Origin: Nitrincola schmidtii
GTDB lineage: Bacteria > Pseudomonadota > Gammaproteobacteria > Pseudomonadales > Balneatricaceae
NCBI RefSeq assembly: GCF_008973715.1
Contig: NZ_WBOL01000019.1
Span: forward strand, 1-44,261
Length of the DNA: 44,261 nt
Direction of reading: 5' to 3'
Shown: one piece after another, positions 1 to 44,261 of the stretch
Position numbering within the stretch: position 1 is the first letter of the stretch
Layout of the letters: every line of letters begins with the position of its first letter
The notes under the pieces: generated by a model
What the model was told of the DNA's origin: nothing
The model's input: the letters and a program-made list of their open reading frames with translations, nothing else
Databases searched by the model: none
Translations under genes and position numbers: made by a program

Positions 1-43
1 AAATAATCTGTTGCCAGGTGTGTTGCTTGGTTTGGTTGCTCAT
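1..43 (-). CDS. tnpA: IS66 accessory protein TnpA, N-terminal fragment
   Basis: An ATG at 43-41 opens 14 codons (MSNQTKQHTWQQII) before the window ends. GGAGG lies 6 nt upstream. The start resembles IS66 TnpA (OrfA) proteins, small accessory proteins with a conserved tryptophan-rich N-terminus. The right-hand copy (44219-44261) encodes the same residues with two changes (Q7R, T9I), so these are two distinct IS copies and not one sequence read twice. Only 14 residues are visible, so the assignment depends on the flanking IS terminus. Confidence 0.6.
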   Translation of the reverse strand, partial: MSNQTKQHTWQQII

Positions 44-78
44 ACCGACCTCCATCGATTAAAAGTGATGGAGGTAGT
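44..78 (-). promoter_or_regulatory. Hairpin masking the IS tnpA ribosome-binding site
   Basis: On the minus strand CCTCCATC pairs with GATGGAGG across a loop of about 10 nt, and the second arm contains the GGAGG Shine-Dalgarno of tnpA. Pairing would hide the site in any mRNA reading through from outside, a known way for insertion sequences to limit transposition. In the right copy the arm is TCTCCATC, which still pairs through a T-G wobble. Confidence 0.5.
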
Positions 79-146
79 TTGAAGCGATTAATTCTTAAAT
101 TGTAGGTGCTGTTTTATGGGCGCATACGAAGAGGGGGTCTAGTTAA

Positions 147-1562
147 TTAACGATTAATACGTTTTTTTAACTCCACCGTGAATCTCAGTGTTTCACTGCC
201 CCCAGCGGGCAGGTGCATCTGCCCTGTGAGTTTTCCTGCGCCATCATCTTTCATAGGATGAGTGGCATCACGTAATGACCATTCTTGTTGAAAGCCAACG
301 CTAATATCAAGGCTACGGCCTTCATTACCTGCGTTAGTGACAGTGACTTCCTGTTGAATGGTGACACTATCAAAGCCATCACTGAACAGGGTTTGACGAC
401 GCTGTATGTTCAAATCAAAGGCGCGTCCTAAGGCCAGTTCTGCTGTTTCTCCAGTCGCTAAGTTACGCAGATTCGCGGCACCAATGAACTGCATCTCTCC
501 TTGTCGATCAGGACGAAAAACCCGTGCTTGTCCTGCGGGTAATGGCGCGTTTTGATCCTTTAACTTGGGCGCATCAAATACCAAGCTGATATCTGCCTGT
601 GCTTGATGTCGCTGTTGATCCAATGCCGGCCAAATGGAAAAATGATGTTGGTAACGCAGCGTTGCTTCAACATCAGCCAGTTGTATTAAAGGAAGTTGCT
701 TTGTTTCGTTAGGCTGAAAGGAAACTGGGTGAGGAAGTCGATACAGATAAAAATCTTGAACCGATTCCGCTGCTTGCTCGGGCATACTGCCTAACGCATC
801 ATTCATGGCCATGGCACGCATCATGACAGGTTGGCGTTGATCCGGTGCATTAATGTCGCCCGCCATCAGTCGCAGTTCCGCGTTAGTAAAATGACCACCG
901 CTATGGTTATATACCGATGCTAGGCCTTCAACGGCTAGCGATTTACCTGGTGCATCTAAGGTCATGACGTAATCCATCTTCCAACCTAACCCCGACGTCA
1001 GGTAGCTCAATATGGCTGTCGAATCTTGTTCTGTTCCTGCGCTGGTAAAGTGAATACTGTCTTGACCTTGTAGGTTGCTGGGTAATTCAGCGGGGAAAAT
1101 AAAGCGCCATTCTCTGGTCTGAAGCGGAATGGACTCGATCTGTCCCTCTCGACGAATCAGCGCATGGCTTCCATCGACACTGAGCAATTCGACACGACTG
1201 ATGGTTTCTTGCCCTGTGCTCGTGTTGAGTCGGGCGACGTTTAGTGTCTCGCCAACATAGGCTTGAAGCAGGGATAGGAAGTTAAGGGAAGAGCGTGAAA
1301 TTCCCTGCTCTAGAATCTGCCCTGCGTTTTGAATTCTCAAGGTTTCAGGCAGTATAGCGGGGCTCATATTCTGAACTTGAACCTGTTCGCCAGCATTCAG
1401 AACTGATAGTTGTCTGTGATCTTCAACCACAGCAAAATCTTGGTTGTACACCGTTAGTTTGAGCTGTGTCTGTTCTGCTTCTGTTAGAAGCGTTGCCTGA
1501 ATAGGAAAGGTAAACAGACTGGCTGCCATTAACAGGGGTAACAGTTTCATTCCTTGGGCCAT
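147..1562 (-). CDS. DUF4139 domain secreted protein
   Basis: The 471-aa product has a clear N-terminal signal peptide (about residues 5-24, leucine/alanine rich, ending near QAT) and is otherwise soluble, so it should be periplasmic or surface-exposed. The N-terminal half has the LTVYNQDFAVV opening of DUF4139 proteins. The middle has the family motif LSYLTSGLGWKMDY (around 190), followed by a beta-rich C-terminal half. The molecular role of the family is not known. The next gene upstream is the pseudokinase-FGE gene, 72 bp away on the same strand. The ATG used has AAGAGA about 7 nt upstream; the in-frame ATG four codons later (MKLLPLL) would give a neater signal peptide and is possible. The IS66 end lies just beyond the stop codon, which is intact. 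Confidence 0.75.
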   Translation of the reverse strand: MAQGMKLLPLLMAASLFTFPIQATLLTEAEQTQLKLTVYNQDFAVVEDHRQLSVLNAGEQVQVQNMSPAILPETLRIQNAGQILEQGISRSSLNFLSLLQAYVGETLNVARLNTSTGQETISRVELLSVDGSHALIRREGQIESIPLQTREWRFIFPAELPSNLQGQDSIHFTSAGTEQDSTAILSYLTSGLGWKMDYVMTLDAPGKSLAVEGLASVYNHSGGHFTNAELRLMAGDINAPDQRQPVMMRAMAMNDALGSMPEQAAESVQDFYLYRLPHPVSFQPNETKQLPLIQLADVEATLRYQHHFSIWPALDQQRHQAQADISLVFDAPKLKDQNAPLPAGQARVFRPDRQGEMQFIGAANLRNLATGETAELALGRAFDLNIQRRQTLFSDGFDSVTIQQEVTVTNAGNEGRSLDISVGFQQEWSLRDATHPMKDDGAGKLTGQMHLPAGGSETLRFTVELKKRINR

Positions 1563-1634
1563 GATAAAATCTCTTGTTTGGAGGCTTTAGTTAAAGCGTT
1601 TCTAGGACGTTAATCTAATAGTTCTAATGAATAT

Positions 1635-3725
1635 TTAGGGAGCTTCGTGTAAATCTACCGCAACTCTAAAACCAAAGGTGTGTTGGCGAAGATTGATTTC
1701 TTGTCGATAGCGGCTAGATGAACGAATCACACGGGGGATATCAAACCAAGATCCGCCACGCAGAACCCTTAGGTTACAATTACCCATGTGCATGGCCGAA
1801 CCATCTTCAGGTGCCGAGGTATAATGGTCACTGTAGCAATCTTCGACCCATTCTTCGACATTGCCATGCATATCCTGTAAACCCCAAGCATTCGCGGGGA
1901 GTTGACCGACAGGTGCTGTTTGCTGACCATCCCATTGTGTTCCACAACCATCACAAACGGCCATGCCCGGTTCCAGCTCATTACCCCACCACCATGCGGA
2001 ACCCGTTCCTGCACGCGCGGCATATTCCCATTCCGCTTCAGTCGGTAGACGATAGGGTTGTCCCGTTACATCCCTTAGCCAACGGGCATAGTCGCGAGCA
2101 TCTTCCCAACTGACATTGATGACAGGGCGATCACCACGCCCCCAGCCGGCATCATCAGGTAAGTCGCGTCCTGTCGCTGCAGCAAATTGATCATATTCAG
2201 CAAAGGTGACCTCATGAACTCCGATGGCAAAGCGATACTCAAAAATAATCTCTCGCACGGGTCGTTCATTATCGTCGCCAATACGATTCAGGTCGCCCAT
2301 TAAAAATTCACCCTGTGGTAACTCCTGCATCATCGGTGCAACGCCGCTCTCACCAAAGAAATCTTGGAAGCGGATCAATGATTCTGGACTTTCAGTATCT
2401 TGAAGGGTCTGTCTATTGGTCGGTTGAGCCGCTACTGGTTGGTAGCTAGCCTGCGTATCATTATTCTCGGCAAGAAGATCATCTATTTCCATTGCGGGTT
2501 CAGGTGATTCGTCAATTTCAGGAGCTGACAGTGGCTGCTGTTGTAATGCTTCCAGCATCGCTTGAGTGCTAATTAACTCATTTTCAAGGCGAAGGATTTC
2601 GTTGGTAAATTGAGTGGTATTCGGTCTTAACATTAAGCTGATGAGAAGTCCCAGAAGTAAACCTGCAAAAAACAACGATAGCATTCGTGTTTTGTTACCA
2701 AAACCTTGAGTCAGTTTGGATAAGCGCGAAAACGGCTTTATTAACCCACTGGGGAGTTTGCTGATAAGCCAGTGATCACTGGATTTGTTGTTTCCATCTT
2801 CAACATCCGAACGTTGCTCATTAGTTTGATCTGTCGTGTCAGCATCGACGGAAGACTGCTCATCTGAATCCGCTTCTGAATCTTTAGCAGACAAAGCGTA
2901 GAGTTGCTTCAACAGTACCATAGCGTTTGCCGGACGGGTGTCTTGATCAGGGCTTAATGCGGCCTGCAGATACTGCCATTGGTGCTCATCCAATTGAGTG
3001 GGTGCTTTCAGTTCACGTTGGAAGCGAGATTTTTCATCGTCATTGAGTAAAAAAGCAGGCTTGCCTGAGTAAAGATGATAAATCATCGCAGCAAAGGCAT
3101 ATAGGTCGGACTTTTGGGTGGTCGGTAGTGGATCAAAACCTTCGGGTGCTTGATATTGACGATAACGAGGTTCGCCAGGAATTAAGTCTAGAAATTCATC
3201 AACAATATGCCGCCAACCCAACATCATCACTCGAACACCTTTGCCAGAGCTGATAAAAATGAGTTCTGGCGAAAGGCTAGAGTGGCTTTTACGCGTGTCG
3301 CGATGGAACGCATCTAGCGCCTTGCCGATTTGAATAACTAGACCTTGTTTTTGCTCCGGTTTCAGTTTTTGCGCTTGATTGTTATCCAGCATTTTTGCGA
3401 GTGTGAGGCCATCAATGGACTCGAATGCAACAAAGATAGCACCCTTATGAGAGAATAAACCATAGCAGTCTAACGCATTAGGGTGTTTGCACTTGCGTGC
3501 TAAAATCACCAGTTTTCGCAGTTCTTCCACACAAGATTGCTGTCGGCTTAAGACATCAGGGAGGAACAGTAACATGACTTCAGTTTTAGATGATGTCGCT
3601 AAATCCTCTGCCTTCCAGCAACTGCCATAAGGATGCTCGCCTAAAGAAGACAGCAATCGAAATCGGTGTCTCTCAGGGCCTACAATGGCATCACTTTTGA
3701 GTGTGGAAAGGATTGATTCGGCCAT
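1635..3725 (-). CDS. Membrane pseudokinase fused to an FGE/sulfatase-modifying-type domain
   Basis: This 696-aa protein has three parts. Residues about 15-280 have a Ser/Thr-kinase fold, but the catalytic signatures are lost: no VAIK lysine is seen (TEVMLLFLP), the HRD loop reads HSSLSPE without the aspartate, and the DFG site reads VMMLGW. An acidic linker and one membrane segment (about 347-366) follow. Residues about 465-692 form a formylglycine-generating-enzyme-like (SUMF1/EgtB/PvdO) domain, with MPQGEFLMG-like (LPQGEFLMG), RLPTEAEWEYAAR, GNVEEWVED and LRGGSW motifs. By orientation the kinase part should be cytoplasmic and the FGE part periplasmic. It starts 1 bp after the kdsA stop, so translation is probably coupled. 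No sulfatase lies nearby, so the FGE-like domain may modify or bind something else. The catalytic loss is read by eye. Confidence 0.75.
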   Translation of the reverse strand: MAESILSTLKSDAIVGPERHRFRLLSSLGEHPYGSCWKAEDLATSSKTEVMLLFLPDVLSRQQSCVEELRKLVILARKCKHPNALDCYGLFSHKGAIFVAFESIDGLTLAKMLDNNQAQKLKPEQKQGLVIQIGKALDAFHRDTRKSHSSLSPELIFISSGKGVRVMMLGWRHIVDEFLDLIPGEPRYRQYQAPEGFDPLPTTQKSDLYAFAAMIYHLYSGKPAFLLNDDEKSRFQRELKAPTQLDEHQWQYLQAALSPDQDTRPANAMVLLKQLYALSAKDSEADSDEQSSVDADTTDQTNEQRSDVEDGNNKSSDHWLISKLPSGLIKPFSRLSKLTQGFGNKTRMLSLFFAGLLLGLLISLMLRPNTTQFTNEILRLENELISTQAMLEALQQQPLSAPEIDESPEPAMEIDDLLAENNDTQASYQPVAAQPTNRQTLQDTESPESLIRFQDFFGESGVAPMMQELPQGEFLMGDLNRIGDDNERPVREIIFEYRFAIGVHEVTFAEYDQFAAATGRDLPDDAGWGRGDRPVINVSWEDARDYARWLRDVTGQPYRLPTEAEWEYAARAGTGSAWWWGNELEPGMAVCDGCGTQWDGQQTAPVGQLPANAWGLQDMHGNVEEWVEDCYSDHYTSAPEDGSAMHMGNCNLRVLRGGSWFDIPRVIRSSSRYRQEINLRQHTFGFRVAVDLHEAP

Positions 3726-3726
3726 G

Positions 3727-4602
<876 letters not shown>

Positions 4603-4673
4603 CTACATTATAGGAAGGCAAGTTAAACAAGTCTTCCTTATTGAGTCGATTAAGGTTTAAGACGTTGCTGAAT

Positions 4674-5627
4674 TCATGAGTAAATACTAGCCGTTAGTAG
4701 TTCAGCGCAAAACCAAAGCGCAGCGGCAAGGTAAATTAAACAAAGTGTCGCTCTAAATCTAAAGCGTTTGACCAGTTTTTCCTCATCTTGAGTAGAGATG
4801 AGCAATGGGTGGCCAGGTAAACCGGGATTGGACAAGGTATGCATATCGGGAAGATCTAATGACGCTTGTCGTTGTTTTTGTGCTTCTATACGAGCAGCGT
4901 CACGAACGTTTTGCCATTCGGTATCCGATAGTAGTTTGGCTCCCGGTGTTCCGAAACGTATCAATAGATCTTGATAATTTGCTTTCCAATCCCGAATAAT
5001 TTGAGCTTGTAATTGCTCTATATTAGCTACTCCTCGACCTCCGCCAACCGTCTGAAAAGTACCGAGTGCATAGACTTTTTCATGCTCTAAAATGAGGGTT
5101 TCAATATAACGATATCGAGTGCCTAGGGGGATGCCTGCTGCTATTGTTAGTGGTCTAGTTAGAAAGCTGCCGGTGTGAGTGTGAGTCGTCGTGTTAAGAT
5201 TGGGGTTAGGCGTGTTGCCATACCATACTCTGTGTTGCACGGCATCTATCTCAGCTTTTGCAGGATCGATAAGGCAAACCCCTGTGCCGTCATCTACCTG
5301 AAACCATTGCTCGGAGGTACCTCGATGTTCACTACTCCAGCGGTTTTTTCGACTAGAGCTTTGACGGTCTACCCGATATCGGTACCAAACACAGGGTCTG
5401 CCCGATAATGGAGCTTCTAATAAACCTCCTTCACCGCCAACCACATGTCCAATGATTTCCACATAGCCTTGCGGTGCCGAGCGTATGAGTGCCGTTGGTG
5501 TGTCGGTAATGAGTCGATAGCGACGAAGATGACGAAACATAAACCATGCAGCAGCCAGCATGCTGGCAGAGCAAACGATGATCCCAAGCCAAAATTCTTG
5601 TTGGTCTATATGTAAGTTCAATAACAT
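4674..5627 (-). CDS. GIDE-domain membrane protein (E3-ligase-like family)
   Basis: The 317-aa protein has a membrane segment at each end (about 13-31 and 295-312) and a soluble middle. The middle shows the GIDE-type pattern: GHVVGGEGGLLEAPLSGRPCVWYRYRV (in part), SEQWFQVDDGTGVCLIDP, GTRYRYIETLILEHEKVYALGTF. Bacterial members are often annotated as E3 ubiquitin ligase-like because of similarity to mitochondrial MUL1, but no RING finger is present, so ligase activity should not be assumed. It is directly downstream of lemA (17-bp gap), a pairing common in bacteria. Function is unknown; envelope stress or membrane homeostasis is a guess. No strong Shine-Dalgarno is seen, consistent with coupling to lemA. 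Confidence 0.75.
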   Translation of the reverse strand: MLLNLHIDQQEFWLGIIVCSASMLAAAWFMFRHLRRYRLITDTPTALIRSAPQGYVEIIGHVVGGEGGLLEAPLSGRPCVWYRYRVDRQSSSRKNRWSSEHRGTSEQWFQVDDGTGVCLIDPAKAEIDAVQHRVWYGNTPNPNLNTTTHTHTGSFLTRPLTIAAGIPLGTRYRYIETLILEHEKVYALGTFQTVGGGRGVANIEQLQAQIIRDWKANYQDLLIRFGTPGAKLLSDTEWQNVRDAARIEAQKQRQASLDLPDMHTLSNPGLPGHPLLISTQDEEKLVKRFRFRATLCLIYLAAALWFCAELLTASIYS

Positions 5628-5644
5628 AAAAACCCAGTATTGGC

Positions 5645-6217
5645 TTAGCTAAATAATTGTTTCATGTTGACGTCTTTTAGTTCTGCTTCTTCAAACTCCA
5701 ACAGCGTGGCAGCGGTAAAGCCTAAGCGTTTCGCCACGATAATATCGGGGAATTGCTCTATGCGGATGTTCAAATGGTTTACAGAGTCGTTATAAAACTC
5801 ACGACGATCAGCAATACCTGATTCTAACGATGAAATTCGGGAATGAAGGTGTTGAAAGGATTCACTGGCTCGTAATTCAGGGTAGGCTTCAGCAACCGCG
5901 AATAAATTACCTAAGCCAAAGCGCATTTGCGTTTCAGCCTGTCCCAGTGCTTTGACGTTACCGCTTTCTCTCGCTTCTGAAACCGCAGCACGGGCTTGCA
6001 TGACACGTTCAAGCGTTTGTTGTTCGAATTCCATATGTTGCTTGCAGGTTTCAACCAGTTTCGGCAATTCATCATGCCGTTGCTTCAGTAACACATCGAT
6101 ATTCGACCAAGCTCTACTCACGTTATGCTTCAATCTAACAAGATTGTTGTAGATGAATATGCCATACAAGATAACGAGTGTTAGTAGAACTAGCACGATC
6201 AACCAAAAAGGATCCAT
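5645..6217 (-). CDS. lemA: LemA family protein
   Basis: The 190-aa protein has one N-terminal membrane segment (about 4-24) followed by a long helical cytoplasmic or periplasmic domain. The family signature is plain: YNNLVRLKHNVSRAWSNIDVLLKQRHDELPKLVE (quoted here only as the segments YNNLVRLK, AWSNIDVLLKQR and LPKLVE), then ETQMRFGLGNLFAVAEAYPELRAS-type text around 105-128. The biochemical role of LemA proteins is not settled. It has GGAG 8 nt before the ATG. It lies between the DUF2788 gene and the GIDE gene, all on the minus strand with small gaps, so a three-gene unit is likely. Confidence 0.9.
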   Translation of the reverse strand: MDPFWLIVLVLLTLVILYGIFIYNNLVRLKHNVSRAWSNIDVLLKQRHDELPKLVETCKQHMEFEQQTLERVMQARAAVSEARESGNVKALGQAETQMRFGLGNLFAVAEAYPELRASESFQHLHSRISSLESGIADRREFYNDSVNHLNIRIEQFPDIIVAKRLGFTAATLLEFEEAELKDVNMKQLFS

Positions 6218-6260
6218 AGAAACAACTCCACTAGGTTTGTATGGAATAACTATAGCTTAA

Positions 6261-6461
6261 TCAAAGATCCATGAGATAGACAATCAAGTTTTTAATCAAG
6301 AAAACACCTAATCCAAGTCCCAAAGCAAGAAATAATATAAAGGTACCAAACTTGCCTGCTTTCGACTTTTTGGCTAAGTCATAAATGATAAAAAAGATAA
6401 AAGCAGCAAACACAGCTAAACCAACGTTCAATGCAATGGCTTCGATTTCAGCTAGACGCAT
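6261..6461 (-). CDS. DUF2788 small membrane protein
   Basis: The 66-aa protein has two predicted membrane helices (about 8-27 and 40-60) joined by a short basic loop, YDLAKKSKAGKFGTF. That loop and the NVGLAVF and FLALGLGLG segments match DUF2788, a small inner-membrane family of gammaproteobacteria with no known function. The start has AGAGGA 5 nt upstream. It is the first gene of the apparent DUF2788-lemA-GIDE unit. A TACAAT hexamer about 50 nt upstream could be its -10. Confidence 0.75.
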   Translation of the reverse strand: MRLAEIEAIALNVGLAVFAAFIFFIIYDLAKKSKAGKFGTFILFLALGLGLGVFLIKNLIVYLMDL

Positions 6462-6593
6462 GAGGATCCTCTTAAGATGACATGAATGAGTATTCGATCA
6501 GCACGATATTGTACCTAGGACAACACGGCGACAGCGAAAAAAATTCAAATATTGCAATAATATTTGATTATAGGCTTATGCTGGTGAAAACGA

Positions 6594-9500
6594 TCATTTT
6601 ATTGGCTGATAGGCTGCTAACCAATCGATAAAATATTTACCAGGAACTGGTTTGCAGAAGAAATAGCCTTGGAGGTACTCACAGCCTAAGCTTAATAAAA
6701 GCTTACGTTGTTCGTCAGTCTCCACCCCTTCTGCTATCAACCGCAACTTTAGGCTTCTGGCCATTGAGATGATGGCTTCTACTAATAATGAATCGTCACT
6801 ATTGACCGTCATTTCACTGATAAATTCCCTGTCAATTTTAAGCATATCGATAGGGAAACGTTTTAGGTAACTGAGTGCTGAATAGCCCGTACCAAAATCA
6901 TCGATGGCTAAATGAACGCCCATGTTGCTAAACGATTGAAGCCAAGCGATGGTGGTATCGCTGTTGTCTAGTAACATGCCTTCAGTTATTTCGAGTACTA
7001 GCTCATTCGCCGGAAAATGTGATTGCTCGAGAATCCGTTTTAGAGAACTGGCATCCAATCCTAAATCACGTTGGCGCCCGGAAATATTCACGGATAGATA
7101 GAGCTTAATACCCTGCTGGCGCCATAAGTTGACTTGTTGGCAAGCGGTTTCCAGTACCCACTGACCGATAGGGCCAATCAAGCCAGTATCTTCAGCTAGA
7201 GGAATGAACTTATCGGGTGGCACCATGCCGAGTGTTGGGTGATGCCAGCGCAATAGTGCTTCAACGCCCGTCACCCTTCCTGTATTGGCCTTAACCAGTG
7301 GTTGATAAAAGACTTCCAGTTGACCTTTATCTAAGGCTAAACGTAAGTCTTGCTCCATCTCCATCAGGGTATTGGCTTGCTCTTGTAAACTGCCGGTAAA
7401 GAATTGGAAGCGATTACGCCCAGTTTGCTTAGCTCGATACATCGCAAGATCCGCATTGCGAAGTAGGGTATCAGGATCATCTGACTCACCGGGAAATAGG
7501 GTCAAACCTATGCTGGCGCCAATCACTATTTCTCGACCTGCGAGTGTAAAGGGTTCAGATAAGCGTCGAATTATTTTCTCAGCAATCAGAGTAGCCGCGC
7601 GTTCTGATTGAATGTTATGTAATAAAATGACAAATTCATCTCCACCAAAGCGTGCCACCGTATCGCTTTCACGGACACAGTTGCTCAGTCTTTTGGCGAC
7701 CTGAACGAGTAATTCATCACCATACTCGTGCCCAAGCGTGTCATTAACATATTTAAAGCGATCCAAGTCGATAAAGAGTACCGAGATGATTTGTTGATCT
7801 CTTTCGGCGGTATGGATGGCCACTTCCAAACGATCGAGCAGTAAATTACGATTAGGCAGTTGAGTTAGTGCATCATAATAGGCTTGATGACGAATATGGG
7901 CTTCAGCCTCTTTACGGTTAGTGATGTCAGAAAAGACTGAAACATACTCCGTAGCATTACCGTCATCATCATGTAGCGCTGAAATTGAAAGCCATTCTGG
8001 GTAAACGCTGCCATTTTTTCGACGGTTCCAAATTTCGCCTGACCAACAGCCTGTCGTTGTGAGTGTTTCCCACATACTTTCATAGAAATCACGATCATGT
8101 CGACCAGAGCTTAGCATACTGGGATTTTTACCTTTGACTTCATCAGCCGTGTATCCAGTAATACGCTCAAAGGCGCGGTTAACCACTTTGATAAGACCCT
8201 TGTGGTCGGCAATCATGATCGCTTCATTACTGGTTTCAAAGACGGCAGCAACCATGCGAAGCTGCTCTTCTGCGTTCAGTCGCTCGGTAATGTCCTCCTT
8301 AACTGCAATGAAATGACTAATCGTGCCGGTATCATCGCGCAAAGGAGAGATAGAGGTAGAGTCCCAAAATAACGAGCCATCTTTTTTACGATTGAGTAGC
8401 TGTCCTGTCCAGGTTTTGCCTTCACGAAGGACGTTCCACATCTCAATAAACAAGCTGGCCGGCATTTCTCCCGATTTTAAGATGTTATTGTTTTGACCCA
8501 AGAGTTCATCGGATAGATAACCTGTCATTTCAGATAGCTTCGGATTGATATATTCAATAACCCCTTCGGTGTCAGTAATCATAACGGCCGAAGGACTTTG
8601 TTCTAGAGCACGTCCTAACTGTCTGAGGCGTAAATGGGTTTGTTGCATTTCGGTGATATTGGTTCTGACACTGGCAATCCCCCCTTCAGCCGTTAGATTA
8701 TTGCTTGCTTGATACCAGCGTCCATCAGGGGTTTGTTCTAGATAGTTTTGGGTTGTATCCAGTGTGTTTGAAATATCGGCAGAGGTTGTCACTCCGAACT
8801 GCTTGTTCAGTCGTTGCTGGGAAGCCCAATCTAAAGAGTCCAGCTCTTTCAACCAAGGATAAAAGGATTGCCAGCGCTGATTGAACAGAACTAATTTGCC
8901 GTCCTTATCAAAAAGAGCAAACGCTTCCGATAAACTGTTAACGGCATCTTGTAAGCGAGTACGCGCTTGCTCAGAGCGTTCATTGAGTTGCTGTAAGCGT
9001 TTAAACATTCCACCTAACAACAGCATAAGCAGAATACTTAACAGCAAGAGTGTTAGCGTAAAAGCTTCGGCATGCCGAGATCGTTTGTTGTAGTGGCTTT
9101 GATAGCTTTGTTCCAGTGAGCGCAGCAAACTCCGAGTACTAATATTATTGAAGGCATCTCGGTATTGATGGAGGTTGTTCAAGTGGCTTAGGTTTTGATT
9201 TGCCTGAGTTGCAAAGGCAGTTAATGCTGGATGATTATTATCCAAGTTGCTTTTGAAGTGATCAACACTAATGTACAGATCAGTTAACACCCGAGGATCG
9301 GGAAACAGATGATAACGAAATAGTTGACTCATCAAGCGAGCGCTTTCGTCGCGTTGAGGGTGCTCATCATCACGTAACTCTTGCACTAGGTTAGGCATAA
9401 ATAACAATGCATTACGAATAAGCGCAGCATAGAGTTTTATCTCTTCGGTGATGCGCGCTTTCTCTGCTTGAGCCTGAGCGTATTGGTGTAGCAATTCAGA

Positions 9501-9794
9501 AGATTTTTGATCCAGTCCTTGATAGAAGCGGCCGTCTTGATGGATCAATTGAGCAACAAGAGTGTCGATCTCTTTACGCAATTGGACCTGTGTGTCGTAT
9601 TGATTTTGAACGCCTGTTGCAATCAGCAGTGTTTGCTCATCTAGCTTCGAATCCAGCTCGCGTAACTGCAAAAAATGATCTAAGCGTTCAGTATGCTCTA
9701 TTAAACCGATACTCCTCGTTTGAAGGAATAGTGCAATTAAAGCCGAGATCGTCAGGATTAACAGTACTGTGAATGGTCGCATTAACGCTGGCAT
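6594..9794 (-). CDS. Membrane PAS3-GGDEF-EAL cyclic-di-GMP protein
   Basis: The 1066-aa sensor has an N-terminal membrane helix (about 7-27), a largely helical periplasmic region and a second helix (about 243-265). Three PAS/PAC repeats follow (about 285-385, 390-505, 515-630), then GGDEF (motif at 717-721, FGGDEF) and EAL. The inhibitory I-site RESD lies five residues before GGDEF, so the cyclase part looks complete. The EAL part has VEALLRW, LEITEG, AIDDFGTGYSAL and LKIDREF, so phosphodiesterase activity is also plausible. Which activity dominates cannot be told from sequence. The start ATG overlaps the stop of the cytochrome peroxidase gene (TAATG) and has GGAG 8 nt upstream, so the two are translationally coupled. 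Confidence 0.9.
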   Translation of the reverse strand: MPALMRPFTVLLILTISALIALFLQTRSIGLIEHTERLDHFLQLRELDSKLDEQTLLIATGVQNQYDTQVQLRKEIDTLVAQLIHQDGRFYQGLDQKSSELLHQYAQAQAEKARITEEIKLYAALIRNALLFMPNLVQELRDDEHPQRDESARLMSQLFRYHLFPDPRVLTDLYISVDHFKSNLDNNHPALTAFATQANQNLSHLNNLHQYRDAFNNISTRSLLRSLEQSYQSHYNKRSRHAEAFTLTLLLLSILLMLLLGGMFKRLQQLNERSEQARTRLQDAVNSLSEAFALFDKDGKLVLFNQRWQSFYPWLKELDSLDWASQQRLNKQFGVTTSADISNTLDTTQNYLEQTPDGRWYQASNNLTAEGGIASVRTNITEMQQTHLRLRQLGRALEQSPSAVMITDTEGVIEYINPKLSEMTGYLSDELLGQNNNILKSGEMPASLFIEMWNVLREGKTWTGQLLNRKKDGSLFWDSTSISPLRDDTGTISHFIAVKEDITERLNAEEQLRMVAAVFETSNEAIMIADHKGLIKVVNRAFERITGYTADEVKGKNPSMLSSGRHDRDFYESMWETLTTTGCWSGEIWNRRKNGSVYPEWLSISALHDDDGNATEYVSVFSDITNRKEAEAHIRHQAYYDALTQLPNRNLLLDRLEVAIHTAERDQQIISVLFIDLDRFKYVNDTLGHEYGDELLVQVAKRLSNCVRESDTVARFGGDEFVILLHNIQSERAATLIAEKIIRRLSEPFTLAGREIVIGASIGLTLFPGESDDPDTLLRNADLAMYRAKQTGRNRFQFFTGSLQEQANTLMEMEQDLRLALDKGQLEVFYQPLVKANTGRVTGVEALLRWHHPTLGMVPPDKFIPLAEDTGLIGPIGQWVLETACQQVNLWRQQGIKLYLSVNISGRQRDLGLDASSLKRILEQSHFPANELVLEITEGMLLDNSDTTIAWLQSFSNMGVHLAIDDFGTGYSALSYLKRFPIDMLKIDREFISEMTVNSDDSLLVEAIISMARSLKLRLIAEGVETDEQRKLLLSLGCEYLQGYFFCKPVPGKYFIDWLAAYQPIK

Positions 9795-10798
9795 TACTGC
9801 TGCTCCAACTTGTTATTGAGCGGTGAGCTTAAGCGTGGATGTGTTCCTGTTAATGAGTGTATAAAGGCGGCTATATCGGCAATATGTTTCTCAGGAAGTT
9901 GGCGTCCTAATTGAAAGCGCGCCATGGTAACAATAGCGTCTTCAAGTGAATTGGCACTGGAATCGTGAAAGAAAAAATCGTTTAAGGCGGCGGTTCTTAA
10001 ACTAGGCACTTTAAATACATACCGGTGATTCGGGTTTCCGGTCACGTTATAACGGCCCAGATCAGCTTGAGAGATGTGTTCACCCTTTAATTCGAAATAG
10101 TTTTCCAGTGATCCCATACGTGAAAACATATTGCCGCCAACGTTTGCTCCTTGATGACAACTGATGCAGCCATAACTTCTGAATAACTCATAACCTCTCA
10201 CCTGTTGTGACGTGAGTGCCGAATGATCACCTAACAACCAACGATCAAAGGGTGAGTCAGTTAAAATTAGGGTTTTCTGAAAGGCAGCGAGTGCCTCGCG
10301 AATATTATCGGCGGTAATGCCATTACGAAAAACTGCATTAAAGCGTTGTGTGATGCTAGGGTCTTCTTGCAGTTTAGCAATAATACTTTCCCAATCTGAT
10401 CCCATCTCGACTTCGTCATGAATAGGTCCATCGACTTGTGATTGCAAATCGATAGCTCGCCCATCCCAAAACTGGGCAAGATCAAAAGCACTGTTATAGA
10501 CACTCGGCGCTCTTATTCTTCCAACGGCACCGCCGACCCCTACAGAAAAGGGTCTACGATCAGCTCCATTGTGAGATAAATCATGGCAACTGGCGCAACT
10601 AATGGTGTTATCTGCGGAGAGGCGAGTGTCATGAAATAGTGTGTCTCCTAAGCTGACCAATGGTGCTGGTAAAGAGGGGAGTTCTGGCGTAGGAAGGATA
10701 GCTCTGTTCGCGTAACTATTTAGGCTGACAGCACACAGGGAAAAACACACCATCACCTTTAGATAATGTAATAAAGAAAAACGAGTGTTTTTGATCAA
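9794..10798 (-). CDS. Di-haem cytochrome c peroxidase family (CcpA/MauG-like)
   Basis: The protein carries two c-type haem sites, CASCH and CISCH, in the usual spacing of bacterial di-haem peroxidases. It also has FWDGRA, DGPIHDEVEMG and VPSLRTAALNDFFFHD segments typical of the family. Members reduce hydrogen peroxide in the periplasm or oxidise protein side chains. The start is uncertain. The only ATG (10753) leaves a signal peptide without a basic region. A TTG at 10798 gives LIKNTRFSLLHYLK then a hydrophobic core and SYA cleavage site, so I chose that; the frame stays open to 10894. None of these has a convincing Shine-Dalgarno. The stop overlaps the start of the GGDEF-EAL gene. Confidence 0.85.
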   Translation of the reverse strand: MIKNTRFSLLHYLKVMVCFSLCAVSLNSYANRAILPTPELPSLPAPLVSLGDTLFHDTRLSADNTISCASCHDLSHNGADRRPFSVGVGGAVGRIRAPSVYNSAFDLAQFWDGRAIDLQSQVDGPIHDEVEMGSDWESIIAKLQEDPSITQRFNAVFRNGITADNIREALAAFQKTLILTDSPFDRWLLGDHSALTSQQVRGYELFRSYGCISCHQGANVGGNMFSRMGSLENYFELKGEHISQADLGRYNVTGNPNHRYVFKVPSLRTAALNDFFFHDSSANSLEDAIVTMARFQLGRQLPEKHIADIAAFIHSLTGTHPRLSSPLNNKLEQQ

Positions 10799-10931
10799 AA
10801 ACGGGAGCAGGTAGTTTTTCACACGAATGTCTAATGACCTATTTTTTGAAAGTGTAATAATCAGGTTAAACCTAAATAAATTCAACTGATCCAATCAGCT
10901 TTGTTTGTTAAATATCAATGATTTTTATCAT

Positions 10932-12665
10932 TTAGTATAGCTGATTGGCTTTTCGGTAACGACCTTGGTAATCGAAGAGCTTTTCTTCTATTTTCCAGAA
11001 GTGTCCTTGACGCTTCGCTATGACAAAGTCAGGGTGCTTAAATTGTGCTTCCAGCTGAAAGACCTCATCAAGAGAGTTAAATGATTTCGAACCCATATAC
11101 ATGCGTCGACCTAACTGTTCATTAAACCTGTGTCGTGACTTAGTGTAACTAAAATCAAATGCCTCTTTTAGCGTATCACCTTGCTCATCATGGTAAATCA
11201 CGATAAGACGTTGTTGATCCGTTTCAAAAGAAATACCGGCACATCGCATGACTTTTGCATCTTTTAGCGACAAAGCTCGTTTAAGTATATCGTCTGGGTC
11301 AATTAAGACATTATCGCAATGTTCGCAACGTCGAGCAGCAATATCATTTTCGTGATTGCAAAAAGGGCACTCTTTGAACACAAAGCGATAGTGACATTGA
11401 CGTTTGTTTTCACCCTGAAATGTTAAGCCTTGGCAGCGCCGACCAAAATGCTCAATCACCTGACCTTGTTCGTCCCTTCTTCCCCAAAAAATATTGGCAA
11501 AGTTGCATAGGGGACAAAATACTTGAACCGCCTCCGTATCCGCAGCAGGTTTAGGTGAACCTATCTCAGGACTAAATAAGTTAAACCCATTCGCAGCATA
11601 ATCGATGATTAGGCAGTCTTTTTTATCAGGGTAAAGGCGTAGACCGCGCCCTGCAATCTGCTGATAGAGGCTTACTGATTCGGTGGGCCTTAAAATCGCA
11701 ATTAAATCGACATGTGGTGCATCGAATCCAGTGGTCAACACTGAGACATTGACCAAAAATTTAAGTTGCTGCTGCTTAAAGGCGTTAATCAAATTTTGTC
11801 GTGACTGGCGATCAGTTGAGCCTGTGATAATGGCAGATTGTTGTTCGGGCAAGTAACGATAAATCTCCTTTGCATGCTCTACACTTGCGGCAAACAGCAT
11901 CACTCCTCGTCTAGACTTAGCCAGTTCGACGACTTCCTCTGTAATGGCACGAGTCACTCTGGGGTACTTTCGCAATAGGTGACTCAAAGCTTGGGTTTGA
12001 TGTTGATGGTCAACCGCTATCAGGCTAGAAAAATCATAATGATGAAGTGCCGCATCAATACAAACAGGCGGTGTTAAAAAACCTTCTCGTATCAGTTGGC
12101 TTAATGGAAGTTCATAAATGCAATGGTCAAAGACAGCATGGTTTGTTTCCCTGACAAAACCGCGATAATCATAACGATAGATCCATCCTTGACCAAGACG
12201 ATAGGGCGTTGCGGTTAAGCCTAATAGCATTAAAGAAGGATTACGCTCTCTTAACGTGCTAATGACTTGCTGATATTGACTATCATCCTTGTTACTCACT
12301 CGATGACATTCATCGATGATGATCAACGAAAACTGTTGATTGAACTCTGTAAGGCCATTCGCTATGGATTGAATGCTCGCAAAAGTTACCTGTTCTTGTG
12401 TTTGGCGCTTACCCAGTCCTGCCGAGAAAAGTCCCGCTGTGAATCCGAGTGCTTCATATTTCGCGTGATTTTGTTCGACCAGCTCTTGCACATGCGTCAG
12501 TACTAGCAGATTTCCACGCGCCAATCTGGCCAGTTCTGCAATGACTAAGCTTTTCCCTGATCCCATAGGCAGCACAATGATGGCCGATTCTTGAGACTGT
12601 CGAAAGTGATTAAGCGTCGCAGTCACTGCCTGTTTTTGGTAGTTTCGGAGTACAATCGCAGTCAT
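10932..12665 (-). CDS. radD: RadD-like superfamily II helicase
   Basis: The 577-aa protein has helicase motifs in order: LRNYQKQAV, Walker A PMGSGKS (about 33-39), TFASIQS, IIDECHRVS (motif II, about 138-146), LLGLTATPYRLG and QIAGRGLR (motif VI). The C-terminal part has several CxxC pairs (CPLC, CPFC, CEHC), as in RadD (YejH) zinc-finger regions; E. coli RadD is 586 aa. RadD helps RecA-dependent strand exchange and DNA-damage recovery. It is transcribed away from the GNAT gene; only 36 bp separate the two starts, so promoters must overlap them. No LexA-type box was seen in that gap. Confidence 0.88.
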   Translation of the reverse strand: MTAIVLRNYQKQAVTATLNHFRQSQESAIIVLPMGSGKSLVIAELARLARGNLLVLTHVQELVEQNHAKYEALGFTAGLFSAGLGKRQTQEQVTFASIQSIANGLTEFNQQFSLIIIDECHRVSNKDDSQYQQVISTLRERNPSLMLLGLTATPYRLGQGWIYRYDYRGFVRETNHAVFDHCIYELPLSQLIREGFLTPPVCIDAALHHYDFSSLIAVDHQHQTQALSHLLRKYPRVTRAITEEVVELAKSRRGVMLFAASVEHAKEIYRYLPEQQSAIITGSTDRQSRQNLINAFKQQQLKFLVNVSVLTTGFDAPHVDLIAILRPTESVSLYQQIAGRGLRLYPDKKDCLIIDYAANGFNLFSPEIGSPKPAADTEAVQVFCPLCNFANIFWGRRDEQGQVIEHFGRRCQGLTFQGENKRQCHYRFVFKECPFCNHENDIAARRCEHCDNVLIDPDDILKRALSLKDAKVMRCAGISFETDQQRLIVIYHDEQGDTLKEAFDFSYTKSRHRFNEQLGRRMYMGSKSFNSLDEVFQLEAQFKHPDFVIAKRQGHFWKIEEKLFDYQGRYRKANQLY

Positions 12666-12701
12666 TAAATCGTTTTAAGCCCTATTGATGGCAGTGAATT
12701 T

Positions 12702-13214
12702 ATGAAAACAAACCCGCTGGTAACCATGTCTATGATAACAATTGTAAAAGCAGATCTCACTCAAGCTACTCATGCGCAGGCGGTGGTCAGCCTGTTAAAT
12801 GAATATGCCTGTGATCCAATGGGAGGAGGCGAGCCGCTGTCGATAGAAGTTCAGGCTAGTTTAATTGACGCTATGATGAAGCGTCCTTTTATACACAGTT
12901 TTATCGCTTATGATCAAGATACCCCAGTTGGACTGATTAACCTTGTTGAAGGTTTTTCGACCTTTGCAGCGAAACCACTCTTAAATGTTCATGATGTAAT
13001 GGTGATTGAGGCATATCGCGGTCGAGGAATCGCCGCGCAACTCTTTACTGCAGCAGAAAGTTTTGCCTATGAATTAGGCTGCGTGAAGCTAACATTAGAA
13101 GTGTTGGAAGGCAATGAGCCAGCTAAACATGCCTATCGTCGACTGGGTTTTAAGCCCTACCAACTGGATCCTTCTGCAGGAGTGGCGCAATTTTGGCACA
13201 AAAAAATAGTCTAA
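12702..13214 (+). CDS. GNAT family N-acetyltransferase
   Basis: The 170-aa protein has the acetyl-CoA binding motif EAYRGRGIAAQLF (about 106-118) and the following TLEVLEGNEPAKHAYRRLGF-type motif B region, as in GNAT enzymes. The substrate is not predictable. ATG codons at 12702, 12726 and 12732 are all in frame; none has a strong ribosome-binding site, so the first nine residues are uncertain. It is divergent from radD and convergent with luxS, and stands alone as a transcription unit ending at the hairpins near 13332-13399. Confidence 0.85.
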   Translation: MKTNPLVTMSMITIVKADLTQATHAQAVVSLLNEYACDPMGGGEPLSIEVQASLIDAMMKRPFIHSFIAYDQDTPVGLINLVEGFSTFAAKPLLNVHDVMVIEAYRGRGIAAQLFTAAESFAYELGCVKLTLEVLEGNEPAKHAYRRLGFKPYQLDPSAGVAQFWHKKIV

Positions 13215-13331
13215 TAAGATCTAAATGTTCTGTTTTTTCCGAATATTCTTTGATATAGTTTTGTTACACATTTGGCAATAAGAAAGGTTGGTGATGTTAA
13301 AACAACCCTTCATTGCCTAAGCAGGAGATCT
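13215..13331. other. Non-coding gap between GNAT gene and luxS; possible small RNA
   Basis: No ORF is seen. A TTGATA hexamer lies near 13250, and a GGTTG...CAACC hairpin lies near 13286-13306. Two strong hairpins with T-runs follow (13332-13399). This is the shape of a short intergenic RNA with its own terminator, but no -10 of quality was found and no known RNA family was recognised. Confidence 0.25.
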
Positions 13332-13363
13332 AAATGGTTCTAACAGGAAGTTAGCACCATTTT
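13332..13363 (+). terminator. Bidirectional intrinsic terminator hairpin
   Basis: AAATGGT-t-CTAAC pairs with GTTAG-c-ACCATTT around an AGGAA loop (12 pairs, one internal mismatch), with a TTTTATT tract on the plus side. The A/T arms also let it act for luxS on the minus strand. Confidence 0.6.
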
Positions 13364-13368
13364 ATTGA

Positions 13369-13399
13369 CAGCGCAGGGGGTTACCCTTGCGCTGTTTTT
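13369..13399 (+). terminator. Second terminator hairpin overlapping the luxS 3' end
   Basis: CAGCGCA-GGG pairs with CCC-t-TGCGCTG and is followed by TTTTT on the plus strand. The right arm lies inside the last codons of luxS. It should stop plus-strand transcripts coming from the GNAT gene or the intergenic region. Confidence 0.55.
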
Positions 13400-13902
13400 G
13401 CATCTAGGAATTCTTCGCTTAAATAGAGCGATTCATTGCTGTTGATGCCTACGCCACGAGCGATAATATCTTCGGCAATCTGCTTAGCTTCTTCCAAAGA
13501 GTGCATTGTGTAGGTTCCACACTGAAATTCGTTCAGCTCTGGGATATCTTTCATTGATGGTACATGAATGACATCTTGCATGGCGGCCGACCAAGCATTA
13601 GCAACTTGCTGTTCACTTGGCGTGCCAATTAAACTCATGTAAAAGCCTGTTCTGCAACCCATTGGTGAAATGTCAATAATCTCAACTTGATCACTGTTCA
13701 AATGATTGCGCATAAAGCCAGCGAACAGATGCTCAAGAGTGTGAATTCCCTTCTCTGACAAAATTTCTTGGTTTGGAACACAAAAACGTAAGTCAAATAC
13801 GGTAATCGCATCGCCTGAGGGGGTTTGCATTTTTTTTGCGGTTCTAACGGCAGGTGCGTGCATTCGAGTGTGATCGACGCGAAAGCTATCTAGTAATGGC
13901 AT
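13381..13902 (-). CDS. luxS: S-ribosylhomocysteine lyase
   Basis: LuxS cleaves S-ribosylhomocysteine to homocysteine and DPD, the precursor of autoinducer-2, within the activated methyl cycle. The 173-aa length is normal. The iron site is complete: HTLEH (His54, Glu57, His58) and Cys128 in FQCGTY, with the catalytic Cys83 in MGCRTGFYM. The ATG has CAGGAG 6 nt upstream. It is a single-gene unit facing the GNAT gene. Confidence 0.96.
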
Positions 13903-14037
13903 GATTAACTCCTGAATGTTTCCGAATTACTTTAGCACACTACGTACATTAGTTGGTATTTAGATGTGTGTGCTGGCTAGGGCAAATGTTTTTGTTCTAT
14001 AGTTCTTCCATGAAGTCCTAGCTTTACTAGAGTAAAA

Positions 14038-14074
14038 AAGTGTCTGATTAGACACTTCATAATTTAAAAATTAT
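14038..14074 (+). promoter_or_regulatory. Two consecutive palindromes in the leader of the signalling operon
   Basis: AAGTGTCT-gatt-AGACACTT (14038-14057) is a perfect 8-bp inverted repeat. It is followed at once by the A/T-rich ATAATTT-aa-AAATTAT (14059-14074). The ribosome site AAGGA and the start ATG at 14086 come next. The first could be a repressor operator or an mRNA hairpin in the 5' leader of the seven-gene operon. There is no proper T-tract, so attenuation is less likely. Confidence 0.45.
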
Positions 14075-14085
14075 AAGGATGAGCC

Positions 14086-15744
14086 ATGTTGTCCGATCCG
14101 GCGATCAATGAGCTTTTGCAAAACCTTGCGAAACTTTATGTTCAACGCTTACCAAAAGAAGTCGAGCAGCTTCAGGTGGTTGCGCATGAACTGGCAGAAC
14201 AAGGTTTTACTAGTGATCTGCTGGAAAAGCTTGGGCATCAATTACATGGCATTGCTGGCTCAGCGGGTACCTTTGGGTTTCATGAGGTTACTGAAAGCAC
14301 ACGTATTGTTGAAAACCTAGTCAAAGCATTAACTGAAAACCCTGAGTCAGAGGTGTATCAGCATAATCTACATGGATTGATTGATGACCTAGTAACACAG
14401 CTTAATGAAGTCAGGTATCTAGATCCCTCTCCCAATACAAGCGTAATTGACCCTCCTCGGTATCTACCTAATCAACCGCATTTGTGGCTTATAGAGGATG
14501 ATGCTCTTCAAGCTGCTGAAATACTGCGTGTATTGGATCAATTTAATTATTCGGTTAGATGGTTTGAATCATTTAATGTTGCAGAAGAAGCGGCAAAGTA
14601 TGAGCGTCCAGATGGTTTAATCTTAGATGTCATGTTTTCTATAGAACAGATCAACATTGCAGAGAAGTTAACGCGTGAATCTCCACTAATGAGATTAGGT
14701 GTGCCGATGGTGTTTATATCAGCATCTGACTCATTTAATGCCCGTCTTAAAGCAGTTCGAATGGGTGCCTTGGGTTATATGCTCAAGCCCCTGGACTATC
14801 CTAGATTAATTGACCGATTAGAGTCAGTTCTAGAGCAAGAGAGGCAAATTGCTTATCGAGTGCTTATTGTCGAGGACGATGATCTACAAGCACAACACTA
14901 TGCTGCAATATTGACTGCTGCTGGAATGTTAGTGCAAACCTTAGCTGAGCCAACTGAGATCATGGATAAGTTGGCAGATTTTCGTCCAGAATTAGTGTTA
15001 ATGGACATTCACATGCCGGGTTGCTCTGGTGCAGAGTTGGCAGGCATGATTCGCACTTATGAAGAGTGGGTAAGTTTGCCAGTAATTTATCTTTCCGCCG
15101 AAACCGATTTAGACCAGCAACTGATGGCCATGGGAAGAGGTGGTGATGACTTTATCACTAAAACTATCACGGATACTCGTCTAGTGGCTTCTGTTCGTGT
15201 GCGTGCCGCACGTTTCAGAAAACTGGATTCGCTGATGTCTCGTGATGGGTTAACGGGACTGCTAAAACACTCAAGAATAAAAGAATCATTAGAGGTTGAA
15301 ATAGCTCGTTCTGAACGCAACTCCTTGCCTTTATCAGTTGTGATGTTAGATCTAGATCACTTTAAGAAAATTAATGATACCTACGGTCACGCTGCCGGTG
15401 ATCAAGTAATCAGAGCGATGGCACATCTGTTACGACAGCGGTTACGCAAGTCTGACATCATTGGTCGCTATGGCGGTGAAGAGTTTGTCATTATCCTGCC
15501 TGACACCGGTTCAGAAATTGCTGAACACCTCATGACCGATATTTTGCGTCGCTTTAGTGATCTGCAATTCAAAGATGAACAGGAAGAATTTCATGTGACT
15601 TTTAGTGCAGGTATCGCTTCTACCGCCGATCAGGTAACACCAGCAGCACTATTAGCTGTTGCTGATAAAGCACTTTATTTAGCCAAGTCTGAGGGGCGTA
15701 ATCAAGTTAGACGATTTACACCTAGGAATCGTTTGAATGAATAA
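14086..15744 (+). CDS. Hpt-REC-REC-GGDEF diguanylate cyclase
   Basis: The 552-aa protein opens with a histidine phosphotransfer domain (His54 in LHGIAGSAGTFGF). Two receivers follow: REC1 about 128-245 (LDVMF aspartate, LKPLD lysine) and REC2 about 255-375 (VEDDD, LMDIHMPG, FITKT). The GGDEF domain is at about 385-550 with GGEEF at 463-467 and an upstream I-site RKSD, so it should be an active, product-inhibited cyclase. The Hpt domain can pass phosphate between the hybrid kinases of the operon and its own receivers. It is the first gene of the operon, with AAGGA 7 nt before the ATG. Its stop overlaps the next start by 8 bp. Confidence 0.92.
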   Translation: MLSDPAINELLQNLAKLYVQRLPKEVEQLQVVAHELAEQGFTSDLLEKLGHQLHGIAGSAGTFGFHEVTESTRIVENLVKALTENPESEVYQHNLHGLIDDLVTQLNEVRYLDPSPNTSVIDPPRYLPNQPHLWLIEDDALQAAEILRVLDQFNYSVRWFESFNVAEEAAKYERPDGLILDVMFSIEQINIAEKLTRESPLMRLGVPMVFISASDSFNARLKAVRMGALGYMLKPLDYPRLIDRLESVLEQERQIAYRVLIVEDDDLQAQHYAAILTAAGMLVQTLAEPTEIMDKLADFRPELVLMDIHMPGCSGAELAGMIRTYEEWVSLPVIYLSAETDLDQQLMAMGRGGDDFITKTITDTRLVASVRVRAARFRKLDSLMSRDGLTGLLKHSRIKESLEVEIARSERNSLPLSVVMLDLDHFKKINDTYGHAAGDQVIRAMAHLLRQRLRKSDIIGRYGGEEFVIILPDTGSEIAEHLMTDILRRFSDLQFKDEQEEFHVTFSAGIASTADQVTPAALLAVADKALYLAKSEGRNQVRRFTPRNRLNE

Positions 15745-16525
15745 AAAAGCTTCTATGGATCAAGTTGATCGTCTCTTACGTCAATTAGCGGAAGCTTTTT
15801 TAACTGAGTTGCTTGATCATTGTGATGATGCTGAAGCTGATCTTCTGTTGCTGGAAAAAAAATTTGATACCGACGTATTCAACCGTCTTTTTGGTTTAGT
15901 TCATAGCATTAAAGGATCCGGTGGTACACACGGGTTTGGCATGATTACCAGTATTGGTCATCAATTTGAATCTGCATTGATTGAATGGCAAAGTTCGCCA
16001 AGTCGTGATTCTTTGCCAGTGCTGCTAGGTTTTGTTGACTTACTTCGCCAAGCGGCAGATCTGTTATCAACGGGCGCAGATCTAACTGGGTTGAAACAGC
16101 AGCTTGAAAAGCTGTGTTTAGATTCAGATCAGGTCTCTAAGAGAGTGCTGTTGGTTGAGTCGTCTCGCATCATGCAGCAACTTTGCCAGCAGGTTTTAGC
16201 GGATCTGGCAGTTCAAGTGAATACCTTCGATGATGGCTTGAAGGCCCTGAATGAGTTACTCCATTCGCGCTATGACTGTTTGATTATTGGGCGTCAGTTA
16301 AACTCCTTAAACGGTTCTGCTGTAGTTGCTGCGGTTAGAGAGTCAGATTCGCCTAACCACAATATACCCGTTTTGATGCTAAGCACTGATCAACGTCAAC
16401 TGCCTGATCATTTAAATATATTAAGATTATTGCCTAGGACACCGGCATTATCTGACGTTTTACTTATTGAAATGGAGAGATTGATAAAAAAGCGTCCCGC
16501 TAAAGAGGGTGGCAAACTTGGCTGA
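15737..16525 (+). CDS. Hpt protein with a degenerate receiver
   Basis: Residues about 1-115 form a phosphotransfer domain with His56 in VHSIKGSGGTHGF. Residues about 135-255 have the receiver fold (RVLLVESS start), but the phospho-acceptor position reads IIGRQLNSLNG, glycine in place of aspartate, and the conserved lysine is not evident. The receiver is therefore probably a non-phosphorylated docking domain. The start overlaps the previous gene and the end overlaps the next, so it is part of the same translationally coupled chain. It most likely shuttles phosphate for the hybrid kinases. Confidence 0.82.
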   Translation: MNKKASMDQVDRLLRQLAEAFLTELLDHCDDAEADLLLLEKKFDTDVFNRLFGLVHSIKGSGGTHGFGMITSIGHQFESALIEWQSSPSRDSLPVLLGFVDLLRQAADLLSTGADLTGLKQQLEKLCLDSDQVSKRVLLVESSRIMQQLCQQVLADLAVQVNTFDDGLKALNELLHSRYDCLIIGRQLNSLNGSAVVAAVRESDSPNHNIPVLMLSTDQRQLPDHLNILRLLPRTPALSDVLLIEMERLIKKRPAKEGGKLG

Positions 16526-18878
16526 AATTTTAAAAATAGATAATCTTTCTAGACAGCAAAAGCGCTTTCGTAATTTGATGGCGCTTTCAGCGTTTTTATT
16601 TGCCAGCGTTTTTTTGGCATTGAGTGTCTGGGTGGTTCGTGAAACTGAAGAGGATCATTTGCTTCGTGCCGCAAGAAATTACTCTAATGCCATAGAGTCT
16701 TTCCGAAACTTCTACACAGAGGTGATCGTCAGTCCTTTGGTAGGGCATCCTTGGGTTATCATTACAGAACATTACCGCGATCAAGGAGGTGCGATCCCGA
16801 TACCCGCAACCATGACTATTGACTTGGTTGACTACATGAGTCAACGTGATGAGACTATTGATGCGCGTCTAGTCAGTGATTTTCCTTTTCCGCAGCGTGC
16901 TGACCGTCTCATTACGCCCTTTGATATTGATGCATTAGAACAGATGCGTGAACAAAATCTGCCTGAATTCTTTCGCTTTCAAGTCGATGATCAGGGCAAA
17001 GAACTGGTTTATGCAACACCGATTAAAATGCTGCCTACCTGTGTAACATGCCATAACAATCACAAAGATTCACCCAAGCGAGATTGGCAAGTGGGCGATG
17101 TTAGGGGTATTCAAGTGGTAACGATGCCCGCCAGTCAAAACGTGCTAGCTCAAAGTGGGCGCTTCTTATATCTGATAAGTTTTGTTGTATTAGCTTTTAT
17201 CAGTGCCTTGTTTGCCCTTTTCTTTATGGATGGGCGAGTACGAAAAACGATCAAATTACTTTTCGATCGAAATCGTAAGCTTGAATTTGCAACTAAAGAA
17301 CTTAAGCAGCAGCAAAATGCATTGGATCAGCACGCGATTGTCAGTATGACTGATCGTGCAGGGAATATTATCTACACCAATCAGCACTTTAAAAATATAT
17401 CAGGATATGAAGATGACGAATTGATTGGAAAAAATCATCGCATCATCAATAGTGGCCATCATTCGGTTGAAATGTTTGAAGCGCTTTGGCATACCATTGT
17501 GTCAGGTCAGGTTTGGCATGGTGAAATTAAAAACGTGAACAAACAGGGGTGTCATTATTGGGTGAAAGCCACCATCATGCCCCTTTATGATGCAGACGGA
17601 CAGATAGACAGATATATCTCTATACGAACCGATATAACGCAGCAGAAACAACTGGAACAGGATCTAAAACAAACTAACGACGAGCTTAATGCACTGAATA
17701 AAACGCTGGATGAAGCACGAAAAGAAGCGGTTGCTGCCAGTGAAGCAAAAAGTGCGTTTTTAGCGAATATGAGTCATGAAATACGCACACCCATGACAGG
17801 TATTATCGGAATGACGGATCTTGCCTTAGATACCGAACTAACGCCTGCTCAACGAGATTATTTAGATGTGGTCAAATCCTCAGCGGATGCTTTGCTAGCT
17901 ATTCTGAACGATATTTTAGATTTTTCTAAAATCGATGCGGGCAAGCTGCAAATCAGCCCTATCAATACAGACGTAAAAGTATTGCTATCGCAGTGCCTGA
18001 AACCTGTGGCCATGTTGGCAGAGAAAAAAGGGATTACGCTGGTCGTCGATATCCAGTCAAATGTACCTGATTGTTGTCTCATTGATCCGGTTCGTGTGAG
18101 ACAGGTATTAGTCAATATTTGTGATAACGCCATTAAGTTTACAGCTGAAGGCGAAGTTCGTGTAACCATCGGTTGGCAAGCCATTGAAGGCTCTTCAGGA
18201 GAACTTTATTTAGGAGTCAAAGATCAGGGTATCGGAATCTCCAAATCGCAGCAGAAACATATTTTCCAAGCTTTTTCTCAGGCCGATGATTCGACTACTC
18301 GTCGCTTTGGTGGCACTGGGTTGGGTTTGACCATCACGGCTAGACTAGTTGAGCTAATGCAAGGCGAGATAGGTGTAGAGAGCGAGCCTGGTCAGGGAAG
18401 CCTCTTCTGGATTAAGTTACCTTGTCAGCAAATCGATATTGAACCTGAAGATGTTATGGATAAGAGTCAAACATCTTCTTCAGAGAGTGCGCCACTCAAT
18501 ATTCTGCTAGTCGAGGATAACAAGGTTAATCAGAAGTTAATCACAACCTTACTGAGCAAGCGAGGACACTGTGTAACGCTTGCAGAAAATGGCCAAGAAG
18601 CAGTGGACATCTGTAAAGAAAGCACTTTTGATATGATTTTGATGGATATGCAGATGCCGGTGATGGGAGGGGTCGAAGCAGCCAGTCATATTCGAAAAAA
18701 TGAACGTGTATTGTCAAAGCCTCCTATCCCTATATTTGCCATGACCGCTAATGTTCTACCCACAGATAAAGAGGCTTGCTTGAATGCAGGTATGAATGGC
18801 CATCTTGGTAAACCTGTTAAGTTAACTGAACTGGACGCTGTCCTTGACGCTGTTAAAAGGTCCAAAACGCATGACTGA
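16518..18878 (+). CDS. c-haem sensor hybrid histidine kinase (Tll0287-like/DUF3365-PAS-HisKA-HATPase-REC)
   Basis: Two membrane helices (about 20-40 and 215-238) enclose a periplasmic domain of the DUF3365/Tll0287 type with a CVTCH c-haem motif (about 175-179) preceded by [17 protein letters not shown]-like text. A PAS domain (about 270-385), HisKA (His419 in MSHEIRTPM), an HATPase with GTGLGL, and a C-terminal receiver ([11 protein letters not shown]) follow. It should sense redox state, a gas or a ligand through haem and feed the phosphorelay. Start: a GTG at 16509 sits directly on the GAGGG, whereas TTG at 16518 has AGAGGG 8 nt upstream, so I chose TTG. It overlaps both neighbours. Confidence 0.9.
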
Positions 18879-20925
18879 GTCATTAACACGTATCTTGATA
18901 GTCGATGATGCAAACATCGAGCGTATGAAGCTTAAAGGTTACTTGGGTAAACGAGGTTTTGAAATCATTGAAGCCGCCAATGGCGCCGAGGGAGTAGATC
19001 AGTATATTAAGCAACATCCAGATCTGATCTTAATGGATGTCAATATGCCGGTGATGAACGGTTATGATGCGATACGGCAGATACGTCTACAAGAATCTAA
19101 AATGATGACGCCGATTTTAATCCTCACCGCAGATGATGATTTAGTGGCCATAGATCAGGCTTTTGAAGCGGGTGCCAATGACTTCTTCCCTAAGCCGATC
19201 AATTATCCACTGCTACACAAACGTATTCGCTATGCACTTAGAGATGCAGCGCGAGAGCGCGAACTAATGCGTATCACGGGGCTTCAGGAAACTGCGCGCA
19301 TTCTTGCAGGTCTTGCTTTCTGGGAAGTCGATATGAAGACACAGGAAATGCGCTGGTCTGATGATGCCAGTGATCTATTGCATTGGATTGATGAGCTTCC
19401 CAATAGCTTTGAAAGTGGTATGCAGATTATTCATCCAGATGATCGTCAGCGTATGATTCGTATCTTTGAGGATGCTGCAAAAACTGGAGCTAAGTTTGAA
19501 TTAGAGGTACGCTCACCAGCACAAAAACAAGATCATATTTTAAAAATTGTTGGTCAGCACAATATAGCACAGGGATTATTTGTTGGAGCTATACAAGATG
19601 TATCCTCACAACGCCGCCTTGAACATCAGGTCAACTATCTCGCCTTTCATGATGCAACGACAGGGCTGCCTAACCGAAAGCTTTTCCTGCGCGATTTAGA
19701 AGAAAGTATCGAGTTATCTACCAGAAATAAGTCACAAGTGATCGTTGGCGTTATTGAGCTCATTAGATTCCAACAGATTACCGAGACTTATGGCGTTGAT
19801 GTGGCTGATCAGCTTTTGATCAATTTGGTGTCCCAGCTTCGCAGTGAGCAATTACCCAATACCTTTATTGCGCGAATGGATGGAGGAGTGTTTGTATGGC
19901 GAACACTGCTTGATACGGATAACAATGATGAGCGTATTTCTGCAGAGATAAATTGGTGGCTAGCTCAGCTAAATCGCTCTTGGATGTTAGGAGATCGTGA
20001 AACCTATCTGACATTCACAGCCGGTGTTGCCATCGGACCTCGCCATAGTTCTTCGGCCAGTGAGCTGTTAGGTATGGCACATCGAACACAGCGACTGCAA
20101 AAGCCGACAGCCAATGTAACGCTTGGATTTTACACCGACAGTAAAGACGATGGTTTACAAAGTCGTTTACAAATGGAATCTGACTTAAGAATGGCGGTGA
20201 CTGAAAAGCAGTTTTATTTAGTTTACCAGCCGCAAATTGATTTAAGCAGTGATCGAGTGGTAGGCGTTGAGGCATTGTTACGTTGGCGTCATCCTCAAGG
20301 AGAGTCGGTGCCACCCTTTCGTTTCATTCCAATTCTCGAAGAGATGGGGTTGATTAGTGAGCTGGGAGACTGGATTCTAGAAGAAGCCTGTCGTCAACAA
20401 GTGGAATGGACGACAGAGGGCTATCCACTTCGCATGGGAGTTAACCTTTCCCCTATACAGTTTGACCAAGCTGATCTGCCTGCTCAAATCCAAGCAATTG
20501 TTATCAAGACAGCCATCGTTCCTCAGCAGCTTGAATTAGAGATAACAGAAAGCCTTGCAATGCATAACCCCGAGGCAACGATTGAGACGTTACATCAGCT
20601 CAGAGAGATGGGTTTCAAGATAGCAATCGATGATTTTGGTATCGGTTTTTCATCGCTGGAATATTTACTACGCTTCCCGATAGACACTTTAAAGATAGAT
20701 CGTGCTTTCGTAAAAGATATCACTCGAGGAAGAAGCGACCGCGCCATCGTGCGTGCGTTAACCTCACTGTGCCAAGGTCTTGGGCTGACCACTATTGCCG
20801 AAGGTGTTGAAACACAACGACAACGAGATTACATCGATGCTTTAGGTGCCACTGAAATACAGGGTTATTTGATTTCACCGCCTTTGGAGCCAAAGGCATT
20901 GATCAACTTGATTAAAAATTTATAA
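18871..20925 (+). CDS. REC-PAS-GGDEF(degenerate)-EAL response regulator
   Basis: Residues about 5-120 form a receiver (LIVDDANIER, LMDVNMPVMNGYD, lysine in FFPKPINY). A PAS-like region and a GGDEF fold without its motif (MDGGVFVW instead of GGDEF) follow. The complete EAL domain has VEALLRWRHP, LEITES, AIDDFGIGFSSLEYL and LKIDRAF. It is therefore probably a phosphorylation-controlled c-di-GMP phosphodiesterase. The frame is open to 18844, but the ATG at 18871 overlaps the upstream stop (ATGACTGA) and has AAAAGG 10 nt upstream, so this start is preferred. Confidence 0.9.
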   Translation: MTESLTRILIVDDANIERMKLKGYLGKRGFEIIEAANGAEGVDQYIKQHPDLILMDVNMPVMNGYDAIRQIRLQESKMMTPILILTADDDLVAIDQAFEAGANDFFPKPINYPLLHKRIRYALRDAARERELMRITGLQETARILAGLAFWEVDMKTQEMRWSDDASDLLHWIDELPNSFESGMQIIHPDDRQRMIRIFEDAAKTGAKFELEVRSPAQKQDHILKIVGQHNIAQGLFVGAIQDVSSQRRLEHQVNYLAFHDATTGLPNRKLFLRDLEESIELSTRNKSQVIVGVIELIRFQQITETYGVDVADQLLINLVSQLRSEQLPNTFIARMDGGVFVWRTLLDTDNNDERISAEINWWLAQLNRSWMLGDRETYLTFTAGVAIGPRHSSSASELLGMAHRTQRLQKPTANVTLGFYTDSKDDGLQSRLQMESDLRMAVTEKQFYLVYQPQIDLSSDRVVGVEALLRWRHPQGESVPPFRFIPILEEMGLISELGDWILEEACRQQVEWTTEGYPLRMGVNLSPIQFDQADLPAQIQAIVIKTAIVPQQLELEITESLAMHNPEATIETLHQLREMGFKIAIDDFGIGFSSLEYLLRFPIDTLKIDRAFVKDITRGRSDRAIVRALTSLCQGLGLTTIAEGVETQRQRDYIDALGATEIQGYLISPPLEPKALINLIKNL

Positions 20926-20945
20926 CTACCCTTTAGCTGCAAAGA

Positions 20946-20967
20946 AACCTGATGAGCAGGTTAGGAG
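20946..20967 (+). promoter_or_regulatory. Small hairpin beside the FIST gene ribosome-binding site
   Basis: AACCTG pairs with CAGGTT over a 5-nt loop, and AGGAG follows at once, 7 nt before the ATG at 20975. It lies in the only sizeable gap (49 bp) of the operon and could tune translation or mark a processing site. Confidence 0.25.
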
Positions 20968-20974
20968 CATAATA

Positions 20975-22120
20975 ATGAAAACTTTCTTTCTTGAAGATCC
21001 ATCCGTTGAAACGCTAAAGGCTCAGCTTGAGCAGCTAAAATCGCAACCAGACGTGTCTTCGATATTAGTATTTGCAGCGGATGACAATGGTTGGACGCCT
21101 GAGTTGGTGGATCCGATACTCTCAAGTGCAAACCTAACTGTCTTAGGTGGTATTTTCCCACAGGTGATTTATGAAGGTAAAAACTACACCCAAGGCACAG
21201 TGTTGGTCACGTTTCCGACTGCGTTGCAGTGGTCTGTCGTTGATCAATTAAGTAATCTTTCGGCCGATTTTGATACACCCTTGGCACATCTGGCTGATCA
21301 TTGGGATACCTTTGACGGCTCTGCAACTCACCTAGTTTTTGTCGATGGTCTGTCTACCTGTATTGCTACCTTTATTGAAGCCGTTTTTATGAACTTGGGA
21401 CTAGAGCAAAACTATCTCGGGGGCGGGGCAGGATCGCTATCCTTTGTGCAGAAGCCTTGCTTAATTACACCAAACGGATTAGTTCAAGATTCAGCTTTGC
21501 TCATACGTTTGCCATTGCTTAGTGGTATTGGTGTGTCGCATGGTTGGACACCCATCAGTGAACCGATGAAAGTAACTGAATCGAATAAAAATCATGTGAT
21601 CAGTTTAGACTGGAAGCCTGCCTTTGAAGTCTATCGTGCACTGGTTGAAAGTCATAGCGGTCAAACTTTTACTGACGATAACTTCTTTGATATTGCTAAG
21701 TCTTATCCTTTTGGTATCAGTAAATTAGATGCAGAGCTGATCGTTCGTGATCCCTTGATGTTAAAAGATACCACAGGTATGGTTTGCGTGGGTGAAGTCC
21801 CTGAAGGAAGCTTTGTTCGTATTTTAAACGGTACTCCTGAAAGTTTGATCAATGCAGCCTCTGAGGCAAGTGAGCGAGCCCAGCAGGCGTTTAATTCAGT
21901 ATCTAATGCTGCACCCAGTTTAGGTTGCTTCATCGACTGTATTTCACGTGTGTTATTCATGCAGGAGGGTATACTGGAGGAATTCAAACAAGTGTCGGGT
22001 GACTATACCCTCTTCGGTGCGCTTACTCTGGGCGAGATAGCAAACTCAGGTCAGGATTACCTTGAATTTTATAATAAAACCGCTGTGTTGGGCTTGTTAT
22101 CCTCGCCTACTGACAAGTAA
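20975..22120 (+). CDS. FIST domain sensor, NosP/VpsV-like
   Basis: The 381-aa cytoplasmic protein has an N-terminal FIST domain (YLGGGAGSLSF, about 147-157) and a C-terminal FIST_C domain (LGCFIDCISRVLFM, FGALTLGEIA, LEFYNKTAVLGL). FIST proteins next to hybrid kinases include Vibrio VpsV and the NosP haem proteins of Pseudomonas, Vibrio and Legionella, which bind nitric oxide and control the adjacent kinase. The neighbour 15 bp downstream is such a kinase (22136-24691), and two c-di-GMP enzymes flank the pair, so a NosP-type role is a good inference. Haem binding cannot be seen directly. AGGAG lies 7 nt before the ATG. Confidence 0.85.
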   Translation: MKTFFLEDPSVETLKAQLEQLKSQPDVSSILVFAADDNGWTPELVDPILSSANLTVLGGIFPQVIYEGKNYTQGTVLVTFPTALQWSVVDQLSNLSADFDTPLAHLADHWDTFDGSATHLVFVDGLSTCIATFIEAVFMNLGLEQNYLGGGAGSLSFVQKPCLITPNGLVQDSALLIRLPLLSGIGVSHGWTPISEPMKVTESNKNHVISLDWKPAFEVYRALVESHSGQTFTDDNFFDIAKSYPFGISKLDAELIVRDPLMLKDTTGMVCVGEVPEGSFVRILNGTPESLINAASEASERAQQAFNSVSNAAPSLGCFIDCISRVLFMQEGILEEFKQVSGDYTLFGALTLGEIANSGQDYLEFYNKTAVLGLLSSPTDK

Positions 22121-22135
22121 GAAGAGTCATTCAAT

Positions 22136-24691
22136 TTGAGCCAAGTCAACGAAACTGAACTACTGTACGAAATTGCTTTGTCGATTGGTAACAGTTTGCA
22201 TATGCAAGAAATGATGCGTCAGTGTTGTTCAACCATGATGCGTGTTCTAAATGCTAACGGTTGTGCAGTATTCAGTTTTGAACAAAGCAAGATGCAAGAT
22301 CAAGCAGGTCATGATATCTGCTCGATGGAATTGATATGGGAAAATGAACTGAGCTTACCGCGACGTTTTACCAAACAAGCTGACATTATAACCTTGATTG
22401 AGACAGCATCCTTTCCCGTTGATCGTATGCAGCTAAGTGCTTTTATGCAGCAGTTACCAAGAGTCTTTGAAGAAACAGGGTCCTATCGTTATCTGTTTTC
22501 ATTACCCGATTTTGGTGTGCTTTTATTACAAAAGGCGGATCAACCTCTCAGTGATGACTTAAAGGCGTCTCTTCAAAAACTCATGTCCAAGCTTGCCGGC
22601 GCAGCCTTAGCATGTCGCTATGAAGAAGCGCTGCAACAGCAAATACGTGCTGCTGAAGCCGCCAGTATTGCTAAAAGTCAGTTTCTTGCCAATATGAGCC
22701 ATGAAATTAGAACACCGATGAATGGTGTAATCGGTATGTTGGATCTGGTGTTAGAAACCCATTTAGATCGTGAACAACGTGAACATTTGGATCTGGCAAA
22801 ACTATCTGCTACGAATCTTCTTGAAATCATTAATCATATTTTGGATATATCCAAGATCGAAGCCGGTAAGCTAGATCTGCAAACGGAAGTTGTTGACCTG
22901 CTAGAGTTAGTAGGACTTTCTGTTAAAACGCTGGCTTCGAGAGCTTGGGCTAAGGGGCTGCAGATACATTACGACATTTCTGAAAATTTACCTCAATATG
23001 TTGAAGCTGATCCAAGTCGTTTGCGTCAAATTATTACTAACTTGGTGGGTAATTCGATCAAGTTTACTGAACAGGGTGAAGTGAAGCTTAGTGTCGCTTA
23101 TATCGATAAGACCGAAATACCGCACTTTCATTTTGTTGTTGAAGATACCGGTATAGGTATTCCTGATGATCGTTTACCCTATATCTTCAATCCATTTGAG
23201 CAAGTAGATGCTGCCACGAATCGGAAGTATGAAGGTACAGGATTGGGTTTATCTATTACCCGACAATTAGTCGAAATGATGGGAGGAACTGTTTCGGTTT
23301 CTAGCCGTCTCGGTGAAGGGTCTCGATTCGAATTTGATCTGCCACTAACCGTTGCACAATCCCCAGAAGAAGTTGGACGAGTCGATATAGATTTAGCTCA
23401 ACAAAAAGTTCTGTTGGTAGATGATGAACCGGTGAATCGACGAGTTATTTTCGCTATGCTGCAGAAAATTGGCGTGCAGGTTGACGTATGTGCTTCAGGC
23501 CCAGAGTCTATTTACATTGCTCAACAAGCTTTGCGCTCAGGAAAATCCTATGGGTTGATTTTAATGGATGCCTGGATGCCCGGTATGAGTGGTTATACCA
23601 CTGTTGAAAAGCTGCGTGATCAGGGTTTGTTGGAAAGTACACGTACACTGATTTTAACCTCATCAGCAGAATCGGGAGATGCTCAACGCTGTAAGAATCT
23701 GGGCATTGCCGGATACTTAACCAAGCCATTGACGCTATCGGAGTTAAGAAGAGCGTTGAAGGAACAATTGTGTCAGTTAGAGTATCAGCGACAACCAGTT
23801 ACATCTGGAAATGCCTATGATGTTTTACAAGGTATTACTGTATTACTGGCTGAGGACAATCCCATTAACCAACGAGTAGCCATGAAGCTTTTGGAAAAGA
23901 AAAATGTTTCCGTGATCTTGGCTCACAACGGATTAGAAGCTCTACAACTTTTTAAAAGTCAGTCGTTTGACTTGGTACTGATGGATCTCATGATGCCAGA
24001 GATGGATGGTCTTGAAGCGACAAAGCAAATTCGTGATTTTGAATCATCGCATTCATCAGTTAAAGTGCCTATCCTTGCCATGACAGCGAATGCTATGCAG
24101 GGTGATAAAGAGCGATGCTTAGCTGCAGGTATGGATGGGTATGTCTCTAAACCTATCAGACCTGATTTACTTTTTAGTGAAATGAGTAAAATGGTTACCC
24201 AGTACGGTAAATCAACCATTAATGATAGTCAGCAAGGTAACCCATCATTGGATGAGATGATGATAGCCTTGTCGTTAGATAAAGATACAGATCAAATTGA
24301 GTCGACAACTAGCGCTGAAGTTCTTTTTCAGCCAGAAATAGGAAGCGTTATGTCCACAAATGATATGCCATTGTACAATTGGGAAGAATCACTTGAGATG
24401 ATCGGTGGTGAAGAAGAATTATTGTTATCAGTATTAGAGATGTTTCTTCATGAAGTCCCTGAGTATATGGCGAATTTAACTCAAGAATTAGAGCAGTCGG
24501 ATTACATGAGTGCCGCTCGTACGGCACACACCTTGAAAGGGTTGCTAGCCACTTTCTGTGCCGGTCAAGCCACGACGGCAGCCTTAAATCTAGAGCAAGC
24601 AGCCAAGAAACAGCAAGATTGCTCTGACTTAATGCATGAACTAGAAGATGCTATCAATCAATTACTTCCTCAGCTTCAGCAAAGGTTGTAG
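22136..24691 (+). CDS. Hybrid histidine kinase with two receivers and a C-terminal Hpt
   Basis: The 851-aa protein has a GAF-like N-terminal region (about 5-165), HisKA (His189 in [11 protein letters not shown]), HATPase with GTGLGLS, REC1 ([14 protein letters not shown]), REC2 ([15 protein letters not shown]) and an Hpt domain with His798 in [11 protein letters not shown]. It has no membrane segment. The layout resembles VpsS and NahK-type kinases that work with a FIST partner, which here is the gene just upstream. The Hpt can feed receivers elsewhere in the operon. The start is a TTG with AAGAAGAG about 9 nt upstream; no ATG lies near. Confidence 0.92.
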
Positions 24692-24714
24692 TATCCCGTT
24701 TAAGAGGGTTTACT

Positions 24715-27561
24715 TTGCGTGTTTTAAATTTTTCAGTTGCTATCATTGCACTTGCTATATGTTACGCAGGCGCAGGGCTGTTAGTGGCAGGTTCAGGACT
24801 TCATGATCAAATAGTCCCGTTATGGGTTCCCACCGGTATAGGTTTAGCTGCCGTATTACGATTTGGTTTTCCGGTTGTCCCTGGCGTTTTTCTGGGAAGC
24901 GTGCTGTTCAATCTTTGGCTTCCCTATAGTTTTCAAAATAGCTTACCGTTTAACGTTATTCTGACAGCGTTATGTATTGCAGTTGGTGCAACGCTTCATG
25001 CTGTTGTGGCAAGTGCTTTGATCAAGCGCTACAGAGCCAACCCGTTAAGGCCTCAAAATGTTCAAGGGTTGTTAAAATTTATCCTGTTTGCTGGATTTTT
25101 AACCTGCATCATCAGTGCCACGATTGGTAGTTCAGCTATTTATCTGCTATCAGACAATCAGGGCAGTGCTGGTTTCTTAAATGACTGGTTAAGCTGGTGG
25201 ATGGGTGATACCTTCGGTGCGATTTTGGTAACCCCGTTATTGTTGGCATGCTTTGAACTATTTGAAAAACATCGGCCTAAACGTCAATTACGACTGATAT
25301 TGCAACTCTCGATGGTGATTTTCATCGTACTGATGATCAATCAGTTGTTTCTCGCACATCTATCACAACAGTTTAAGCGAAGTTTTGAGCAAGATGTAAA
25401 AGTACTCGACTCACAGCTTCAAGCCATTATTCAGCAAAACTTAGCCGATTTATCTCATTTAGGTCAGGCCTTTTCAGGACCTATTGATCCAAATCCAGCA
25501 GAATTTAGGGCGATGGTGTTAGAAATCCAACAACGCAATCCCTCGGTGTTAGCCTATTCATGGGATCCGGTTGTATTGCCTAATGAGCTAGAGGTCTTTG
25601 AAGCAAAAACGCAGCAGCTTCTCAACGAACCTAATTTCAAAGTCTATGGCGCGTCACTTTATCCTGATGACCCACTGATTCCAGTCCAGTTTGTAGAACC
25701 CATAGAATACAACCGTCCTGCACTTGGCTTTAATCTTCTATCGATTGAAGACCGCCGGCGCTGGGTTATTAAGGCGCAAGAACAAGGTCGTCCGATTGCC
25801 ACGCAAATACTGAATCTTACCCAAGCTCCGGATGAGCCTGGGATGTTAATTCTTCATCCAGTGTATACCTTACTTGATCAAGACAATCCTTTAATGGGCA
25901 ATAAGCAGTTAACAGGGTTTATGGTCGGAGTCTTCACCGTTGAACGAATGTTCAATGCGGCTCTTGAACAAGCAGGTATAGAGTACATTACCTTTAGATT
26001 ATTTGAATCAGGACTTGGCGAGCACTTCTACAGCAATCAATATTCTGGTTTAGGAAAAAATACCCTCAGCACAGAGTTTGAAATTGGTATTGCCCAGCAA
26101 GTCTGGAATATTCAAGCGGAAGCAGGTTCTACCTATTTTTCAATGAACCAAGCCAGTAATGCTCAATTGATGCAAACACTGCTGGTATTAGTCGGTTGTA
26201 TGGGCAGCTTGTTAGTTTTAAGTATGCATGATCGCGAACGCTTGCTGACGGATCTTGTGAATCGTCAAACGCAAACTTTAGCTCATCAAGCACGACACGA
26301 TATGCTAACGGGACTTCCCAATCGCTATATGTTAATGGAAACCGTATCACAGCATATTGATCAAAAAGATAAGCAACCTTTCAGTTTACTGTTTATCGAC
26401 CTCGATAGATTCAAAATGATTAATGATAGTTTGGGTCATCAGATAGGGGATAAGCTGTTACAAAGTATGTCTTTAAATCTTTCTCGACGATTAGTTGAAG
26501 ATTCTGAATTGTTCCGAACCGGTGGTGATGAGTTCATTCTGATGGTTAAAGGGGATGTACAACGCGGTGCTGATGAAGCTGACCGGTTTCTTAACCTATG
26601 CACGATTCCATTACAAATAGATGGCCACAAGCTACAAATGACCTGCAGTATCGGGATCAGTCACTATCCTGACCAAGCAGAAGATTTAGACACTCTAATC
26701 AAATTTGCCGACACCGCTATGTACAAAGCGAAGGCACAGGGGAAAAACTGTTCTGAAGTTTACAGCACAGAATTGACCGAAGAGGCGTTAAACTCTTTCC
26801 AGTTAGAGCAAGACTTACGCATTGCCATCCATTCACACCAACTGGTTTTACATTTTCAACCTCAGTATTCGCTTAAAAATGGTGACGTCTGTGGCTTAGA
26901 AGTACTGGTGCGTTGGCAACATCCAGAAAAGGGATTGATGCTGCCAGGCAAGTTTATCGCGTTAGCTGAAGAAACCAATTTGATCGTGCCTCTAGGTTGG
27001 CAAGTGATTGAAATGGCATGTGAACAGATTGTCATTTGGCAAGAGCAAGGCTTAATGGTGCCTCCGGTTGCGGTCAATATCTCACCCAAGCAATTGCTAG
27101 AAGCTGATTTTATAGAGCATATTAATGCTATTTTAGACCGCTTTGGTATTGCTCATGGTCAGTTAGAGTTAGAGATAACCGAGGGCTTGATCATGCAAGA
27201 TCCTGACTACACCATTCAGAAGCTCAATCTATTAAGAGAAGCGGGCTACCGACTAGCGATAGATGATTTTGGTATTGGTTACTCTTCTTTAAATCGACTT
27301 AAACAACTTCCTTTGGATAGGTTGAAAATAGACTATAGCTTTACCAGAGATATTGGTACCAATCCTAGAGATGAAGCAATTATCCTGACCGTTATTGCCT
27401 TAGGAAAAAGCCTAAATATCGAAGTGCTAGCAGAAGGCGTTGAAACAGAAGAACAGCGACGTTTCCTAAAAGCCAGTGGCTGCGATAGTGTGCAAGGCTT
27501 CCTGTTGGGTTACCCTTTACCCAATCAGGAAGTCCTATATTTACGCAAACAAAGTGCCTAA
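24715..27561 (+). CDS. MASE1-CHASE-GGDEF-EAL membrane protein
   Basis: The first 215 residues hold several membrane helices with the MASE1 pattern (VPLWVPTGIGLAAVLRFG near the start). A CHASE-type extracytoplasmic domain (about 215-440) and a further helix (about 492-510) follow. The GGDEF domain has an intact motif at 603-607, but the I-site position reads VEDS instead of RxxD, so product inhibition is probably lost. The EAL domain starts EVLVRW (EVL for EAL) but keeps LEITEG, AIDDFGIGYSSL and LKIDYSF. TTG start with AAGAGGG 6 nt upstream. It is the last gene of the operon and overlaps the exchanger gene tail-to-tail by 4 bp. Confidence 0.92.
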   Translation: MRVLNFSVAIIALAICYAGAGLLVAGSGLHDQIVPLWVPTGIGLAAVLRFGFPVVPGVFLGSVLFNLWLPYSFQNSLPFNVILTALCIAVGATLHAVVASALIKRYRANPLRPQNVQGLLKFILFAGFLTCIISATIGSSAIYLLSDNQGSAGFLNDWLSWWMGDTFGAILVTPLLLACFELFEKHRPKRQLRLILQLSMVIFIVLMINQLFLAHLSQQFKRSFEQDVKVLDSQLQAIIQQNLADLSHLGQAFSGPIDPNPAEFRAMVLEIQQRNPSVLAYSWDPVVLPNELEVFEAKTQQLLNEPNFKVYGASLYPDDPLIPVQFVEPIEYNRPALGFNLLSIEDRRRWVIKAQEQGRPIATQILNLTQAPDEPGMLILHPVYTLLDQDNPLMGNKQLTGFMVGVFTVERMFNAALEQAGIEYITFRLFESGLGEHFYSNQYSGLGKNTLSTEFEIGIAQQVWNIQAEAGSTYFSMNQASNAQLMQTLLVLVGCMGSLLVLSMHDRERLLTDLVNRQTQTLAHQARHDMLTGLPNRYMLMETVSQHIDQKDKQPFSLLFIDLDRFKMINDSLGHQIGDKLLQSMSLNLSRRLVEDSELFRTGGDEFILMVKGDVQRGADEADRFLNLCTIPLQIDGHKLQMTCSIGISHYPDQAEDLDTLIKFADTAMYKAKAQGKNCSEVYSTELTEEALNSFQLEQDLRIAIHSHQLVLHFQPQYSLKNGDVCGLEVLVRWQHPEKGLMLPGKFIALAEETNLIVPLGWQVIEMACEQIVIWQEQGLMVPPVAVNISPKQLLEADFIEHINAILDRFGIAHGQLELEITEGLIMQDPDYTIQKLNLLREAGYRLAIDDFGIGYSSLNRLKQLPLDRLKIDYSFTRDIGTNPRDEAIILTVIALGKSLNIEVLAEGVETEEQRRFLKASGCDSVQGFLLGYPLPNQEVLYLRKQSA

Positions 27562-28544
27562 ACGATTCCGGCGGTCCGAGTGAGGGTTAACAGTAAATAG
27601 CTGGTATAACCGATAAAAGCGCAGAGTAAAATACCGCCTTCGATGCGGTTAATACGTCCTAATCGACCTCTAAAACCATAACCCATTACGAATAAGGCTG
27701 CCGTTAATGCAGCCATTACAGGCCAGTCTCGAGTTAGCAACTCTGGGTCAACATTCAATGGATGAATAAGGCCTGCTAGACCCACGACAGCAAGGGTATT
27801 GAATAGGTTTGAGCCAATCACGTTACCTAAGGCTAAATCATGCTCGCCTTTTTTAATTGAAGCAAAGGCGGACGCTAGCTCAGGTAAAGAGGTGCCTATT
27901 GCCACAACGGTTAAACCGATAATAAGGTCACTGACTCCCAGCGATGTCGCAATTTCAACTGCACCCCATACCAGTGCTCTAGAGCTGACAATTAATAAGG
28001 CTAAACCAATCACTAACCAGATAATTGCTTGTTTCATGCTCATTTGGTCAGGATCAACAACATCATCCGTTGTGCCAACAATGGGTTCAGCTCGGCCCTT
28101 GAATCCTTCTCTAATGCTCCAAGCCATGACACCAGTGAAGACCACGAGCATAATTCCCGCGTCCAAACGCGAGATTTGACCATTGATTAACAGTAGACCA
28201 GATAGCAGAGTGATTGCCGCTAAAATGGGTAGTTCTTTTCTTAAGACAGAAGCTTTCACCGCGATAGGACTCAGCAAAGCGGTAAGTCCTAAAATCAAAC
28301 CTATGTTAGCAATGTTTGATCCATAGCCATTACCAAGAGCTAGTCCAGGATTTCCTTGAGAGGCCGCCAGAGCAGAAATAAACAACTCAGGCGCCGATGT
28401 ACCGAAGCCGATAATTACCATGCCGATCAATAAAGGTGGCATGCCTAAATAATATGCAGTTGCAGCAGCACCGTCGATAAACCGATCAGCACTCCAAACC
28501 AGTAACGCTAAGCCCAGCACAATAGCGACTAAGGCAAGTAACAT
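27558..28544 (-). CDS. CaCA family sodium/calcium antiporter, YrbG-like
   Basis: The 328-aa protein has about ten membrane helices and the two inverted alpha repeats of the family: GFGTSAPELFIS with GNGYGSNIANIGLILG (about 46-90), and AIGTSLPELASA with GNVIGSNLFNTLAVVG (about 215-255). It exchanges cations, probably Na for Ca, across the inner membrane. It is a single gene convergent with the signalling operon; the 3' ends overlap by 4 bp and no terminator lies between them. Confidence 0.92.
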   Translation of the reverse strand: MLLALVAIVLGLALLVWSADRFIDGAAATAYYLGMPPLLIGMVIIGFGTSAPELFISALAASQGNPGLALGNGYGSNIANIGLILGLTALLSPIAVKASVLRKELPILAAITLLSGLLLINGQISRLDAGIMLVVFTGVMAWSIREGFKGRAEPIVGTTDDVVDPDQMSMKQAIIWLVIGLALLIVSSRALVWGAVEIATSLGVSDLIIGLTVVAIGTSLPELASAFASIKKGEHDLALGNVIGSNLFNTLAVVGLAGLIHPLNVDPELLTRDWPVMAALTAALFVMGYGFRGRLGRINRIEGGILLCAFIGYTSYLLLTLTRTAGIV

Positions 28545-28671
28545 GATGTCGTCTCCGAAAAGATAGAAAAGTTTTGGTAAGTCTTAGAGGATTGGTTTAC
28601 AAGATTCGAATGTATCCCAGATGAAAACACTAAACGGCGTTGATTATAACGGATAATACCCAGTTTTCCTC

Positions 28672-28699
28672 TTGTGATTTAAGGTAAGTCTGTTAATAT
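28672..28699 (+). promoter_or_regulatory. Promoter of tRNA-Ser
   Basis: TTGTGA (28672-28677) and TAATAT (28694-28699) are separated by 16 bp. The predicted start is about 10 nt before the tRNA. Confidence 0.55.
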
Positions 28700-28716
28700 A
28701 CGCGCCTCTACAAAAC

Positions 28717-28804
28717 GGTCAGGTGTCCGAGTGGTCGAAGGAGCACGCCTGGAAAGTGTGTATACGGCAACGTATCGAGGGTTCGAATCCCTCCCTGACC
28801 GCCA
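28717..28804 (+). tRNA. serX: tRNA-Ser (anticodon GGA)
   Basis: The acceptor stem GGTCAGG pairs with CCTGACC, with an encoded G-CCA end. The anticodon GGA (28751-28753) sits in the loop CTGGAAA on a stem CACGC/GTGTG. A variable arm (TATACGGCAACGTATC) marks a class II serine tRNA, and the TTCGAAT T-loop is present. It decodes UCC/UCU. Its last 14 bases are the integration core of island 1 and the gene remains complete. The symbol serX is used by analogy with the E. coli GGA gene. Confidence 0.95.
28791..28804 (+). repeat. attL core of island 1
   Basis: CTCCCTGACCGCCA at the tRNA 3' end is repeated exactly at 37850-37863. The integrase gene follows 212 bp downstream. Confidence 0.85.
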
Positions 28805-28918
28805 TCAACCATTCCAATCATGTTTTTCCCAGTCTCACAAAATTCTCAACCCCTTGTAAACACTAGGCCTCAAGCCTATATTTGATCTTATCTTATCCCA
28901 TCATTTCTTTTTAATTAC

Positions 28919-28988
28919 TGGGGCAAGACTTAGAGGAAGTGGGGCAAAGAATGGGGCATGACCCCAAAACTCTGAAATTCATGCCCCA
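28919..28988 (+). repeat. Integrase arm-type or Xis sites on the attL side
   Basis: TGGGGCAA occurs at 28919-28926 and 28940-28947, and TGGGGCAT at 28952-28959. A 10-bp inverted repeat TGGGGCATGA (28952-28961) / TCATGCCCCA (28979-28988) follows. The same octamer occurs twice at 37767-37786 near attR. Such repeats on both arms are typical binding sites of tyrosine integrases. The inverted pair lies 28 bp before the integrase start and could also be an autoregulatory operator. Confidence 0.6.
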
Positions 28989-29016
28989 CTTGTCAGATCA
29001 AGCATAGGGGAATGGC

Positions 29017-30291
29017 ATGACCGACATTACACCCAAAACCACACGCGCAAAGATCACAACTGACATTCAGTGCCGCACAGCTGCACCGGAAGCAAAGCTT
29101 TATCGTCAATTCGTGGGCGGTGGCCTATATCTAGAAGTTGCTCCATCCGGCAGCAAAATCTGGCGCATGAAATATAAGTATCTCGGCAAGGAAAAGCGTC
29201 TGACGATCGGGAGATATGGAAATGACCCTAAAACGGACGTAAGCCTGAAGGCAGCAAAGCAAGCTCGGGATGAAGCAAAGTTGTTGCTGGCGCAAGGTAT
29301 CGACCCCAGCGCACAGAAGAAAGCCAAGAAAGAAGAAAATACCGCAATCGATGAGAACACCTTCAAAGCGATAGCATTAGAGTTTTTTCAGGTTCGGATG
29401 CTGGATAAGAGCGCGACCCATCAAGAGAGAACAAAGCGCTGTTTGGAGATGTATCTATTCCCCAGGCTGGCGCATAGGCCCATCAAAGAAATTACGACTC
29501 CAGAGCTTTTGGACGTACTAAGAGACGTAGAAAAGAAAGGGATACTCGTCACTGTACAGAAAACACGCCAAGCAGCTAATCAAGTCTTTAAATACGCGAT
29601 AACGATAGGGAAGTGTGACCGTAATCCAGCCGGAGATATAGCCGGAGCGCTACTTACACCCAAGCGCGGCCACTTTGCTGCAATAACGGAACCGGATGAA
29701 CTAGGAAAGCTAATGGCAGCCATTGAAGGCCGTTCCGGTTCGTACATCGTCACCCAGGCTATGAAATGCCAAGCGCTTTGGTTATGTCGCCCTGGTGAGT
29801 TAAGACAGCTGGAATGGAGCCAGGTGAATTGGGATGAGGAACGCATTGAAATTGTTTCATCCAAAACTAACCAAGAACACATTATTCCACTCGCACAACA
29901 GTCTATTGAGATTCTTCAGCAGCTCCACAACGTGACCAGCTCAAGCCGCTATGTTTTCCCTTCTGCTCGGGGTGATAGTAGGCCAATGAGTGAGAACGCA
30001 ATCAGACAGGCGCTCCGTGATCTTGGTTACACCAACGAGCAAATGACCGCACACGGTTTTCGTGCAACAGCCAGAACCCTATTGGATGAGGTGTTGAATT
30101 ATCGCATCGAATGGATTGAGCAACAGCTGGCGCATGAAGTTCGGGACGCTAACGGCAGATCATACAACCGGACTAAACACCTTAAACAACGTCGAGAGAT
30201 GATGCAGCACTGGGCTGATTACTTGGACCAGCTACGCACACAAGCCGATGCACCAAACATTTTAACGTTTAAACGCACTAAGAAAGCATGA
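29017..30291 (+). CDS. int: P4-type tyrosine integrase
   Basis: The 424-aa protein has an N-terminal arm-binding DUF4102-type domain (YLEVAPSGSKIWRMKY, LTIGRYG), a core-binding region and a catalytic domain. The catalytic residues are visible: Arg258 (LCRPGELRQLEW), His346 and Arg349 (TAHGFRATART), His373 (QLAHEVRD) and the nucleophile Tyr383 (SYNRTKH). It integrates and, with an excisionase (perhaps AlpA), excises the island at tRNA-Ser. AGGGG lies 6 nt before the ATG. The gene reads away from attL, as is usual for this class. Confidence 0.93.
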   Translation: MTDITPKTTRAKITTDIQCRTAAPEAKLYRQFVGGGLYLEVAPSGSKIWRMKYKYLGKEKRLTIGRYGNDPKTDVSLKAAKQARDEAKLLLAQGIDPSAQKKAKKEENTAIDENTFKAIALEFFQVRMLDKSATHQERTKRCLEMYLFPRLAHRPIKEITTPELLDVLRDVEKKGILVTVQKTRQAANQVFKYAITIGKCDRNPAGDIAGALLTPKRGHFAAITEPDELGKLMAAIEGRSGSYIVTQAMKCQALWLCRPGELRQLEWSQVNWDEERIEIVSSKTNQEHIIPLAQQSIEILQQLHNVTSSSRYVFPSARGDSRPMSENAIRQALRDLGYTNEQMTAHGFRATARTLLDEVLNYRIEWIEQQLAHEVRDANGRSYNRTKHLKQRREMMQHWADYLDQLRTQADAPNILTFKRTKKA

Positions 30292-30301
30292 GGACTACAC
30301 A

Positions 30302-30604
30302 ATGACCGAGTTAAAAATTCAAGGTGGCGCAACATTTAAACAGCTTGGCCAGTTAAGCGGAAAAACGGAGCTATACCGAGTCAATGACGGAGTGAACGCA
30401 GCCGAGGCGCTGCAATACGCTGATGACCTTTTTAGCTCAATAGAACGCGCCCTTTATGATGCCTTTATGAATGACCCGTTAAAGGGTGATCCGGCAGTGC
30501 TGGCGCATCATGCCATGAAGAGCGCTAGAGCCGTTCTACATTCCGTTATAGGTACGCTAGAGGACATACAGGAACAGGCCATTAACGAAAGCGCCAGCCA
30601 TTAG
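30302..30604 (+). CDS. DUF3077-like small protein
   Basis: The 100-aa protein has the segment ELYRVNDGVNAAEALQYADDLF followed by a long helix and AHHAMKSARAVLHS, which resembles DUF3077 proteins (LF-V--GV---ALE-AS pattern) found in genomic islands. The function of that family is unknown. It starts 10 bp after the integrase stop with GAGG upstream, so it is probably co-transcribed with int. No membrane segment or signal peptide is seen. Confidence 0.65.
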   Translation: MTELKIQGGATFKQLGQLSGKTELYRVNDGVNAAEALQYADDLFSSIERALYDAFMNDPLKGDPAVLAHHAMKSARAVLHSVIGTLEDIQEQAINESASH

Positions 30605-30620
30605 AGAGGGGTTACAGGCC

Positions 30621-30866
30621 ATGACCATAAAGACCCTAGTAGCTTACAAGCGTAGAGGCGCAATAGAGAGCCTACCACCTGAACAGGCTAAAGAACTGGT
30701 GAACCAGCTTCACGAAAAAGGCTATCAGGAGCGCACAGGCGAATTTGAAAAGCTGATACCCATCTTAGAAAGAAACGAATACACAACCACCACGGTAAAC
30801 CTTAAAGATGAGGCACAACAACAGCTATTTAGGCGGGTTATCTCGACCTATGGCGTATTTTGTTGA
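30621..30866 (+). CDS. Small island protein, paralogue A
   Basis: The 81-aa soluble protein is not a family I recognise. It aligns over its full length with the next gene product (30901-31143): shared blocks are ARG/RRG-x-ES at about 12-17, PE at 20-21, TGEFE-LI at 39-46 and a GV-aromatic-C terminus. The C-terminal Cys follows GVF here and GVY there. The pair looks like a local duplication that has diverged strongly. GAGAGGGG lies about 9 nt upstream of the ATG. Co-transcribed with the DUF3077-like gene (16-bp gap). Confidence 0.6.
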   Translation: MTIKTLVAYKRRGAIESLPPEQAKELVNQLHEKGYQERTGEFEKLIPILERNEYTTTTVNLKDEAQQQLFRRVISTYGVFC

Positions 30867-30900
30867 CCACTCAAACAACCACAGCACAGGAAACCGCAAC

Positions 30901-31143
30901 ATGAAACACATCACATTGATAGCAACTAAGGCGCGAGGCGTTGAAAGCATCCAGCCGGAACACATAGAGGCCGCTTTATCCTTGCTAGAGGATAGAGGAC
31001 TAACACGGGTTACAGGGGAGTTTGAAAGCCTCATCGATGACCTGAGCGCCACACAATACAGCGTTATTGATCTTGATCTAACCAATGAAACGCACAAGGC
31101 GCGATATGACGACATTCTGAAGGCGCACGGGGTTTACTGCTAA
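30901..31143 (+). CDS. Small island protein, paralogue B
   Basis: The 80-aa product starts MKHITLIATKARG and ends HGVYC. The frame is open back to 30808, but that part overlaps paralogue A, and the ATG at 30901 has CAGGA 9 nt upstream and aligns with the start of paralogue A. The pair has about 30% identity with conserved TGEFE and GV[FY]C blocks. Unknown function; the conserved C-terminal cysteine suggests metal or thiol chemistry or a partner-binding tail, but this is only a guess. Confidence 0.6.
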   Translation: MKHITLIATKARGVESIQPEHIEAALSLLEDRGLTRVTGEFESLIDDLSATQYSVIDLDLTNETHKARYDDILKAHGVYC

Positions 31144-31283
31144 CAAGCAAGCCTGAAGCATAGCGCCAGCATTAAAGGCGCATAACTGGCTTATAACAGG
31201 CTCATACATGAATTAGACGAGTATCAGCCAACGGCAGACACCCCCACAGCAACGACACAGCCAATAGAACAGGAAACTAGACC

Positions 31284-31505
31284 ATGACCACACAGACCAC
31301 AGCAACCAGCCAAACAAATGACCTTGATTCGACATTAGAGCGCATCGAAGCAATAGCCGATCACGGGCAAGCGCTGGCGCTTTGCATGGTGGCAAATGAC
31401 CACTTTAAAGACATTAGACCGGATTACCTAGCCGCTATGCTGGATGATCTTCAAAACAAGTTTAAATCAATTAAAGGAGAACTTGAAAAACTCCATCATG
31501 CTTAA
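31284..31505 (+). CDS. Hypothetical small protein
   Basis: The 73-aa soluble, mostly helical protein is not recognised. It has a Thr-rich N-terminus and a helical C-terminus (LAAMLDDLQNKFKSIKGELEKL) that could form a coiled coil. AGGA lies 8 nt before the ATG. It follows paralogue B by 140 bp that contains no ORF but one GCGCCAGC motif. It is the last gene before the SOS-type promoter at 31674. Confidence 0.5.
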   Translation: MTTQTTATSQTNDLDSTLERIEAIADHGQALALCMVANDHFKDIRPDYLAAMLDDLQNKFKSIKGELEKLHHA

Positions 31506-31673
31506 AAAAATAAGTCGATCTTTAGATTGTGAGCAGCCAGGCTAATGGAATAATTTAATCTGGTTGTTTTATTCATCATATTATCAGACAAGTTTGGAAT
31601 ACTATTTATTGAACTGTTTGCTGGTACTGGTGGTTTAGTAATGAATAAGATCTGTAAATGACTTCATAGCAGT
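31506..31673. other. A/T-rich intergenic stretch
   Basis: No ORF, clear hairpin or repeat was seen before the promoter at 31674. It separates the integrase-proximal group from the replication operon. Confidence 0.5.
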
Positions 31674-31726
31674 TTGACAAGCAAGATTATTTGATTATAC
31701 TTAGGTATATCTGTGTAAATGTACAG
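31674..31726 (+). promoter_or_regulatory. Sigma-70 promoter with LexA box, replication operon
   Basis: TTGACA (31674-31679) and TATACT (31696-31701) are 16 bp apart, close to consensus. Immediately downstream, where transcription should begin, lies CTGTGTAAATGTACAG (31711-31726), which fits the LexA core CTGT-N8-ACAG. The first gene starts at 31738. This should keep the replication operon off until DNA damage. Confidence 0.7.
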
Positions 31727-31737
31727 GGTTATCATAA

Positions 31738-32187
31738 ATGAAAACCAGTTGTCTTAAAGATCTTCTAAAGTTAACGATTTCACTTTATTCGCTTAATAAA
31801 GCGATTGGTGAGCGCGTGCTGGATGATTACGAGTTAGACAGCTTAGTAGAGGAAGATAAAAACGAGCTTATTGTTACCAGAGTAATAATTAACGAGCTCA
31901 AATCAGCTGTTGAAATGGACATTGAAGCCGTTCATTCTAAAATGAAGCTTTACTGTATACAGCTAATTAATGCTTTAACACATAAAGCAGTACGAGAGGG
32001 CAAAGAGCAGTATTGTTACAGGTCTATTAATCCGGTTTACATGCTGATTAGCCTTATTATTCAGCAAATACTAGAACAGAACAGAGCAACTAAAGAGAAA
32101 CTTCCTGATACCGTTATTGAGCGCCCACCGCTGGCGCTTGGTTATGATATAAACACCCCACCAGCAGCACCCCCTATTTCAATCTAA
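31738..32187 (+). CDS. Hypothetical helical protein, first gene of the SOS-boxed operon
   Basis: The 149-aa protein is not recognised. It is predicted mostly helical (SLYSLNKAIGERVLDDYELDSL, then IIQQILEQNRATKEK) with a proline-rich C-terminus (TPPAAPPISI). No membrane segment is convincing. It sits 12 bp after a near-perfect LexA-type box and 44 bp before the alpA start, so it is probably the leading gene of the replication unit. A regulatory or helicase-loading role would fit the place but has no sequence support. Confidence 0.55.
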   Translation: MKTSCLKDLLKLTISLYSLNKAIGERVLDDYELDSLVEEDKNELIVTRVIINELKSAVEMDIEAVHSKMKLYCIQLINALTHKAVREGKEQYCYRSINPVYMLISLIIQQILEQNRATKEKLPDTVIERPPLALGYDINTPPAAPPISI

Positions 32188-32231
32188 TACGAAATTATTT
32201 TTTTCTAATTAGATTTTTATAGGTGTATCCC

Positions 32232-32549
32232 ATGAGTAATACATTATTACGACGTCATGCTGTCGAGGCAGAGATAGGCTTTTCTCGTTCAACAATCTAT
32301 CGATTAATGGATAAGGGAGAGTTCCCTAAACCGATCAGACTCACCAGCGGCAGCGCCAGCGGCAAAGGTGGTTCCGTTGCGTGGCTGAAATCAGACATAG
32401 AAAAATGGAAGGAAGATCGGATTGCTGAAAGTAAAAAAGATGCTGACTACTTGAGCAAAGTTCACATTATCGAAAGTCAAAAGGACGCTGACCGCATGAA
32501 TACAGCTCGCATTGCTGAAAGTCATAGTGCTTTTGGGGGTGATGTATGA
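32232..32549 (+). CDS. alpA: AlpA-family regulator/excisionase
   Basis: The protein has the AlpA winged-helix pattern: LLRRHAVEAEIGFSRSTIYRLMDKGEFPKPIRL (in short: GFSRSTIYRLM, GEFPKPIRL) and SVAWLKSDIEKW. AlpA proteins activate or act as excisionases for P4-like islands. After the domain the tail repeats the pattern RIAES-KDAD about three times (residues about 58-98), an unusual low-complexity extension. The frame is open to a GTG at 32223, but the ATG at 32232 has AGG about 8 nt upstream. Overlaps the next gene by 4 bp. Confidence 0.85.
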   Translation: MSNTLLRRHAVEAEIGFSRSTIYRLMDKGEFPKPIRLTSGSASGKGGSVAWLKSDIEKWKEDRIAESKKDADYLSKVHIIESQKDADRMNTARIAESHSAFGGDV

Positions 32550-32905
32550 GCAGGAAGGACGCCCCCGAAGGGGCCAGACTTGAGCAGTCAAATAAGATTC
32601 TAACTAATTCAGGCCGCAAACCCAAGCATAAAACAAAGCCAGAGATGGCGCTGGAAATGCTTCTAAATGCTGGTCAGCAGGGAGTCGTCAAGTTTGATAC
32701 TTGGGACCAGTATAATGACACATGCTTAAACAGCACCATCTCACAACTTAAGCGAAAGCATGGTATTGAGTTCATCAAAGAGAACGTGAGCCATACCCAT
32801 GCAAATGACGGTCCTACGTGGTTCAGACGATACAGCATTGACCCTAATTATCTTAATCATGCAAAACAGGTACTCAAGCAGCTGAGAGAGGCCAGAGAGC
32901 AATGA
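32546..32905 (+). CDS. Winged-helix-like hypothetical protein of the replication operon
   Basis: The 119-aa basic protein has a lysine-rich N-terminus (GRKPKHKTKP) and a middle that reads like the winged-helix proteins often found beside phage replication genes: ALEMLLNAG, TCLNSTISQLKRKHGIEF, WFRRYSID. It may bind DNA at the origin or a promoter. ATGA overlaps with alpA upstream and with the CHC2 gene downstream indicate tight translational coupling. No enzyme motif is seen. Confidence 0.6.
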   Translation: MSRKDAPEGARLEQSNKILTNSGRKPKHKTKPEMALEMLLNAGQQGVVKFDTWDQYNDTCLNSTISQLKRKHGIEFIKENVSHTHANDGPTWFRRYSIDPNYLNHAKQVLKQLREAREQ

Positions 32906-33318
32906 TTAGTCCAGATGACCTATTAAGTCGTCTGGATAAGGTGAGAAAAGGGCAAACAGGCCAATGGATGGCTTGTTGTCCTGCTCATCAAGATCGGACG
33001 CCTTCACTTAAAATTTCGCAACGCGCAGACGGGAAGCTTTCACTTCATTGCTTTGCTGGATGCCACATAAATGACATTTGTGAAGCTATCGGAATTAGAG
33101 TTGTTGATTTATACCCGAATACACCCAAGCAGCCTGGCGAAGTATTACCAGAATGGAAACGACATAAGTTAAGGAAAGCACTGTTTGATGCTCAGTTATA
33201 TGTTGAGCTTGCCCGATCTGACCTAGCCAAAGGGCGCAATGTAACATCGTCTGAAGCTGAAAAGGTACTCAAGGCGAATGAGTGCATTGGACGCATCGAG
33301 GGGGTGTTACATGACTGA
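32902..33318 (+). CDS. Stand-alone CHC2-type primase zinc finger
   Basis: The 138-aa protein carries a primase-type zinc ribbon: Cys26 and His29 (CCPAHQDRTPSL), then Cys50 and Cys55 (LHCFAGCHINDIC). In DnaG-like primases this module reads the template. Here no TOPRIM or archaeo-eukaryotic-type primase catalytic domain follows; the remaining 80 residues are helical. It is overlapped by the RepA-like helicase gene downstream. It may be a truncated primase, or may recruit the host primase to the element's origin. Confidence 0.75.
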   Translation: MISPDDLLSRLDKVRKGQTGQWMACCPAHQDRTPSLKISQRADGKLSLHCFAGCHINDICEAIGIRVVDLYPNTPKQPGEVLPEWKRHKLRKALFDAQLYVELARSDLAKGRNVTSSEAEKVLKANECIGRIEGVLHD

Positions 33319-34399
33319 TCTATCAGACTTTGATGCTATCACTAAAGACTTGGAAAAAATTGAAGCGTTACAGGGAAAGCGCTGTTTTCCGGTCATGTGT
33401 GGCTGGCAGGGATACGACAAGCCACAGCGCTGGCTCATCAAAGGGGTATTACCTGAAAACTCACTAGCGGCAATCTATGGCGCTTCAGGATCATTCAAAA
33501 GTTTCCTAGCGATTAGTATGAGCGCACACATTGCAACGGGCAAAACATGGGATGGACGAAAGACTGCTAAGGGTGTTGTGTTGTATGTCGTTGGTGAGGG
33601 TGGCGTGGGTGTTCCGCAGCGGATCAAAGCCTGGGCGCTTAAGCATAATGACGACACGGACCCAAAGCTGCTATTCAGAATAGATCATCCTGTATTTCCG
33701 GCCGATCCTGCACAGGTGGCAATGCTGAAAGCTACGTGCGAGCAGTTAGCCAGGGAAACCGGAGAGCCGATTAAGTTGATCGTATTCGATACGCTGGCGC
33801 GTTGTTATGGTGGAGCCGACGAGAATTCAGCCAAAGACATGGGCGCGTTCATTCGTGGCTGTGATGATGTTAAGGCCCACACTGGCGCGACAGTTTTACT
33901 TATCCATCATTCAGGCAAGAACGAGGAAGCTGGCGCGAGGGGTTCAAGTGCGTTACGAGGTGCGCTGGATGCTGAACTATTGGTTAAGCGTGAGCAAGGA
34001 ACCAAAGCTTTAAACGTGCTTTGCACCAAACAGAAAGACTCTGAACCATTCCAAGAGGTGGCTTTTGATCTTCAGCCTAGACAAGTTCTAATTGATGAGG
34101 ATGGAGACCCCGTTTACTCCCTAATCCTTATGGATGAGAGCAGAACCCCGTCACCAGAAAGGCCGGACGGGAAAGCATTGAGTTCTAATCAGCAGTCTAT
34201 TTACCAGGCAGTAAGAAGCCGAATGGCAAGACAGGAGCCCACCAGCAAGGAAGTAATTCGCGACGACTTCAAAGCTCAGGGATTAGATATTAAGAATTTC
34301 TCTAGAACATTAACTCAATTGCTGGAAAGAGGTGTTCTGGTGGAGATTGACGGAAAATTATTAACCAATATTAAAAGCGAGGAAGAAAGTGAGGAATAA
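33311..34399 (+). CDS. repA: RepA-like replicative helicase (AAA/RecA fold)
   Basis: The 362-aa protein has Walker A GASGSFKS (57-64), Walker B LIVFDT (about 155-161), VLLIHHSGK and SSALRGALDAEL, the pattern of RSF1010 RepA-type hexameric helicases. The C-terminal 80 residues look like a winged helix (SKEVIRDDFKAQ, RTLTQLLERGVL). The frame is open to 33278, but the ATG at 33311 overlaps the previous stop and has GAGGGGG 6-7 nt upstream. The iteron cluster begins inside its last codons and continues downstream, so it probably unwinds from that origin. Confidence 0.85.
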   Translation: MTDLSDFDAITKDLEKIEALQGKRCFPVMCGWQGYDKPQRWLIKGVLPENSLAAIYGASGSFKSFLAISMSAHIATGKTWDGRKTAKGVVLYVVGEGGVGVPQRIKAWALKHNDDTDPKLLFRIDHPVFPADPAQVAMLKATCEQLARETGEPIKLIVFDTLARCYGGADENSAKDMGAFIRGCDDVKAHTGATVLLIHHSGKNEEAGARGSSALRGALDAELLVKREQGTKALNVLCTKQKDSEPFQEVAFDLQPRQVLIDEDGDPVYSLILMDESRTPSPERPDGKALSSNQQSIYQAVRSRMARQEPTSKEVIRDDFKAQGLDIKNFSRTLTQLLERGVLVEIDGKLLTNIKSEEESEE

Positions 34400-34590
34400 G
34401 TGAGGAGAACAAAAACAAGGTGAGGAAAAAGGGTTAATTCCTCACTTTTTCCGCACTATACAGAAATAAGTGAGGAATTGGGCTATTTTTTGTTTGTTTT
34501 CTGTTTTATTTCATTAGGTTATATGCTCCTCACCTACCCCCTAAAAAAAAGGTGGGTGAGGAGACAAGTGAGGTGAGGAGTAAGTGAGGA
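34389..34590 (+). repeat. Iteron cluster: candidate replication origin of island 1
   Basis: GTGAGGA occurs exactly at 34389, 34400, 34420, 34470, 34556, 34573 and 34584 on the plus strand, and at 34439-34445 and 34527-34533 on the minus strand. A GTGAGGT variant lies at 34568. Many copies read AAGTGAGGAA. Between the copies at 34470 and 34527 is a T-rich stretch (34485-34515) suited to melting. Placement directly behind the helicase gene is typical of plasmid and satellite origins. Confidence 0.75.
34526..34563 (+). repeat. 13-bp inverted repeat inside the iteron cluster
   Basis: CTCCTCACCTACC (34526-34538) pairs with GGTGGGTGAGGAG (34551-34563), 12 of 13 plus one G-T, across a 12-nt A-rich loop. 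Both arms contain an iteron. It could be an origin stem-loop, a priming site, or the repA terminator. Confidence 0.55.
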
Positions 34591-34700
34591 ATGAGTGTTT
34601 TTAGAACCCCAAAAAACTATTAATTCCTGTTTGTATCTATATTTATAAAGATCAAATAAACACACAATTATTGCGCAAAACATAGGCATTTTTATCCAAT
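34591..34700. other. A/T-rich stretch between iterons and the SOS-boxed unit
   Basis: No ORF is seen. The DNA is very A/T rich (for example around 34640-34700) and holds a TTGCGC hexamer at 34671 that could be the -35 of the next unit. It may also be part of the origin's melting region. Confidence 0.35.
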
Positions 34701-34720
34701 TACTGTATATTTAAACAGTA
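34701..34720 (+). promoter_or_regulatory. LexA box upstream of the small-protein/coiled-coil unit
   Basis: TACTGTATATTTAAACAGTA matches the E. coli SOS consensus at nearly every position (CTGT-N8-ACAG with A/T spacer). It lies 20 bp before the ATG at 34741, where it would block transcription. Confidence 0.75.
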
Positions 34721-34740
34721 TCAAGATCGGAGCCAGATTC

Positions 34741-34899
34741 ATGACGCAAAAAAGAAAAAAACCCGTAATACCTCAGCCATCACAAGCACAAGTGAATAGA
34801 GCTTACCGTTTAATTCGTAATGCTGTTGAGGCTGGTGATATTAGAGCCGCTAAAATGCTGCTAGACCTTACAAGAGGAGATGCTCATGACTGCTTATGA
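34741..34899 (+). CDS. 52-aa basic protein, SOS-boxed
   Basis: This short ORF starts MTQKRKKPVIPQPSQ and ends GDAHDCL. The N-terminus is strongly basic and proline-rich, and the rest is one or two helices (AYRLIRNAVEAGDIRAAKML). It is not recognised. Support for being real: it starts 20 bp after a near-perfect LexA box, and it overlaps the next start by 14 bp with a Shine-Dalgarno (AGAGGAG) placed inside it. No strong ribosome site of its own beyond GGAG near 34729. It may be a small DNA-binding or inhibitory peptide. Confidence 0.5.
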   Translation: MTQKRKKPVIPQPSQAQVNRAYRLIRNAVEAGDIRAAKMLLDLTRGDAHDCL

Positions 34900-35818
34900 G
34901 TCATTAATGGCTATTGCTGCAAAATATGAAAAGCTTGATGAGATAACTAGAGCATATAGGGATTTACAACCCGAGTATGACCAGAAAAAATCATTTCTAG
35001 CTAAAGCGAAGATGAATTCAGAAAATGTTAAGCTCGATTCCAATAATGAACGTCGTTTAACATTAAGCGAAAAGATTTCAGAACTCAAAAAAGCAGTTGA
35101 ATTAGCTCAGCGCGATTTTGATGAAGTTGCTTTAAGGTATAACACTTTGAGAGATCAGTCTGACAGACTCGATGAAGATATATTAAATCTAAAGTCAAAA
35201 CAGCCGGAAGTTACACTAAGTGACCTGCAAGAATTATCAAACAATAAAAAGTTATTGGATGATGAGCTAGAGACTCTTTTGCTAAAGAAGGCTGATGTTT
35301 CTCATGTTGATGTATCTGATTTAGTTGAGTCAGTGAAGAATGCTCAGGCGCTTTATAATGAAATGATCGCGCTCAAAGAAATCGGGAAAGCCTCTGCTCA
35401 GGAAGTTAAATCCGTCATGGCAGATTTAGAAAAATTTCAGGCTGAGTTAAGTAAGGCTAATGTTAAAGCAGGTGAGCTTAACGGTATTAGACGAGGCTTT
35501 GACGGTCTAGTCATAAGCAAGCAAGAAGAAATTGACCGCTTTGAATCTAAGCGCAAGGCTTTATATCTACAACACTTTGATGATCTTGATAAAAAGGCAG
35601 GTTGCAGGATCAGCAAGCTAATTGATGATATTAAAGAAGTGATGTGTGAGCTTGCTTGTCATGACTCATTACGTGCACAGTTTGGTGGAAGTATAAGACA
35701 TAATCGTGCATCCATCGATCTAGAATGTATGAATCATATCGGTATAAATCCAACTACCATAAAGCCAATAATGGATAATGAAATGCTTTTGAGAATAAAG
35801 GCAGATTCATTATTGTAA
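34886..35818 (+). CDS. Coiled-coil protein of the SOS-boxed unit
   Basis: The 310-aa protein is almost entirely helical with long coiled-coil stretches (about 10-110 and 125-230, rich in E, K and L heptads). A C-terminal part of about 75 residues (CRISKLIDDIKEVMCELACHD, GINPTTIKPIMDNEM) is probably globular. No catalytic motif, signal or membrane segment is seen. An in-frame ATG at 34880 sits directly on the AGAGGAG, while ATG 34886 is 7 nt from it, so I use the latter. It is overlapped by the 52-aa gene and shares its LexA box. Function unknown; such proteins in satellites may interfere with the host or helper phage. Confidence 0.6.
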   Translation: MTAYESLMAIAAKYEKLDEITRAYRDLQPEYDQKKSFLAKAKMNSENVKLDSNNERRLTLSEKISELKKAVELAQRDFDEVALRYNTLRDQSDRLDEDILNLKSKQPEVTLSDLQELSNNKKLLDDELETLLLKKADVSHVDVSDLVESVKNAQALYNEMIALKEIGKASAQEVKSVMADLEKFQAELSKANVKAGELNGIRRGFDGLVISKQEEIDRFESKRKALYLQHFDDLDKKAGCRISKLIDDIKEVMCELACHDSLRAQFGGSIRHNRASIDLECMNHIGINPTTIKPIMDNEMLLRIKADSLL

Positions 35819-36230
35819 TGTTTACTAGGAACGTTGATGAGCTCGGCTAAAGCTTGCCAGGGAAGGCACACCCATCCTCTAACAAATAATTCAGCTATGT
35901 ATGCACCACAAACAGGCTAAAGCTAATAAAACTAATGAATAGCAATCAATGCTAATTATCATGATTGATCTATTATCTTACATTAGAACCACGATACAGA
36001 GAGTTGCTAACGCTACTAATTACCAAGTAAGGCTTTCTGTGCGAGAACATATGAAACCCATATCCTAGAAAAGCCAAAAGGTACTTCCAACTTGGTTTTG
36101 AAAACGTGGGTAATTCGAGGCTCGGGGTTTGACAGTTTTTGTTTTTAAATCTGAGTTTGTATTGTTTGCCCCACATGGGGGCAAAATCTAAGCACTAAAG
36201 ACATATCAAACCATGAGACTGGAGATTTAG
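35819..36230. other. 412-bp gap with hairpin and weak promoter
   Basis: No convincing ORF is present. A TTGACA hexamer (36129-36134) may be the -35 of the 117-aa gene, but no good -10 follows at the right distance. A strong hairpin TTTGCCCC-acatg-GGGGCAAA lies at 36165-36185; its left arm also contains the TTGCCCCA complement of the att-arm octamer TGGGGCAA. The remainder (35819-36120) holds nothing I can interpret. Confidence 0.45.
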
Positions 36231-36584
36231 ATGCTTTCGATGTATGAACGCACACGCCAGAATGAATTATTCGTTATTGAAGTGAGATTGAACGCTGATA
36301 AGCAGACACGTGTGAGACTGGACGCATTTCAGAATGAATTGATTGATGAGTTCGGGGAGCCGCCGGAATGGTTTAATCTGGATTTCTATGTGATGGCAAG
36401 CGCACACGAGTTGTATAAGGCTAAAACACCAGATAATGAAATTACAACACGCATAATTTCAGCGTATAAAGTCATGCTCCCACTCATCAATTCATACAGG
36501 CCAACCATGCACCAACATAAAAGCCTTTTAACATCGATACGCAGCCAGCCAAATTCAGCAAAGGAAGATGATTTATTCTGGTAA
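36231..36584 (+). CDS. Hypothetical 117-aa protein
   Basis: The protein is soluble and not recognised. It has a beta-like start (LFVIEVRLNADKQTRVRLDAF), then EFGEPPEWFNLDFYVMASAHELYKAK-type helical text and a polar tail. GGAG lies 8 nt before the ATG, which supports translation. It is isolated: 412 bp of non-coding DNA precede it and the hairpin field follows. It could act on, or be expressed with, that hairpin region. Confidence 0.5.
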   Translation: MLSMYERTRQNELFVIEVRLNADKQTRVRLDAFQNELIDEFGEPPEWFNLDFYVMASAHELYKAKTPDNEITTRIISAYKVMLPLINSYRPTMHQHKSLLTSIRSQPNSAKEDDLFW

Positions 36585-36922
36585 TCGGTAATAAGCGTTA
36601 AAAGTTTGGTATGAATTCATAATTCAACACTAATTCAACACCACTAACGCGCGAGGTTCAGCAGCTCCAGCGCTGGTTAATCAACTATGAAACTTTCGTA
36701 GTGACATTAGTAGCCCAAATTAAGGCTTTTAAAATATCGACAGCGCCAGCCAATTTAATCAGGGAATTTTCTTAGTGAAGTTAGAAGCAGGAATTCCCGC
36801 TTCTAAAGCATCGATAGCAACAGCAGCTTTGAAGGGTTAGCCCAAAACTGGTTATACCCAACAGTACGCGCCTACCCTACTGAAACAAACGGAAAAGCTA
36901 AGTTATTGATTCTTTCGAGATT
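36585..36922. other. Non-coding palindrome-rich DNA, first part
   Basis: No ORF was found. It contains the perfect palindrome CCAGCGCTGG (36667-36676), a hairpin ACTATGAA-act-TTCGTAGT (36684-36702, one wobble), and a 22-bp near-palindrome at 36783-36804 whose core is GGAATTCC and arms AGAAGC/GCTTCT. A GCGCCAGC motif lies at 36743 and CCCAAAACTGG at 36841. Confidence 0.6.
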
Positions 36923-37523
36923 CACCAATGGTGGAAGCCGGAGCAATTCAACCAGCACCGCAAAAGGGTTTCCCCAAAACTGGGGAGACCTACAGCAACA
37001 CGGTAAATAGGGGTTACTCAATCTGAGGAGACGGGCAAGAGCTGGCGCTAGTGTCCGGTAATTTTAAATAAAGCGCATCCAGCTACTTAGCTACAGGCCA
37101 TAGACGAAACCACCCATAAAACGGGTAGTTTATCCGGTTGATTGCGTTGGTTGATCGAATTACCTCAAGCTGAGTAAATCTAATTCCCACCATTGGTGGA
37201 AATCTAACAAGATACCGGAATTCCGGTATCAGATCAGGTCAAGGGGTGAACGATTCGTTCATCCTCTTACGATAGATATCCGCAAAGATCGCAATTCGCT
37301 ATGATTGCCGATGCTACAATTAGAGCATCGAGGGGGCACTAAAACGCAACCCCCTTATCCTCAGCCTGAGTAAAAGCAACACCCTCAATTTGAGGAAGTT
37401 AGAAACGGTAATTCCCGCCAATGGCGGAATTTAAAAGACCCTTTACCACAGATTGTGGAAAAGCCCTCAATGGGAGATGGGAAAAACCTTTACCCTCAAT
37501 GAGGGAAAAGTCACTAATGGTGA
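36923..37523 (+). repeat. Field of short hairpins with covarying stems
   Basis: At least ten hairpins have 4-5 bp stems and a 3-nt loop: 36923 (CACC-AAT-GGTG), 37017 (CTCA-ATC), 37164 (CTCA-AGC), 37187 (CCACC-ATT), 37360 (CTCA-GCC), 37383 (CCTCA-ATT), 37415 (CCGCC-AAT), 37446 (CCACA-GAT), 37493 (CCCTC-AAT), 37511 (TCACT-AAT). Most are flanked by TTTA or TTC on the left and AAAA or GAA on the right, which pair further. Also TCCCCA-AAAC-TGGGGA (36971), a perfect 20-bp palindrome (37211-37230), TGAACGATTCGTTCA (37247), and larger stems at 37309-37330 and 37331-37355. Stems change while pairing is kept, so structure is probably what is selected. Confidence 0.7.
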
Positions 37524-37766
37524 AAGTTAAAAAAGGCTAATTCCCGTCACTGGTGCTTTTGTCCTGTAAATTATTGCTAATGAATAGCTACGACTCACAC
37601 AACCCAAACTCAGCGTAGATTCCTGCACCTGTAAAGCGCACCACTTATAACCGATTAAAGATCATGTTGACGCTGAAAGCTCATAAAAAAAGGCATTATG
37701 AATTGATCGATATAAATCACTAAAACACATGAAAAAATAACACGAACCAATGAAACATTTTAAAAG
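37524..37766. other. Non-coding end of island 1
   Basis: No ORF or clear repeat beyond a weak hairpin (CAC-tg-GTG near 37548) is seen. It is A/T rich towards attR. Confidence 0.4.
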
Positions 37767-37786
37767 TGGGGCAAAAAGTGGGGCAA
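37767..37786 (+). repeat. Integrase arm-type sites on the attR side
   Basis: TGGGGCAA is repeated at 37767-37774 and 37779-37786, 12 bp apart, about 64 bp before the attR core. The same octamer occurs on the attL side. Confidence 0.6.
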
Positions 37787-37849
37787 AATTGAAAATTACA
37801 GATTATAAAAATAAATATAATCAATTATTTAAGGTGTTTTTGTGGCGTA

Positions 37850-37863
37850 CTCCCTGACCGCCA
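37850..37863 (+). repeat. attR core of island 1, also the left edge of island 2
   Basis: CTCCCTGACCGCCA is an exact copy of the tRNA-Ser 3' end at 28791-28804. The sequence on both sides differs, so the repeat is limited to 14 bp. Confidence 0.85.
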
Positions 37864-37960
37864 ATTACTTATTAATCAATAAGTTACGTCAAACTTTATC
37901 GAAGACTCCATGATTGCTCTCTGGTGTGCCACTTAACGGTGACACTTGGGGTAGAATTTT

Positions 37961-40171
37961 ATGCCAACTTCGATACCACATACCTACCGAAAACCCAGCG
38001 GTATTTATTACCTTAGAGCGGTTCTTCCTAAAGAGTTTCGAGATATTTTTCCGTCCGTTGGACGAGAGATTCGTTTGTCTTTAAATACCCGTCATCATGC
38101 TGAAGCAAAGATGCGCCTATACCAATTTGTAAATAATGTCAATTTTACTATTGATTTATTTTTAACTTGTTACTATAATGCGCAGTTATGTCGATTTAGT
38201 ATATTCAAAAAAGATATATTAAACCGTTATAATATCAATTTAAATAATATAACCATATTTTCAGGAGACGAGCCATGCGACTGGCATGCCGTAACAAAGA
38301 GGGATTTTTATATGATCATGGAACAGATACGATACGTTCACCCCGATGGTAGTGTAATTTCTTTCCTTTCCAAGGATTGGGAAAACAATATCAATGGATT
38401 AAAGGCACTTCGTGAACACGAAATGGGTCTTTATCCTGTGCCTTCTTCCCTTTCATGTAAAAAAGACTCTTTTAAATTCAATGATGTAAGTTCAAATAAT
38501 GTCATTGATACCGATTTTATTGAATGTTTCCGCGATAGCTATACGCCAGATTTGCCAGATACTGTATGGGATCACATCATTAGTAAACAGCAAGAAGTAT
38601 TAAATATTGAAGAAAAACAATCGGTTAATGAAATAGGCGAAACAGATGTTCAATCTGATGAGTCGATTCCATCTGAGGTTTGCTCAGTTGAGCAAATTCC
38701 TTTAAAGGGGAAAAAAAGCATCATTCTCTCTGATGAGAAGGTTGAGACAATCAGCGATGCTCCCGTATCCGATGCTCACTTAGATGAAAACACGGATGCT
38801 GACGTGGAATATGTCGATCAACCTGAAACCGCTGAATTAACAACCCCTCTGGCAACGCCGAATTCTAACAATCCTGAAGACATGGATGGCAATACATCCA
38901 TTGGTCAGTTTGTTGAGTACTACTTTAAGCAGATGGATAAAGAAGAGTGGTATAAGGCGGGTACAAGCACTTACAACAAATATGTTGGTTATATGAAAGG
39001 CGTTGTTGAACTACTCGGTTATGATACCCCGTTACGTGAATTGCGACCCTTGAAGGTTCAACAACTCAAAAACGACCTTTTGCAATATCCCCTATATCGC
39101 CACCAAGGAAAGAGGAAGCATCGTTCATTAGCAGACCTCATGTCAGATCCCTCTGTGAAGCGGCTCGCAACGGATACCGCAACTGAATATTTTGATCGCT
39201 TCCGTGAAGTAATGAATGAAGCTTGCAACTTGGAATTGATTGGCTCAAATCCTGCTGGAAAAATGAAGATTTATAAGAAAAAAGGTAGGACAGGAACAGA
39301 GGTTGCGCAAGAGCAAGAGACTGAACGTGTATCCTTTACGAATGAAGATTTAATTGGTTTATTAAAGGGTTATGTGTTTTCTGGTGAGTACACTGGCAAT
39401 AAGCGAAATCTGACAGATGCTCACTTTTGGGGAATCTTGGTTGCCATGTACAGTGGTATGCGTATTAACGAAATATGTCAATTACATATCTCGGATATCA
39501 AGACTGATGCAGTGCATTGGCATGGTCGTGTGTTTAATTACCCTTTCATCAAAGTGGGAACCGATCATTCCAGTCAAGAGTTGAAAAATAGTAACGCCTA
39601 TCGGGATGTCCCCATTCACCAGACATTAATCGATATTGGCTTTTTAGACTGGGTTAAACGACGTCGCAGCGAAGTTGAAAATCCAGCTAAAGAAAAGCTT
39701 TTTGAAGGAGTTCGTTACGATAGTCATTCAAAATGGGGGCGTGAGCTAAGTCGTTGGTTTAATGGTGAAACAGTATCACCATCAGAGGATGAGCTAGATC
39801 AAGAGCCTGTTAAGCGTAATGGCTACAAAGATCTTTGTATTGACGAAAGTAACATTCAAGGTAAGGTCTTTCATAGCTTCCGTCACACCTTTACCGATCT
39901 AATAAGATTTGCAATGGGTCTTGATAAAGGATCAGAACCTATTTCTGCCAGCATTCTGGGACATGAGCATGATACCAGTACGGCAGGATATGGTGATGGA
40001 CACCAGATAGAGGTAAAGGCGCAAGCGATCAATCTGGTGAAATACTCCGATGAAGTTGAATCGTTAGTTCGAAGCGTTAGCTTTGAACGATTTGAGAAAC
40101 TGAAGTGGAAAATTGCAAGAAGAGATAGTTACCTCTTTATGAAGAAAAGAAGACTCCAAAAAGTTGCATGA
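37961..40171 (+). CDS. Large tyrosine recombinase
   Basis: The 736-aa protein is about twice the usual length. The N-terminal 80 residues (YYLRAVLPKEFRDIFPSVGREIRLSL) are the DUF6538-like start of some phage integrases. A long acidic, low-conservation region (about 200-310) comes next, then a core-binding domain and a catalytic domain with Arg501 (YSGMRINEICQL), His638/Arg641 (HSFRHTF), His668 (LGHEHDT) and the probable nucleophile Tyr677 (TAGYGDG). It should integrate island 2, perhaps at the same tRNA-Ser end, since it lies 98 bp from attR. It is unrelated in layout to the island 1 integrase. Confidence 0.88.
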   Translation: MPTSIPHTYRKPSGIYYLRAVLPKEFRDIFPSVGREIRLSLNTRHHAEAKMRLYQFVNNVNFTIDLFLTCYYNAQLCRFSIFKKDILNRYNINLNNITIFSGDEPCDWHAVTKRDFYMIMEQIRYVHPDGSVISFLSKDWENNINGLKALREHEMGLYPVPSSLSCKKDSFKFNDVSSNNVIDTDFIECFRDSYTPDLPDTVWDHIISKQQEVLNIEEKQSVNEIGETDVQSDESIPSEVCSVEQIPLKGKKSIILSDEKVETISDAPVSDAHLDENTDADVEYVDQPETAELTTPLATPNSNNPEDMDGNTSIGQFVEYYFKQMDKEEWYKAGTSTYNKYVGYMKGVVELLGYDTPLRELRPLKVQQLKNDLLQYPLYRHQGKRKHRSLADLMSDPSVKRLATDTATEYFDRFREVMNEACNLELIGSNPAGKMKIYKKKGRTGTEVAQEQETERVSFTNEDLIGLLKGYVFSGEYTGNKRNLTDAHFWGILVAMYSGMRINEICQLHISDIKTDAVHWHGRVFNYPFIKVGTDHSSQELKNSNAYRDVPIHQTLIDIGFLDWVKRRRSEVENPAKEKLFEGVRYDSHSKWGRELSRWFNGETVSPSEDELDQEPVKRNGYKDLCIDESNIQGKVFHSFRHTFTDLIRFAMGLDKGSEPISASILGHEHDTSTAGYGDGHQIEVKAQAINLVKYSDEVESLVRSVSFERFEKLKWKIARRDSYLFMKKRRLQKVA

Positions 40172-40189
40172 TTTGCGCTTTTGGGGGTT

Positions 40190-40276
40190 TCAAGGGGTAT
40201 CCCCTTGACCGACGTCTTCCCCATCGACCGTAGGGAAAATGGGTAAGACATAGTCGGTCACTGGGTCTTAGACCCA
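40190..40276 (+). other. Candidate oriT with large inverted repeats
   Basis: Three structures lie between the recombinase and relaxase genes. A hairpin TCAAGGGG-tat-CCCCTTGA is at 40190-40208. A long interrupted stem pairs TGACCGAC+GTCTTCCCCAT (40206-40224) with ATGGGTAAGAC (40239-40249) and GTCGGTCA (40253-40260), with 18 of 19 pairs. A hairpin TGGGTC-tta-GACCCA is at 40262-40276. MobV-type relaxases usually act at an oriT just upstream of their gene. The nick site is not recognised. Confidence 0.6.
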
Positions 40277-40330
40277 CGCTTTGAAAACAAACTAAAACAA
40301 GGACTTGAAAAATGAAAAGGATTTTTATTT

Positions 40331-41728
40331 ATGGCTGGATTTCAATTTATCCATTACGAAGCTTATGCCCGTACAGGAAATGCTAAGAAACGTAGTTTAC
40401 TTTCTATCGCTCAAGAAGCGAACCGTGATACAGGTAGCCACCCTCATGTGACTGCTCCCCAACCACCCGAATACCTGAAGGGCACTTCATTTATTGAATC
40501 GGCAGAGGCGATCATTCATGCCGCCGATAACAGCAAAGTAATCCACGGTGGCAAGAAACGAAATATCCGCAAAGATGCTAATGTCGGGATCGGCTTAATC
40601 GCAAGTCATCCAACATCGATTGAAGATATTAATTCAATGTCAGAATTGGATCGTACCCACGCCATAGACGAAATCAAACAATGGGCTGACGATACCATTA
40701 AATTTGCAGAGGCTGAATTTAATGGATTAGTTCTGGTGGCTGCCATTCATTGGGATGAGTCCCATCCTCATATTCACATTTTGATTGGTGACGTTGAACC
40801 ATCTGATGACTTTAAGATTATTCACAAGGGTGAACAAGCCCGAAAAGCGGCTCAAGGGAATGATCGGACAGCGTTAGGGAAGAAGCTTGGAAACAATGCC
40901 TACACTGCCGAAATGAGACGTTTTCAGGACAAGTATCACGACGATGTCGCAATTTTTTATGGTCAAGCTAGACTCGGACCAAAACGTAGGCGAAAGAGTC
41001 GCGCTGAGTGGAAGAAAGAGCAAGCTCAACTGGACTTACTTGCTAAATCCCTTTTAAGGGGGAAAAGTATTGACCATTTAGTTGATGAAGAGTTAGCCAA
41101 GGCGTCAGATCAGGCGCAACTGATGATCGACGCAACTCAGGAGGAAATTGATCGCCAGAAAAAGTTGACTGATAGACAAAAATCTTTAGCTGATGACCAG
41201 TTGGTTGAGGCAAGGCGCCTTAAGGAGCAAGCTGAGCTTGACGCCAGAGAAGCGGCTGATCTAAAGAAAGAAGTTGTTAAGTTAAAATCAACGCTTGATG
41301 AGCGTATCCGCCAGATGTCAAAGTACGATGGTGTATTGGGTAAATTTCTTGGGTGGCTTGGTATTACTCAACGGATAGAGAAAAAGGCTGAAGACCGACT
41401 AAATGGACAATTATCTAAGTTGCGTGACAAAGTTGATGAGCTGAGTAGACAGGTGGGTAAAGAAAAATCTATGCAACGTCAGCATCGTGTAACGGAAGAT
41501 GCTCTAAAATCGCTTCAGAGGGCACTTTCTGTTTCAGTTGATGATTACCCTCAGTTAAAAGAAAAGGGTGCTCTAGAGAAGCATTTTGAGCAAATTCAGA
41601 AAATTGTGATTAAAAACAAATCGGTTGAAGATTTCTCTGGTCAAATTGATGCATACTTTGATCAATTGACGGCTACTAGTCAGGTATTAATGGATTCATC
41701 ATTAAATGAAATTATCATTAAGCCTTGA
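40331..41728 (+). CDS. mobV: MobV/Pre-type relaxase
   Basis: The N-terminal domain carries the family histidine motif HWDESHPHIH (140-149), matching the HxDExxPHxH pattern of MobV (Pre/Mob) relaxases. These nick plasmid DNA at oriT for mobilisation by another conjugative element. The C-terminal half (about 225-440) is a long coiled coil rich in K, E, Q and R, with a short WLGI break (about 339). The 465-aa length is normal. AAGGA lies 9 nt before the ATG. No type IV secretion genes are in the window, so transfer would need a helper. Confidence 0.85.
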   Translation: MAGFQFIHYEAYARTGNAKKRSLLSIAQEANRDTGSHPHVTAPQPPEYLKGTSFIESAEAIIHAADNSKVIHGGKKRNIRKDANVGIGLIASHPTSIEDINSMSELDRTHAIDEIKQWADDTIKFAEAEFNGLVLVAAIHWDESHPHIHILIGDVEPSDDFKIIHKGEQARKAAQGNDRTALGKKLGNNAYTAEMRRFQDKYHDDVAIFYGQARLGPKRRRKSRAEWKKEQAQLDLLAKSLLRGKSIDHLVDEELAKASDQAQLMIDATQEEIDRQKKLTDRQKSLADDQLVEARRLKEQAELDAREAADLKKEVVKLKSTLDERIRQMSKYDGVLGKFLGWLGITQRIEKKAEDRLNGQLSKLRDKVDELSRQVGKEKSMQRQHRVTEDALKSLQRALSVSVDDYPQLKEKGALEKHFEQIQKIVIKNKSVEDFSGQIDAYFDQLTATSQVLMDSSLNEIIIKP

Positions 41729-41752
41729 TACTGTTTAAATGTACAGTTAATC
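41725..41752 (+). promoter_or_regulatory. Promoter with LexA-like operator for the DNA methylase
   Basis: TTGATA (41725-41730) and TTAATC (41747-41752) are exactly 16 bp apart, and the whole spacer is CTGTTTAAATGTACAG (41731-41746), a CTGT-N8-ACAG LexA-type palindrome. Binding there would block RNA polymerase. The methylase ATG is 59 bp downstream. The same half-sites could belong to another regulator. Confidence 0.6.
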
Positions 41753-41811
41753 CTTGATCTAGGGAATAAAAGCGGACATAATGTCCTCAAACAATCCCTA
41801 AGGTTAGAAAT

Positions 41812-43068
41812 ATGCATTCAACAGACACTATACACCTACTGCGTACAGCTAGAACGTTGTACACACAGAAGGAACTTGCTTCTATTCTGGATGTTGATGT
41901 TAGAACAATTAGACGTTGGGAGGTGCTAGAAAATGATCCTCCTACGTATCTTTCGGACGTAATACGTCAAAGAGTTTTACCACTCGTAGAGAAAAGTAGA
42001 ATAGATAAAAAATCATTTAAATTTATTGATTTATTTGCAGGTATTGGTGGTGTTCGCCTTGGGTTTGAAGCCTTTGGTGGACAATGTGTGTTTACAAGTG
42101 AGTGGAATAAGTTTTCCCAGCAAACCTACTTGGCTAATTTTCCTGAAACAACGAATCATACTTTCGCGGGTGATATTACATTAGTTGATGAAGGAGATGT
42201 ACCGGATCATGATGTTCTATTAGCTGGATTTCCTTGCCAGCCTTTCAGTATTGCAGGTGTTTCTAAGAAAAATGCACTGGGGAAACCACATGGTTTTGAA
42301 TGTACAACTCAAGGCACTCTTTTTTTTGATGTAGCAAGAATCATCTCAAAGAAAAGACCAAAGGCTTTCTTGTTAGAAAATGTAAAAAACCTTTTGTCAC
42401 ACGACAAAGGTAATACATTTAAAGTTATTTTACAGACACTTGTAGATGAGCTTGGATATGAGGTTCACTATAAAGTTATTGATGGTCAGCATTTTGTTCC
42501 TCAACATCGTGAACGGGTTCTTATAGTAGGATTTGATGGAAAAACTAATTTTTCATGGGACGATTTGAATCTTCCAGATAAGGGGTCGGTTGTTTTATCG
42601 ACTATTCTTCATCCACAGGATGGAACTGAGTTGGCTGAAGAGCCATATACACATGGTGATTTGGCTAATGTTAATAGCAAATATACATTGACGCCTAATT
42701 TATGGAAATATCTGCAAGAATATGCTGAAAAACATCGCAAAGCTGGAAATGGGTTTGGTTTTGGTTTGGTTGATGGTAATTCAGTTACTCGAACACTTTC
42801 AGCAAGATATTATAAAGATGGGTCTGAAATTCTGGTATCTCAGGGTGAAAATAAAAGACCTAGACGCTTGACGCCTAGAGAGTGTGCTAGATTAATGGGT
42901 TTTCCTGATTGTTATATTATTCCAGTCAGCGATACGCAAGCATATAGGCAGTTTGGAAACAGTGTAGTTATGCCAGTAATGAAAGAAGTTGCGCGTATCA
43001 TGCATCCTCATCTACAGCGACTTTCAGTCGAAGAAAAGCAGCAGCATCAGATTCCGTTAATAATCTGA
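41812..43068 (+). CDS. DNA (cytosine-5) methyltransferase, Dcm/M.EcoRII-like
   Basis: The 418-aa protein has all C5-methylase motifs: [10 protein letters not shown] (I), [11 protein letters not shown] with catalytic Cys142 (IV), LENVKNL (VI), [11 protein letters not shown] (VIII), [16 protein letters not shown] (IX) and [12 protein letters not shown] (X). The target-recognition segment ([23 protein letters not shown]) is very like that of Dcm and M.EcoRII, so C-5 methylation of CCWGG is the likely specificity. The N-terminal 60 residues hold a helix-turn-helix ([18 protein letters not shown]), which may let it control its own promoter, as M.EcoRII does. The endonuclease gene follows after 67 bp. 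Confidence 0.93.
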
Positions 43069-43135
43069 TGGTGTTGTCAAGAGAAAGCCTTGATGTATGT
43101 TTTTTAGCAAAATCTATATTTAATATGGTAACAGG

Positions 43136-44167
43136 ATGAAAAAAGGATATCTTTCTCAGTATTTTCATGGAGTTGCGGTAAAAGTGCTAAGCGCTGTTGA
43201 AGCTGACACGCTAGCTTCTAATCAGCATGAATTTAATGGAGTCGAGGGTTTAAGAAACCTATTGGGTGAACCTGAGGGAAAGAAAAAATATCCAGCTAAA
43301 TTTGTTTATCTTACAGATCATGATGGTGATCCAGTGACAGAAGATGGATTTCTTACTTGGTATGATGCTAGGCAAAGGGCGAGATTAGAGCGTGGTGTGA
43401 TGCGGTGGGAGTACCGCCTTTATTTTCCTACAAATCATGTGTCACAGTTGGCAAGTGCGGGTGACATCCTAATTATAGCCAAAAGACCTGACAATTCGTT
43501 GTTATCTATAGTTGCCGAAGCTGAAACAACCATATCGCAACAATTGCTTTGGCTTTTTGGTGTTGGAAGTTTGATTCATCCCGGCTTTTCAGTTCGGGAA
43601 GAGCTTGAAACAGAACAAGATCGCATAGAGTTTGCATCCAGATTTATACTTGAAAGTATTGGGGTGCAGGTTGAAGTAAATGACCAATCTTATTTAGATC
43701 AGATGATACAAAATTTCTCAGGGAAATTTCCAACTACAAGAGAGTTCTCTCTTTATGCTAGGTCTACTTTACCTGATCTTCATCCAGAAGATGGGCAGGA
43801 TGAAGTTCTTATGGCTTGGATGGAGAGAGAGGAAATTCTGTTTCGGACTTTGGAAAAACATATGATAGGTGAAAGACTATCACAAGGCTTCGATGGTGAT
43901 GTAGATGGATTTATTTCTTTTTCTTTATCGGTCCAGAATCGAAGAAAAAGTCGTGCGGGTCTTGCGTTAGAGAATCACCTTGAAGCCCTTTTTAAGGAGT
44001 GCGGTGTTCAGTATTCTAGAACACCAATAACTGAAAATAAGTCGAAACCTGATTTTATATTTCCCGGTCAAGAGGAATATTTTGATCCTTTATTTGATGA
44101 ATTAAAGCTGACTATGTTGGGTGTTAAGTCGTCCGTAAGCGCCCATAAAACAGCACCTATAATTTAA
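43136..44167 (+). pseudogene. EcoRII-type restriction endonuclease, 3' end lost to IS66
   Basis: The first 333 codons (to 44134) match an EcoRII-like enzyme: an N-terminal effector domain and a C-terminal catalytic domain with RAGLALENHLEALF, KPDFIFPG (Asp306) and LTMLGVKSS (Lys331). EcoRII is 404 aa; the rest, normally continuing CKDRW, is absent. At 44135 the IS66 terminus begins, and translation runs ten more residues (VSAHKTAPII) into the IS to a stop. About 70 residues are lost, so activity is unlikely although the PD...K residues remain. The methylase beside it is intact. No Shine-Dalgarno stronger than AGGAT is seen. Confidence 0.88.
44127..44134 (+). repeat. Presumed 8-bp IS66 target site
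   Basis: AGTCGTCC directly precedes the IS terminus. IS66 elements duplicate 8 bp, so a second copy should follow the other end of the IS outside the window. The left IS copy is flanked by GAAGAGGG (128-135) instead. Confidence 0.4.
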
Positions 44168-44261
44168 GATGTAACCGCGACACACTATCTCCATCACTTT
44201 TAATCGATGGAGGTCGGTATGAGCAACCAAACCAAGCGACACATCTGGCAACAGATTATTA
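44135..44261 (+). mobile_element. Right IS66-family insertion sequence, 5' end only
   Basis: It starts with GTAAGCGCCCATAAAACAGC, the IS66 type terminus, and has an 84-nt leader before tnpA. The leader matches the left copy except for a diverged middle part. A CTCCATC/GATGGAG hairpin (about 44191-44213) covers the ribosome site. It interrupts the EcoRII-like endonuclease gene and runs out of the window. Confidence 0.8.
44219..44261 (+). CDS. tnpA: IS66 accessory protein TnpA, N-terminal fragment (right copy)
   Basis: The first 14 codons read MSNQTKRHIWQQII, with GGAGG 5 nt before the ATG. It differs from the left copy at residues 7 and 9. It is cut by the window end. Confidence 0.6.
   Translation, partial: MSNQTKRHIWQQII

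Follow-up and report, generated by a model that had tools for sequence, protein, structure and literature searches.

The non-coding palindrome array at the end of a satellite-like island of Nitrincola schmidtii is, judged by the sequence comparisons given below, very probably the satellite's library of palindromes that originate from the Rha/Roi genes of phages. The array lies in a window of 44,261 nucleotides (contig NZ_WBOL01000019.1, the whole stretch of DNA that was analysed), and the features of the island are listed in Table 1. By its gene set (integrase, AlpA, CHC2 and AAA_25) the 9.07-kb island is a phage satellite, and like a PICI it has an integrase with flanking attachment repeats and an AlpA regulator with a primase/replication module. 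We take its AAA_25 helicase to be of the kind called RepA-type. The GTGAGGAAT repeats are likely the island's own origin, and the candidate origin (34370-34600) folds beyond shuffled sequence on both strands (z to -4.9). The TGGGGCA repeats are probable integrase arm sites; the arm sites are probably such short direct-repeat sets and not the hairpins. The genome carrying the window had no match to PF09669. A neighbouring ORF of 117 aa had, besides itself, one weak match in 390 genomes, by eye without a related island, and none in viral contigs. Directly beyond attR (37961-43068) there is an apparent second mobile element. It encodes a DUF6538 tyrosine recombinase of 736 aa and a protein that matches Mob/relaxase families weakly, and another of its products looks by eye like a DNA cytosine methyltransferase.

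Table 1. Coordinates of the island, its genes and the units of the palindrome array in the window
Feature	Position	Strand	Evidence or remark
Satellite-like island	28791..37863	+	14-nt att repeats CTCCCTGACCGCCA at both ends, tRNA-Ser(GGA)
Tyrosine integrase	29017..30291	+	Pfam Arm-DNA-bind_3, Phage_int_M, Phage_integrase
AlpA regulator	32223..32549	+	PF05930, 3.5e-13
CHC2 zinc-ribbon (primase-type) protein	32902..33318	+	PF01807, 2.7e-6
AAA_25 helicase	33278..34399	+	PF13481, 8.8e-44
GTGAGGAAT repeats downstream of helicase gene	34381..34597	+	Repeat search, sequence
Palindrome array	36780..37560 (about)	+	Sequence, stem search, folding
Unit TCACCAATGGTGG	36922..36934	+	One mismatch to phage Rha palindrome
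TCCCCAAAACTGGGGA	36971..36986	+	O-iteron-like shape; no O-iteron library match at up to one mismatch
Unit ACTCAATCTGAGG	37016..37028	+	One mismatch to Rha site of L233
Unit CCACCATTGGTGG	37187..37199	+	Identical to Rha-gene palindrome (L237, L258)
Palindrome GATACCGGAATTCCGGTATC	37211..37230	+	Similar units in L029 and L050 arrays
Palindrome TGAACGATTCGTTCA	37247..37261	+	Flanks 11/24 to Rha genes, chance level
Unit CCTCAATTTGAGG	37383..37395	+	Identical to Rha-gene palindrome (L203); Rha-type flanks 17/24
Unit CCGCCAATGGCGG	37415..37427	+	Identical to Rha-gene palindrome (L204); flanks 15/24
Unit CCACAGATTGTGG, Rha-type flanks (..TTTACC..GGAAAAGCCC, reads LPQIVEKP)	37446..37458	+	Flanks 16/24
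Unit CCCTCAATGAGGG, Rha-type flanks (reads LPSMREK)	37493..37505	+	Flanks 16/24; core absent from 19-word library
Unit TCACTAATGGTGA, probably decayed	37511..37523	+	4/5 pairs
Two TGGGGCA repeats	37764..37785	+	Copy also at 28937
attR core	37850..37863	+	14 nt in common with tRNA-Ser at 28791

The original prediction, made from the sequence of the window, described ten triloop hairpins whose stem bases change while pairing is kept, in a non-coding field beside attR, and the sequence agrees with this description. Within 36.9-37.5 kb there are six perfect triloop stems of at least 5 bp (37187, 37247, 37383, 37415, 37446 and 37493) and four stems of 4 bp read from the sequence (CACC-AAT-GGTG at 36923, CTCA-ATC-TGAG at 37017, CTCA-AGC-TGAG at 37164 and CTCA-GCC-TGAG at 37360), and the arms vary from hairpin to hairpin with pairing preserved. 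A seventh stem of at least 5 bp in the region 36600-37560 is at 36612, palindromes with four-nt loops are at 36971 and 37211, and the array as a whole reaches past the limits first given for it. Across the window, bins of 600 nt contain on average 0.94 triloop stems of at least 5 bp and 2.8 of at least 4 bp; the bin 37201-37800 has 5 and 9, respectively. Compared with 40 shuffles each, windows of 150 nt whose starts range from 37150 to 37450 folded beyond the controls on both strands, with z between -2.1 and -3.9 (plus) and between -2.5 and -4.7 (minus). There is no ORF of at least 60 aa between 36584 and 37961, attR is about 330 bp from the array, and the repeats in the array are diverged, none being identical direct repeats. 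The Rfam covariance models gave no match at E up to 1 in 36600-37560.

A blastn search with 36600-37800 found nothing at E 1e-5 among 50,697 phages. Searched at E 10, a stretch of 591 bases from the array of locus L107 matched 47 phage records. The best matches fall within genes annotated as antirepressor, Roi, Rha or DNA-binding protein and, in one case (E 0.01), within a replication O gene; the weakest (E 7) are in structural and terminase genes and look like chance. For the E. coli arrays, units matched 44 nt of ant of SSU5 at 90.9% identity (2e-7) and 48 nt of roi of JLK-2012 at 85.4% (3e-5). In these genes the sequence of array unit ACTTTTCCACCAATGGTGGAAAAGCCCACAG encodes ITFPPMVEKPT in the wing of a winged helix, and the "linker" ATTGTGGAAGAATCAACGGGTTAGG of the arrays is roi coding sequence with one base different. 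Phage_pRha scored above the cut-off in four of the five proteins of the matched genes, that of SSU5 being below it.

The window array was compared with 19 phage 13-mers, of which three occur in it exactly (37187, 37383 and 37415) and two with one mismatch. Twenty shuffles, which do not preserve palindromes, gave none, and positions 1-28000 of the window gave no exact match and one near match. By arithmetic, at most 38 words (both strands) stand against 65,536 possible 5-3-5 palindromes and the field holds six to seven, so that three matches are unlikely. The flanks, scored separately from the cores over 24 positions against phage Rha flanks, were identical at 14, 11, 17, 15, 16 and 16 positions in six window units (the 11 belonging to 37247), and five of the six had a null fraction of at most 0.029. 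The original prediction linked the TGAGGA motif of two arms (at 37017 and 37383) to the iterons of the island. At the 37383 unit this link is not supported, the motif being part of a Rha-type flank, TGAGGAAGTTAGAAA. Across ten arrays, at least 15 of 24 flank positions were identical in 23 of 45 units against 0.53% of other array positions, the units not being independent because several E. coli arrays have units in common. Choosing sites solely by their flanks gave 115 in the arrays, 18 of them with a fully paired core, and 285 in positions 1-28000 of the window, of which 1 had such a core; the other 97 array sites lacked full pairing, as most such picks are chance. Thus palindromes identical to Rha sites and Rha flanks at the DNA level are both found in the window array, but the protein-level search gave a different result: an HMM of the wing region at 7 bits matched three of ten arrays, all from E. 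coli, and missed the window.

Several further observations stand against the library reading, among them the lack of a PF09669 match in the genome carrying the window and, as described below, the single exact copy of the palindrome in each of three phage genomes and the missing array in RepA-type relatives. The 37446 core was found in no Rha gene (eight viral matches to CCACAGATTGTGGAAAAG or CCACARATTGTGGAAAAG, with CCACAAATTGTGG allowed, none of them in a recognisable Rha gene), and the palindromes at 36781, 36971, 37211 and 37247 had no source among the sequences compared. Of the 23 units with strong flanks, 21 lie on the strand shared within their array, a consistency that independent capture of symmetric sites would not need. 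The one-strand units suggest that arrays grow by duplication together with exchange through flanks. Measured against the satellite genes, the window units and those of L052 lie on one strand, and those of L107, L132 and L135 on the opposite one.

To investigate the palindromes in their genes, we gathered 135 loci (80 viral, 27 from family genomes, 21 from named genomes, 5 from phage records and 2 O-gene loci), from which 100 stretches were aligned. Genes of the Rha/Roi/Ant family (PF09669) have a palindrome with covarying arms in the codons of the winged-helix wing. The codons for P-x-[MI]-x-E gave 45 distinct 15-nt sites, in which all five pairs form in 20, four in 10 and three or fewer in 15; the arms include CCACC/GGTGG, CCTCA/TGAGG, CCGCC/GGCGG, CCCCC/GGGGG, CCTGC/GCAGG and CCTCC/GGAGG. 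The 20 fully paired sites compare with a mean of 1.39 under synonymous recoding (2000 runs, maximum 6) and of 3.22 after swapping of right halves (2000 runs, maximum 10), values that are not probabilities because the wing sequences are related. With a shift allowed, 43 of 63 distinct segments had a triloop stem of at least 5 bp against 3.6 after recoding (300 runs, maximum 10); the remaining 20 comprise 8 with a 4-bp stem, 6 whose stem by eye is interrupted at one mismatch and 6 with neither. A regular expression matched 22 of 85 loci with 13 distinct segments, and the palindrome was at the wing in 12 of the 13.

Each of three whole phage genomes has a single exact copy of the palindrome, and a second operator in the same phage was rejected for want of a second exact copy in any of them. 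One-mismatch arms numbered 0, 5 and 3 in these genomes, which is near chance in PAN70. In phage APSE-8 (L272, 4409), the neighbouring BRO-family gene contains the Rha palindrome with one mismatch (CCTCAAATTGAGT). In the available text of two papers, Rha is a winged-helix protein with a suggested role in the lysis-lysogeny switch (PMC8951638, PMC4936722), and according to the second of them Rha prevents phages from growing in hosts that lack IHF (PMC4936722). Binding of Rha/Roi to the wing palindrome was not reported in the literature searched. Nor did that literature, from which most subscription papers were absent, contain a description of the wing palindrome or of the arrays.

The original prediction reasoned that a protein operator would conserve its sequence, and from the changing stems it concluded that folded RNA or single-stranded DNA was under selection. 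The comparisons do not support this reasoning. The lambda O iterons and the phi80 gp15 sites are annotated protein sites, dyads inside the gene of their own initiator, with the same hairpin-like build and with arms that differ between phages, and three window palindromes recur in Rha genes with the same covariation. In the dyad of a homodimer both half-sites would change together as protein and site co-evolve, and covariation therefore does not need RNA, because such a dyad must change on both sides. By analogy with the lambda and phi80 dyads, Rha/Roi would bind the palindrome in its own wing codons. The O-type origin iterons, which lie inside the gene of the binding protein, resemble the window units in being short, small-centred dyads with phage-specific arms; they differ in that several near-identical tandem copies lie in one gene, while the window array has many different units outside genes. 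The Rha/Roi/Ant wing codons hold the same palindromes as the array, in a gene in the phage and as a non-coding copy in the satellites.

The prophages of genome G040 first suggested a library of O iterons, which in the present reading are a minor part beside the Rha/Roi palindromes. This genome has two contigs with Phage_rep_O genes, each with five iterons, of the types AGTCCCCAAACGGGGACT and TACCCGAAAACGGGTA. Among 26 viral O loci, many of them near-identical, 20 had tandem words in dyads (by eye), 2 had no tandem word, 3 had A-rich repeats only and 1 had a non-dyadic repeat. O iterons were matched in four of ten arrays and shuffled words in none: the first G040 type (AGTCCCCAAACGGGGACT) is copied in the arrays of L029, L050 and L052, and a phi80-like one in L107. 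At up to one mismatch, 56 O dyads had no match in the window, G022, L112, L132, L133 or L135. A library of O iterons was thus rejected as the whole answer, as it accounts for part of the units of four other arrays and for none in the window. At 7985-8075 of L133, a DUF927 satellite of E. coli, there is a reversed stretch outside annotated genes that by eye looks like the iterons of the lambda origin; it had no match to the O-iteron library at up to one mismatch.

Related islands, which the original prediction had named as a place to look, gave a divided result, with arrays present in other satellites and absent from RepA-type relatives. Against 116 family genomes, the window field matched itself and one further stretch of 30 nt, and following this match revealed another array built in the same way (G027:C76). 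Used as the query, the G027 array matched five of the 116 genomes (G020, G022, G024, G027 and G040). Arrays are carried by G027 (on two contigs), G024 and G022; the G040 match was rejected as an array, being the O gene of a prophage. In L052 the order is an integrase-like ORF, a Toprim primase, a DUF927 helicase, a small ORF, the array and an MmeI-type restriction gene. None of three stretches from the RepA-type relatives (L023, L025 and L026; G097, G102 and G114) had a hairpin cluster, which indicates that the array is an accessory and that the core of the satellite does without it. By eye, the arrays of L029 (6000-6450), L050 (2900-3300) and L052 (12300-12600) end with several direct-repeat sets (GTTAAC, GGAAACACC, GGTATCC, CGCAACA, TGCCCCA and GTACGCAG), like adjoining arm sites for different integrases. 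Locus L055 (5000-7150) has a long repeat array in which the palindrome GTGTCGA-TTC-TTCGACAC occurs many times, beside genes that by eye are radical-SAM-like and type III CRISPR (RAMP)-like.

A scan of viral contigs for tandem CCNCCAATGGNGG found 15, of which eight, from E. coli satellites, have a matched segment in common (L104, L106, L107, L110, L111, L112, L114 and L117) and the other seven include none that is phage-origin-like by eye. L107 has ORFs that by eye resemble a terminase, a portal, a protease, a capsid protein and a DUF927-like helicase. In E. coli, the array of the EDL933 element (L132, 8520-9206) is flanked by phoQ and by a small ORF next to terL; this element is presumably the one called EcCIEDL933, a cf-PICI. 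Its array was matched in 1289 of 5426 complete E. coli genomes, with at least 80% of the array in 107, and at E 0.01 in 4 of 72,556 plasmids and in none of 50,697 phage records. Viral contigs contained no match to either of two patterns made from array pieces, nor had the L029 array a match in the plasmids and phages. The same palindrome words recur across satellites of different hosts and replication types, whose arrays lie outside genes, close to the attachment site where the element ends, and many of the units retain traces of the coding sequence that flanks the palindrome in phages.

The EcCICFT073 array is at L135 11880-12258. About 350 bp from it, at 12605-12620, is a putative lambda-type cosN of EcCICFT073 (GGGCGGCGACCTCGCG). 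Both this element and that of EDL933 were identified by strain and gene content, and EcCICFT073 also by its published description (PMC6092414), the available text of which reports cos sites for it and an own origin with two iteron sets 3' of pri-rep. The array as the satellite's own origin was rejected for EcCICFT073 on account of this separate origin (PMC6092414).

Taken together, we propose that each palindrome would be the double-stranded DNA site of a phage's own dimeric regulator or initiator. A satellite that is excised and multiplies during infection would present many copies of sites for many phages, and by titrating Rha/Roi (and O-type) proteins the array would modulate or impede the phage, or else it would dock these proteins. 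Units would probably be gained or swapped by recombination between phage gene and array through matching flanks. For the full statement, in which a library of phage self-sites acts as decoys that titrate phage DNA-binding proteins, we put the chances at just under even. More tentatively, Rha/Roi phages may carry a hypervariable palindromic identity tag that both encodes the wing and serves as a DNA site, and the non-coding tag and O-iteron libraries in satellites of several Gammaproteobacteria may be a protein-read memory of phages, decoying or exploiting many helpers.

It is also possible, if unlikely, that the same sites recruit phage initiators and regulators to the satellite DNA, so that many helpers would support replication, excision or late functions, and the priming, packaging or second-origin roles of the original prediction are possible only as such a recruitment of helper proteins. 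O iterons are origin sites and form tandem pairs in three arrays, as docking would have it, but the window has no O-type iteron and single Rha units have no known origin role. A G114 satellite (L023, 4394-5050) has a Rha-domain gene upstream of its CHC2 and RepA genes, a position from which Rha may belong to replication and not to regulation only. The available text of PMC4936722 gives the Pseudomonas satellite AH14b a rha gene, whereas the origin of EcCICFT073 3' of pri-rep (PMC6092414) stands against docking.

We consider it quite unlikely that the array is debris, in which recombination between satellite and phage leaves rha fragments at the end of the element and the palindromes persist, functionless, by chance or by quasi-palindrome correction. 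Such correction occurs during replication. Two units look decayed (37464 with 3/5 pairs, and 37511), the orientation within arrays is consistent, as tandem duplication predicts, and the RepA relatives do without the array; yet many different palindromes are intact while long reading frames are gone, the words are held in common by satellites of different hosts and replication types, and phage genes keep the palindrome far above the synonymous expectation. A structured RNA or single-stranded DNA, with hairpins as an sRNA sponge or as priming or packaging sites, is likewise quite unlikely: the triloops, the consistent orientation and the folding on both strands fit it, but the field has no Rfam match, the same palindromes occur in phage coding sequence, the opposite unit strand in E. 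coli PICIs speaks against a single RNA of one sense, and the distance of the putative cosN of EcCICFT073 means that the array is not the packaging cut site itself.

The library of phage palindromes has partial likenesses in known systems. PICIs, capsid-forming PICIs and PICMIs resemble the island in int, alpA, primase/helicase and attachment repeats, and arrays of this kind occur in EcCICFT073 and in the element of EDL933 as well; the available texts of PMC10803314 and PMC6092414 contain no description of them. A PICMI is defined by a DUF3987/DUF5906 primase and insertion next to fis (PMC10803314, available text), while the island has CHC2 and AAA_25 only, is inserted at tRNA-Ser and is not a PICMI by this definition. 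CRISPR arrays, an analogy only, likewise collect short phage-derived pieces in one locus, but the window array has no identical direct repeats and its pieces are palindromes, not spacers. No Cas family was among the Pfam matches of the island proteins scanned.

If the proposal is true, a usually blank region of satellite maps would become a readable record of the phages met, and satellites would have a new means of hindering or exploiting many phages simultaneously. It would also mean that phage genes follow an overlooked rule, by which a binding site is placed in the codons of the regulator's own DNA-contacting wing, and that the site and the specificity of the regulator are forced to change together.
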